Shown here: positions 1 through 64,000 of the stretch, piece after piece | Layout: every line of letters starts with the position of its first letter | How positions within the stretch are numbered: position 1 is the first letter of the stretch | Assembly (NCBI GenBank): GCA_002179805.1 | Contig: NAVB01000270.1 | Span: 23,440-87,439, forward strand | DNA length: 64,000 nucleotides | Origin: Acanthamoeba lenticulata | Taxonomy: Eukaryota > Discosea > Longamoebia > Acanthamoebidae | Direction of reading: 5' to 3' | Position numbers and translations under genes: made by a program | Notes under the pieces: model-generated | Database searches by the model: none | The model's input: the letters and a program-made list of their open reading frames with translations, nothing else | Told to the model about the DNA's origin: nothing

Positions 1-2831
1 GTCTGTCTTCGTGGCGTCAAGAGACACCGCGTACTCGAACACGGGCCCGACGTGGTCTGCTCCCGCCCACCACACACGCATGAGTCAATTGCACAGACAT
101 ACGCACACACTTGCGCACACACGCACCCTTGAGCTTGCGAAGGTCCTTGAGCTGCCATTCGCCCTTGACCGCGGCCTCGATCAGCCGCACGCTCAGCGGC
201 GCATAACTGTGCGTGTCGCGGGACAGGAAACCACCACGTCATCGTGTGAGCACGAGTCTGCGGCCGCAAGCCATCTTGTCGACAAAGAAAACGGGGTTTG
301 TGGACAGTCCGAACCCAGAGTAGACGTAGGCGATGTCCTTGGGGTCCTTCTCGTCGACGTCCGTGACGATGAGGCGGAGGGCCTTCTTGATGGAGCCGTA
401 CGGGGGCGCCCCGTCGTACCGCTTGAACAAGCCGATCTGCTCCAGGTGGCTCAGCGTCGCGATGTGGTTGTACCCGTATGTCTGTTCCCCATCCCCCCCC
501 CCACATTTAAGCTTAGCACGCAACACACACACGCGTGTGTCATGTGGCGTGTGTCGTGTGGCGCACCTGGAGAAAGTCGCGGCGAAGCGAATCAAAGAGC
601 TTGGGCTTGATGCCGCCCGTGGTGTAGGAGAGGAGGCACATGAGGCGCAGGACCCTGTCCATGGGCTCGCCCCGCGCGATGCAGTCCTCCAGGTACCGCG
701 TGTCGCCCGTGTCCACCCCCGAAAGCAGCCCTTCACGCACGCACGCACACAGTGACACGGAATGTTACTCATTGGAGCGGAGTGAAGCGGGGCAGGCAGG
801 GCGGCCACGCACGGTGCTCGAACTCGAGGCGCTTTCGGAAATCGTTTTCTTTGGTAATTTGCAAAATGCGCTCGGCCAGGTTCGTGTCTGCATTGTGCGT
901 CGAAATCAAAAACAAAACAATTTAGAAAGAGGAGGATTGTCTACAAATAAGAATGAAGAAGCGTACGGATCTGGAGGGAGCGGTGCTCCTGCTGAAGGAC
1001 GCCCAGCTTGGCGACGAACTTTTTGATCTCCTGCAAGCTCTTGGCCTTTTCCCGCTCCTGTTGGGGCGCGCACACGTGTGCCACGTTGGCATGACGTCAC
1101 CGTCAGATTCCGTGCACGCGCGCATGTGTAGAACGCCAGCCATAAAGCTTGGCGTACGCTGTAGTTCTTGTCGATGGCCTTGGCCTTGGTGTGCAGCAAT
1201 GGACCCAGCGCGCTGAAGTTGATGTCCCGAATTTCCTGCGCGCGCATCGATCAGAGCACGCGCGCGCACACACGCGAACACACGCGGGGGGGGGGGAGTA
1301 GGTACGGAGAAGAGGCGATCGCTGGAGTTGAGTGGGATCTTGACGGTCTTGGGCGCGCTCGGCTTTTCTGGTGGACGGTCCTTTTCCTTGGGTGGGTTGA
1401 TGACGACGTCGTCGACGTCAATCTTGCAGTTCTTGATCCCGAACACGTCGTCCACCAGCCCTGCTCTCCGGCGCACGAGACGACACGACACGCGCGCGTG
1501 AGTCCAAGCGAACACATGCACGCGGCGTATGCGGGCACGGGCGCACCTTCATAGGTGAGCGGGGTGCACATGGGCGTGAGTGGGTCGACCGTGCGGTCGA
1601 GGAGGATGAGAGTGTTGATGTACTGCGGTAGCGGTTCCTCGGGCGTCCCGCCTTGCCGCAGCTCCCTTCGCTTCCGTGATGCGGCCTCCTGCGCACGTCA
1701 CCGCCGGGTGACACATCAGGCGGCTGTCCGCAAACACGCATGCGTGCATGCGCGCGCGCGGGAGTGGACGCGGAACCTCGCGCGTGAAGCGGAGGAGCAT
1801 GTCGGCGACGGCCTGGGCGTGCACGCCGCGGCCCTTGATGTTGGGGATGTGCCCGAACATCTGCTGGAATTTCATGAGCGATCGGGCCGCATAGTACAGC
1901 AGCGACGTGTCCCCGTCCTGCTCCCACACACCACGACACGCACGACACCCATGGCACGACACGACACACGCGTGATGAGCCGCTAGCTTGGGGATGATGG
2001 TGGCGAGACGGCGACGAAGTGGCGCACGAGAAAGACGTCGCGGAAGCTGTGCTCGGCCTCCATCGAGAGGACGTCGTTCTCAAAGGGGACCAGGTGGAGC
2101 GGGAACTCGTGGATGTCGACGAGGCCCCACACGCCCTCCTCCTCTAGGATGCGGTCGCACACGACGTAGCGGTGCGGGATGAACACCACCGAGAAGTGCT
2201 TCGAGGGAGGTGCCCCGGGGCCTGACGGCGGGGCAGACCCGGCGTTGACGACATCTGCTTGGCCCTCTTCCGCAGGCTGCAATTTCTGGTAGAGCTGAAC
2301 GTGCTCGGCGATCGTCTTCATCCACGTCATAGACGGCCTGCCGAAAATTGTTAAGACAATTAAAGCATAGCCCCATTTATTATTTTATAAATAAATAAAA
2401 TTGTATAATGAATAATTAATAGCGCCCGTGTGGGACCAGGGGAAGAAAGTCTGGTGCAGTGGTAAGGGAGAAGAAGAGTCGCACCTGGTGAGATAAACGA
2501 TGTGTTCGCAGTCGGTCTGGAGGGAGGAGACGGACGGCTGGAGCAGATAAATTTTCTCCACGCCATAGGTCTGCAGGGTGGAGAACTCGACCACAAGCGA
2601 CAACGGACCGGACACTTTAGGATCAATGACCAAAGCGATGCGCCCCGTCATGTCCTGCACCAGGGCAGAGAGAAGCCAATCAATCTCCTCAGCAACACGG
2701 AAAACAACGACAAATTCGGGAAGGGGCCATACGCGAATGGCATCAAGCAAACCGGTGAGTTCCTTTTTACACTGGTTGCGCCACTGTTGCAACTGGATGG
2801 GACCCTCCTGGAGGCTGCTTAGGCCTGCCAT
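1..2831 (-). CDS. VPS33: VPS33 (Sec1/Munc18-family vacuolar sorting protein), 3' end cut by window
   Basis: SM-family protein of the HOPS/CORVET tethering complexes, which chaperones SNARE pairing at late endosome and vacuole membranes. Thirteen exons can be read, all in consistent phase: 2733-2831, 2485-2654, 2016-2337, 1777-1917, 1547-1622, 1306-1460, 1158-1235, 967-1057, 813-887, 567-730, 315-481, 127-206, and below 1-56. They give about 558 residues, against about 596 for human VPS33A, so only the C-terminal tail lies outside. Family signatures include 'LLDRTVDPLTP', 'EIRDINFSALGP', 'TYGYNHIATLSHLEQIGL' and 'DIAYVYSG' followed by 'APLSVRL'. The start is the ATG at 2831. It is divergent from eS17 across 300 bp. 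Assignment to VPS33 rather than Sly1 or Vps45 rests on these blocks; A versus B subtype was not resolved. Confidence 0.95.
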
Positions 2832-3130
2832 CGCGATTGACTTAAAAAAAAATTGGCGATCACGTCCACTAGAGTTCAGGCGAACAACGTTGAATCTCGC
2901 CTTGCAGCTAACCCAGTCGTTCCAGCAGCAGAACCGCCAGGCGAAGCACAGCTTCTACTACTTGCACCAAAATAATTATTGATAATTGATTTATTTTCGT
3001 TGCCTCTTAAGGTGACGCAATTGATGTCGACCAGAGCCTGTGCTGCCGGGCAAAATCGGTCGGCGCCAACATGCTTCCTCCTTTCTCTTTCTTCCTCCTC
3101 CCCCATCGCCTGTCGGTCTGATCAGAAAAT
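2832..3130. promoter_or_regulatory. divergent intergenic region VPS33 / eS17
   Basis: About 300 bp between the VPS33 start codon (minus) and the eS17 start codon (plus). It must hold both promoters. A run of A (2840s) and AT-rich stretches near 2970-3000 are visible, but I see no clear TATA box. A pyrimidine-rich tract at 3075-3105 lies just upstream of the ribosomal-protein start and could mark its transcription start; that is inference. Confidence 0.4.
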
Positions 3131-3818
3131 ATGGTATGTGCGACCGCCCCTTTTGATCCATGAACCTTTTTGTTTGTCGTGGCACCGCCTTTTCTTGAGC
3201 TAGATCGGCACCTTGATGTGCCGTTAATCTTCGCCATTTATGAACCATCAATTTGCCGCCAATGCAAAATTTTCTTCTCACGCCGTCCTCTATCTGTAGG
3301 GTCGCGTCAGAACCAAGACCGTCAAGAAGGCCGCGCGCCTCATGATCGAGAAGTACTACCCTCGTCTCACCCTCGACTTCGACACCAACAAGAAGATCTG
3401 CGATGAGGTTGCCGCCATCCCCTCGAAGCGTCTCCGCAACAAGATCGCTGGTTTCGTCACCCACTTGATGAAGCGTATCAAGAAGGGCCCCGTCCGCGGT
3501 ATCTCCTTCAAGCTCCAGGAGGAGGAGCGTGAGAGGAAGGACAACTACGTGCCCGACGTCTCGGCTCTTCACGTTGAGACCATTGAGATTGATCCCGACA
3601 CCAAGGACATGCTCAAGTCGATCGGCCTTTCGGACCTTGCTGGCGTCCAGGTCGTTTCGCTCGAGAACCTGCCCTCGAACAAGCCCGTCTTCCAGCAGAG
3701 GCGTGACTTCAAGGGTGGCGAGAAGAGGGGCGACAGGCGTGAGAAGCGGGGTAACGAGCGCACGGGTGCCGCCAAGAAGCCCGAGGCTCCCGTCGGTGCT
3801 CCTCAGGAGGCCTACTAA
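3131..3818 (+). CDS. RPS17: 40S ribosomal protein eS17 (RPS17)
   Basis: Small-subunit ribosomal protein eS17, 173 residues. Exon 1 (3131-3133) is only the ATG: it is followed at once by a GTATGT donor, and the TAG acceptor ends at 3299. Exon 2 (3300-3818) begins [20 protein letters not shown]. The body carries the family blocks '[20 protein letters not shown]' and '[18 protein letters not shown]'. The protein is longer than the human one (135 residues) by a basic Gly/Arg/Lys-rich tail (about residues 135-173). The intron directly after the start codon is a common arrangement in ribosomal-protein genes and makes this start certain. Confidence 0.97.
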
Positions 3819-3999
3819 GGAGTCTTGTCTTTATTCGTTCTCCACTATAAATCTAAAATCACAACACATCTAGTCTCAAGCGCACTTGCTCCTTTCGCCA
3901 GTAAACCCGCGTGCAGGTTGGGCAGAGAGCTACAACATCAGCAACCAAGAACAGCCTGCATCCACGGATCGCGGTGTACCAGCCTTGATTGGTGGACGT

Positions 4000-4071
4000 G
4001 CGCCCGTAGCCTAATGGAAAGGCGCTTGACTTCTAATCAAGAGATTGTGGGTTCGACCCCCACCGGGCGCG
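4000..4071 (+). tRNA. tRNA-Arg (anticodon TCT)
   Basis: A complete 72-nt cloverleaf. The acceptor GCGCCCG (4000-4006) pairs perfectly with CGGGCGC (4064-4070), discriminator G4071. D stem GCCT/AGGC, anticodon stem CTTGA/TCAAG with loop CTTCTAA (anticodon 4032-4034 TCT), T stem GTGGG/CCCAC around TTCGACC. No intron and no encoded CCA, as expected for a eukaryotic nuclear tRNA. Confidence 0.95.
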
Positions 4072-4160
4072 TACCAAGATGAACATTTTTTAGCACAAGA
4101 AAAGCAGCCAAACAAGGCTTTTTAAAAATCCAAGGTCTAAGCTGAGGGCACGCATGTGAA

Positions 4161-4231
4161 GGCGCCGTAGTTAAGTGGTAAAATTCTCGCTTAGGGTGCG
4201 AGAGGCCCCGGTTCGATTCCGGGCGGCGCCC
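4161..4231 (+). tRNA. tRNA-Pro (anticodon AGG)
   Basis: A 71-nt cloverleaf. The acceptor GGCGCCG (4161-4167) pairs with CGGCGCC (4224-4230) and the discriminator is C4231, which fits cytosolic tRNA-Pro. Anticodon stem CTCGC/GCGAG, loop TTAGGGT, anticodon AGG at 4193-4195 (A34 would become inosine). The T arm has TTCGATT in its loop. It lies 90 bp downstream of tRNA-Arg on the same strand. Confidence 0.95.
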
Positions 4232-4432
4232 AACCTTTTGTTGCACATATCTTATTCGCTTACCGACCCTTTTGCATGGATGAGCGACACGCCGCTGTAA
4301 TTGCCTTCATTCGTTCTACGGCTCGTCCTTGCTCACGGCAGGAAATATGCGCAGCATGTTCTTTTTCAGATCAAGAGGGTGAGCTGATTCTCAGCAGCCT
4401 CACTGAGCGAAGGCAGTTGTACGCATAGATCT

Positions 4433-4994
4433 TTGAATTGGTTCTCTGTTTTACGCACTGGGCACAAGTCCACTCAAGTTATAACTGAGAGTGTGCGCAG
4501 GCGGGCCAAGGCTGTCTGCTTTGGGGCAGGTGACGGGAGTCAGGAGATGCTTGTCTATTGGCATACTCCTGAGGCCACACCGGTCGACACCACTGCGGGC
4601 GACCACGCTGCCGAGCTGACGGCGCTGCGCAGCCGCCTGGTGGAGCTCGAGGCCCAGATCGCCCAGTACTCTGTCAACGAGACGTGCGTGGCCCCAGCTC
4701 TTGCGTCGTACGTCGCCACGCACGCACTTTCTCACACCACGCCGCCACTGCAGAGCCTACGACAAAGAGATCGAGGCGCACATGGAGCGCGTGCACGAGT
4801 ACAACGAGCTCAAAGACATCGCGCAAGCCCTCATGGGCCGACTGGCCACCATCGAGGGCCTCCTCACCCGTGACCTCTACAAACGGTTTGTTGTTGAGCA
4901 TGTTCATGTTGTTGAGCCAGCCGTCCCGCTGATCCTCTCTGTTGTGTTGTTGTTGTCATTGTCGTACAGCTACGGGCTCGAGTGGGAGGACTAG
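4433..4994 (+). CDS. SWI5: Swi5 homologue (Rad51 recombination mediator)
   Basis: Small coiled-coil protein of the Swi5-Sfr1 type that stimulates Rad51 strand exchange. Exons 4433-4683, 4754-4885 and 4970-4994 join in phase. The C-terminal half has the Swi5 signature: 'HMERVHEYNELKDIAQALMG' followed by 'RLATIEGLLTRDLYKRYGLE', close to the animal HEYNxIKDxxQxLxGxLAxxxG consensus. Residues before it form a heptad-like helix rich in Leu and Glu. The start is uncertain: the ATG at 4433 gives 135 residues and the ATG at 4547 gives 97, which is nearer the family norm. It sits directly after the two tRNA genes. Confidence 0.85.
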
Positions 4995-5081
4995 CCTGAT
5001 GGCAATTTCGATAAATATAATTTATTTATTTATCTATTTTTCTTTATATTTATTTCTATTTTATCAAATACTGGATTAACG

Positions 5082-8035
5082 CTACAAGGGCCACGTCGAA
5101 CTGCCGCCGCCGCTCCGGCCGTTCGTATTGTTCAAGCCGGGCGCGGTGGATGGCGGCGACCGCGACCTCGTCGGCACGACAGGTGAGGTCGACGACGACG
5201 CCGAGGAGGGCGTCGAGACGGCGGCAAAGGGCGACGCCAAGTTGGCGGTGGTCTGGTCGCCCACGGCGGCCGGCCCGGCTGGTGGCGGCCGGGGCGAGTT
5301 CATGCCGAACCGGCTCGTCGCGTCGGGGCCCACGTAGAGCGGGATGTACGACGACGGCAGTGCGCTCGACGCCATCATTGTTGTCGTCGATGAGGATGAT
5401 GAGGAGGATGAGGATGCTGGTGAAGAAGCTGCTGACGAGGAAGATGAAGATAGAGACGACGACGTCGTCGGCGCCGTGACGGCGGACGAAGAGTAGGTGA
5501 GGCTCGGCGAGGCCGACGACGAGGAGGACGCAGAGGAGGACGGAGTCGAGGGCGGCGAAGGGGAGGCGATGATGTGGCGGCCGGAGGACTCGAGGAGGCT
5601 CGCGAGGATGTGCTCCATCGTGGGCGAGTACACGGCCGCCGGGTAGCTTGACGATGACAGCGACAACGACGACGACGACGACGACGATGCCGCCTCGGCC
5701 TCCAAGACCGCGGTGTCAAAGGGCACGCAGGCCAGCGGCGGCCCGCGTGGCGGGTCGACGACGGCCACCCAGCGATCGAGCTCCTCGCCCTCGCCCAGTT
5801 GACCGGCCTCCCACTCGAACACGTTCATCAAGAAGTGCTTCATCTGTTCCGTTTTGGTTGTCAGCTCGACGTGTGGACAGTTCACGCGAAAAAGGCAGGA
5901 AAAGGAGGACGCACGCAGCCGCCGTCACCGTAGAAGAACTGGATGGCGTCGGACGTGGAGCGCAGGAGACGGCCGCTCTTGGTGCGCAGGAGGTGGTTGA
6001 ACTGCATCTTTGGGCTCAACGTCTTTGGCTCGCTACGCAGCATTCCACGCATTCCGTTAGCCACGCATACCATGAATTCCACACCTTAAACATTGATTGC
6101 CTAGCAACGGACAAAAACAAACATAGTCGGGACACACTCTCGGCCGAGAAGTACGTACCGCTTGATGTAGTTGGGGCTCAACTGGCGGCGCTTCTTCTCC
6201 TGCATGACCACCAGCTTGGTCATCGGCTCGCCGAGCAGTTGATTCTACACGAGAAACCAGCTCTCCCGTGATCAGCACGCAGAGCGAGATATATAAAAAG
6301 AGAGAAAAAATAGAACGTCTCCGGATTGGGGGATCAGCATCGTTGAGGACGAACAGGAGAAGAAGAAGAAGAAAAAGGGGAGCAGCTCACCCAGGAGTAC
6401 TCGCTGAGCTGGCACATGGCCGCGTTGACGTAGATGATGGTCGGCGGCCGCGCGTCAAAGACAGACGCCAGGGAACACACGGCCACCGGGAAGCGGAAGT
6501 CGGGCACGGTGAGGTGGGTCAAGTCGGGGTACTCGCGCAGGAAGGGCAGCTCCTGCAGCACCTCCGCCGGGGGCGCCGACGCGTCGGGCGGCCACGCGAT
6601 CGAGGGCGGGCACGTGATCAGCGCCTGCGGCCACGCGCGCGGCGCCACGACGACCGGCTGGGCAGCAGCAGCAGCTGCGGCAGCAGGACCCTGCTGGGGA
6701 CTACTGGCTGCGCGCTGGAGCTGCGCCTGGAACTGGCGCTCGTAGTCGGCGCGTAGGGCGGCCAGCGCTTGCTCGGTGGTGTTGAGGTGGTCTTTCATGG
6801 TCACCATCTGGCTGCGCAGCTGGGCGCCCTCATCCCGCAGCACCTTCAACTCGAGCGTGAGCGCCTCCACAGCCCGCACCAGCGCGTCCAGCTCGGCGGG
6901 CCCGTGCTGCTGCTGGTGGTGGTGGTGGTTGCTGTCACCGGCCACCAGCTGGTCGGCGGCGGCGAGCGGCCTGGACGCCACGAGGCCCTCGGGCCCGTGA
7001 TCTGCGCTGCGCCGCCTGCGCTTGGCTTTGGTCGTCGTTGTTGTCGCCACCGCCGTTGCCGTTGGTGTCGTCGCGGCAGCTGGAGTTGCCGGGGCGGCCG
7101 TGGTCGTGGCAAAAGGCGGCTGGTGGTGGGGCTGCTGCGGCTGGGAGGCCGCCTCTCCACGTGGCAGCGACGAGAAGTGATGGGCAAACGGGGCGGCGAG
7201 GCTGGCGAGGAAGTTGTCCATCGACGTGACTGGCGAAGAAGAAGTAAAGGAAGATGAAGATGAAGAAGAAGAAGAAGAGGAAGCTGCGGTAGACACAAAC
7301 GCGCCGGTCGGATAGGGGCCCAAAGAGGAAGAAGAGGAAGGTGTGGGGCGCATGACGTTAGAGCAAAGGTGGGGGTGGCCTTTGCCCACGCAGTGGCTAC
7401 ACGGTTGTTTTCTGCAGCCAGCCACATATCACCACCCCACCAGCGCACGCACACACAGGCCACGGTGAGGTGCCGCGGGCGGACGGACAAACGGGAGCGC
7501 AAAAGCTTTCTGTCCCCCGTAAGCCAAAGGGAAGAAAAGGCTCCTTTGGCGGCTGCAGCCGGGAGAACAGGTCGCCTGGAACAGCTCGGCGTCGGGCAGG
7601 AACGACAAAAAACAAAAGAAAAAGAGTTTCTGAAAAGAAAATTGAAACAAAAGTGAAACGAAACCCGAAAAAAGGAAACTTGAGCGGCCTTGCCCCCACG
7701 TGTTGGCCGCTTTAGGTTGTGGTGGTCCGGTGGTGACAGGGAGAGGGTACAACCGCAACAAGCACACAAGAGTGGGTGTATGTCGCGAGTTGGGGCTTGC
7801 GGCTGGCGAGGGGCCAGGGCGCAGACGAAGAGGAGAGGAAGGCCGTGCATGGGAGGGGATTTCGAAAAAGAACGAAACGAAATGACGAACCAAGAACAAC
7901 AACGACAAGAAGAGAAACCGCGAGAAAAGGAATCGAGAACTAGGCACTCTCAACGAGAGGGAAGGGCCGGTACCCGTCACAAGAGATTCGCGCAACCGTG
8001 CAAAAGTTGCATCCTCCTCGGTCCTGCGCCAGCAT
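5082..8035 (-). CDS. Zn2Cys6-PAS transcription factor, paralogue 1 (AcuK/ERT1-like)
   Basis: Predicted DNA-binding regulator, 682 residues, exons 7974-8035, 6391-7411, 6159-6244, 5915-6032 and 5082-5843. The cluster is split by intron 1: CNFCTVARISC on exon 1, then PCSHC and GHPHLC on exon 2 (CX2CX6CX5CX2CX8C, about residues 9-37), as in fungal AcuK/AcuM/ERT1/RDS2. A coiled coil follows (about 185-245), then a PAS-like domain (about 315-470, with PPTIIYVNAAMC and AIQFFY), then a long Ser-rich tail ending SSTWPL. The ATG at 8035 is preceded in frame by a stop. It is head to head with paralogue 2. The DNA target is unknown; a metabolic sensing role would be borrowed from the fungal family. Confidence 0.82.
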
Positions 8036-8583
8036 CGATGCGGTCGATGCGTCTCTTCTTCTTCTCTCGTCCTACTTGTCCGCAATCAAAAAATCAAGCG
8101 GTGGCCTGCAGGGGGGTCGGTGTGTGTTGTCGCGAGGTAGGGGACTGGGGAAGAGAGCTCTTACGTTTTAGGCAGCAGAAGCTTGGGGCGGGCAGAAGAG
8201 TTGCACGCAAAGGCCAGGACACTCTGAGGTACAATTAGCAGGGCCAGCAAACAACCTCGAAAAGGGCAAAGTGCCACTTGACTCAACCAACCGTGGGGGG
8301 AGGGCCGCCAATTTGACCCGTCGACGATCAGCTCCACGGTCTCTTGATGAACCTCGGCGCCCACCTGAGCCAACGAGAAACTCGGGCGCTAAAGACAGCA
8401 CGCGTCAGTCAAAAACAGTTTCGCAATTCGGTTGCGCGCCAGAAGTCTATGCACGATGACGCCCACTGACGCAGAGAACCAGTTGCAAAGCGAAGCCGGA
8501 ACACGCTGGCCCTCCCCCACGCCGCGCAAAAGAAGACAAGTACCAGCGCTCTCTGTCTGTCTCTGTCTTGAAAGCACGGGGCG
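8036..8583. promoter_or_regulatory. divergent intergenic region between TF paralogues 1 and 2
   Basis: 548 bp separating the two divergent Zn2Cys6-PAS genes. It holds no open frame that I can support and no recognisable RNA gene. Pyrimidine tracts lie at 8046-8075. Both promoters should lie here, so shared regulation is possible; I see no obvious palindromic CGG-type site, and nothing shows autoregulation. Confidence 0.4.
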
Positions 8584-11058
8584 ATGGAGAGGAAACGACA
8601 TGCGCGTACGCAGCGGGGAGGAGGAGGAGCAGCTGCTGGTTCAGCTCTGCCCAGTTGGTTTCCCGCCGCACCGCCGTTTGCGACGGCTTGCAACTTCTGC
8701 ATCGTTTCGCAGGCCGCTTGCGATGGGTTCGCCACTCCTCGCGCCCCCCTTCTCCTTCATGTCCTCCTCTCCTGAAAGATGAAGAGAGACAGATGGGGTC
8801 AGCTGAGCAGTTTGACTTCTTCTTCTTCTTTCTATTTTCTTTTTCTGTTTTAATCTAATCAAAACACACGTGCCCTTGCGTGGCCGCGGTCATGTACATG
8901 TCGTGCCCCCCCCCCCACGCTAGAGGACGGCCATGCGGCTGGTGCGTGGAGAGGGGGCGGACCCACCTGTGCCACGACGCGACAACGCAACCACCACCAT
9001 CTTCGCAAAAGGATTCTCCTTACGAGCTGGAGCAACCGCGGTCGTGGGCAACTACGGGCCACAAGCGCTCTCGTGAACCACCGCAGGCCGAACAGCAACT
9101 CCACCACCATCACCATCTTCCTCCTCATCACCAATATCTCTACACGCAGCAGCAACATCCGCCCTATCACCACCAGCACCCTTTCCAGGAAGAGGAGGAG
9201 GCCGCCACAGCAGCAGCAGGAACGCGTTTCCCGCCTCTGCCGTTGTTCCCTTTGATGCATTTCCCGCTTCTGTCGTGCGATGGCGCGGTCATGCATCTCG
9301 CCCCACCACCGCCGCCATCCGCCGCGTCATCGCCCCAGGCGCCCACCACCGCCACCACCACCTCAACAACCCCCATGTCGTCGTCGTCGGCGCCGCCGCC
9401 GTCCTGGTCCGCCCAGCCACGACCGGGCCGTGGACCGCGGGCCGCGGCCGCGTCGGCGTGGCCGGCCGCAGCGGCGGCGGCGACGACAGCGGCGACGCCA
9501 CTGCCGACGAGGGTGAAGACAACGACGACGACAGCGTCGGGGCCACCATCGGTCGATGCGTCATCGCATGCGACGGTGAGCATGCTCATGAGCGCGGTGC
9601 AGGCGCTGACCACCGAGACGGCGCGGCTGCAGGCCGAAAACGTGCAGCTCCGGGCCGAGATGCGCGCCATGCAGGCCCAGCAAGCGGCCCTCGACGACGC
9701 CATGCGCTCGCTCCGGGCCGACCTCCGCCGCATCTCTTCTTCTTCCTCCTCCTCCTCTTCCTCTTCTTCTTCTTCTTCTTCTTCACCTCCACTTGCCATC
9801 ATCTCTCCCACCTCTTCTCCTTCCTCATCCTCCTCATCATCTTCCTCTTCATCCTCATCATCATCATCGTCATCGTCGTCGTCGTCGCTGATTCACGGGC
9901 TGGAGACGAGGCTGCGGCGGGAGCTGCCGTTCCTGCAGGACTACCCGCGCCTCAACAACGTCGTCCCCATCGACTTTGGGTCCTCTTCCCGAATGCATGA
10001 TGGTGATGATGATGGTGACGAAGATGGTGATGCTGATGATGGTGATGGTGATGGCGGACAGTTTGCCGATGGTGGTCTGCACGGTGGCGTCGGTGTATGA
10101 CCAATCGCCGCCGGTCATCACCTACGCCTCGCGCGCCATGTGCGAACTCAGCCTGTGGCCATGGGTACGCGCCTCCGATTGGCGGATCGTTGATGCTCGA
10201 TTATTTAAAAAATATTAATGCAAAATAAAAAATAAAATAGGAGCAATTGATTGGGGCACCAGCAAGCCGGGTGCTGGTCATCCAAGAGCGCGCCCGCCAA
10301 CATCTCCCGTCGATCATGCTTGACAAGTGCATATCCCAATTTTTTTTTTAAACTTATTTATTTGTTTGGGTTAACACCCTGACGCACACAGGGAGCCGAT
10401 GTCGATCAGCGCGCCCTACAGCTTCGCGCACCTCTTGCGCGACAAGAATGGCGGCCTGTGGCGCACCGTCGACACCACCCAGTTCTTCTTCAACGAGGAG
10501 GGCCTCGTGCGTCATTTTCTTCCTTTTTTTTGTTCAATTATTGATAAAAATATCCATTTTTATCCATTTTTAAAATACTTTTTTCGACCATAAGCGTGCG
10601 GCTCACGCGCGCGTGTGTGTGTGCAGATGAAGCACTCCCTGATCATCGTGCGCAAGTGGAAGAAGGGCCGCCTGCGCGAGGGCGAGGTGCTCGATTCGTG
10701 GGGCTGCCTGGTCGACCCGAGCCCGCTGCAGCCCGTCGTCGAGCAACCTCCTCCTCTTCATCCTCTTCATCCTTCTCCTCCTCATCCTGCTGCTGCTGCT
10801 GCTTCTGCTTCTGCTTTGTCTTCCCCGTCCTCCTCTTCCTCCTCCTCCTCGTCCATGCCGTCGTCTTCGTCTTCCACATCGTCGAGCGCGTCCTCCGCTT
10901 CCCAGTTTGCGCCAACACGCACCCGCTATGGCGGGGAGTCGCCGCCATCGACCTCTTCCTCGTCGCGTTCTCCCTCGTCATCTCCTTCTTCTTCCTCCTT
11001 CTCCTCATCCTCCTCCTCCTCCTCCTCTGCGCGTCGGCCTTCGCCATACGGCCCATAG
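8584..11058 (+). CDS. Zn2Cys6-PAS transcription factor, paralogue 2
   Basis: 644 residues from exons 8584-8726, 8924-9979, 10062-10164, 10241-10326, 10392-10506 and 10627-11058, all in phase. The zinc cluster (about residues 36-64) is again split after CNFCIVSQAACD, with RPCGWC and GRTHLC on exon 2. After a His/Gln/Pro-rich and Ala-rich linker comes a coiled coil ('LQAENVQLRAEMRAMQ', about 230-280), poly-Ser encoded by (TCN)n at 9738-9790 and 9820-9890, then the PAS-like block ('PPVITYASRAMC', 'TVDTTQFFFNEEG') and the 'RLREGEVLDSW' helix. The Ser-rich tail lacks the WP end seen in paralogue 1. Exon 4 (86 nt) matches exon 3 of paralogue 1 in length, which supports both models. Confidence 0.82.
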
Positions 11059-11211
11059 TCTCGTAGCCACCACCAATTAATTGGGTCTTCCTTAATGATC
11101 AGAAATGTCCTTTAATATAAGTAATTATCATTCGAATTGTTTTGTTTTGTTTTGTTTTGTTTTTTGTTTTGTTTTTCAATTTTGTATTTATTTTAAAAAG
11201 TGGGTTTGCTT

Positions 11212-12945
11212 CTACTGGAGGTGGGCCTCCTCAAACTCGGCGAGGAAGGCGACGAGGGCGTCGACGGCCGGCTCGGGGAGGGCGTTGTAGAGGGACGCGC
11301 GCATGCCGCCCACCGTGCGGTAGCCCTTGAGGTTGAGCAGGCCGCGGGCCTCGGCCTCGCGCACGAGCCGCGCCTCGAGCTCCGTGTCCCACTCCTCCTT
11401 GTCCTTGTTCTTCTCCTTCTTGTCCTCCTCCTCGTCCGTTCCGCTGCGCCGCCGCCGCACGCGGAAGTCGACGTTCATGCGCGAGCGGAAGGGCGCCGCC
11501 ACGGGCGCCCGGTAGAGCTGGCTCTGGTCGAGGAAGGCGTAGAGCTTCTCGCTCTTGCGCTCGTTCCGCCGGCCCACCTCCTCGAGCCCGCCCTCCCTCA
11601 GCTGCACGACGATGACGAGCATGACGAGGACGACAATAAAGACGACGAGCATGACGACGTGAGTGGCGGTGAGGATGAAGAAGATGTCGACATCAAGGTG
11701 AAGAAGAGGGGCGGTGCGTACGAGCCAGTCGAAGCAGAGGCCGGCCATGTAGATGGCGTAGACGGGCGGCGTGTTGAGGCACGACTCGCTCTCGATCATC
11801 TTCTTCCAGTCGAGCACGCTCGGGAGGGCGTTCTTCCAGTTCCGCCCGCCGGCGCGGTCCTTGACGTCGAGCATGTCGTCCCGCACGAGCCCGATCGTCA
11901 GCCCCGCGATGCCCACGTTCTTCTGCGCCCCGCCTGGCGTGCGTGTAGTGGCCACTGGCATGTCAGTCATTGCACGCGCGCGTGTGTGCGTGCGCGTGCG
12001 CGCGTGTGTGCGGTGGACCGACCGTAGATGACGGCAAAGGGCGAGACGTCGAACGGCCGCGAGAAAAAGTTGGACGACATGTCGGCCACGATCGGCACGT
12101 CGACGCGGTTCTCCGCGCGCCCAAAGTAGTCCGCCGGGAACTCGACTCCTGCGCGCCGCACGACACACAGCATGAGCCCACCGCACGACACACGCGCACG
12201 ACACACACACACACGCGCGTGTGCGGACCGTGGACAGTCTCGTTGTCGCAGTAGTGGAAGTAGGCCGCGTCGGGGCTGGTGCGCCACGTGTGGCGGTCGG
12301 GGACGGTCGTGTAGCCCGAGGCGGCGGCGTCGGCCACGACGTTGACGACGTCGCAGTACTTGCGGGCCTCCGAGGCGGCCTTGGCCGACCAGTTGCCGGT
12401 GACCAGGTAGTCGGCCGAGGTCTTGTCGCCCAGCAGGTTGAGCGGCACCGACGCGAACATGCCCATCCCGCCGCCCTGCGTGAACATCACCCGGTAGCGG
12501 TCGCTCAAGTTCCTGTTTGTTGTACATCAAGTTGTTGATGTTGTTGTTGATGATGAAGAAGAAGAAGGAGATGAGTGTTGCGACAGAAGCGTGGGAAGAG
12601 GGGGAGTGTTCGTACAGAAGTTGGCGAAGATCTTTCTCGGTCTGGTGCAGGATGGAGATAAAGTCCTTCCCGCGGTGGGACATCTCCATCACGCTCATGC
12701 CTGTCCCGCGCCTGCCCTCCTTGCGCGTGAGTGTGCAACATAGTTTGTGAACGTGCAAATGATCTTTAAAATCCTCGGGGGATTGATCTGCGGATAAGGC
12801 CACAGCGATCTGGCCACGGTGGAGTGACAGAGTACCAGTTAAGCGTCTCCCGCGCAGCCTGCTCGAGCACAGAGGTGGGCAAGGTGGCAGGGCCCGCACT
12901 GAAGTTGTAAGTGCGCGACCTCCTTCGCTCCTCTTTCGTGGCCAT
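11212..12945 (-). CDS. PSAT1: phosphoserine aminotransferase
   Basis: PLP enzyme converting 3-phosphohydroxypyruvate and glutamate to phosphoserine and 2-oxoglutarate, the second step of serine synthesis (cytosolic). Exons 12836-12945, 12616-12711, 12229-12512, 12023-12148, 11722-11933 and 11212-11601 give 405 residues. Signatures: NFSAGPATLP at the N-terminus, GTGMSVMEMSHRGKDF, 'VMFTQGGGMGMF', 'VADMSSNFFSRP' and GGAQKNVG, whose Lys (about 210) is the PLP lysine. The C-terminal domain has 'GLLNLKGYRTVGGMRASLYN'. A charged insertion RRRRSGTDEEEDKKEKNKDK (about 320-340) is not typical of the family. The 120-nt intron 11602-11721 is in frame and stop-free (see findings). Confidence 0.96.
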
Positions 12946-13204
12946 CTTTCGTTTTCTTTTATCACTTTAAAACCGAATAAAATATTTATCAATTCGGATA
13001 TCTAAAATTTTTGTTGTGTTGCATTTCTCAACCATTTTTCATCTCCTTATCTCTTGAAAGTGCCCTGGCTTTGAGAGGTGTTGGTATCAACAGGGTGTTT
13101 ATTTCATGTCCCTTCTCCATATGGAGAGGGCGGCAAGGAGGCTATCTCCTTGTTGAAGAGACTGAATAAGAAATGAGGAGTAGGTAGCAGGGCAGATATC
13201 TGCT

Positions 13205-14518
13205 CTACTGGCAGGCGAGCGAGCTGAGGGTGACGCTGGGCACAGCGGCGGGGCTCGAACCGGCCACCTGGACGATGATGCCGGAGCCCTGGCTGGCGCC
13301 GGCCTGGAGCGCGCCGTAGTTAAAGGCCACGTTGAAGGCGTTGCTCGAGCCCTGGCGGTTGAGCTCCCAGAACTGGCTGATGCTGGCGCCGGACTGGAGG
13401 CCAAAGGTGAACACGCCGCCGTTGATGGCGCGCTGGCCCTTGTTCTGGAGCGAGATGTCAAAGATCTGGAACGTGTTGCCGTTGTCGGTCCACACGCCGC
13501 CCGAGGCGGCCGAGCGGGCGACGATGCTCACGCTGGCGCTGCAGCCGTTGGCCGAGCTGGGCTGAGGGGTGGCGACGATGGTCGGGTTGGCCGAGGGCGA
13601 GGCCGAGGGCGCGGCAGGCGAAGCGCTCGGGCTGGCCGGGGCGGCCGAGGGCGAGGGCGCGGCGGTGGATGAGCCAGAGCAAGTGGTAGAGGTGATGGTC
13701 ACAGCGGGCGCGGCGATGTTGCCGGCCGAGACGGGCGAGCGGACGATGTAGCCAGCGCCGAGGGTGGCGCCGACCTGGAGCGGACCCCACGAGGTGGGCA
13801 CGTTGAAGGCGTTGCTGTTGGCCGACTGGCGCTCGACGTTCCAGAACTGGTAGATCTCCTGGTTGGCGTTGAGGGCGACGTTGAACTGGATGCCGGTGGC
13901 GGGCTGGTTGCCGTTGTTGGTGAAGACGAGGTCGTAGATCTGGAACTTGAAGTCACCCGTGGTCCACGAGCCGTCCTGGCTCGTGCGCGTGGTCTGGGCC
14001 ACCTTCACGCTGCAGCTGGCGGGAGCCGAGCTGGGCTGAGGGGTGGAGACGACGGTCGACGGCGAGGGCGACGGCGCAGCGGGCGAGGCGCTCGGGCTGG
14101 CCGGGGCGGCAGAGGCCGAAGGCGAGGGAGCGGCAGGCGAAGCCGAGGCGGCGGCACCGCAGTTGATGGCAGAGACGGCGATGGTAGCTTGCGAGGCAGA
14201 CTGCCAGATGTAGCCGAACTGGTGGGCCTGGCCGGCCGGAATGCCGCCATTCTGGAGGCGGTAGTCGGGCAGGGCGAAGACGCCGTTGGACTTGTTGGTC
14301 AGCTCCCAGAGTTGGTTGATGGTGGCGCCGGTGATGGTGAGTTCGAGCGACTTGACGGCCTCCGAGCCGGCCGTGATGGCGACATTCCACTGGGACAGGT
14401 TCTTGCCGTCCTGCTGCCAGGCGCTGCCGAGGGTCTGCTTGATGTTGACGCTGCAATCGGCAAAGGCCGAAACGCAGAAGAAGGCCGCAAAGATGGCCAA
14501 AAGAGCGAGGTACTTCAT
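13205..14518 (-). CDS. secreted triple CBM49-like lectin, candidate cyst-wall protein (Luke type)
   Basis: An intronless gene for 437 residues. It has a signal peptide (about 1-20, hydrophobic core LALLAIFAAFFCVSAFA), then three homologous beta-sandwich modules (about 22-118, 168-275 and 330-436). Each module begins with a Cys (DCSVNIKQT, SCSVKVAQT, GCSASVSIV), ends near a second Cys, and carries the repeated W/Q-F-W-E/V core (NQLWELTN, YQFWNVER, SQFWELNR). Two Ser/Pro/Ala linkers (SPSASPAAPS-type) separate them. This is the CBM49 layout of the Acanthamoeba 'Luke' cellulose-binding cyst-wall lectins (family knowledge); no catalytic domain is present. An upstream TATA box and strong codon uniformity suit a highly, stage-specifically expressed gene (inference). 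Confidence 0.87.
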   Translation of the reverse strand: MKYLALLAIFAAFFCVSAFADCSVNIKQTLGSAWQQDGKNLSQWNVAITAGSEAVKSLELTITGATINQLWELTNKSNGVFALPDYRLQNGGIPAGQAHQFGYIWQSASQATIAVSAINCGAAASASPAAPSPSASAAPASPSASPAAPSPSPSTVVSTPQPSSAPASCSVKVAQTTRTSQDGSWTTGDFKFQIYDLVFTNNGNQPATGIQFNVALNANQEIYQFWNVERQSANSNAFNVPTSWGPLQVGATLGAGYIVRSPVSAGNIAAPAVTITSTTCSGSSTAAPSPSAAPASPSASPAAPSASPSANPTIVATPQPSSANGCSASVSIVARSAASGGVWTDNGNTFQIFDISLQNKGQRAINGGVFTFGLQSGASISQFWELNRQGSSNAFNVAFNYGALQAGASQGSGIIVQVAGSSPAAVPSVTLSSLACQ

Positions 14519-14961
14519 GTTCTTGATCTCTTGTTGTGATCGAGCTTGTTCTGTTGGTTAGCTTGCGTAGAGCGCGTTTGTTGTTACTTTACAGCCCACC
14601 CCAGCCGCCTTTTATATCAGCTCTGATGCTCCAGTGGTGTATGACTTGGACATTACAGCGGGAGAGCCCTCCTGGAAGACTCATAGAAAAAGCCCAGTCT
14701 TGGAACATACGGCTGTGGTGTCAAGAGGAGGTCAAAAAACCCCACCAGCACAGATTGCCATTAGGCTTCCAACTATCTGAAATCTCTATGAGTTCTCCCA
14801 CAGCGCAACAACTACACCGGACGCCGGTTCGAGACCCAGTGGCGCTTGCTGGCTTGAACTTCCTCTACTCGCGAGGTCAACCACTTCTTTCCCCAATGCA
14901 CATCCCATCTTGAGTTCCATTTTCAATTTGCTTTATGGCACTTGTCGTTTACATGTACGGT
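14519..14961. promoter_or_regulatory. lectin upstream region, abutting the 3' end of TF paralogue 3
   Basis: 443 bp with no supported gene. The lectin promoter occupies the left part (TATA at 14609-14616). The right part must contain the 3' flank of the minus-strand TF gene ending at 14962, so the lectin promoter and that gene's terminator adjoin. Nothing else is recognised. Confidence 0.5.
14609..14616 (-). promoter_or_regulatory. TATA box of the CBM49-like lectin gene
   Basis: TATAAAAG on the minus strand, 91 bp upstream of the lectin ATG (14518) and flanked by GC-rich sequence, which makes it stand out. It is a perfect match to the eukaryotic TATA consensus at a plausible distance for a short leader. 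Confidence 0.65.
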
Positions 14962-17654
14962 TCATAGCGAAGGCCACGACTCGCTCGGAAAGGACGAGTC
15001 CAGCAGCCACGCCGTCATGGCGTTGGTGGCGGTGGCTTCGTGTTGAGTGTTGTTCTGGTTATTATTGTGGTTGTTGATGCGCCCGGTGGCCATCGAGGCG
15101 TGGTGGAACATTGCGTGGTCCGCTGGGCCCACGTGCATCACCTGCTGCTGCTGCTGTTGTGGCACGAGCCCGGTGTAGTGCTGTTGTTGTGGCGGCAGAG
15201 GGCCACCTCCACCTCCACCTCCACTTCCACCACCAAGTTGGTGATGATGCTGTTGAGAATAAAAGTGAGGATGATACTGCTGTTGTTGCTGATGCTGCTG
15301 CTGTTGCGGTTGCTGTTGATGATGATGATGGTGCTGTTGCTGGTACTGTTGCTGTGGTGGTGGTGGTGGTGGTGGCTGGTGGAGATGGCCGCCAAGCCCG
15401 TAGGGCATCTGGAGCGCGTGCTGGTGGTAATAGTGGCGAGCGTGGGGCTGCTGCTGGTGGCCGCTGGGCTCCAGCATGGCGGCCGCGGCCGCGGCGGCTG
15501 CGGCTGGTGGCGGCATCGGCTCGGGCGGGAGGAGCAGCGCGGGCTGGTGGCGGTAGGACGACGACAACGACGGCGGTGGCTCGATGGCGCGAACGAGGCT
15601 GAGCTGCGTCTGCGCCTGCGGCTGCGGTGATGGCTGCGGTTGCGGCGAGGTGGTGGTCGCCGTGTCGACGGTGACGATGCCGACGGCTGAAGGCGGGAGC
15701 CACTGGTCGAGCACTTCGGTCTCGGTCAGGTGGCCCTCTTCCCAGTCGGTGATGCACAGCAGCGAATACCGCATCTGGTGCCACGCGAGATGACGTCAGC
15801 ACCCGCATTAAGCCTTCTTCAAGACGAGAAAGAGCGAAAGCGAAAGCGAAAAGAATGAAAACGAAAGCGGAGCAAGCACCTTGCCCGCCTCGTCGCACAT
15901 GAACTGGTGGTTCTGCTTGACGCGAAGCAGGCCGTTGCGGGTCCGCAGCAGCGAGTGGTATCGGTACACCTCCGTGACGGCGTAGGGCGGCCTGCTGTTG
16001 CCGATGTGGAGCGCCTGCTTGTAGTGCTGCAGGTTGACCACGTACGTGAACTGGTAGGGCGACCCGAGCAGTTCCTCCTGCGCCACCGCAACCACAACCA
16101 CATCAACAACAACATGAGCACATGCACGTGCGTGTGGCGCGCGCGTGTGTGCGGTGCACGCGTGTGAGCATGCATACCTGCGGGCGGTGGGTGAGGCTGC
16201 AGAAGGACGAGTTGACGTAGATCAGGACCGGCGGATTGTCCGTGAACCCGCCCGGGTGCGGCAGCTCGAACGCGCATACAGGATAACTGTTGCCCTCCTC
16301 TCGCCAGCCAATAAACGACACGACACGACACACACAATCGTGGAGGAGGGAACGGAGGAGAACCTGAAGTTGACGATGGCCGACGAGCGGATCTCGTAGG
16401 GGCGGAGAAAGGGCATCCGGCGCCGGATCTCGCTCTCCAGGCCGCAGATGGCGATATCGCCTCCTGACGGTGTTGTCGGTCGCGCTGGGCCGGACGACGA
16501 CGACGAGGTCGACATCGCTGACGATGACGAAGACGATGAAACGGGCGAGGGTGTGGACGACATGGAAGCCGGCGATGACGAGCATGACGAGGAAGTGAGC
16601 GGCGTTACGGCGACCAACTGCGCCGGCGGGATCGAGGAAGCGGACGTCATCCCGCCCCCATTGACGGCGGCGGCGGCGGCGGCGGCGTCGTGGTCCAGCC
16701 GCCGCCGCTTGTGGTGCTCAAACTCGAGGTTGTCGCCGCGCTGCTGGGCGAGGAGGTCGCGCAGCTCGACCACCATCTGCTTCGAGCGGCGGTGGGCCTC
16801 CTTGCGCTTGGTCAGCTTGTCCCCGAACTGGGCCAGCGTCGCGCGCAGCTGCCGAATCTCGGCGGCCTGCAGCTCCACGACCTGGTTCATCAACTCCAGC
16901 TGCGCGTTGGCATTTTGGGCGGTCGTCGAGGTCGCGGTCGTGGTCGTCGTGCTCGTGGAACTCGCGGCGGTGGAACTGGTGCTCGACGCGCTGCTGGCCG
17001 AGGTCGACGTCGACGTTGGCACCGGCGTTGGCGTTGACGTTGGCTGTGGTTGGTGGCGGACGGGCCCAGCGAGGTGGTGATGAACCAGAAAGGGCGCCGG
17101 CGGGAAGCCGGGCTGGGGCCCCGCCGAGCTAGCTTGGGTGGCTAATAGCGAGGGCAGCGGCGCGGACCCGACGGCGGCCTTGAGGTTGGCCGCCCCGGCG
17201 GTGGCGGGGGCAGCGGACGGCGGGAGCGGGAGCTTGGCCTTGGCAGTGGACGGGGCCTCGCCTCGCGGGACCACCGTGATCACCGGCGGGCAGTCGCGCA
17301 GGGCACGGCGCCCGCGCTTGCGCGGAGGAGGGTCGGCGCACAGGTGGGCTCGCCCAGTGCGCACGCACCGCCCACAGGGCCGGCTCCTGGCCAGGCACAA
17401 AAGAAAATAAAAAGATTAAAATACGGAATATTGGCAAGGAAATCTGATGGGGGCGCATTTTGATGCCTGCAACAGTTCTCTGTGTAGCCGCAACAGAAGG
17501 GGAAAGATATGCCGCAAGATCTCAAGAGGGGAGGGGGGGCGCCGTACGGATCACAAGCGGTATGAGCCTTTCTACAGAAGTTGCAGGCCGGCACGGGCGT
17601 AGGAGATATTGGAGCACTCAGGCCGCCGGCATGGACCGCCATGGAGGCCTCCAT
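14962..17654 (-). CDS. Zn2Cys6-PAS transcription factor, paralogue 3
   Basis: 750 residues from exons 17548-17654, 16361-17386, 16178-16286, 15880-16077 and 14962-15774. The zinc cluster (about residues 24-52) reads ACNFCRKAHTACDP on exon 1, then SRPCGRCVRTGRAHLC, followed by a basic KRGRR stretch. A coiled coil follows (about 170-225), then the PAS-like domain including 'PPVLIYVNSSFCSLTHRPQ', 'EELLGSPYQFTYVVNLQ' and 'VYRYHSLLRTRNGLLRV', and then 'DWEEGHLTETEVLDQW'. The tail is rich in His and Gln and ends SESWPSL. The start could also be the ATG at 17642, or one further upstream in the same frame (17759). An intron inside the PAS start (after VNFR) is not present in paralogue 5. Confidence 0.82.
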
Positions 17655-17883
17655 GGAGGCAAATGGGCAACAAGTTGGCAGGGTCCAGGTATCGTTGGCG
17701 AACGTTGTTTTGTTCCAACCGCACACCCGACCACTGCGGTAGTCCTGGAGTGACGCCAACGTTGGCGCGCTCTTATCTATTCTCCTGGCGGAGATTTTGT
17801 CGAGTTTTCAAGCCTGTCTCGCCTAGGTTACTGTCCTAGAAACGACATTTTCCCTTTCTCTCGATCACAGTGCAACAATCCAA

Positions 17884-18507
17884 TCATGTGGCGCAGATCA
17901 TAGCTCGCCGGCGACCGGCCTGCTCCTGCGAATCGACCACGAGAGGCAACCAGACGTCGAACTGTTCGTCAGCTCGCAGATTGCCCTCGACCCACGTCAG
18001 CGGGCACAGGATGGCGTGCTTGACCTGTTTGCGTTGAGCACGTGCTTCACTGTCAGCTCGTTGGCTTGTGTGCTGGCGGAGGAGAAACGAGACGTACGTT
18101 GCCCTCGGCGTCGAAGAAGAACTGTGTGTTGTCCTCGGTCCGCAGCAGGCGTCCGCTGCGGCATCGGATGAGGCAGTTGATATGGTACACGGGGCTCACC
18201 GTCATCGGCGTCCTGCGCAGATAAGAAGATGACGACGATGAGGATGAGGATGGCTGGGAAGGGAGGAGGTGGAGGGGGTGAGGTGTACTTGTTGGTGAGG
18301 TGAGCGACCATCTGCATCCGCGACTTGGCGCCCGTCACGCGCACTTTGGTGATGGGGGCGCCGAGCAGCTCGTCTTGGGAGAACTCCGTTAGACGGACGA
18401 AGGCGGCGTTCACGTAGACGATCGTGGGCGACCGCGTGCTCCGCAGCGGGCCGAACGTGCACGCCATCACAGGGTACCTGCAAGGAGAAAGAGATTGTGT
18501 CAATCCG

Positions 18508-18579
<72 letters not shown>

Positions 18580-19902
18580 ACGTACTCCCAATCGGGGATG
18601 GCAAAGGTGGCGGGCAGCTGGTAGGTGGCCACGAAGGGGATCAGCCGCCGGGCCTCGGACGCCGGCGAGACACCGTCCAGCAGCAGGCTCAAGCAGGACG
18701 GGGAGGACGACGAGGACAAAGACGACGAGGTCGACGTAGACGTCGCTGGGTGCGCGATCAGCTTCTGCTTCTTTCGCTGGTTCCAGCGTCTGGTGTCCAG
18801 TTCCATGACGCCGTCTTCCTGAAGATGCGAGTACTCATCGTCGTTGTCTTCATCGTCGACCCCTGCGAGGCCGTGAGCGTGGTCATGGCGCCCGCCGCCG
18901 CAGCAAGGCTCGCGAGCCAGGAGATGGGCCACCCTGCGGTCGGCCTCGTTCTGCTGGGACTGGAGGACGCGCAGCTCGTCGTGTAGCTGCTGGTTTAGCC
19001 GCTTTAGGCCTTGGACCTCGCCCATGAGCGTCTCTACGACTTGCTCCAGCCGCTGGACGGTTTGTTCGTTGCCATTGTTATTGTTGTGGCGGCCATTACT
19101 GCTGATGCTGCCACCCTCGTCCCGTGGACCCTCTTCTCGAGGAGGAGGATTTGGCGAAGGTTGTGGCGGCCGAGTAGCGGGGGGTGGAGGGGGTGGAAAA
19201 GATGGGGCTTGGGATAGGTAGGGAGGATAGGCGTGGTGGGGTGTAGGAGGTTGGAATGGATGTTGTAGTAGTGGATTATGTTGGAGATGTGGTGGATTAT
19301 GGGCGAGGTCCGCCGTGTAGAGGAGAGGATGTGGTGCATGAAAGGGACTCGGAGGATAGGGTTGGTGCCCAGGATCACCGTAGGCGGGCCACGAGGAAGA
19401 TAAGGGGACAGAAGCCGCAGCAGAAAGAGAGGGCGAAGGAGAAGGGACGGAAGGAGGAGGGGGTGGCGACGACGAAGCGGGCGACAGCGTGAAGGACAAG
19501 TTCGGGGCGTCTCCCTCCAGGTTAGGACGCAGGGAAGGCGACTCAGAATTGGAAGAAGTGGAAGTGGAGGTCGTTGAGGTCGTGGAGGTGGGGCCATTCG
19601 ATGCGAGAAGGACGGCTGGAGTCGCTGTAGGCAGGGGGTTGGGACGGCGACCACGCTTCCGAGGCACGGTGTCGGAACAAAGATGGGCGCGCCCCGTGCG
19701 GACACAGCGCCTGCATGGTCTCGACCTTGGAAAAGGAGGGAGAGCGTGTCAACATGAAGAACCAGCAAAACGCCCACGCGTTGGGCAGTGAAAAGAAAGA
19801 GAGAAGAAGAACGAAGATGACGCACGGGTCACAAGCCGAGTGGGCGTCGCGACAGCAATTGCACGCGCGTACTCGCAGCATGACACAATGTTGGAGACAC
19901 AA
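17884..19902 (-). CDS. Zn2Cys6-PAS transcription factor, paralogue 4 (short C-terminus)
   Basis: 553 residues from exons 19826-19902, 18586-19725, 18289-18477, 18098-18212 and 17884-18024. The cluster (about residues 14-42) is ACNCCRDAHSACDP, then SRPCRRCVRTGRAHLC, then PRKRGRRP. A Ser/Pro/His-rich region and a coiled coil ('VQRLEQVVETLMGEVQGL') precede the PAS-like domain ('SPTIVYVNAAFVRLTEFS', 'EDNTQFFFDAEGN'). Unlike its relatives it stops about 30 residues after the last conserved block ('EGNLRADEQFDVWLPLV') and has no long Ser- or Gln-rich tail. It also lacks the intron others have after the FCxLT block. Intron 2 carries a GCGT microsatellite. Alternative start at 19881. Head to head with paralogue 5. 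Confidence 0.8.
18507..18579. repeat. (GTGC)n microsatellite in an intron of TF paralogue 4
   Basis: About 18 uninterrupted GTGC/GCGT units (73 bp), running almost up to the GTACGT donor of intron 2 on the minus strand. Translated, it gives misleading Arg-Ala-Cys-Val or Thr-His-Ala-Arg repeats on either strand. Confidence 0.95.
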
Positions 19903-20454
19903 GGAGGAGAAAAGAAGCCGTTAAGATAGGGGCGTGGTGATAGTTGTGGTCTCTCCGCTCAAACTGAAGCCGGAGGAAGGAAACGCGAGTTTCCCCGCGG
20001 CAGCGCGTTCCGCGCAATAGCCCGTGGCCATCAATAATCGTGGGCCTACGGGATTGCGTCCACCAGAAAGCCGACAAGACAACCCACAAGCAGGACTGAT
20101 AACCCCAGCTCTCCTTTCCTCTTTAGGCTCTTTCTCTCGCTCATTCTCGAGTCAAGGAGGAACTCGCCCCCATGCATAAGTCTGTTTCAGACCTGTAGAA
20201 GCTTTATTCCCCGATCAGATGGGGCAAAGCAAACAGCATCTTTTTTACACCAAGTTTTTCACCTGTTGAACATTCATGCTTGTTGCTGCCGGCCAAGGCC
20301 ACGGGAGCAGGCAACAGTTCAGCAGCAGTTTATCTGCAGAGTTCTATTTTGGCCGAGAAGCCGTAGCAACCGGCCGGAGAGAGAAAAATCGGGTGGGGAC
20401 GTGCGGGTGGCAGTTGCCCGCCACGCAAGCCCCTTGTTGTAAACTCGCTCTGGC
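19903..20454. promoter_or_regulatory. divergent intergenic region between TF paralogues 4 and 5
   Basis: 552 bp between the start codons of two divergent Zn2Cys6-PAS genes, the same arrangement as 8036-8583. No supported gene and no RNA gene seen. Both promoters should lie here. Confidence 0.4.
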
Positions 20455-22670
20455 ATGGCTCAAGCGGTCATGCCACCGGTCGCGCCCGCTGCCCCTGTGC
20501 CGGCGTGCAACTTCTGCCGCAAGGCGCACACTGCATGCGACCCGTACGTGCACAGTCGTCTTTTTTACTTTCTTTCCACATATACCGCCTCATCTCAGAA
20601 GGTTGGTTGTGCACCCGTAGAAGTTGAGTGGTGGATATTCCGATAGGGATGACTCTGCACCACTTGCACCACCCCGCGGATGCAGCTCTCTTTTCCATAT
20701 TGCAGCCTTAAAGGCTCACAACGCGCCGGGGGGGGGGGCACCAGGGCGCGGCCATGCGGGCGCTGTGTGCGAACGGGGCGAGCTCACTTGTGCGCCGATC
20801 CACCGCCCCAGAAGCGAGGCCGGAAGCCCCTCAAGGACCGCGCCAAGGCTTCCACGACGGCTCCTTCCGCCGCGGCCGACCCTCGGCCTCCCAAGTCAAC
20901 GCCCAAGTCGTCGTCCTCTTCCTCATCCCGAGCGTCCGCGGCGCCTCGGCCAGCAGCGACCAGCAGCGCCGCAAACGCTTCCGCGGCCGCCCTCCGAAAC
21001 CCGCCCGTCGCGGCCGCGCACGTCGCTGATGACGACGGCGACAGCGACGACAGCGGCGAGGCCGGGCCGCTGCGCGCACGGATCAAGCTCATGACGCAGG
21101 TGATGACGATCCAGGCCGACGAGCTGCAGCAGCTGCGCGGCGCCTATGCCGCCCTCCAGGCCAAGTACGCCCGGTGCAAGGAGGACCTGCGCGCCGCGAG
21201 GAGACACGTGGCCGAGTTGGTCGAGCATGTGCGCGACACCAAGCCGCGCGAGCGCAAGCGACCTCGGATCGAGGACAGCGTCTCGTCCCTGGCCGACGGC
21301 GATGGCGGCAGTGGCGGCGGCGGCGGCGGCGGCGGCGGTGGCGCCAAGCTGCAGGCGTTGTCGCCGTCCCAGTCACCCACGACATCGCCCTCGACCTCGC
21401 CGCCGCTTCCCGTGGCGTTGGCCGTCACGATGGCCGTCGTGAACGAGGCCCGCGAGCTCATGCCCTTCCTGCGCGACTACGACCTCCGGTCGTCGTTGGC
21501 GGTCACCAGCTTCAGCTACCCGGTGTGCGCCTACATGAACTCGGTCACTGACGACTGCCCGCCGGTGATGATCTTTGCCAACCCGGCCTTTTGCAGCCTC
21601 ATCAACCGCCCGCTGGTGCTGCTTCTCTCTTGCTGCTTGGCACTGGAATGCCAGGCATGCTCATTGGCGCGACTGGCCTGTGCATACAGGATCGGCTCTT
21701 GGGCTCGTCGTTCCCGTTCGCCTTTGTGGTGAACGTGCACCAGTACAAGCAGGCGGTCATGCTGACCACCAACCGACCGCCGTTCAGCGTGAGCGAAGTC
21801 TATCGCTACCACTCGCTCCTACGCTCGAGCTACGGCTCGCTCCTGCGCGTGTCGCAGAACGCCCAGTTCTTCTGCGGCGAGAACGGCGTGGTACGCCTCT
21901 TCGTTCTTTCTCGTCGTTATTGTCGTCGTTTTCGTTTTCGTCTTGGTCGACTTCGTTCTTGTTGTCGTCGCGGGCCCGGGCTGACGCTTGTGGCTGGGCG
22001 CGTGCAGCTCCAGTACACGGTGCTGTGCATCCTCGACTGGGAGGAGGGCCGCCTGGAGGAGACCGAGGAACTGGACAAGTGGGTTCCCCTCAGGCGCGGA
22101 CTCGATATCGAGTCCTCTTCGCCCTTCTCGTCCTCTTTCTCGCCCGAATCGTCGTCAGCGTCCTCCACCACAACCACAACCACTTCCTCTTCATCGTCGT
22201 CATTGTCGTCGTTGATCCCGCTGACGCCTCGCCATCACTATAATCACCAACAACAACAACAGCAACAACAACAACCCTATCTCGACCCTCAGCACCAGCC
22301 ACATGAGCACCCACGGCCCCACCATCATCCCCCACGCCATCAACATCCTCATCATCGCCTTCCTTACGACCACCATCTCCCATCTTTTCCGCCCCACCAC
22401 CACAACCGGCAACTCGAGCCAACACCTGGGCCCTACCACCCTCACCATCTTCATCATCCTCACATAAGCCAACCGACAGGACATCCCCATCACCAACAAC
22501 ATCATCACCATGCTCCTCTTGAGCAACTGCTTTCAAGCCATCCCGGAGCCCCGTCGACGTCTGGGGCTGGCCAGCGCGGGTCCTCGTCCGACCTGACGTG
22601 GCTCCTGCAGGACCTGCCGTTTCCTGCGAGCCCGTCCTGGCCCTTCTCCCCGCCGATGGACCCCACCTGA
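20455..22670 (+). CDS. Zn2Cys6-PAS transcription factor, paralogue 5
   Basis: 607 residues from exons 20455-20543, 20745-21615, 21690-21890 and 22008-22670. The cluster (about residues 18-46) is ACNFCRKAHTACDP, then ARPCGRCVRTGRAHLC, followed by KRGRKPLK. A Ser/Ala/Pro linker leads to a coiled coil ('QADELQQLRGAYAALQAKY', about 135-190), a Gly run, then the PAS-like domain ('ELMPFLRDYDLRSSLAV', 'PPVMIFANPAFCSLINRPL', 'VYRYHSLLRSSYGSLLRV') and 'LDWEEGRLEETEELDKW'. The tail is His/Gln/Pro-rich and ends SPSWPFSPPMDPT. It is closest to paralogue 3 in the zinc cluster and PAS core but has lost the intron at the start of the PAS block. The gene ends 97 bp before TRAPPC9. Confidence 0.83.
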
Positions 22671-22766
22671 TGGGTCTCGTGTCTGCCTGTACAGCAACGT
22701 ACCAAAGAAAATGGAAACAAAAGGAAATAATAATAGAAAAACAAACACGGATCGTGGCCACAAAAG

Positions 22767-25700
22767 ATGCACGAGCTCGATGTGGCGGGCGACATTACTG
22801 CAGCCAAGGAGATTCGCGTAGCGCTGGTCCCGATTGGCAACATCTCGGAACGCAAGTTCGTGCAGTTCTCCAATCTGATCAAAACCTTCTCGGTCATCGA
22901 GTTGGGCCTCACCCCCACCCCCCGCGACAAAGGCACGCGTGCAACCTCCCATTCCAGCAGCTTTGTTTCAATGCGTGCATGCTTGTGTGGGCTCATTCGT
23001 TGCTCTGCCTGGGGGTGGCTCCACGCGCAGGGCTGGCGCGCAGCGGGCTCACCCAGCGGTGGTGGCAAGGCGGTCTCGTCTACCCACGCTTCGTGGACAG
23101 CCGCGCGACGCACCGCAGCGACTGGGAGGACTTCCAGGTCCACCGCAAGACCCTCGGCGTACGCCACCCCTGTTCCTCTATTTATTTTATCTTCCTTTCA
23201 CAAGTAAATAGAATCAATAAATAAATAAAAAAAACATCTCACGCGTGGGGTTGCTGGGCAGGTGGTGGGCATCATCGACTGCGCGCAATGGAAGGACCTG
23301 TCGGACGCTTACGCCGAGTTCGAGCGGCTGCGGCGACAGCACCCGACCGCCGTGGCGGTCACCTGCTTTGCCTTTGAGCCGCGCGACGACCAGCCCGGCA
23401 CGACGCCCCTCCCACTTCTTCCCCTTCTTCTACATGTGCTCTGGGCCACTCGTGAGCTCATCGTCGTCTTGCTCAGACTTTGCCAAGGACAACCTGGTTA
23501 TGATCCCCAATGGCGACCAGAAGCGGCTGCTGTTCTACCTCAACACTCTCCTCATCGACTTCGTGGCCACCATCCTCAAGGAGCTCGAGACCCTCGTATG
23601 CCTCCTCCCTTCTTCGCTTTCGTTCTTTCTTTGCCTTCGTTTTTTCTGCGGCTGACGAGGGACCAGTTCGAGAACGAGCAAGCGTGGGCGAGCGCCTACA
23701 TCTCGACGCCGCTGGACCCACACAACCCGTCGGCCGACGAGGTGAACCGCCTCAAGAAGCGCAAGGCCGGGCGCGTCAACAAGATCAAGGGCGACTACTG
23801 CCTCCTCGCTGGCGATGCCCGCGACGCGCTCATCCAGTTCGCTTTCCTTCTCTCTCCCCGCTTCCACGCTTGCGTGTGTGCGGTGGACTGAAGACAGCAC
23901 GCGCGCGTGCGTGCGGTGGTGACCACAGCTATCAGACGGCCGAGGAGCAGGCCCGGCAGAACGGCGACAACGTGTGGCTCGCCGGCGCGCTCGAGGGCCA
24001 GGCCGCCGCGCTCATTCTCGCCACCACGGCGGCGGTGACGGCCGCCGCGGCCGCGGGAGAAGGCACCGAGATCGTGCCGCCCATCGGGAGCGCCGGGTGG
24101 GCCGACGTGCCAGCCGTGGCCGACAAGTACGCCGAAGTGCTGAGCCTCTACGCCAAGAGCCACGCCGTCACGCTCGAGCTCGAGGCCTCGCTCAAGCTCG
24201 CAGGTCGGTGGCTTCCCCTTCTCTCTCTCTCTCTCCCTCGACTGACATGTTGGGGGCTGCCCTCGCGCAGGCTATCACACGTGGTTCGGGCGCAAGGTGC
24301 AGGCGTTGGAGCTTCTCATGCACGCCCACGCCCTCTCGGCCGAGTGTTCGACGCAGGAGCGGGTGCGTGTCGACGCGTGTCGACATAATCGACGTGTTGG
24401 GGGACTCAACCATGTGTGTGTAGATCCTCGTGTGCAGCGCCATCGCAGGTCTGTGCCGACGGCAGGGATTCCACCGCAAGTTTGCGTTCTTCATCCGCGA
24501 GGCCGCCGCGCTCCACCACAAGCTCTTCATGGTGCGTCTTCGTCTCCTGAAATCACAAACCCAAGCACAAACATGCTTACATGAGTGGGGCACCAGATGT
24601 CGACAGCGCACAGCCTCTACTTGGTGACGGCGCCGCACTACCAGCTGCAGGCGCTGCAGCCGCGCGCAGTTAGCACCGCCGCGCTCGCCGACGACACCCA
24701 ACAGAACTGGCTCTACATTCAGCGCTCGCTACTTCGGTACTCTTTTTTTAAATATACAAATATAGATTATAATTCTTGAATGTTTTACTTTAATTTTCTG
24801 TTTTGGTTCAATGTTATTCCTGACGAGCACTCTTGCGGCACGCTGCGCAGAGCGCTGATCGCTACGGCCCGCGCGCTCAACGACGCCACGGCCAGCGCCG
24901 CCTACGCGCTCGCCCTCCTGCGCACGTACGTGCTTGGTGCCCCTTGGACGTGCGCGCATGCGCTCCTCTGTCGTGAATTTATGTCGACGCGCTACGTGCA
25001 CCACGCCACAGGTTCAAGGGCGATCGGGCTCACGGCGAGGAGCAGGTGGAGCTGGCCACCGAGCTGGCGCGGCTCACCAAGTACACACCGGCGTCGCCGC
25101 ACATCGACCCGCGCGGCGCCCTGCCTCAGCTCCTCGGCATTCTCCCCTTGCGGCCCTCCGACGAGATGGGTATTGCATGCTTCATTTAGGCCATACTTTA
25201 AATAACTCACGGGCTCTACACACTCGCAGCCCCGCTCGAGCTGCCCAAGCAGAAGCAGGTTATTGTCGATAATGACAACCCGTTCATCTTCACGCCCATG
25301 CGGTTCCAGAAGAACGCCTACAAGCCGCCCGTTGTGGCCCAGGGCGATCTCGTCACCTTCAAGGCCTACCTCGCCAACCCGTTCGCCTTTCAGGCATGCA
25401 CCTCCCCTTTCGCTACTCACGGTCGACAAAAAAGCTGACGTAGCGACGCATCACGCCATGGGCAGGTCCACCTCGAGTCGGTGAGCTTGGCCACCGAGGG
25501 CGCCGAGTTCGATGCCTACCCCGTGCTGGCCGTGACCCTGCCCCCACACGCCTCGTGCCACGAAGTCCTCCTGTGCGGCCGGGCCCTCGCCCCGGGCTCT
25601 GTGCGCGCGACGGGCTGCCTCATCCACGCCCTCAACATCCTGTGCCTTCATACCGTCGACGGCCGCGGCCTGCCGGTCGTCGTCGCCGACCCCAACGACG

Positions 25701-27554
25701 CGGGGCAGCGACGGCGCGGCCTCGACACACAGCTGCTCCCGACCAAGCTGCCCGCGGACCGCGGCCTCCCGCGCGAAGACGGTCCCGAGAACGCGACCGA
25801 GGTGGTGATCGTGCAGGCGCTGCCCCTCGTTCAGCTGTCGACTGTCGGCCCGCCCGTCCGGCAGCTGGCCTTTGAAAAGCAGCTCGGCGGCGTCGAGATT
25901 GAGGTATGTGGCCACGTCCACCGCCTCCTTAAATGTTGTCTTCTCCTGATTGCCTGGAATCTCATGCATGCCGGCGAGCAGGTCAAGAATGTGAGCGGGC
26001 TGGCCATCGAGTGGATGCAGCTGAACGCGCCTGCGGCGGACGGCGATGACGACAGTGGCACCAGCTCGGGCCTCGTCTGGGACGCCGACGTGGTGACGTC
26101 CCACCTGCCTCTGGCGCCCGGACACTCGTTCGTTCTGCCCGTGCGCTTCCGATTCGGCGCCCACATGTACGCGCGGCTCCACCACCAACCATTTATTGGT
26201 CGAGGCAAAACAACGGCTTATACCGCGTCGACATAAACAGGAAGGACGGCCGCGTGGTGGTCGACTACGGGCAGAAGGACGGCACCCACAAGCGGCGAGC
26301 GGCCATCGACGTTCGGGTATTTCTCCTTTTATCAATATTTTGAAATTTTATTTTTATTCAACTTTAATTATTGTTTAATATTGATTGGCTGGCTGTGTCA
26401 CATCAGGCGTACTTGCTGGGCGGACAAGTGCCGGTGGTGGTGACGAACCTGAACGTGCTGCCCTATGGCCGCCTGCCTGCCCTCCCGGGCTGCGCGGTCC
26501 CGCCCGAGGGCCAGGAGAACGACTACGTCGTGCTGCTCTTTGAACTGCACAACACGTACGCGCACGCCACGCCACGCGAGCACGCGCACGCCGATGCTCG
26601 CTCACACGTGTGCCCGCGCAGAACATCGCTGAGCTTCACGGTGCACTGCGCCGTGACAGAGCCGGCCAGCACGGCCCGCGTCGTGTGCGAGCCCCGGTCC
26701 CACAACAAGCTCGCTGTCGTCACCCGGCGCCTGCCCTACGACGGTTCCCTCTCCGCGCGTGAGGTTTGTTGTTGTTGCTGCTGTTGTTGTTGTCGTTGCT
26801 CGCTCAAGCCAAGCCCGAGCTCGTCGTCGCTCACACGCGTGTGGATGCCTTTGCTTTGGGGCACTCAGGCGGCGCTGTCGTGCAAGGCCAGCCTCATGCA
26901 GCGGGTCTCGCTCTGGTGGGTGTCGGCCTGGGGCCACCGGGGTGACATCTCGCTGGCGTCGCTGGCCGTGCCCACGGCCCTGCTCCTGTCCGACCCCGTA
27001 CGCATCACCATCACGGCCGAGAAGCAGCAGCGCGAAGAGGAGGAAGAGGTCCCGCAAAAGAAGCAAAAAGGAGAAGAGGAGGACGAGGACGATGATGATG
27101 ATGATGATGACGAAGGGAAGAGCGCCCACCGCGTCGTGTGCGGCGAGTTCTGTCGTGTGCGCGTGCGCGTGGAGAATCGCGCGGCGGTGGCCGCCAGCCT
27201 CCTCCTCCGTGTCCAGGCCTACCAGGTTCGTGTGCGCAGCCAATCCTGATGCGTCAACTGGACTGCCCATTCACACGCGCACACGCGACAAACGCGCAGA
27301 GCACGGATGCGGGGTCGCCCAAGGTGTCGCTGCTCAACAAGCTCCTGTGGGTCGGGTCTCTCCACGTGACGTTTGGCCATGTCGGGCCCGGCGAGGCGGT
27401 GGAGCACGTCGTTGGCCTGTGCGCCGTGCAGCCTGGCCGGTATGGGCTGCAGGCCTCGGCGACCAACGAGGCCACCAACGACACGCACTGGGCCACCCAG
27501 CCTCTCGCGCTCTTCGCCCGTCAACCACGAACGGTGACAAAATTGGAGCTTTAA
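22767..27554 (+). CDS. TRAPPC9: TRAPPII subunit TRAPPC9 / Trs120
   Basis: Tethering-complex subunit that directs Rab11-type GTPase exchange at the trans-Golgi and endosome. Nineteen exons close in frame to 1,099 residues: 22767-22938, 23070-23158, 23262-23397, 23477-23595, 23667-23836, 23929-24203, 24271-24362, 24424-24531, 24597-24736, 24851-24925, 25012-25169, 25230-25393, 25466-25903, 25982-26166, 26241-26316, 26407-26555, 26622-26763, 26869-27225 and 27300-27554. Family blocks: 'RSDWEDFQVHRKTLGVVGII', 'GRVNKIKGDYCLLAGDARDA', 'RQGFHRKFAFFIREAA', 'NPFIFTPMRF' and 'AFQVHLESVSLATEGAEF' (the Ig-like half). A poly-Asp/Glu insertion lies near 27050-27120. Two introns appear to use GC donors (23398 and 25394). 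Exon 1/2 borders are the least certain. Confidence 0.92.
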
Positions 27555-27600
27555 GGTTTGCAAAATAAAAAGACAGCATCCAACACCAAACCTGCGTTGT

Positions 27601-28135
27601 GTATGCCCTTGGCTCGACGAGGCGCAGTGCTTCATTGCCAACAACATTGCCGAGCAACTCGACATGACGTGGACCACTCTTCTGACGTGGAACAGATCAC
27701 TGAACAACTGCGCGAAGACGTGGGGCCGCAGGTGCTCCTCGGGAACGTGTCTGCCGAGAGTTCGCCGTTGGCGCAGGATCAAGGACGCCAGATTGCAGAA
27801 AGGTCCTGGCGTCAAGAGGCACACCTTCACCGTTGAGGACAAGCGACTCCCGCAGAGCGCGCTGAGCTGGCAGCGAATGAAAACTTCTGGGTTCGTGCCA
27901 GACAGGTCGGTCGTGCTGCGCTCCTGGCGGATGAAGAAGCCAAGGACTGCCACCTGCGCCAGCACAGCGAGAAACTGGCAATCGTGTGCGGCGTCATCAG
28001 CACTTTTTCTCTCACTTGCGCGTGTGTCCTGACTGCCACACAGCGACCAAGCACATCTCTTTGCTCACCGGGCGGCAGATCATCCTCCTCGGGGTGCCGA
28101 CCGCTCCCACCACTGGCTCGTGTTCGTGTCAATAC
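27601..28135 (+). pseudogene. PPR-E-DYW (RNA-editing factor) relic, frameshifted
   Basis: Consecutive blocks of a plant-type DYW protein occur in the right order but in different frames. They are: the end of the last PPR ('LDEAQCFIANNIAEQLDMTW', from 27613), the E domain ('DVEQITEQLREDVGPQVLLG', about 27684), the E+ region (RRWRRIKDARLQKGPG, then HTFTV, RLPQS and SGFVPD, about 27760-27915), and the deaminase ('CHLRQHSEKLAIVCGVIS', then 'HLRVCPDCHTATKHISLLTG', about 27950-28080). Last come traces of the RFHH..GxCSC end (about 28090-28130). The zinc ligands of the cytidine-deaminase fold, HSE and CxxC, are kept. At least four frame changes and small deletions break it, and no upstream PPR array survives because TRAPPC9 ends at 27554. 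It is best read as a truncated pseudogene. Confidence 0.8.
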
Positions 28136-28397
28136 ACCCACACACACACACCCACACACCCCTCAAGAACTCATATCCCGACCCGTTTTGCCGCTTGCTT
28201 GGATTGGAGTACACCTCTACCTCCGCCATGCTGCCCGGGCACCCACACCAGGGAGGTGGGTGTCGACAAGGACGATAGGGCCGGATCGCGGGGGGGGGGG
28301 AATCGGACAAACGCGGCAGACCGGGACGACGAGAAGCAAATCGCTTCTAATCGCACGCAAAGAACTTGGCAGCAGCATAAGGCAGAGAGAGGCAAAC

Positions 28398-30259
28398 ATG
28401 CTACAACGAGCGATGCTGCGAAGGGGTGGTGTTGGTGGCACATCGACCAGCGTGCTTTGCGGCACGATGAAGAGCCAGGCAGCATGGCGCAGTGCTGTTC
28501 GATTGGAGGGCCGCACGGCCTTGCAGACTACTGTAGGCCGCGAGTACCACGCCGAGCGTGATTTCAACGTCATCGAAGGGTCGGTGGAGATGAGCCAGGA
28601 CGAATGGCGTGAGAATGGCCGTGTGATGCTCGACCTGGTCAACAAGCTCAAGAAGGACGTGTCCACCGTCAGGGCTGGTACATGCAGCTCAACACATCAA
28701 CTCGTAATTTTAGATTTTGTTTCATTTGTTTTACACGATTTTTAATTCAAAAAATCTGGGGTCACACTCAAGGTGGCGGCGACACGGCCTGCTCTCGGCA
28801 CGTGGCCAAGGGCAAGCTGCTGCCGCGCGACCGCATCCTTCGCCTTCTCGATCCCTCGTACGTGCCCCCCCCCCTCATCTTGCTCTCTCTTTTTTGCTTT
28901 TCCCTCACGGGCGCGTTCGCCTTCAAGGTCGCCGTTCCTGGAGCTGTCGCAACTGGCCGGACACGAGCTCTACGAGGACCACGTCCCCGCGGGCGGCATC
29001 ATCACCGGCATCGGCCGCATCCACGGGTGCCGCCTCCCTTCACCGTCACCACCTCCATCTCCACCATCATCATCTTCATCAGCATCATCACCACCATCAT
29101 CATCCTCCTGCTTCTCATGTTCGGCCGTGTGACACAGGCAGGAGTGCATGGTGGTGGCCAACGACGCCACGGTCAAGGGCGGCACCTACTACCCGATCAC
29201 GGTGAAGAAGCACCTCCGCGCGCAGGAGGTGGCCCAGCAGAACCGCCTCCCGTGCGTCTACCTCGTCGACTCGGGCGGCGCCAACCTCCCGCGCCAGGAC
29301 GAGGTTAGCCCTTCCTCACTTCCTCGTCATTCTCACATCGTCTTCATCATCATCGCCCTCGCGACTGACAACTGCGGCGAACACCAGGTCTTCCCCGACA
29401 AGGAGCACTTTGGGCGGATCTTCTACAACCAGGCCAACATGTCGGCCCAGGGCATCCCTCAGGTATGCTCGACCCCCCAAGAATGTGTGGAATGTGCGGC
29501 TAACACAGAGGCACTTGTTAAGGTGGCGGTGGTGATGGGCTCGTGCACGGCCGGTGGCGCGTACGTGCCGGCCATGGCCGACGAGTGCGTGATCGTCAAG
29601 GGCAACGGCACCATTTTCCTCGGCGGCCCGCCCCTCGTCAAGGCCGCCACGGGTGAGGTCGTCACGGCCGAGGAGCTGGGCGGCGCCGACCTCCACTGCC
29701 AGACGTCGGGCGTGACGGACCACTACGCGCACGACGAGGAGCACGCCCTCGCGCTGGCCCGACGCATCGTGTCCAACCTCAACCCGTCGCACACCAAGTA
29801 CCGCCAGGGCGCCTGGGAGCCCGAGCCCGTCATCGACCCCAGGCACGGCCTCGCCCCTGCTGCGCATGCTTGACATTCCAGTCAAATTGTGTGGCTAATG
29901 GAATTTGTGGAATGCGCGGAACGTGACGCGCGTGTGTCGTGGCAGGTACCCGCAAACGGACCTGTACCACCTGATCCCGGCCGACGCGCGCAAGCCGTTC
30001 GACATGCGCAAGATCCTGGCGCGCGTGCTCGACGACTCGCGATTCGACGAGTTCAAGGCCCTCTACGGCCCGACCCTCGTCACGGGCTTTGGCCGCATCC
30101 ACGGCCACCCGGTGGGCATCGTCGCCAACAACGGCATCCTCTTCTCCGAGTCGGCCCGCAAGGGCGCCCACTTTGTCGAGCTGTGCGCCCAGCGCGGCAT
30201 CCCGCTCGTGTTCCTCCAGAACATCACGGGCTTCATGGTGGGCCGCTCCTACGAGGCCG

Positions 30260-30290
<31 letters not shown>

Positions 30291-30884
30291 CACCGCCGTC
30301 GCCTGCGCGCAGGTTCCCAAGCTCACCGTCGTCGTCGGCGGCTCCTTTGGCGCTGGCAACTACGCCATGTACCTTCTCCTCCTCTTATGCGCTCAAGGGC
30401 GCCGGCTGACGTCATGCTGACGTGGACCCATCCAGGTGCGGGAGGGCGTACAACCCGCGGTTCATGTTCATGTGGCCCAACTCGCGGATCTCGGTGATGG
30501 GCGGCGAGCAGGCGGCCTCGGTGCTCACGCAGATCAAGCGCGAGGCCATGGAGAAGTCCCGCTCGGCCCACCAGTGGTCGGCCCAGGAGGAGGAGGCCTT
30601 CCGCTCCTCGATGCACGCCAAGTGCGTCCCCGCCGGCGCTTCCTCGCTCGCCGCACACGCGCGCCTTCTGACATGCGGTTGTCCCACCGCACACACGCCA
30701 CACGCGCACGCGCACGCACACGCGCAGGTACGAGAAGGAGGGCCACCCGTACTACGCGTCGGCGCGGCTGTGGGACGACGGCATCATCGACCCGGCCGAG
30801 ACCCGCAACGTGCTGGGCCTCGCCCTGGCGGCCTGCCGCAACGCGCCCATCCCCAACACGCAGTTTGGCGTCTTCCGCATGTAA
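28398..30884 (+). CDS. MCCC2: methylcrotonoyl-CoA carboxylase beta subunit, mitochondrial
   Basis: Carboxyltransferase half of 3-methylcrotonyl-CoA carboxylase (leucine catabolism, mitochondrial matrix). Nine exons close to 596 residues: 28398-28677, 28773-28857, 28928-29026, 29138-29303, 29388-29462, 29523-29842, 29946-30368, 30436-30621 and 30728-30884. The first 45 or so residues are Arg/Ser/Ala-rich without acidic residues until AERDF, a typical presequence. Signatures: '[15 protein letters not shown]', '[20 protein letters not shown]', '[18 protein letters not shown]', '[15 protein letters not shown]', '[20 protein letters not shown]' and the end NTQFGVFRM. Intron 6 (from 29843) has a GC donor. 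Later in-frame ATGs leave the exact start slightly open. The alpha subunit is not in the window. Confidence 0.96.
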
Positions 30885-30963
30885 ACTGCGACTTCTCGAC
30901 CTTCCACCCAACATCAACAAGCAGCGGCTTCTATTATCTATTTTCTTGAAAGGAAAAGGCGGC

Positions 30964-33330
30964 TCAGCAGCTGAGGCCGAGCTCGTTGAGGAGGGCGTCG
31001 AGGAGGTGCAGCTTGCGGTTCTTGGCGGCCACCATCAACTCGTAGCGCGTCCGCAGGGCCGCCGGCACCTGAATCCTCGTCTTTGCCTTCTCCTGTGTCC
31101 TCCTGTCCTTCTCGTCGTCGTAGGCTTCCTCTTCGTCCTCCCTCTCGTCGCGTTCGTCCCACTCCTCCCAGTCATCGTCGTCCTCGTAGGCGGTCTCTGC
31201 CGCGGCGATGGCCTCCGGATCGTCTTCGGTCGGGTAGATGCTGTCCAGCGTCGACCGGATCTCGTCCACGAGCGGGATCGTGTCCGTCGCCTGCCGGTTG
31301 GCGATCGAATACGCGCTCTCCCTGTGTGCACACACGCGAGTCAGTCGACCGCACACGCGCGCGCGTGGGCGGACAAGAGGGGCGGGGGTGCACGCACTGG
31401 ACGAGTCGGGCGAAGGGGTCCTTGAGCGGCGGGGCGACGAGGTCCTCCAGCTGGAGGGCCATGAAGCGGACGAGGGACTCCTCGAGGCGGTCGAGGCTCA
31501 TGAGCTGGGCCAGGTGGAACAGCTCAAACACGTTGCTCAGGTTGATGTACTGCGCCAGCAGCATGGCGCACAGGTTCCGCAACACCGGCAGCATGTACAT
31601 GTCCGACAGCTGCAGCACCGCGTAGATCAGGTGCCACTCCTCGTCCTCTTCCTCCTGGTCGTCGTCGTCGTCGCCCTCTTGATCGTCACCCACGGCCTTG
31701 CTTTCTTCCTCGACGGCCTCGCGCCGGCGTCGGCGGAGGGCCTGGATGAAGGCGAGCGCGTTGGTGAGGTTGTCCGTGTACACAAAGTCGACGATGAAGG
31801 CAAACGCCTCGGCCGAGACGTCGCGCAGCTCGAGCTCCCGCACGCGCCGCGCGCTCGGCTCCTCGTCGCCGTCCCGCTCGGCGTCTGCGTCACCGTCATG
31901 GCCCTCGTCGCTCTCGTTCTGTCGGGCATCGGCGTCGCCGTCGGCCGACAGGAAGGCCTCGCCCTCGCGGAAGCGGCCCAGGACGAGGGCGTGGAAGTAG
32001 GCCGAGCGCCCGCAGAAGAAGTACTTGTGGCACCGGAAGCGCCGCCCCTCGACCACGAACACGATGTCCTCGAACACGTCTTCGTCCTCCTCAAAGTCGC
32101 CCGCAGCGCGTTCGTAGCCGTCGTCGCTGCTGTCGATGTCATCGTCGCGGAAGGCGTGGCGAATGGCGCGCATGGCCAGCTTGCCAAAGTCGGCCTGGAG
32201 CGGCGTCGGGCCCGTGCGCTGGCCCGCCGCGTCGGCGAAGCGGTAGATGTCGGCCAGCTCGATCACCACGCGCTCGGGCAGCGGCAACCCCTGTGGAATT
32301 CAAACCATGAGAATGACAGCAATGACGAAAATTTCAAGAATGATGCTTGCGTACGATGCGCTGCTTCTTGATCTCGCGCTGGAGGACGGCGTGGAGGTCG
32401 GCCAGCTTGCACTGCTTGACGAGGGCCTCGGTCTCGTTGAGCAGAATGCGCGGCACCTGCAGGCGCTCGTTGTAGAGGAAGTGGACGACGGCCTTGAAGG
32501 CGTCGGCGTCGAGGCGCGGGTGGGCCAGCAGCACGCGCCGCTTGCCGCGCCAGCGCGTGCGGAACATGTGGCGGAAGTGGGCCGAGCGCGCCGCGAGCAC
32601 GACCCGATGCGCCCACGTGGGCGTCCCGTTGACGATGAAGTGCACGTCGCTGTGCGGCGGCCGCTCGTCGTCGTTGTGCTCGGACAGGTCGTCCCTGTGA
32701 GATGTACGGCATTTGGTGTTGGCTTTGGCTTTGGACTGGACAACGAGCCAGGGAACGAGGACGACGTACATGTGGTAGTAGAAGGAGTTGCGAAGGAAGT
32801 CGGTGAAGGGGTCGTGAGCGCGGGAGACGGCCTTGTACTCCCGCAGCATGCGCCTGATGTCGTTGGTGAGCGCCGCGTGGAAGCACCGCTCGCCGTCGAA
32901 CGTGTTTTCCTCGCAGCGCGCGCCTGGAGGGCAAGTTGGCGTTGAGCGGGCGAAGAAGATGGCGCAAAAGTAGCACAGAAGTAGAATGAGAAGATGCCGC
33001 GGGGGAAGACAGGGAAAGATTCGCACCTTGCTCGAGGAGGTAGCGCACCAGCGACTCGTGCCCGGCCAGGCAGGCGTAGTAGAGCGGCGTGGAGTCCCAC
33101 CGGTCGCGCTGATTAACTTGTACGCGCTTGACCTCAACCAAGTAGCGCACACGCTCGTGCCGGCCTAGGACGGCGCACTGGAAGATGTCGTCCTCGATGG
33201 CCTCTTCATCACGCCAGCTTAGCCCCGCACCTACGCCGCGCACGGCCAACGAGTCGTGCCGCATAAAGTTGGTGTCATCGATCGCATGGATGTAGCTATC
33301 GTGCTCATCGTGGTGGTGTTGCAGGTCCAT
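30964..33330 (-). CDS. ABTB1: ABTB1/BPOZ homologue: ankyrin repeats and two BTB domains
   Basis: 682 residues from exons 33027-33330, 32770-32923, 32355-32694, 31398-32290 and 30964-31321. Ankyrin repeats (about 38-105, 'RDRWDSTPLYYACLAGHESL'), then 'ARCEENTFDGERCFHAAL', BTB1 (about 165-265, from HSDVHFIVNGTPTWAHRVVL) and BTB2 (about 340-520, 'VFVVEGRRFRCHKYFFCGRS'). BTB2 is interrupted by acidic, low-complexity insertions. The end matches animal ABTB1 closely ('RQATDTIPLVDEI' and the terminal LNELGLSC). Family proteins serve as Cul3 adaptors (established) and act in the cytosol. Convergent with MCCC2, 80 bp between stop codons. Confidence 0.93.
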
Positions 33331-33538
33331 TGTTGATAACGGGCGCTCCGGACTGTCTTAAAGACTGGAAGATGCTAACCTTTTGGGCAGAACGGAGTGA
33401 CGGACAGCAACGAAATCGGCGTGATCACGTCGCTTCTACGGGCAGTCTTGCGCTCAAACTTGCGTTTGCATCAACATTTTCTTTTTAATTTTTTCTTTGT
33501 ATTTCTTGTGGGCGAATCGATTGATCGACCAAACAAAC

Positions 33539-34572
33539 ATGCGTCGGGCCACAGCAGCGGGATTTAGCGGTTGCAGCCGCAGGCTGGTTGTGGTTCCGGC
33601 TACCAATGGATCATGTGCTCTCGGTGGCCTAATGAGCCGTTCTCTTCTTTCCACCCGCCATCACATTCCTGCAATTGCCGCCACCCGATCGTATGCTACC
33701 TCGAGCATGCTGGGTGAGGACATTTTCACCAAGGCATACGAAGAAGTCCAGCAAAAGGAGTACGATCTCGGCACCAAGGTGAAAATTACCGAGGTCCGGG
33801 CGAAGACCACCAACCTTCCGGCAAGCATGAAGAGGATCGATCACCTCCTGCGGCAAATTCGGAGGCTCAGCTACCGCGAAGCAGTCATCCAGCTCAAATT
33901 CAGCCAAAAGCACATTGCTCCTCGGGTGATCGAGACGATTGAGAAGGCTCGCCAAAAGGCCGAGGTGAAGTTTGGCCTTGATCCCGAGCGTCTCGTTGTC
34001 GGTTCGTTTCCTCCTAGTTTTCTCTGCCGCCCATTTTGTTCACTCTTTACGTCTTTCATCTGCATCAGATGAGATTTACGCTACGAAGGGACAATACGGA
34101 AACATGAGGGTCAACTACCATGCCAAGGGGCGCATTGGCATTATGAGGCGCAAGAGGTACGCCCATAGCTGCACAATGCTGCAGACGGCACGGTTTGACA
34201 TCTTGTGCGTTGCATGCAGAGTGCACCTTACCGTAAAGCTCAAGGAAGTGCCTTTGGTGGTACGTACTTTTGTCGAGTAGCATGAGTGAACACATCAAGT
34301 TGATTATGTAATAACCTCTACGCGCCTCTCTTGGTTGGCCTCCACAGGCGGGAGAAGAGAAGAAGCCGCTGGGCAAGTTTGTCCGAGGCCAAAACAGGGA
34401 GGAACGACAGGCGTGGGAGGCCAAGAGGGACCGAGTGGCGAAGGAGATGGGCGTGCACCCGCTTGTTGTCACCACGAAGCAGGTCGAGCTCTGGGACCTC
34501 TACAAGGAGAAGATCCTCGGCCAGAAGCCGACCGGCGACAACCAGCAACAGGCCGACCAGACGGCCGCCTGA
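33539..34572 (+). CDS. MRPL22: mitochondrial ribosomal protein uL22m
   Basis: Large-subunit mitoribosomal protein, 271 residues, exons 33539-34001, 34069-34156, 34220-34259 and 34348-34572. The first 60 residues are Arg/Ser/Ala-rich ('RSYATSSM' near the cleavage region), a mitochondrial presequence. The uL22 core is recognisable: 'HLLRQIRRLSYREAVIQLKF', then 'QKHIAPRVIETIEKARQKAE' and 'VNYHAKGRIGIMRRKRVHLT'. A C-terminal extension (about 215-271) of charged residues goes beyond the bacterial core. Divergent from ABTB1 with about 200 bp between starts. Confidence 0.9.
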
Positions 34573-34907
34573 GGACGAGTGCTCGCGACTTGTCCACAAC
34601 ACAAAACAACAACTTTTTTTATTCTTCTCCTGCTTCCTTACACGGGCGTGCTTGCCTTCATGATCGTCTGCTCCGACGAGCCCATTACGCTGGCCTCGTG
34701 CGCTACCTGGCGAGTTTAGGACTGAAGGCCCAAACCTACAAGGTCATGCGCTCATCTCATGTTCATAAGAACAGAAAGTGGCGCTACAAGAGCCTCTTCT
34801 AGTGGCGCGACCTTACGGAAGGGGATGCGTAAACTCGAGTTGATGAGAAGGCGAGCATATGCTCGCTACTTGGTTTTTATTGTGTTGTTGCGCGTGTGGC
34901 TGGCTGC
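34573..34907 (+). other. intergenic stretch with a short S10-like open frame
   Basis: 335 bp between uL22m and the minus-strand repeat-protein gene. One frame (about 34663-34802, ending in TAG) reads YKVMRSSHVHKNRKW near its end, which recalls the RSxHVxKxxR block of ribosomal protein uS10/mitochondrial S10. It has no ATG upstream of the block in frame and the rest of S10 is absent, so I do not call a gene. It may be a relic or chance. Confidence 0.25.
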
Positions 34908-35591
34908 TTAAGACTTCTGGGAAGAGATCTTGCAGACGGCGCCCTCCTGCTTCTCCCACTGCTCCATGGTGATCGGGGCGCGGACTTCATGGGTGATAAC
35001 CTCCTTCTCCTGGACGGTCTCGTGGATGTGCTTGGTCTGCTCGATGAGGTGCGGGATGACGACCTCGCGCTCGATGACGGGCGTCACCTGCTCGATGACC
35101 TTCTTGTGGACGGTCTCCTCGACGATGGGCTTGAGCTCCTGGCGCTGCTTGTCGACGCCGAGGAACTCAGTGCGGGACTCGATGGTGGGCGCGGCGCCGA
35201 GGCTGCGGCCCTCGAGCGGCGTCGGCACGCCGCTGGCCTTCTCCTGGCGCGTGCCCAGCTCGATCTCCTTGGCCTCCCTGGTCACGAGCGTGGGCCGCAC
35301 CTCCTTCTCGAGGATGGGCTGCACGACCTGGCGCACCTCGGTCTGCTCGCGGTCGATGTGCACCACGGGCTGCACCTTCTCGATCTCGACCTCGCGGATG
35401 CGCTCGATCTCCTTCTGCGGCTGGCACTGGACCTCCTTGGTGTAGGTCACGCCCTCCTTGACCACGTCCGCCGAGCGGAGCTTCTCCTGCGTGACCGTGG
35501 TCTCCACGACCATCTTGTCCTCCTTCTTCTCGGTCGTCGTGGCGGTGGTCGACTCGGCGGGAGCGACGAAAATCTGCTTGAGGATGTCCAT
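34908..35591 (-). CDS. charged repeat protein A (227 aa), paralogue of the divergent neighbour
   Basis: An intronless gene for a very hydrophilic, mostly helical or extended protein with no signal peptide or membrane segment. It is built from short Val/Ile-Glu/Gln/His-rich units such as VVHIDREQTEVRQVVQPILE, LKPIVEETVHKKVIEQVTPV and HIHETVQEKEVITHEVRAPI. The middle of the protein (PVVHIDREQ, RQVVQPI, ELGTR, PIVEETVHKK, ITP/VTP-VI) aligns unit by unit with the gene at 36358-37660. The family is not one I can name with confidence. The pattern weakly recalls fungal HIHE/VQPxI-type stress or allergen-like proteins, but that is only an impression. A TATA-like box precedes it. Confidence 0.75.
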   Translation of the reverse strand: MDILKQIFVAPAESTTATTTEKKEDKMVVETTVTQEKLRSADVVKEGVTYTKEVQCQPQKEIERIREVEIEKVQPVVHIDREQTEVRQVVQPILEKEVRPTLVTREAKEIELGTRQEKASGVPTPLEGRSLGAAPTIESRTEFLGVDKQRQELKPIVEETVHKKVIEQVTPVIEREVVIPHLIEQTKHIHETVQEKEVITHEVRAPITMEQWEKQEGAVCKISSQKS

Positions 35592-36357
35592 GTTCTGCTT
35601 GAGGGGTGCGGTTGGGGTTGAAGCTGTTGTAGCTGTTGTTGTTGCTGGTTGAGTGTTGAGTTTATGCTTAAACCACGGCGGCCAGGCCAGTATTTATGCA
35701 CGGCCGCCCCAACAAGGAGTTTGGGTCAGTTCCAGCCCGGTTCCCTCCGAATTCGGGAATGGGACCACCTGCCGCAAGGCGCCCACCAGGGATTTCGTTC
35801 GAAGGTGCTGGGCGAGATCGAGCATTCTCAGTCCCGAACTTCGCGTGTTGACGACTGGTTCGGCCATTGAACAGGAGGAGTGGTGGTTACCTGGGACCTC
35901 CCAAGGGACGCCCACCGAGATACCCAGCTTTTGAAGCCATCCAATGGAAATTCCGGAAGTTTAAATCTCGTATGATCAACCGGATGATTGGTTAGGCGTT
36001 TTCTCTTTCCCAAGGAGAACTCCCCCAGGAAAGCGGACGAAAGGCGTTCGGGCCATCTGCTTGTGCTTGCGCTGTCCACCGTCGGAGGTTCTTGCGCATC
36101 CCTTAGGCTCGTCCTGCTCGTCTCTTGCAGGCTTCCACCATTCCCCATCAAAGTCCCTCCCCCGCCACCGCCAAGCCACACCCCCAACCCAACACGGCTC
36201 GTCTTCTTCACTTCAGCCACCATTGAGGTACATACAGCTCCCCCTTTGGCTTGTTGGTGGCCTTCTTCTTCTCCGCATGAGCAAGGAGGCAGTGCTGCTG
36301 CTAGCATGGACTTGGGCACAACGCGCTGACCTGGGATGGCAGCGTCCACCGATCCAG
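35592..36357. promoter_or_regulatory. divergent intergenic region of the charged repeat protein pair
   Basis: 766 bp between two divergent paralogous genes. It contains the TATA-like box of gene A at 35691-35698. Open frames in this stretch lack family resemblance and look incidental, although an additional 5' exon of gene B cannot be excluded. Confidence 0.4.
35691..35698 (-). promoter_or_regulatory. TATA-like box of charged repeat protein A
   Basis: CATAAATA on the minus strand, 100 bp upstream of the ATG at 35591, flanked by GC-rich blocks. Its spacing is close to that of the lectin gene's TATA box (91 bp), and both genes are intronless. Confidence 0.5.
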
Positions 36358-37660
36358 ATGTTCTCTATTATTCGTGACATCCTCAGTCCGACCCCGCCTG
36401 CGTCGCTTCACGTCTCCCAGTCGTCTTCTTCTTCTTCTTCATCCTCCTCCTCCACTGCCCCTTATCCTCCTCCTGAAGACGCAAAGATGAAGAGAGCACG
36501 AGACGAGAAAGCCTCTCGAGAGGAAGAGGAAAAGAAGAAGGTCAGGAAGGAGAAGGAGAGGGAGGTAGAGGAAGAACAGATGCACGTCAAGGTGGTTCAC
36601 ACACCCGTCGAGAAGCAGGTCCAGTGCGAGGAGGCGAAGGTCATCGAAAAGATCCACCGGGTGGAGACCACCCGCGTGCAGCCCATCGTACACCGGGACC
36701 GCTACCAAGTAGAGGTCCACCAAATCGTCCAGCCCGTCGTGCAGAAGGTCACCAAGGCCACCATCCTCGAGATCAAACCACCCCTCCACGAGGAGCTCGG
36801 CACCCGCGTGGTCGAGGCTTCTGCTGGCACTTGTTCCTCCTCCACGTTCTTGCCTGGCCCCGCCCCCGTGGTACAGAGCCGGTCTGAGGTGGTGAGCGAG
36901 GTTCAGCACGTCGAGGCGCTGCCTCCCATCATCGAAGAGACGGTTCACCGCAAGATCGTCGAGCGCATCACTCCCCTCATCCTCGTACGTCTTCTTTTTT
37001 GGTCTTTCTCTACACGCTTCTACTTCTAACGGGACCATGTTGTTGTAGAAGGAAGTCGTGCTCCCCAACATGGCGCTTGTGGAGTCGTTCCCCGACATCA
37101 GCAATGCCCAAGTCACGACAGCGGCCGACGGCACCGCGTTGGTCACGCAGACGGGCGTGCCGGTGGTGATCGAGCGGCTCGTGATCCAGAGCGACACGGC
37201 GGCACTCGAGGCCCGCGTGCGCGAGCTCGAGGAACAGGCGCAGCGCGCCGCTGAGGCCCGCGTGGTCAAGGCCCAGCGCAAGGCCGAGAAGCGCGCCGCA
37301 AAGCTCGAGCGCAAGGCCCGCAAGCTGGCCGACAAGGCCCAGCGCCGCGCCGCCCTCTTCCTCGAGCAGCAACAGCATCAACAACAACAACAGCTCCAAC
37401 AGGCCGAGTCGGCAGCCGTGGTGGTCCCGGCCGTGGTGGTGATGGACGTCGACGCGCAGGTCGCTGAAGACGTCGTCCAGGGCGCCGAGGTGGTGACCAC
37501 CGTCGACGAGGCCGTCGTGCAGACGACCACCACGACTGAGACCAAGACCGAGACAAAGGCCGAAGTGGACAAGACGACGCTGCGCAACTTCTCGCCCATG
37601 ATCGTCACCTCGCCCCACGACACCCAACCACGCGAGGCCACCCCCGAGCAGGTCGTCTGA
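36358..37660 (+). CDS. charged repeat protein B (412 aa) with C-terminal coiled coil
   Basis: Exons 36358-36984 and 37049-37660, in phase. The N-terminus MFSIIRDIL mirrors the paralogue's MDILKQIF. A Ser run and a Lys/Glu-rich helix are followed by the shared unit region (VQPIVHRDRYQVEVHQIVQP, HEELGTRVVEA, PPIIEETVHRKIVERITPLI). The second half (about 260-345) is a strong Ala/Arg/Lys/Glu coiled coil ('EARVRELEEQAQRAAEARVV'), then Gln-rich and Val/Thr-rich stretches. Function unknown; cytosolic by appearance. The coiled coil is absent from protein A, so one partner gained or lost it after duplication. Confidence 0.75.
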
Positions 37661-37804
37661 GCGTCCTCCCCCTCCCCCCCCGTGTGTGTGTAGATAGACT
37701 CCCCAAACAGACCTCCTCCTCCTCTCCTAGAAAGAAAGACAGGGGACAAAAAACGAATGAGTGATTGGGTAAGACCATGAGAGAAAAGGGGCGGGGGAGG
37801 GGGT

Positions 37805-40049
37805 TCAAGCGTCGGGGCAGTCTCGCGCCCAATGGCCGGTCTGGTGGCACTTGAAGCACTCCCCGCTTCCTCCTCCTCCTCGGCCGCCACCACCAAAGCC
37901 GCCGCCGCCTCGACTGCCGCCATAGCCGCCGCCACCACCATAGCCGCCGCCGCCACCACCGCCAGAGGCGTTGGGGCAGTCGCGTGCCCAGTGGCCGGTC
38001 TCACGGCACTTGTAGCACGTCTGGCCACCGCTTGCGCCGCCGCCACCAGTGGCACCGCCGCCGCCGCCGAAGGCGTTCCGCAAGCCACCGTAGGAAGAAG
38101 AAGAAGAGGACGAGGCGGGCTGGTTGGGGCAGTCACGCGCCCAGTGGCCGGTCTCTTGGCACTTGAAGCACGTTTGGCCACCGCTTGCGCCGCCACGCAT
38201 GCCTCCGCGTGCCGGCGAGTTGGTGCCGCCGCTGCCGCCAAAGCTGCCGCCGCCGTTGGAGGTGCGCGGGGGCTCGTCGGTCCATTGGAAGAATCGGCAT
38301 TGGGACTCGCGCGGCTGGGCACACGCGTAGAACTGGCGCCCCTGGTTGGGGCCCTCCTTGCGCACGGTGCACACCTTGGACGGCTCGTTGTGGCTGCACG
38401 GCGGCCCGTTGGCCTCCACGGCCGCAAAGGCCCCACCGTCCTGTATCCAATCATGATTGGACGACCGCATCACACACCAGTAAGCAACACTCGACACGAT
38501 GGAGATGGGAAGGGGAAAGGGCAGGCTGGTCGGCACCTCGCCCCGGGCGCGCTTGTTGGGGTTGGGGCACTGACTGGACCAGTGGCCGGTCTCGCCGCAC
38601 TTGTAGCACGTGTCGTTGCCGCGGTTGCTGCCTGTAGATGATGACGACGAGTCGTAGGTTGACGACGGCGCGCTGTCGAGCCTCCGCTTTTGCCCTCGGC
38701 TAGGCGTACTGCTGCCATAGCCACCGTCCTGCTCGCCGGGCGAGCTTGGGGGAGTCGGATAATCCGCCCCCGGCGCCGCTGTCTCCTCCAAGTTCCTGCG
38801 CACGGCGGAGGAGCAAGACATCAGCACGGAGGAGCGTCCTGCAAGCCTCCCCCCTTCCTTGGAGGTGCTGGGGTCGTACCAGTCAATGGGGCTCAGGTTG
38901 TGGCTCTGCAACAACTCGTTCGTCTGCGAGAAGTGGCGGCATCCAAAGAAGCCCCTGCACAGACGACGCGAATTTCACGCACGCGACCAGCTGACGGTCA
39001 GCAAACACAACCATGGTGCGGCAAGCGCGGACGGGACACGGCAAGGCTCGTACGCGTCGGCCGAGTGGGGCGACGGGTGCGCCGCGGTGAGGATGTGGTG
39101 GGCCTGGTCGTCGATCATGACGCGCTTATCCTGCGAGACACGAGCAAGATCTGATGTAAGCACCCAGGCCTGGGTGTGGTGACTTAATAAAAGGAAGAAA
39201 CACCTTAGCCTTTTGGCCCCAGAGGAGGAACACGACGTGGGACTTGCGTTGGTCGATGGCCCGGATGACGGCGTCGGTGAAATGTTCCCAGCCTCGCCCA
39301 GCGTGTGAGTTCGGCTGACCTTGCCTGCGTGTGGGAAATGCGTGGGGGGTATGAGCTCTGGGCTGCCCGTGGCAGACACGAGTAAACGCGCTAGTGCCAA
39401 TAGGAGAAGAAGCGCGTACGCGACGGTGAGGACCGTGTTGAGGAGCAGCACGCCCTGCTGAGCCCATGACATGAGGTAGCCGTGGTTCGGGGTCCTGAAG
39501 CCCGGAACTAAAGCATTTGAAAAAGTTTAAAAGCGTTAATAAATACGAATGTGTGAGACCAACGAGGCAAAAGGAATACGAACTGTCTGTGGCGAGCTCG
39601 CTGTAGATGTTTTGGAGGGATTTAGGAACATTAACGCCCTTGTTGACCGAAAAACACAAGCCATGTGCTTGCCGAGGCGCAGGGTAAGGGTCTTGTCCTG
39701 TTGGTCCACTTGTGATTAATAATGCAAAAGTGGTAAAAAAAAAAAGAAAGAGAAGGAACGCACCTAAGATGACGGCTTTAACCGAAGAGAAGGGACAAGC
39801 ATTCAGGGCGGCAAATATGTGTTCGGTGGGCGGGTAGATAGGTTTTTCTTCGCCTTCCAAAAACTTGATCAACTCCTCCCAGTACGGCTTTGTGAACTCC
39901 TCTTGAAGCACTTCGCGCCAAGACTCGTCTGTCAAGTAGCTCAAGATGCGGTCGCGTTCGGCCTCTCGCCTTGCCTTCAATCGGGCAAGAGCAGCTTGCC
40001 GATTCGCCTCAATCTTGATTGCCCTCTCCTCCGGTGTGAGGTCATTCAT
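37805..40049 (-). CDS. UNG: uracil-DNA glycosylase fused to GRF finger and four CCHC zinc knuckles
   Basis: 579 residues from seven phase-consistent exons: 39764-40049, 39584-39697, 39420-39507, 39204-39324, 39054-39130, 38537-38954 and 37805-38440. Residues about 35-255 are a complete family-1 [20 protein letters not shown] (catalytic Asp about 98), [12 protein letters not shown], '[10 protein letters not shown]', HPSPHS (His about 221) and '[16 protein letters not shown]'. After a Ser/Pro linker come a CCHC knuckle ([14 protein letters not shown], about 345-358), a GRF-type finger (about 380-425: [20 protein letters not shown], then CRFFQW), and three more knuckles of the [14 protein letters not shown] type in Gly-rich spacers. 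UNG removes uracil from DNA; GRF fingers bind single-stranded DNA in APE2 and NEIL3. The fusion is read directly through exon 6, which holds both the UNG C-terminus and the first knuckle. Confidence 0.9.
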
Positions 40050-40216
40050 GGCGCCTTACTTACTTCTAACCTATCTATCAGAGCCGTGATGTAGGGGCAG
40101 GAATCAGTCCCGCTTGTGTTGTGTAGCGTTACGGTACGTTTTTCCCTTCCCGCCAGAATCCGATTCCCTTATTCTTGGAATAAAAAGTAAAAATATTAAT
40201 CTTAAATGGCGGCCAC

Positions 40217-42597
40217 TCACAGGCATTTCTGTACATGGGCGTTTGTGGCTTCAGCAGTGCCTTGCCCCAACACAGAAAACTGTTCAGGCCTCCGGCAGCC
40301 TCGTCGTCAAATTGGTAGCGATGTTCGGATCGGAGAGGGAGACCGCGAGACCTGCATCCGTCAGATCCTTGTCTTGCGGAAAGCTGAGGGACGACCACCA
40401 CAAACCACCAACAAAGTTGAGGAGGCTGTGGCCCATCCTTCCCCATCATCGCCAAGACAGCGCGTTTGTTGAGGAAAAGGTACGTGCGGAGAAGCAGCTC
40501 TCGCTCCACCGGGAGGGGCAGGTTCGGCGCTGGGCCATACGTCACACTGCACACATCCCTCCGCATATCAGATCAAGAGCGGAGTGGCGGGGGGAGAGAC
40601 GCGTGTGTGGAGTGTGTAGTGCTGGTTGGTGCAGTGCGGGCGGTACATGGTGTGCGGTACGGATGGGTGCCCACTCACGCAAAGCACAGCCGCCTGATTG
40701 CGACAGCGCATGCAGTAGTTTGGGGCGCCCCACAATATCAACACGCGTCTCTTATGCATGCGCTGGTATCCCTGTCGTATGTGTGTGGGTGGGTGTGTGT
40801 TTTTAGCATCACCGCCAATAGGAACGCCCACCACCACCACAACCATGTATCAAAATTCGTCTTATGCTGGTGATGACGGTCACCAGTAGACACACACGCA
40901 CCTCCATGACGAGAGAGCTTGTGGTCACGAGAAGGTCAAGCCCGTTCTTGTCCAACCACTCGCGTGTTATGTCTGTTGTGTGCGTGTTGTGTAAGCATAC
41001 AGTGTGACTCGTGGCCACTAGTCCGGTGGGCAGAAGAATGTTGGACCCCAAAGAAGAGAGGGGGGGGGCACCATGTCCAAAGATATAACTGGGAGCCCTA
41101 ATCCCCAAGCCCCAGCCTTCGCAATCGTCTGGTTGGCTCCAAGCCAAGTCAATCAGTGGCCCCTCGACTGGCATTTCTTTGTCCGTTTGAAACCTGTTTG
41201 GAAAGTCCAAGGTTGCGGATGCCACACCATCATGATCCTCAGCACGAACGAATACGCAAATATAAATTATAAGAGTAGAAAAAAAACGAACCGGTCAAGT
41301 TCCTCAATTTGTGCGATTGTGTCCAGGCTTGGGCTCAAGCCCGAGTGCAGGCAGAGCAGCTTGTCGTTGATGATGGCCGCCAAGCACAGCGCGTCGAACA
41401 CGTGCATGAACGCCCGCCACAACTCTTCACCGCCGGCGTACTTTTTCAAGCACTCGTCTTTGAAGCCCCAGTGTTCCGTCATCTGTGGCCATTCATGGCT
41501 TCCGCGCATCAGGTGAACCCGCTCGGGGAAGGCCACCTTGAGGGCCAGCAGCAACGTGACCGTCTCGAGGCCGTGGTAGCCGCGGCTGACCAAACGGCCG
41601 AGGAACAGGTAGCTCGTGTCGGGCGGCTCTCCATCTGCGAGCGCACCACACAAACACATTCACGTGAGTTGGCTCGTTTGGTCCATTCCAATGATGTTGT
41701 GGGGGTGCAGCGCACTGATGAGGAACAGGTTGAGCAGGTCGACAAACTGCCCGTGCAGGCTGCCCACCACGGTGATCGGTCCGGCCAGACGCAGCACGTT
41801 GGGTTCCTGAGCCAGCACCTGCCGGGCCTGGCCGAGCAGGGCCAGCAGGGCGTGCTCGGGCAGCAGGTGGCCCGCCATGAGGGGCCGGATTCGGCCGCGC
41901 ACGTGGTGCATCATGGCGTGGTACCCGAAGCAATCGCGCCAACTTGCGAAGAACTGATGCGACCCTGGTGGTGATTGGGCCCATCTCCCGCACATCCAAA
42001 CAGATCCTTTTTAGAATCCCACCAATGAGCTTACGGAATCGCCATCAGGCGTTGTGGGGCGCGGATACCGCTTCGATGGAAGACTGTGGGGAAGTGCAGA
42101 GAGGAGCCGGCCTGAGGCGCTGTCACCTGCCCGGCCATCCAGTCTCGCCCGCCACCGCTTGCCCAGGCTGGAGTGCACACCAACAAGCCGCCAGGCACCG
42201 GTGGGGACTTCGGCAGCCATCGACCTCGCCTCAAGCCTAGCCCCCACACACCGGCGAGCCGAGAGCTAACGATTGGGTTCTCTCGGAGAGGCCACGGCCC
42301 TCGGTGGTCTAGTGGCTCCTTAACCGGGGTGAAGCCGAAATACGTCCGGTCTTCGTCCTTCTCTTCTTCCTCTTCCTTGTTGCTGTGAGCGGGAATGCTG
42401 GGGGCACAGGCGGGGAGGTGGGGAGGCTCGAGCTGGGGCGGCGGCTCGAAGAACTGGGCCACGAAGAGGCGATGCCAAAGGGGGTCGTCAAGTGCCAGGC
42501 TCGCCAGGCGGCAGCTGGTCGCCGCCAGTGTCGCGAGCTCACGGGCCCCACAGAAGTTCATCATGTAGAGAAGCACCTCACTCGGCAGCTCATCCAT
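40217..42597 (-). CDS. F-box protein fused to a degenerate PPP-family phosphatase domain
   Basis: Exons 42069-42597, 41716-41964, 41292-41634, 41072-41193, 40902-40972, 40679-40771 and 40484-40546 join in phase (490 residues). A last exon to a stop at 40217 is a guess. Residues 1-50 are an F-box (MDELPSEVLLYMMNFCGARE, then LWHRLF). From about 200 the chain follows PP2A-like phosphatases block by block (DTSYLFLGRLVSRGYHG, 'IEELDRFQTDKEMPVEGP', GAPNYCMRCRNQAAVL), but ligands are lost: GDxHG is GSLHG (244-248), GDYVDRG is GRLVSRG (272-278), GNHE is GSHE and the RAH motif is TTS (431-433). His in SLHG, GSHE and CLHSGLSP, and Arg in VSRG, remain. It is probably an inactive phosphatase. Two separate genes remain possible, with the PPP part starting at an ATG near 41916. 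Confidence 0.75.
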
Positions 42598-42741
42598 ATT
42601 TCTTGGTTCCTCTTGTTTGTGTTCACTGCACGGCTACAAAATTCTGGCCAAAAATGAATTTTCCTTGTTTTTATATTTAAAAGAGAAGAATTCCAAGCAC
42701 GCAAGGGAAGAGAAAGAAAAAGGAGAAAGGGAGCTGGGACA

Positions 42742-45700
42742 TCACTGGCGAGGGGGAGGAGTCTTGATCTTCTTGCGGATGTTGTCGAGCACGTCGGAGG
42801 CACTGCTGTTTTCGGTCTCGATTGGCCGGTCGAGGTCATTGCTGAGCAGCGAGGGGTCCTGTTGAGCCATGCGCCACAGGTGGTAGGCGCCCGGCTTTTG
42901 CTTCAATTCCAAGTCCTTCAGCTCCTCCGGCTGATACACATACACACCGGCAATTCCACACCGGCGGCGTCAGAATCACCACCAGGCATCATCATCAAGC
43001 ATCACCATCGCATCCTTCTTTCCCCCTCTTATCTTCTTCTTCTTCAGCGTCATCGCCCAGGCGGGGGGGAGGGGCTCTGGTACCAAGGGCGAGCCGTAGC
43101 CAAGACGGGACCGGGCCTCGAAGAAGGCGGCGAGGGTCTCCTCCATCTCGGGGATGACCAGCTCGGCCAGGCGGAGCGACATGAGCCACTTGCGGTGGGC
43201 CTCCGGCTCGGTGAGCGGGTCCGGCACCTGCTGGGCGGTCTCCTCCAGGCGGCTCTGGATGCGCTTGAAGTGGGCAATGCGGTCGGTCAAGTTCTCATAC
43301 TGGAACTCCAGGCCGTAGGGGGCCAGCCCGGCATCCTTTTGCGCGCGCTCGAATGCCTCCTTGTCCTTGTCCGTCACCCTTTTTGTTCACGACAACAAAA
43401 AAAAGGCAAAAAGTGCCCAAAAATCAAGCCACGTCAGCATGACGTCACACTGGGTGGGCAGGGAGAGCAGGAGGGACGCACAGGCTGGGTATGGAAATGG
43501 GAGCGGGCCGACCACGGACAGACTCGAACTCGGCGGCCTCGAGACGCTTCCGCAGCTTCCTCTCTGCGCCGGTGGCCCCACGACACGACACGTGCGAGTG
43601 TGAGCCTCTTCCACCCTCAGCGACCATAGAGCGCCGTCGTTATGACGCGTCATACCCTGAGCGCTGTCACTCTCGTCCCCATCCTCATCGTCGTGGTCCT
43701 CATCAGCCTTGTAATTCTCATACTCGTCGTCGTCGTCATCATCGTCGTCGTCCTGGGCGGAAAGAGTTTCTTCAGGCTTGTTGCCGAGAAGGGCTTCGAG
43801 GGCCTGGAGGTCGGTGAGCTGCTGGTCCTCGGAGATCTTCTTACTGAGTTGGTCGCGCTTCTCCTTGGGCCACGCCGCCTCCAGCTCGCGTCGGGCGAGG
43901 GCGTCCGTGAGCTGGTCCTCGAGCTTCCACAGCGGCACCTTGCCGTCCACCATGTGTGCTGTAGCGTCCCGTTAGCTCGAGGTTACCAAAAAAGCCGTTC
44001 ATATTGTAAAGAGAGAGGCGACACAGTACAGTCGATGTTGACGGCAAAGTCGTGGAGGGTCTCGAGGGTGGCTTCCCTCTTATACGTGGTGTCAGCGGCC
44101 TCGTCGCCGAGGAGCTGCGCCAGCTTGTCGCGGCCCTCACCGGCAAAGAGGGTGCTCGCGAGCTCCTGGCGGCTCTTGCCGGCCACCTTGGCCCGGACCA
44201 GCGCCGTGAGCTCGGGGCCCATGGCTGCAAAGGTAGCCTCCACCACGGGCTGCTCCTCGGGCGCCACAAAGGCCAGCACGCGCTCACGCATCAGCTCCAC
44301 CGCCTTTGCGTAGGTCTCCTCGCTCACCTCCACCTCGCCTGCCCGGGCGTCAAAGGCCAAGAATATGAGCTCGTGCGGTTCGTAGAAAAAAAAAAAAGCA
44401 AGAATGAATGGAATGTACCCTTCTCGATCTGGGCGCGAGTGGCGGCGACCTCGGCCGCATCGGGGTTGCCGCCGAGGACCAGGCGCGCGACGTCGTCGAG
44501 CGAGATAGCGCCCTTGAGCTCGACCATGCCTTCCTGCCCCGACTGCTCGTCCTCGTCATCGGACTGTGGTGGTCGTGCATGCTCGCGCTTTTGCGAGATG
44601 CCAGAGAGCAAGCCCTCCAGCTGCTCGCTCTGCTGGCGGGTGAGGCCCATCTCCTCGCTCATGACCCGCTCGATCTCGCGAGGGTCGACCTGCTCAAAGG
44701 CGTCGCGGATGGTAGCCCGGAAGGCCGCCTCCGAAGAGACGTCCTTCAGTGTCTCGACGTCGTCATCCTCGGACCGTTGGAACAAGAGCTCCTTGAGCTC
44801 CTCGGCGCTCTTGCCCGCTGTGTCCAGCGAGGCCGCCACCAAGCGCACCTGCTGCGTCAGGTCTTCGCCCTGGACACTTCCGAACGCCCCTGCATTTGTA
44901 GAGTCGGCGTTGTGGTGGAAGAGGTGAGTTAAGGTGGCGGTTGAGGTGGCATATTTCAAGGGCGAGCACGCACCGGTGAGCTGCTCGACGAGGACGGTCT
45001 GCATTGCGGCAGTTGGGAGCTGCTCGTCGTTCTCCGTGCCGACCTCGAGGCGGAGGATGCCCTTGGCCTCCTGCACGTTGCGGATGTCATCTTCCCACCG
45101 CGTCCACTCGAGCTTGTCCACCGTCGTCTGTTCACGAAACCCCAAATCGTTCCGTTAATAATTTGAAATTATTTCAACATTGAAGCAAATAAACAAGAAA
45201 AGGAAAAGGGTACCCGGTTGACTTGAGCCTTTTCCGAGTCGCGGCGGAGCACGAGCTCCTCCTCGAGGAGGTCGAGGAAGCGAAGGGCCTCTTCCTTGCG
45301 GTCGGCGTTCTGGTGGACCTTAGCCCGGTACGCCTCGCGCTGCTCCTGCGCCGCCTCGGGCGACAGAGCTTCAGGCTCCGCATCACGCTTGGCCTTGAGC
45401 TCCGCCTGCACGACCTTGAGCTCCTTCGCCAGGAAGGCCCTTCACACACGCACACACACACACACACGCTCAAGGGTGAGCCTCTGCATGCGCGCGCACG
45501 TGTCCGCTGACCACTTACTTGGCCTGCTCCTGGATCCACGGACGGCGCAGCATCTTCTTGAAGCGGCGCTCCTCGTCGAGGAGCTTCTGGACCTGGCTCT
45601 CCTCGTCCCGCTCCTCGTGCAGGTTCTTGATCTTGAGCTCGTCCGCTGCCATCCCAATCAATCAGTCGCCCTGCATTAGCGGGCAAGTGCAGAGGCCGAG

Positions 45701-47972
45701 GGTGGGGGAGGAGGCGCGCCTACCGTTGAGGGACTCGAAGAAGAGCTGCACCTCGTCGGGGTGCACGGCCTCCACCGACTGGTGGCTCCACTCCGGCGTT
45801 CGCCGTTCGACGATGCGCGAGGTGACGCCCTCGGCAAAGTCCCGCGTCAACTTGATCCCAGGAGGGGTGGGTGGTGGTGAGTGGCCGTCCATCGTCGTCT
45901 ATCTGGGCCGGACGACAGAGCGAAGCGGGGCGGGGACGCACCATGAAGCGAAGGGCGATGCGGTAGTCTTGCTTGAGGGCCTCGCCCAGGCTCTTATTGG
46001 CGCCCTCCTGCATCGCTCGCAGCGTCACGGCGAGCGAGAGCGGGCACTGCTCCTTCATGCGCTGCAGCACTGGAGATGTCCAACACAGCGTTGGAAAAGA
46101 ACGAACGAACGAACGAAGAATGAAGCCAAGTCAGAACACGACCGGCCGAAACGGGCGTCGTTGGTGGTAGTGGAGGTAGAAGGGGGAAGGACGTGCCCTG
46201 CTTGGCCCAGGGGTGCTTCTCGTGGGAGAGGGCCTTCATGATCTCCGGCACGGTGGGATGCGAGAAGCAGCGCTTGATGATGTCCAGGTAGCCCTTCTCC
46301 TTCAGCAGGTACGGGTGCTCTGTTGTTGTTGTCGTGGCCGTCGTCTTGTTAAGCCTTGCAAGGGACGAGGGGAAGAGGGCCGCTTGGCCAAGTGCACGCA
46401 CCAATCTTGTCGGCCTCATGGGCGTGCACGCCATAGATGATCTGCTCGAACGAGTGGAACTGGTCGCGCATCTCGTCCAAGTGGTCGTACATCAGGTGGA
46501 CGCGCTCGACCGGGACCAGGTTCGTCGCGATGCCCGACCATCTGTCAATCGTGACACGGCCAACCCGTCAATAAAATGAATAAAAATAAATAATAAAAAC
46601 GACGGGAGCCAAGACCAGGAAAGGAGGACGAGGAGGAGGAACGCGTACAGGACGTCCCAGCCGCGGATGCGCTTGCCGGTGAGGGCCAGGAAGGTGCCGA
46701 CGTGGTCGGGGATGCGTGAGAGATGGTGGCTGGCGCCTGCATCGGGGAAGAAGCCCATGCCGGCCTCGGGGAGCGCGAAGACGGTGTCCTCGGTCACGAT
46801 CTTGAACGAGTTCGAGTTGTAGCCCAGCGCCGCGCCGGCGCCCACTGTGCACAGTTTGAAAAAGAAGGAAAAGAAGAAGAAGAAGAAGAAGAATGCAGAG
46901 ACAGCGTCAGTGTCGGACGCGATCAAGTTGTTCTGCCATGGCTCTCTCATTCCCAAGCCCGAGAGTGCGTACTGGCGATGCCGTTCATGATGGGGAGGAA
47001 GGGCTTGTCGAGGGAGTTGATGTAGTAGATCAGCTGGTAGAGCTCCCGGAAGTAAGTCCTCGGGTACTCCTGGTTGCCGGCGCGCACCGCCTGCAGCAGA
47101 TCTAGGGGGCAGGGCGAGGCCAGGCAAGCGCGTGTTACTCGACCAGTTGTAAAGGAGGAGGGCCGCCCTGGTACAGGGCCACACCAAGTGCTCGAGCCCC
47201 CAAAAAGGGGGCAGGGGGGCGCTGCGGTACCGATAAAGTCGATGCCGGAGGAGAAGGTCTCGGTCGTGGAGGTCAACATGATGGCGCGCGTGGTCTCCTT
47301 GTGCGCCTGCCACTTCTGCTCGCGCCAACGCCCCAACAAGGTGCGGCGGTTAGCGTGAGAGTGAGGGGAGGACGGCGGAGTCGGGGCTAGCTTGACGTGC
47401 CTTGAGGACAGGAGTCAGCTGCCGGATGGTGGCGAGGTTGATGGCGTTTAGTTGCTGGGGCCGGTTGAGCATGGCATACTTGGAGTAGTAGTGCTTGCGC
47501 GACAGGATCTCCGGCAAGTAAGCCTGGACATCAGGGCGGACGATTAATTACAATTCCGCATTAAAAGATGGCGAGAGCGCCAGAATGTCCAAAACTGAAA
47601 AGATGGAGGGGCAAAGGAACACGCGAGGATTGCGAAGGGCACCTTGGAATGGCCTCTGGCATCAACCGGAAAAATGGGCTGCGGAGGATCCATGCCGAGA
47701 GTCCAAACATCCTTCAAGCCGAAGCGGGGCTCGGTGCTGATGAACTCGTGGTAGGGATCGTGCTTGGATGATGTCGTGCGAAACTTACTCCAGTCGAACC
47801 CATCGCGCTCGGCCTTTGAGGGGCCCTTTGCCGCAGTTGAATAGGTTGCGGTAGCTGCGACATTTTTGTTAAGGTTGCGCAGGGCAAGGGCGGCACCTCC
47901 ATGGGTGCTCACGTCCAAGGCGCCTCGTCGCCCAACGAAAGCAAATCGACCGCCCTGCGCGCCCCGCTGCAT
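42742..47972 (-). CDS. HIBCH/mS47-like mitochondrial protein with very long C-terminal extension
   Basis: Eighteen exons close in frame to 1,188 residues: 47643-47972, 47401-47523, 47231-47318, 46973-47101, 46649-46844, 46402-46541, 46197-46319, 45942-46069, 45724-45850, 45519-45645, 45214-45439, 44974-45127, 44419-44889, 44030-44338, 43656-43958, 43520-43563, 43006-43365 and 42742-42930. After a presequence (about 1-50) comes a crotonase-fold, 3-hydroxyisobutyryl-CoA-hydrolase-like domain (about 110-465): 'GAGAALGYNSNSFKIVTED', LPEAGMGFFPDAGAS, GIATNLVPVERVHLMYDH and RDFAEGV. Glu and Asp of the PExxxGxFPDxG motif are kept, but the AxCAGGDI-type oxyanion segment reads TFSSGIDFIG. The remaining 720 or so residues are charged, helical and partly poly-Asp, unlike HIBCH. 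Plant and protist mitoribosomes carry an HIBCH-like subunit, mS47 (family knowledge); this could be that. Two introns use GC donors. The junction at 43366-43519 is the weakest. Confidence 0.78.
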
Positions 47973-48139
47973 GATTGAGCCGTCGAGATCAAGAAAACAA
48001 ATTTAATCGGAGCCAGAGGCTTGTTGTTGCGGCAGCCCGCCAAAACCAATAAGCCGGTTTTGCCGGCCAGAACCTGCGCAACACAAACACACAAGGCAAA
48101 TTGGTGTGCCTTCACATTCACTTGGTGGAGCGTAGCGCC
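47973..48139. promoter_or_regulatory. short divergent promoter region (HIBCH-like / WD40)
   Basis: 167 bp between opposite start codons. It can hold only short core promoters, possibly shared. No TATA box is visible. Confidence 0.45.
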
Positions 48140-50550
48140 ATGGCAAGCTCTTCATCCAACTATTACAAAAGCCATCTCGACAACTTGGCCAAGGAAAATA
48201 AGCAGCTCAAGCAGAAGCTGGACAAGATTGAACGAGAAAATAGAGATCTCAAAAAATCCATCTATGATCTCACAATGAAGTACGACGCCCATCAACCAAT
48301 TCCCCGCAGCTCCTCCTTACCAATGACACCCTTCATAGGTACCACATGGCCACGGCTATGCCCGGCACAGGGCACAAAGGGGCTGGGCACGTCAGGTCGA
48401 AACCGTTCAATGTGGACCATGCTCTCCTCCCTGATTCGCCCGTTGATTCTCCTACTCTCTCGACTGAGCATCCACACCCCGCGCCCGGCGTGCCTGCTGT
48501 TGCCGCCATCAAGCACCATCTTGCCACCACCGACGATGCGCCCAGCGACCGGAAAGGTGCGAGCTGGTTCTGCCTTTCTCGCGCTTGACTCTTCGTGTTT
48601 CTTACTTGCCTCTTCAAACCCAAGGCCGAGGACGAGAGGACCTCCGCCGATTCCACAGCAAACACACCTTCAAGGTTGTGCTTCACTTTCCGCTGCACGT
48701 TGTGCTGACTTGTCTTGTCGCGTGATGTTGACGAGCGATTAAAACCAAACAAACGAGCAGGGTCACACAGGCGCAGTCTACTGCGTCGGGTTCGCACCGT
48801 CCGGCCGACTGCTGGCCTCCGGCTCCTTCGACAAGAGCGTGCGTCTGTGGGATCTCACCCAACAGAAGGAGGTACGTAGCACTCTGGGCTCTTTCCGCGC
48901 GAGAGCTGCACTCATCACCATTGCACGGTTGGGCCACACACACACAGGTGGCGTGCTTTGCCGAGCACCAGCTCAACGTGTCCGACGTCGCGTGGGCCAG
49001 CGACAGCAGCGAGCTCCTCTCCGCAGGGTTTGACAGCGTGGCCAAGCTCTGGGACGTCAACAAGGCCGAGCCCATCCGGTGAGGCTCCCCACCCACGTCG
49101 ACGCCTTTTGGCCGGCGGGTCGTGACTCGGGTGGGACCTGCGTGGCGCGGGTGCAGTACCTTTACGGCCACCGGGTTCTTGCAGGCTGTCCAGTTCAGCC
49201 CGGCCGACCGGAACCTGGTCTTTGTGGGCAGCACCAGTAAGCAGATTCTCGTGTTTGACCGGCGTCAGAACGAGCCCGTCCTTTCCCTGGCCAACGACGC
49301 CATGATCAACACCATGTGCGTGTCCACTCGCCGCATGCGGAAATCTGACCGACGGGGGGAATTGACGCCTGTGTGTGTCTGTCTGTCAGCTACGTGTACA
49401 AGGACGGCGGGTTCGTGCTGTCGGGCGACAGCGAGGGCAGCATCAAGCTGTGGGACATCAAGGCGCCTAACGCTCCGCGCGACAAGCTGGCCAACGAGGA
49501 AGGTACCGTGTGCTTTCTATTCTTTTATTTGTAGTTTATTGATTTATTTATTTGTTGACGTCTGCCGCGCCGGGCGAGCCAGGACACAAGCCGATCTCGC
49601 ATCTCCACCTGTCCCCTGCGGCGTCAGAGGCGGCGGAGGAGGGCGAGGAGGGGCGCTACCTGGCCGTCAACAGCTTCGACAACGTGCTGCGAGTCTATGA
49701 CCGCCGTGGCGCGGGCGGGATTCTGTCCAGCGGCGGCTCCGGCGAGCGGGCAGGTGGCGAGGCGGCCGAGCGGCCCTTGGGGAGCAGGCTCAAGCAGGTG
49801 GCCTCGCTCACGGGCCACAAGAACCACAACTGGCCCATCAAGAGCGCCTTCTTCGTGGGCAAGGATTGTACGTGGACCCCCTTCGTTGGCTCTTCTTCTT
49901 CTGCGACGCACGTGAGCTCATGCACGCACGGCGCAGATGGGCGAACACCATTCAAGCCCACGGGCTCTGACTTTGACATCCCGACCACCGAGCCTGCCGA
50001 GGATCCCGCCGACAAGAAGTGCGTGGATGAATCATGCAAACCTACCAGCACCGTGCAATCGCGTGTGTTGGCGCCTCAGCATTTAACTGTTCTTTTTATT
50101 ATTTTATTATTTTCTGGCGTCCGGCAGGCACCACGCGCAGCGCGAGAAGAGCGTGGCAGACCGCCTCATGCTGGCGACCGGCAGCGCCGACAACGCGGCC
50201 TACCTCTTCGACCTTGGTCTTCACGGCGAGGTTGGGGCTCTGTCGCTCTTACCACTTGAGGTCAAGAGTTGATCTCTTATCTTTTCATACGTATACGTAT
50301 GGGACACGTGTGTTGCAGGTGACCGGAGAGCTCGTGCAGAAGCTGGAGGGCCACACTGGGCGCGTCTACGCCGTGGGCTTCCATCCGTCGGAGCCGCTTC
50401 TGGCCTCGGCCTCTGCCGACCACTCCATCAAGGTGCCCCGCCTCCTCCTGCTCCCTTGTCGGACCACTCTTCTGATTTCTTCCTCGTCGTCGTCGTCGTT
50501 ATTATTGTCATCAGCTCTGGTGCCCAAAGGCAGTCCCACGAGGCTACTGA
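48140..50550 (+). CDS. WD40 repeat protein with N-terminal coiled coil
   Basis: Twelve exons close in frame to 522 residues: 48140-48338, 48371-48556, 48625-48674, 48761-48871, 48948-49078, 49157-49315, 49390-49502, 49583-49867, 49937-50018, 50128-50230, 50319-50432 and 50515-50550. Residues about 8-50 form a basic coiled coil ('LAKENKQLKQKLDKIERENR'). From about 145 there are seven WD-type repeats: TFKGHTGAVYCVGFAPSGR with SVRLWDL, SVAKLWDV, ILVFDRR, SIKLWDI, VLRVYDRR, NAAYLFDL and 'LEGHTGRVYAVGFHPSEPL' with SIKLWCP. This is a closed propeller with two insertions. The sixth unit contains the unusual 'GHKNHNWPIKSAFF'. Function not assignable from sequence; scaffold roles are typical of the fold. 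Confidence 0.85.
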
Positions 50551-50647
50551 CGGTGGTGGTCCAGCAACTTTCATAAAAATAATAATAAAATATAATTTGC
50601 GGCCAACAGGAAAAAAGAAATATTTTCAAAAATATATATTTTTGTGG

Positions 50648-52039
50648 TCAGTCCAGCACAGGCCACGAGTCGCTCGGGTAGGCGAAGAGCGGCTGGGGTG
50701 GGGTGGTCCGCCGAGGACTGTTGTTGGATATGAGATAAGGCGTGGTGGCAGGAGTCGTCGTGGACGTCGTGGTGGTACAGGAAGGATGTGGGAGGTTCTG
50801 CCCGGAATCATGTGCTTGGTGGTGGCCAGGCCGGTTCACCCAAGCGGCGGCTTCCTCGCCCATCGCCACGTCGCCTGACGGAAGCGCGGGCGTTGGGGAC
50901 AACTCGAGGCCTGATGGAAGGGAAGGCTCGAAGCGAGGTAGTTCGGGGCGGTGGCCGTGCAACATCATCGTCATCAAGTGGGGCCCGCTTACCCCTTCCT
51001 CCGTCGTGCTGTTGTAGTCCCAGAGCCGAGGGGACGGCGCCCAGTGCTTTCGGTGCTCAGAATGGCCCCGTGGCACAACAAGCATCCCCGTTGGGGAAGA
51101 AGTAGTCGCCGAGGGTCCCGTCGTGTAGGTGGTGGTCGTACAGCTCTGCGCACTCTTGCTCAGGGACACCAGCTCCGAATCAAGTTCGGCTTGGCGGGCC
51201 TGCATCGTGTGCATCTCGCTGCGCAGGCGGTGGCAGTCAGCCCGCAGGTGTCGAACCTGGTCTTGTAGCTGCTCGAGCCCCTCGATGAGCATGTCTAGTG
51301 CCCCATGTTGAGCGTTTGATTGGACAACGCCGCTCGTTTGTCGTGCGTGACTGCTATCCAAGACCTGTCGGCTTCGCTTTGCCCCTCTTGGTGAAGATAA
51401 CGAGTGCATGCGTGAAAACCAACAAGAGCAAGAGGCACAAGTGGGGCTGGCTGGTGGTGTGGGGCAAGAGTCGGGGGGTGCTGCGGTACAATGCCGGAGG
51501 AGGGCAGTTGTGTTCATGAGCTGTTGGTACGTGCTTTGAAGTGCACCCTTCTCTGCCGCCGGAGACACGTGGTGTCCTTGGGCAAGCAGCTTGTGGCCTT
51601 GGTGGGTTCCTGTGGCAGCCTGCTCACCTGGAGAACCACCCGCACGTGTGCTTCCGACAGCTCGACATTCGGTTAAATGAGCTATCTTGGCTTCTCCAAA
51701 CTTGCGCACGATAGGCGGTCGACTGTCATCCGTGTCGATTGCTCTCATTGGGTCTGGCGCTCGCCCAAGCGTGCTGAGACCCGCCCATGAGCTCGGAAGC
51801 AAGCGCACACTCACCACTTGCCCCACCTCCCAGCGTGAAAAGAGAGTGACCCACGGGGAGACAGAACAGGGTGGAGATAAGGTAAGCGTTGGTTCGCGGC
51901 GAGAAGCCGGGCTGGGCTTATTTTTTGAGTCGCTTCGCTGTCTTGGTGTTTGTTCCTCCCTTGCAGTACGGTCAAGTCGGTGAGGACACGCGCCCCTTCT
52001 TGTGCAGTGCAACAAGCCGAAGGTTGCACACTCACCCAC
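50648..52039 (-). pseudogene. TF paralogue 6: coiled-coil/tail remnant of the Zn2Cys6-PAS family
   Basis: A single uninterrupted frame (463 codons) whose middle has the family coiled coil ('LEQLQDQVRHLRADCHRLRS' then EMHTMQARQAELDSELVSL, close to paralogue 2) and whose end is SDSWPVLD, like the SxSWP ends of paralogues 1, 3 and 5. I find neither the six-cysteine cluster nor any PAS block in or around it. The first 150 or so codons have no resemblance to anything in the family and overlap the region just upstream of the aldo-keto reductase start. It is either a relic that lost both ends of the protein, or a shortened, possibly dimer-forming derivative. Expression is unknown. Confidence 0.45.
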
Positions 52040-52090
52040 GTGCGGTCTGGAACCAGTTGACTTTTATCTTTTCACGTGTGTTTGAAGAAG

Positions 52091-53982
52091 ATGTCGAGCC
52101 CCAGCGAATTGAAGGCCAAGATGGAGTATCGGTACCTGGGAAATAGCGGCCTGCGCGTATCCGTGCTCAGCTTTGGCGCTTGGGTCAACTGGAACACCAC
52201 GACCGAGGATCTTGCCGTGACGTGTCCCCCTCCTCAAGATTCAGCTGATTTTTGTAGAGCGACCTGACTGACCTTCCAATTCTTCAATCTCCCCTTCCAG
52301 TTTGAGTGTACCAAGGCCGCGCTGGACGCTGGATGCAACTTCTTGGACAACGCCGAGGTCTACTGCTCGGGCGAAGCCGAGACCTGCATGGGCAACGTGC
52401 TCAAGCGCCTCAACGTCCCTCGCTCCCAGCTCGTCATCTCCACCAAGATCTTCTGGGGTGGTTCTGGTTCGCGCCATTTTCCTCCTCCTTCTCCGTCCCT
52501 CGTAGGGCGCTCTACACTTGGCTCACTCGTTGCTGCTGCGACAGACGTCAATGAGCGCGGGCTGTCGCGCAAGCACCTCATCGAGGGCACCTACGCCTCG
52601 CTCAAGCGCCTGCAGCTCGACTACGTCGACCTCCTCTTCTGCCACCGTATGTTGATGGGCCCCTCCTTCCCCCTCCTTGAAGCATGGCGCTCACGTGGAT
52701 TGGCGTGTGGGCTTGCCCCCCCCCAAATCCCCAAATCCCCAATGCGGCAGGGCCCGACGAGCACACGCCCATCGAGGAGGTGGTCCGCTCCATGAACTTC
52801 CTCATCAACCAGGGCAAGACCTTCTACTGGGGCACCTCTGAGTGGCGGGTTCGCGCGCTCGCCCTTTCGGCCAATGCATTATACACAACACACAACACAC
52901 ACACACGAGCTTTTCATCTCTGAACGCGCCCGCATACGCGCACACGTACCAACCAACACAGGCGGAGCAGCTGAGGGAGGCCTACCACATCGCGCAGCGC
53001 CTGAACCTGACCCCGCCCCTCATGGAGCAGCCCCAGTACAGCATGCTCCACCGCACCCGCGTCGAGAAGTGCGCCTTCCGTCCTCCTCCTCCTCCTCTTC
53101 CTCCGCCTGCTCGCTAAGGCGCGCCGTGTGCTGACCGCGGCACGCGCACTCCCATGCGCGCGCACGGATGATGGGTTGGAATGTGTGTGTTGGTGTGCGC
53201 AGGGAGTACGGGAAGCTGTACGGGGAGATCGGACTGGGCACCACCATCTGGTCGCCGCTGGCGTCGGGCCTCCTCACGGGCAAGTACAACAAGGACGCCT
53301 TCCCGGAGGGCTCGCGCTTGGCCGAGGGCAGCTTCGAGGGCCGCACCAAGTTCCTCCGCGACGGCCTCCTCTCGGGCAAGGGCCTCAACGGCCTCGAGAC
53401 CACCGGCACGCGCGCACTCCCGCTACGACTCATGATTGCGGCGCTCCCCCCCCCCCTCTCAAACGCTAACACACAAACATGCGGGCAGACCTCGACCGCA
53501 TTTTTGAGATTGTGGAGGGCCTCAAGCCCATCGCCCAGAAGCTTGGCTGCACGCTGCCCCAGCTGGCCATCGCCTGGGTGCGCGCCCTCTCCCCCTCCGC
53601 AGCTGTCCCTCTATATACGATTTGAAATATAATACGCCCTCCCCCCCCACAACGAGCACGCGGGATTGATCGGAGCGCACCCACACACATGCACGCGCAC
53701 ACAGTGCGCCAAGAACCCGAACGTGTCGACGGTCATCACGGGCGCCTCGCGGGCGGAGCAGGTGCAAGAGAACTTCCGCGCCCTCGACGTCCTGCCCAAG
53801 CTCACCCCGGCCGTCCTGGAGGAGATCGAGCAGGTTCGTTCGTTCATTCGCTTTTGTTGTTGTCGTCTATGCGTCGATGAGGTCATTTGTGGTCCAAGGG
53901 AGGTTGGTGGCGCTAATTGTAGAGGAAATCTCAACAGGTGCTGAAGAACAAGCCGGAGGAGTACCGTAACTTCCGCGCCTAG
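52091..53982 (+). CDS. aldo-keto reductase, Kv-channel beta-subunit type (AKR6)
   Basis: 354 residues from exons 52091-52216, 52301-52466, 52545-52646, 52751-52848, 52962-53068, 53203-53405, 53489-53577, 53705-53833 and 53938-53982. NADPH-dependent TIM barrel: [19 protein letters not shown] at the N-terminus, '[14 protein letters not shown]' with Asp and Tyr of the catalytic tetrad, 'STKIFWGG' (Lys), '[19 protein letters not shown]', 'FYWGTSEW', '[11 protein letters not shown]', '[15 protein letters not shown]', and the C-terminal '[18 protein letters not shown]'. The KIFWGG and [10 protein letters not shown] blocks place it with Kv-beta/plant KAB proteins rather than generic AKRs. The intron after exon 6 has a GC donor (53406). 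There is no channel gene nearby, so the natural substrate or partner is open. Confidence 0.92.
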
Positions 53983-54224
53983 AGCCAAGACCAAGCTCGC
54001 TCTTGATCTGCGAGTTCAGTCCTTGCTTAGATGACCCATTTTTAAGTTGCCTTGCAATACAAGCCTTTTTTGGAAGTGTCCCTTTTGCCATTCTTGGTCC
54101 GACAGGCGCCCGCACCAGTGCTGCTATGTAGCTCCAGGAGCAAGGCTGTCGCGCAGGACGGCGCACATGGGCTTGTCACTCAGCAGGAGCAGCCACTGAA
54201 GAAGACGAAAACCACCACGCCCAA

Positions 54225-55787
54225 ATGGACCAACAGCAACAGGGCATCCCGCCTTCGAAGCACAGAGCAGGGGCCCCCGCGGGCCAGATGCTACAGCCCC
54301 AGTCCTCCAACTCGCCCCAGCAGGAGCAGAGTCAGTCCTTTGTCATGCCGCCCTTCCTCATCTTCTCGGAGCTCCCGCCCTTGCTCTCCGTCGAGGCTGA
54401 GCAGTCCGGTCAGGAGTCGGTGGCGAAACTCACCACAACAGCGTCGACCACCCACGACGTTGTCCCCACCACCGCAACACAAGAGGAGCCGTCGCGGTCC
54501 AGGCCCTGTCGTGTGTGTCGGAAGGCGCACAACGCTTGCGACATGCACGCCACCACCAGATCCAAGTCAAGTGGGTGATGTCTCCTCAAACACGCACACA
54601 CTCATGGCGACACCGGAGAGGGTCCAAGGACGACCTCGACGTGGGCTGTCCGGGGAGCAGGGAGGGAATTCGACGCTCAGGTGTTGCTGGCGCTGCAGCA
54701 GCTGAAGGCAGGCAAAAATCTTCGCCTTGAGAACAAGCAGCTGTGGGCTGAGATGGCGGCCATGCAAGATCGCCAGATCCGGGTTGACCGGTCTCTCGCG
54801 TCTCTCTACCCACAGGCCTCGAGCCCACCTAAGCTGTTTCCTCTTTCATCATCAACTGCTGTTCCATCCTCTACTTCAGCCCGAAGGCAGTCGCCTCCTC
54901 CATGGAAGCAGGGCGCGGTGTGCCGCCTTCCACCAGAGGTAAAGCTCGTGCAAAGCGAGCATGTGTCTCATCATGGAAGCCTACAACGACATTCCCTTCA
55001 TGCAGCACTATTCCATCTGCAACCAAAACGACTTTGCCATACCAGACCTCAGGCGCGTTGTACCCTATTGCCCTGCCACTAACAGCAGCAGACTTAGTGG
55101 TCAACCCAGGTTCCCACCTGTTACTCCACAGTACACACGAGCCTCCTAAAAAAGAGCTCACACTATGTGCACTTGGGCAGTTAGGCAGGAGGAATGCCAT
55201 TTTGCGGTCTTTGGGCAGCCCATGAGCACCATCGCAGTCATGAACTACGCCGCTCTGCCCCACTTGCCGTCCCTGCTCATCAACAAGTGCGGCCTTTCCT
55301 TACGTGGTGGTCCACTTTCTCTTCCTCATCTTTCTGGGGCAACAGGGCGACCTATGTCGGTGAGCCCACTGCATCGATTCTTTCACCTCTTCCGCACGCG
55401 AGCGGGAAAGTTGTGGCGCATCGTCGACAACACGCAGTTCTTCTTTGATGCGCAAGGCAACGTACGCTTTCACCTCCTCACTGCATCCCATCTGCCGTCG
55501 TCCACCCAGAATTCACGATCGCGGGCGCGCAGGCCAAGCACGTCCTCATGTGCGCCCTGGCCTGGGAGGAGGGCCACCTGCGCGACGGCGAGGTCATGGA
55601 CCGATGGGCGCCTCTAGTGGCCACCGACCCTGCCTCCTCTTCCTCCTCCTCCTCCTCCTCCTCCGCCTACCCGAACCCGTTCTTCAGGCCCTCCTCCTCG
55701 CCCACGCCTTCATCCTTCTCTTCCTCCTCGTCCTTGGGATCGTCCCCACCGTCCGCACCTCCACCTCCTCCTTCTCCACCACCATAG
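54225..55787 (+). pseudogene. TF paralogue 7: Zn2Cys6-PAS relative with half a zinc cluster
   Basis: The N-terminal exon (54225 to about 54565) holds only the first half of the cluster, PCRVCRKAHNACD; the RPCxRC...HLC exon is missing from the 100 bp that follow. Further on are the coiled coil ('LRLENKQLWAEMAAMQDRQI', about 54690), 'YNDIPFMQHYSICNQNDFAI' (about 54970), a diverged PAS start, RIVDNTQFFFDAQGN (about 55410-55460) and LAWEEGHLRDGEVMDRWAPL with a Ser-rich tail to 55787. Splicing in a single frame needs mismatched phases between coiled coil and PAS and again before the VDNTQFFF block, and one PAS exon present in paralogues 1-3 is absent. I read it as a decaying copy; a heavily diverged working gene is less likely. 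Confidence 0.6.
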
Positions 55788-55876
55788 CGAGAGCCATCCA
55801 TGGCCTTGTTTTCCAAGGAGAAGATAAAGGAAAAAGAGGAAGGAAAAGTGTTGCACTGCAACGAGAGGTTTGTCGA

Positions 55877-57896
55877 TCAGGCGGCCAGCAACTGCGCCAG
55901 CTCAGCAAGAGCCACCCCGAGCGGTGTGGTGGCAGAGGGCGACGCAGGAAGCCCAAAGAACGCCAGTTGCCGCTTGGCCGCGGGCAGGAGGTCTGGTTCC
56001 GCGCAGAGCAGCGAACCCACGCCCAGGGCCAGGCGCAGCTTGATGTCATCCTCCTGCTCGGCGGCCAGACACTGGTGGGGTGTCGGTGCACCGGTGGTCA
56101 GCGAGAAAACACACAACAGCAGCAGCAGCAATAACAACAAGAAGACGCGTGTGCCGCCAGTAGGAGCGGTAGCAGTACCGCGGTGAGCGTGTCGAGCGTG
56201 TGGTCGGCTCCCTCGGCGGACCCCTCCTTGTCGCACGCAGAGGCCTTGGCGTAGCTGCACTCGCGCCGTACACGCGTGTTCAAGCGGGGCCCACAACAGA
56301 TCAATCAACACAATGGGCGGGCAGGCGGGCGAGGGTGGAGGACGTGGAGGGGAGCTGTACTTGAGCAGGAAGGTCGCCACGGCGAGCCGCACCTGCTTGT
56401 TCTCGTGGTTTCGCTGTTGCTTCACCAGCCGCAGCGCCTGCGTCCCCAAAACGCAAACAAGAAACCCGCATACACACGCGCGTGAGGACTGCAGGCTGGA
56501 TGGGGCTGGCGGGCCTCCAAGGACGCACGGTTGAGTCCTTGACCACAAGGCGGCGGGTGGCCGTGTTGGCGAAGCTGTTGGCCAGGAAGCGGATGCTCAT
56601 GAGGGCATTGCCCAGGCCGCCCTCGCCGCTCTCCAGCAGGCGGAGGACCCGCCCGACGGCTCCCGACGATCCGCCGGCAGCTGCCGTGCGCGCGTAGTAG
56701 TCCGCGGCCGCAGGGAGGAGCATGAGCCTTCGCGCGATGTCCAGCAGAGGGAAGGCTGAGCCGGCCGGCCACGACTCGAGAAGGGCGTCGAGCAGCTCCA
56801 GGTCAGGCACCGGCACACTCCCTGCCCACGCGCCACGTCACAGCGGTGAGCCGCGGGCTCGCGTGGTCTCGGCTCCACAAACGCGTAAACGCATGAACGA
56901 GCAAGCAAGCGAGCGGGCAAGCAAAGAGGGACGGACCGACGTGCTGAGCCTGGAGGGTGAGGCTGAAGAGGGCCTTGAGCCGGGCCTGCGCGGCGGCGTC
57001 CATGTGGCCGGCCTGCCCGGAGAGCTGCGCGTTGAACTGAAGGAGCTTGTTCCACACGGGGTCGATGTTGCGCTCGCCCTCGAAGAACGCGTACATGTCC
57101 TGTCCCCACGTGGGTACACCACAAAGAAACACGCAGACGTTTGGGCATCGGAACGGCGGAAACCACAATGCCAGCGCGCGGCGGCGGCGGAAGGCACCAA
57201 CCGGCGGGAAGGACTTGAAGCGCTTGGCGGGAGGGGCCGCGGCAGGCGCGGCGCCCGCGTGGAGGGCCACAAGGCGTTCTAGCTCGGAGCCGTTGGCGCC
57301 CTGTGATGCGCGACGCATCGTTCAGATGATAGGTGCCCCCACCACCACGCCGCCGGGCGACGTCACGGACACGCGTGAGGTCTATTGGGGGTTTCCTGCC
57401 CTTAGGCGCGCGGAGTATGTACGTACGCGGAGCTCCTGGACGAGGGCGCCGTTCTTGTAGAACTGGAAGGTGGGCATCGCATTCACACCGCACCGGGAGC
57501 TGATGGCCTGCCCGTCCACGTGACGCGATCCACGTATGGACCCGACACACGTGAGCTGGCCGAGGCGAGGTGTGGCAAGAGAAAGAAAGGCGCGGTCCTG
57601 ACCTGGTTGCGATCCACGTCGACCTTGAGGAAGATGGCCGAGGAGGCGTACTCCTGGCTGAGGCGCTCAAAGACAGGTGCCACCACGCGGCAGGGCCCGC
57701 ACCACACGGCGTAAAAGTCAACCACCACCTGTGTGGGTGGTTGGCCTCAGCAGCTCCTCTTTTTTGGCGGCAAAAATATCATAATATAAAAAGAGCAAGC
57801 TTGCAAGGTCACGGGTACCAATTTTTCTTCTGCTGTTTGGAGGATGATGTCCCATTCCTCCTCGTTTTCCACTACGGTGATGGTTCCCTCTTCCAT
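55877..57896 (-). CDS. thioredoxin domain fused to a PUL (PLAP/Ufd3/Lub1) domain
   Basis: 395 residues from exons 57819-57896, 57603-57728, 57427-57507, 57202-57300, 56937-57099, 56529-56821, 56361-56437, 56179-56254 and 55877-56071. Residues 1-95 are a thioredoxin fold with an intact WCGPC motif (Cys36 and Cys39) and the cis-Pro loop '[11 protein letters not shown]'. After a short Pro/Lys linker the rest (about 135-395) is an armadillo-like PUL domain: '[16 protein letters not shown]', '[15 protein letters not shown]', '[17 protein letters not shown]' and '[12 protein letters not shown]'. PUL domains bind Cdc48/p97 in PLAA and Doa1 (established), so this may link redox chemistry to Cdc48-dependent protein handling (inference). 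Thioredoxin-PUL combinations exist in fungi and plants. Confidence 0.87.
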
Positions 57897-58225
57897 CTTG
57901 ATTCACACTGGCCGGATACTTTTTTCTTCTTTATCTTGGCCCGCTTCTTTTTTTAAAAAAACTATTTCATTTCTTCTTCGCTGTGTCCGCAGGAACACAA
58001 AATCGTTCGCCCGCCAATCGCGGGAAGCGTCCGTTGAGCACTCATAGGCCAGGGAAGGAATGTTTGGCGTTTGAGAGAGGAAGCAAGAAAAAGAGGAAGC
58101 TTCCGCCCCTTGATTTTGTTGGAGCGCTCAGATCTGGCCCCAAAGGATCGCAGAGGTACTCCTCACCGCCCGGGCACCAACAGTGTAGACGTGCTTACGT
58201 ATCTGTTTTGTGTAATCGAAAAGCA
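57897..58225. promoter_or_regulatory. divergent intergenic region thioredoxin-PUL / secreted repeat protein
   Basis: 329 bp with T-rich tracts (57918-57965). No gene, RNA or clear TATA box recognised. Both genes' promoters should be here. Confidence 0.35.
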
Positions 58226-60435
58226 ATGCGGCTTGCGATTAAAGTGATCTCGGGCCTGGTTCTTCTGCTCGCCCTCACCGGTACGTCTTCTCAAATCCCC
58301 TCTCCTCTTCTACATTGTAGCCAAGCATTCTATTCATGTGACCGAATGGTTGTGCCTCGTGGGCCAGGCTGGGCCGAGGCTTCCCTGGCAAACGATAAGT
58401 GCCTCTATCGGGAACCTCTCGAGCTCGGCAAGGGCATGCCTTTCAGCATCAGCTCTCTCGTACGTCCTTCTCCCTCTGTGCTCGAGCAGCACGCCGCAGG
58501 GCACGATCACTTCCCTCGTGGCCTCATTTCCCAATGCGCATACAGGTGCTGGCCACAGCAGACGGGACGCCGTGCCGACAGCTGTCCAATCAAACCCGAG
58601 GCGCGTGGTTCTCCATTCGCGGAGACGGCACGCCCTACAACATCACCGTGTGCTCCTCGAGCGAGATCGCCGTGGACCTCTTCGTAGGCATCCACGTGGA
58701 CAACGACTGCGAGGTCCGTCCGCATCGTCCTCGCCACTCCTTGTGGTGGGAACTAACTCGCATTTCGTTTGAAACACAGACGGACTTCACGTGCAACAAG
58801 AAGGCCTGCTCCCAACTCGCTTGCGTGACCGCAAGCAACGCGTCGTTCGCCGGCGACCAGTTCGACGTCTGCCACACGGGCATCACCTGGCAGAGCGAGC
58901 GAGGTGGGCCACCACCCTCTCGCGTGTGTGATGATGTCTGTGGTTGCGCGGGTTTAGGCGCTGTTGAAGGCCCGGTGGGGAAACGACGATCTAAACCCTT
59001 TTTCTTCTTCTTCTTCTTCCTTTTGTTGCTTGCAGCCAAGGAGTATCAGATTCTCATTGCCAGCGACACCTTTGCCGGCCAGGTGGTGGACATCAAGGTC
59101 ACCGGCAAAGGCTGCGATGGGCCCAACACTGGCAATGTCGTTGACGAGTGCAATGTGTGTGCCGGGTGCGCACTCCCTTTCCCACCTTCCATTGCCATCA
59201 TCATCTTCATTTGTTGGACAACTCCGCCGTCTGACTTGTGTCCCTGCACGCAGAGACGGCACCAGCTGCGGGTACCGCGGTTGCGACGGCGTCGTGGGCT
59301 CTCCCGCTCGGTATGCAGCCCCACCCCCGAGAGGCCCTTTCCGTTACTGAGGCGCTGATGCATTGCAACCGCCCCTGTGGCTGGGTGATGACCACAGGCT
59401 GGACGTGTGCGGCGTGTGCGGAGGCAACGGCACCTCGTGTCTCACGGGATGCGACAAAAGGCCCAACTCGCGAGTGTTCCTCGACCCATGCGGCGTGTGT
59501 GGCGGAGATGGCTCGACGTGCCTCGGCTGTGACGGAGTCCCTGTGGGCGACCCGGCCCTCCGCAGAGGTTCGTGCGAACGCCCCGCCCTAGTCGCTCTCC
59601 GCCACGACTCATCCCCCCCACCCAATCATTTTACTCGCGGTCCAGTGTGGGACGCGTGCGGGGTGTGCGGAGGAGACAACTCGACGTGCAAGGACTGCAA
59701 GGGCGTCCCCAACGGCGGGAACTGGCCGGACTTGTGCGGCGTTTGCGGAGGCAACGGCACGTCGTGCCTTGACTGCGCCGGATGCCCCTACGGCGACGCC
59801 CAGCTGGACGACTGCGGTGTTTGCAACGGCGACAACTCGACTTGCTATGGTTGCGACGGCGTCAAGGTGCGCCTTTTTACCTCTCCTCCGCCACGACCGC
59901 CATACAGATGATGACGATGATGGTCTATGCAGAACTCCACGGCCAGGCTGGACATCTGCGGTAAGTGCAACGGCAAGGGAGACACTTGCGACACCGGCTG
60001 CGACAAGGACGTGCCCTTCTTAGAGTACGCATTCTTCTGTGTGTCCCCTCACACCACGCCTGGGCAAGGTCTCAACGGTGATCTGGTGACTGCAGGTTGG
60101 ACTCGTGCGGAGTGTGCGGCGGTGACAACTCGACTTGCACATGCACCGCCTACGAGGACTTCAGCGTGCCGGAGATGGACTGCCGACTGGTCAGCTTCTC
60201 GTTGATCAACATCGGGCAGCAGATCGACAGTCTCATCGCCACGCTCACCGAGATCCGCGAGAAGGCCGTCCTCAACCACTTCGCCTCGGGCGCTGACATC
60301 CGCCCCTTCGTGGAGCATGAGGTGCTCGACTCCAACGACTTTATCGTGTCCTGCGTCAACTACTACGCCTCGGCCCTCAACGACTTCATCATCGACGACA
60401 TCGCCCCGGCCGTTGGCCTCTTTGCCTCGTCATGA
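58226..60435 (+). CDS. secreted cysteine-rich protein with CGVCGG(D/N) repeats
   Basis: 482 residues from ten exons: 58226-58280, 58368-58459, 58546-58713, 58780-58903, 59036-59165, 59254-59310, 59398-59567, 59646-59866, 59933-60024 and 60096-60435. A signal peptide (MRLAIKVISGLVLLLALTG) is followed by a beta-rich N-terminal domain with several Cys and N-glycosylation sites (about 20-190; 'GTPYNITVCSSSEIAVDLF'). Next come about eight short repeats of the form D-x-CGVCGG-D/N-N/G-S/T-C, each with a CxGCDGV spacer (about 200-400). The end (about 405-482) is a helical, non-repeat domain. Such repeats occur in secreted and surface proteins of amoebae. The number of repeats equals exon blocks only roughly. 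Convergent with ADSS. Confidence 0.83.
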
Positions 60436-60625
60436 ACGCCAGGCTGGTGCGGCAATAAAAAGGAGCAGAGAGAGAGAGAGAGAGTTTCGGGGACCACACG
60501 TGAAGGACCGATTCTGTTTGCGAACAACAACAACAACAACAAGCACCGCCGAGGGGAAGAGGAGGCGAGCGCCGGGAGGATACAATAAACAGGAGTTGAG
60601 TGTGTGTATGCGTGTTGTGCGGAAA

Positions 60626-63079
60626 TCATTTGGGCTTGCGGATGGCCATGGCCTCGCGGGCCGGCCCCACGCCGACCCACCCGATGGGGCACCCGACGAG
60701 CTGCTCGACTCGCTCGACGTACTTGCGCGCCTCCGGGGGCAGGTCCTCAAAGTACCGCACGCTAGAGATGTCCTTCTTCCAGCCGGGCAGGGTCTCGTAC
60801 TCGACCTCGACCTGCTCCAGGATCTCCAGGTTGGACGGGTACGACGCCAGAGGCTCTGCACCCCCCAACCCACGCACGCACGCACGCACGCACACATGGC
60901 CGTGTGAGCAAAGCTTCACCAGCGCCACCAATAGAAGAGTATCAGGTACCGCCGTTGTGCTTGTACGACGTGGCGATCTTGATCTCATCGAGGTCGGACA
61001 GCACGTCCAGCTTGGTCAGGTTCAGCAGCGTGAAGTTGTTGATCATGTGCGCGTACCTGATCCCCCCCCCCAAAAAAGGGCGTCAGCAAAGAACGAAAGC
61101 GAAGAAGAAGACGAGGGGCTTCAGGAGGGGAGGGGCAAAGTAGAGAAGAGAAGCGCACTTGATGGCAAAGGTGTCGAGCCAGCCGCATCGGCGCGGGCGG
61201 CCGGTGGTGGTGCCAAACTCGTGGCCGATGGTGCGGATGCTCTCGCCCAGGGCGTCCTTGAGCTCCGTCGGGAACGGGCCGGCGCCCACGCGGGTCGTGT
61301 AGGCCTTGACGATGCCCACCACGCCGTCGATCTTGCCCGCGGCGAGGCCCAGGCCGGTGACGGCGCCGCCGATGGAGGCGTTGGAGGAGGTGACGTAGGG
61401 CCACGTGCCAAAGTCGATGTCGAGCATCGTGGCGTTGGCGCCCTCGATCATGATCCGCTTGCCCTCGCCGTAGGCCTTGTTGACGTAGTGCACGCTGTCC
61501 ACGATCATGGGCTGCAGCTTGTGCGCAAAGGCCTTGTAGGCCTCCACCTCCTGCTGGAGGTCGATCTCGATCGCGGGGAAGGCCCGCTGGTAGTACTCCA
61601 CCAGCCGCGCGAGCTTGTCCTGCAGCGTGTCCGGGAACCGCAGGTCGCCCACGCGGATGCCCACCCGCCCGATCTTGGCCCCGTAGGCCGGTCCGATCCC
61701 CTTCCGCGTCGTCCCGATCGAGCCGTCCTTGGCGCCCTTTTTCACCACCATACAGAAATAAATAGAAATAAATATTAGTTGAAAATTGGAATAAAAAGTA
61801 TAAACAAAGACAAGATGAAATAAAAATGAGGTGGAGCGTTTGGAAAGGGGCGAGGGACCTTCTTGGCGGCGTCCTCGAGGAAGGCGTCGATCTGCTGGTG
61901 GAAGTCGAAGACGAGGTGGGCGCGGTCAGAGATCTTGACGCGGCCCTTGTAGTTGACGCCCTTCTCGTCGAGCGAGGCGAGCTCCTTGAAGAGCGTGGGC
62001 ACGTGCACCACGGTGCCGTTGCCCACGAGGCACACGGGGCGCTCGTGCAGGATGCCCGACGGCAGCAGGTGGAACGCGTACTTCTTCCCGTCCGCGATCA
62101 CCGTGTGCCCTGCAGCAGCGTGACATAGAGCGGCGCCAGTAAGTTCCCATCGCGAAACGTGTGCGTTGACGGGTGAGTTCGTTTGTGAAGTCCACGCGTA
62201 CCGGCGTTGGAACCGCCGGCGCATCGGGCGATGATGTCAAAGTTGGCGCCGAGCACGTCGACGAGCTTGCCCTTGCCCTCGTCGCCCCACTGTCCGCCCA
62301 TGACCGCGATCACCTGCTCAGCCGCCAGGCGCGCGATGTTGCCTGCCCCCCCCCCCAACACCAATAATTCCCGCACGTGAGCCACAACACACACACACAC
62401 ACGTGAGCCGCCCCAGAGAGAAAGAGAAAGAGAGCTGGGAGAGGGAGAAGCCCTCTCCTCTGGGGGGGAGTTGGGCTCAAGGTCGGGGGGTGCGGAGGAC
62501 CTTTCTTCTCAACCTTGGGGGCCGGCTTGGGCTCCTCCTTGGGCTTCTCGGCCGGCTTGGGCTCTTCCTTTGGCTTCTCCTCAGAGCCGGCGGCAGCAGC
62601 GGCGGGAGCCTCGGTCGGCGGGGCGGTCGTGGTGGTCGTAGTCGTGGTGTAGCTGTGGCGAGCGGCAAGGCTGCGGCTCAGCACCGTCGTGCGGCCGACT
62701 AGAAAAAAAAATGGAGGACGATGAGCAACTGCCAATTTTCTAAGAATTGGGAGCGTTGCCAAGCCATAACGCGGCGAAACATCAACGTGACAACAAAGAG
62801 GGGCTTCACATGCGCCACAAAAAGAGCAACAATCTTGAAAAAAACGCAAAAGAGCGATGAAAATGAGCAGCAGGATGCAGGAGCGCACCGAGCGACGAGC
62901 TGCCATTTGCGGTCAGCGCCAAGGGGCGAACGGTCTGCAAGCGTCAAGCGTTGGTTAGCGAGCGTCTACATAATCTGACTTAAGCCCTTGACATCCAATT
63001 TGAAATGGCAAAGTGCAAAGCGTACCTGGCTAACGGCGTAGCGCGTCGAGGAAGTGCTGCCACCAAAAAACGCACGCAT
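60626..63079 (-). CDS. ADSS: adenylosuccinate synthetase with mitochondrial-type presequence
   Basis: GTP-dependent ligase converting IMP and aspartate to adenylosuccinate. Eight exons close in frame to 534 residues: 63026-63079, 62889-62934, 62501-62698, 62202-62342, 61859-62109, 61159-61736, 60950-61056 and 60626-60855. The enzyme starts only near residue 110 with [17 protein letters not shown] (catalytic Asp about 120), then '[20 protein letters not shown]', '[20 protein letters not shown]', '[20 protein letters not shown]' and 'YEHLP'-equivalent '[11 protein letters not shown]'. The first 55 residues ([20 protein letters not shown], then [20 protein letters not shown]) are rich in Arg, Ser and Ala and lack acidic residues, as in mitochondrial presequences. 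A Pro/Lys/Glu linker follows. Head to head with ADSL. Confidence 0.93.
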
Positions 63080-63229
63080 CAGAGGAATTTGTGTGTGAGA
63101 CGAGCCCAATGTGCTGGCGGTAGGCAATACAAAAAAGTTGCTCAAAGAAAAGCTGAAAGCGAGTGCTTTCTCATAATTATTGATTTCCCGCTTTATTTCG
63201 TTTTTCTTTTGTCTCCTGTGCAAAACGAG
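63080..63229. promoter_or_regulatory. 150-bp bidirectional promoter region ADSS / ADSL
   Basis: Only 150 bp lie between the two start codons of consecutive IMP-to-AMP enzymes, so both core promoters, and probably both leaders, share this segment. It is moderately AT-rich (63160-63210) with no clear TATA box. Confidence 0.65.
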
Positions 63230-64000
63230 ATGAGGCGCGCCACGGCTTCAATGTGCACCAAGTGGCCCCAGTCTTCCCAGGCGGGCAGCCTTCCTTGGGG
63301 CAGCTTCTCCGCTCCAGCCTTCTCGCGGATTGCTGGTGGTGCCCGGCCGCTCCTGGCCACCTCCGCACGCCCGCTCGCTACACCTGCCCAACGCGACGGT
63401 GCGCCTATACTTTATGTCTTATAGTGCTCACCCGTTTGTCGCCTTTTGTGTTATTTGATAATTTATTTATTGATTTATTTTTTTTATAAATAATTAATAT
63501 GGCAGTGTTTGAGAATCCGCTGGTGAGCCGGTACGCGAGTCGGGCGATGAGCAGCAACTGGTCGCCCCAGAAGAAGTTCTCCACGTGGCGGCGGCTGTGG
63601 CTGGCCCTCGCCCAGGCCCAGAAGGAGCTCGTGCGCTCTGCCCTCCTCTTCCTCCTCTACGGCCCGTGGCGCCTCACGCACGCGCGCTCCCTGCAGGGCC
63701 TGCCGATCACGGAGGAGCAGCTGAGCGAGATGCGGGCCCATCTGGACGACATCGACTTCGCGGCCGCCGAGAAGAAGGAGCGCGAAGTGCGACACGACGT
63801 GATGTCCCACATCCACGCGTTCGGGACCGTGTGCCCCAAGGCCATGCCCATCATCCACCTGGGCGCCACCTCCTGCTACGTCACCGACAACACCGGTCTC
63901 TCCTCTCTTTCCTCGCCAAAGCCCACCCACGCCGGTCCCTCGTGGTCGTCGTGCACTCACGCGCTCGCTCTGCCACGCGCACACACGCGCGCGCGCTGCT
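63230..64000 (+). CDS. ADSL: adenylosuccinate lyase, 3' part cut by window
   Basis: Enzyme cleaving adenylosuccinate to AMP and fumarate (also SAICAR in de novo synthesis). Visible exons: 63230-63398, 63506-63630 and 63697-63895; the next intron runs to the window edge. Exon 1 encodes a 56-residue basic, Ser/Ala/Arg-rich presequence ([17 protein letters not shown], then [20 protein letters not shown]). Exons 2-3 give [15 protein letters not shown], '[18 protein letters not shown]', [13 protein letters not shown], '[13 protein letters not shown]' and '[15 protein letters not shown]', all hallmark ADSL blocks. An alternative ATG (63499) lies inside intron 1 and would give a protein beginning MAVFENPL without the presequence. 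Confidence 0.93.

Follow-up and report, generated by a model that had tools for sequence, protein, structure and literature searches.

A probable DYW-type PPR pseudogene between a TRAPPC9-like and a carboxyl-transferase gene in Acanthamoeba lenticulata

DYW-type pentatricopeptide repeat (PPR) proteins act on organelle transcripts: the PPR array binds a short RNA, and the DYW domain converts a single cytidine to uridine by deamination. The window analysed here, a stretch of 64,000 nucleotides from Acanthamoeba lenticulata contig NAVB01000270.1, very probably carries a pseudogene of this family. At positions 27569-28129 of the forward strand lies what reads as the 3' end of a PPR gene with E, E+ and DYW cytidine-deaminase domains, present in pieces that run from the end of the last PPR repeat through E and E+ to DYW. 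With its PPR array missing, its frame broken and residues lost, the relic can no longer encode an editing factor. A preliminary description made from the sequence had placed a decayed or truncated DYW gene here, starting at 27601. The region was correctly located, and similarity starts a bit to the left of that edge, at about 27569.

Identity and setting of the relic

The frameshift-aware alignment that had been proposed was run with a custom frameshift-tolerant script, using as reference the genome's own intact DYW protein (encoded on contig C1003). The relic in the window, referred to as copy A, scored 320, with 99 identities over 183 aligned codons, seven frameshifts and no stop along the path, whereas ten shuffles of the same DNA gave scores of 29-43. 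A tblastn search with the same protein matched positions 27613-28044 at 55.1 bits (E 5e-11, a value covering a linked set whose second piece, at 22.7 bits, is mostly chance) and positions 28007-28129 at 43.5 bits (E 1e-6). DYW similarity is also returned by a profile search, in which PF14432 matched one segment, 28010-28132, at 25.4 bits, barely above the cut-off of 24. The E-motif profile PF20431 found no match in the relic, and the E and E+ regions are shown there by the alignment to the intact protein, with losses.

The zinc ligands remain readable although scattered over frames, as had been described: in copy A, hand-counting puts HSE at 27963-27971 and the codons of CPDC at 28025-28036, in different frames, and the segments of the relic together use all three forward frames. 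The relic thus has the DYW_deaminase similarity, the HxE and CxxC motifs and the E/E+ regions upstream of DYW that characterise a DYW-type PPR gene, without the single open frame of such a gene. DYW similarity begins within the last PPR repeat, 15-20 bp past the apparent stop of the upstream gene, which indicates that the PPR array is missing; this holds at the locus in both copies known (see below). Coordinates are collected in Table 1.

Table 1. Features of the relic and its surroundings, in window coordinates, with further open reading frames (ORFs) of the window
Feature	Position	Strand	Basis
Apparent stop of upstream TRAPPC9-like gene	27552..27554	+	PF08626 in upstream exons
DYW-type PPR pseudogene (very probable), copy A, 3' end only	27569..28129	+	Alignment score 320; tblastn
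Remains of last PPR repeat and start of E region, two frames	27569..27684	+	tblastn, alignment; hand-counted
E-region remnant, VLLGN segment, third frame	27687..27764	+	Alignment; hand-counted
End of E, E+, start of DYW (KGPGV...RHTFTVED...GFVPDRSVVLR)	27766..27924	+	tblastn, alignment; hand-counted
DYW deaminase segment with HSE motif	27927..28004	+	Alignment; hand-counted
DYW deaminase segment with LRVCPDCHTATK (CxxC)	28007..28087	+	PF14432 25.4 bits; tblastn E 1e-6
C-terminus, degraded but still reading CSC (CSCGDH in copy B on C1162)	28088..28129	+	Alignment
CA-rich stretch, barely alignable between copies; right edge of relic	28130..28242	+	
Probable first exon of downstream carboxyl-transferase gene	28398..28673	+	No Pfam match in the piece itself
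ORF with Cys-rich start	6337..7428	-	
ORF with Cys-rich start	8859..10097	+	
ORF with Cys-rich start	16225..17415	-	
ORF with Cys-rich start	18000..19748	-	
ORF with Cys-rich start	20653..21729	+	

The upstream neighbour had been named as TRAPPC9, and the profile PF08626 bears this out with 34.3 bits in one upstream exon (cut-off 24.7); two other pieces reach 17.7 and 13.8 bits, below the cut-off. The downstream gene, a putative MCCC2 in the preliminary description, is a carboxyl transferase, with PF01039 matching its later exons at 167 and 187 bits.

Elsewhere in the window, the starts of five ORFs are Cys-rich, resembling RPCGRCV..GR.HLC, and in three of them a basic run follows. We take these starts to be reminiscent of half a Zn2Cys6 DNA-binding cluster; a Pfam search of the five ORFs returned no zinc-cluster match, and two gave weak PAS matches below the cut-offs. 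A 450-aa ORF at 13208-14557 (reverse strand) contains three CBM49 stretches and a CBM2 match. It has 32 relatives among the matches listed (8000 candidates scored), and the four of these 32 that are named all come from A. castellanii. A profilin is about 91% identical to PDB 1F2K from A. castellanii (114 of 125 residues, hand-counted), and together these two results make an Acanthamoeba-like genome likely.

A second copy and the signs of decay

A DNA search of the genome located the relic also on contig C1162 (87% identity over 570 of 581 bases), referred to as copy B. This contig carries the homologous locus, with 96.6% identity to window positions 28240-41558 (13.4 kb) and 92.2% to positions 26876-28129. 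It is a separately assembled contig, about 3-4% divergent from the window over 26876-41558. Doubling of the assembly was checked with one 3-kb piece, window positions 50000-53000, which occurs as a single copy; C1162 therefore looks like a separately assembled divergent haplotype, with a local duplication as another possible origin.

Both copies are broken. Copy B has five frameshifts relative to the intact protein and retains slightly more of the gene, including CSCGDH near the C-terminus. Inspection of the alignments showed that two frameshift positions are common to both copies and the others are private, and that residues have been lost at much the same places in the E region. Over the shared region, identity to the intact protein is 54.1% for copy A and 56.2% for copy B. 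Most simply, the earliest lesions are older than the split of the two copies. Decay is visible as frameshifts and losses rather than as stops: the alignment paths contain no stop codon, and the genome search shows one TGA in the C1162 piece. The survival of HSE and CPDC in copy A and the stop-free alignment paths count against a pseudogene.

Divergence between the copies points to relaxed constraint. Leaving out a CA-rich bin (20 aligned bases, three indels), the relic holds 10 indels in 541 aligned bases compared with 76 in 13,910 elsewhere (p 0.0014). Without one indel at the right edge, nine remain, with a ratio of 3.0 (p 0.0044). Substitutions are also in excess, at 16/541 in the relic and 230/13,910 elsewhere (p 0.027), and the length of only one of the ten relic indels is divisible by three. 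One 1-kb bin of the flank (40000-40999) has 18.4 indels/kb, matching the relic's 18.5/kb, so that a high indel density is a sign of unconstrained DNA in general and not of pseudogenes in particular. Taken with the two copies and their shared and private lesions, the raised indel density shows that the disabling lesions are real and that the DNA is unconstrained.

The same divergence bears on whether the relic DNA has been reused, for example in the upstream gene's 3' UTR or in the downstream gene's promoter or 5' leader. The relic takes up roughly two thirds of the 843 bp that separate the apparent stop (27554) from the probable start (28398), which would suit such a role; however, its divergence between the copies lies above the flank average, as in unconstrained DNA, and reuse is accordingly given only a small chance.

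Even less probable is a functional gene whose frame is restored by splicing. Splicing is common in this region, where the domains of the neighbouring genes are found in several separate open stretches, as in intron-bearing genes. Within the relic, however, the frame changes are steps of one or two nucleotides or losses of residues, no insertion of intron length was aligned, and the intact relative has one uninterrupted frame of 811 aa. An intact gene marred by sequencing or assembly errors, which a draft of 1825 contigs might lead one to suspect, is just as hard to credit, since two homologous, separately assembled contigs share some lesions, differ in others, lack residues at much the same places and carry denser indels, as expected of a real pseudogene and not of an assembly slip. 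The proposal that this lineage carried a DYW gene which has decayed or been truncated here is thus upheld: the locus is broken on two homologous contigs, with no room for introns.

Fusion of the relic to the downstream gene was also considered, as the HSE frame of copy A is open into the first exon, and was rejected: upstream of the start at 28398 there is no in-frame ATG in either copy, and the frame leading up to the start in copy B is a different one from the HSE frame.

Other DYW and PPR loci and the kinship of the relic

A whole-genome search with PF14432 gave two places among the matches listed: the window, and an intact domain on contig C1003 (131.9 bits). The C1003 gene (10874-13306) is an open frame of 811 aa with PPR repeats, in which a separate profile search scores PF14432 at 127.4 bits, the E motif (PF20431) 60.7 bits and E+ 22.8 bits, the last below its cut-off of 24. 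The C-terminal part of the protein matches solved DYW structures (9kfx, 517.7 bits; 7o4e, 135.3 bits). A list of intact DYW genes elsewhere in the assembly, which the preliminary description had called for, therefore has one entry among the matches listed, and a genome search with the 811-aa protein gave no second copy of this gene among its listed matches.

Of the 36 matches listed in that search, four extend into the E-DYW part (C1003, C1162 and two pieces in the window), and the remainder fall in the PPR part. One match, on C210, extends to residue 671, in the E region, but the open frame that holds it encodes a simple PPR array with repeats up to its end. Inspection of C210, C28, C632, C1166, C596 and C370 showed PPR arrays with no visible DYW end, and neither PF20431 nor PF14432 matched them. 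As the genome search scores only the best candidates, there may be further weak relics.

A second relic, of the intact gene's 5' part, is located at C1492:9723-9879 (L029 4724-4880, reverse strand). It comprises 157 bp with 90% DNA identity to the C1003 gene; a 2-bp gap shifts the frame, and weaker similarity continues further 5' (71% over 80 bp). A scan of viral contigs with a 240-residue query from the intact DYW protein yielded three pattern matches and no relative.

The kinship of the two copies was explored in a tree of 44 rows, consisting of both, the intact gene and 41 hand-picked proteins of the 232 listed (19 named, namely 18 from land plants and one from a rotifer, and 22 unnamed). 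A clade (95/93) unites the two copies and the intact gene with 15 of the unnamed proteins and, together with three further unnamed rows, is separate from the named plant rows. Within this clade, the partner of the intact gene is P0113; the two copies fall among other unnamed rows on a long branch with weak support (83/66). Constraining them together with the intact gene was marginally rejected by the AU test (p 0.044; 0.048 with P0113 added), a test weakened by the groups having been named after the tree was seen. Of 14 unnamed relatives, 10 are closer to copy A, and 7 to copy B, than the intact gene is, with P0018 (64.1/63.3% for A/B) and P0001 (63.0/61.7%) the nearest; both copies were read against the intact protein, so that any bias would be towards the intact gene. 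Given this separate, if borderline, placement, the relic may be the remnant of a different, lost paralogue rather than of the intact gene.

Editing factors in amoebae

Acanthamoeba DYW proteins are already in print: A. castellanii is listed among taxa with DYW-type PPR proteins in the available part of PMC4202320. In PMC4053784, which presents the A. castellanii genome, the terms DYW, pentatricopeptide, PPR and RNA editing do not occur in the main text, and the available parts of PMC4202320, PMC11946409, PMC4758236, PMC12699882 and PMC7050145 describe no Acanthamoeba DYW relic or C-to-U site. No description of such relics was found in the literature searched. As a pseudogene, the relic is an ordinary kind of object, but it belongs to an uncommon family in an uncommon host.

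Judging from the available text of these papers, it resembles the DYW-type PPR genes of amoebae and other protists in its E-E+-DYW order and its HSE and CxxC motifs, but the descriptions there concern proteins encoded by intact genes, whereas the relic is truncated and frame-broken. The intact gene on C1003 differs in the same way, and the relic sits on another branch of the same clade. Elsewhere among protists, the parts consulted report 16 DYW-type PPR proteins in Physarum (PMC4758236) and, in a diplonemid, just one PPR-DYW protein, which is put forward as the deaminase of that organism (PMC12699882). The latter parallels the lone intact gene found here among the matches listed.

In plants, individual editing factors degenerate or disappear once their targets are lost, according to the available part of PMC5992886. 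The cases given there, CRR28 (truncated in its DYW domain) and losses of CLB19, are like the relic in making truncation or loss of a single factor an ordinary step; they come from flowering plants and are linked to chloroplast targets that are known, whereas the relic has no known target. The ancestor of the relic was presumably a working editing factor that became dispensable, either because its target C became T or because another factor took over. The mitochondrial genome seems to have been left out of the assembly, as COX1 and PF00361 found no match in it.

In a broader reading, for which the evidence stands a little short of evenly balanced, Acanthamoeba-like amoebae once had several plant-type C-to-U editing factors and are now shedding the family, leaving one intact gene (among the matches listed), a decayed tail from another paralogue and a decayed 5' fragment of the surviving gene. 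If this is true, with just one DYW protein surviving, mitochondrial C-to-U sites would be expected to be very few and still undetected, and the relic would mark a site that a C-to-T change had rendered superfluous. The relic also suggests a turnover of plant-type editing factors within the amoeba lineage, which bears on how the scattered DYW genes of protists are gained and lost.
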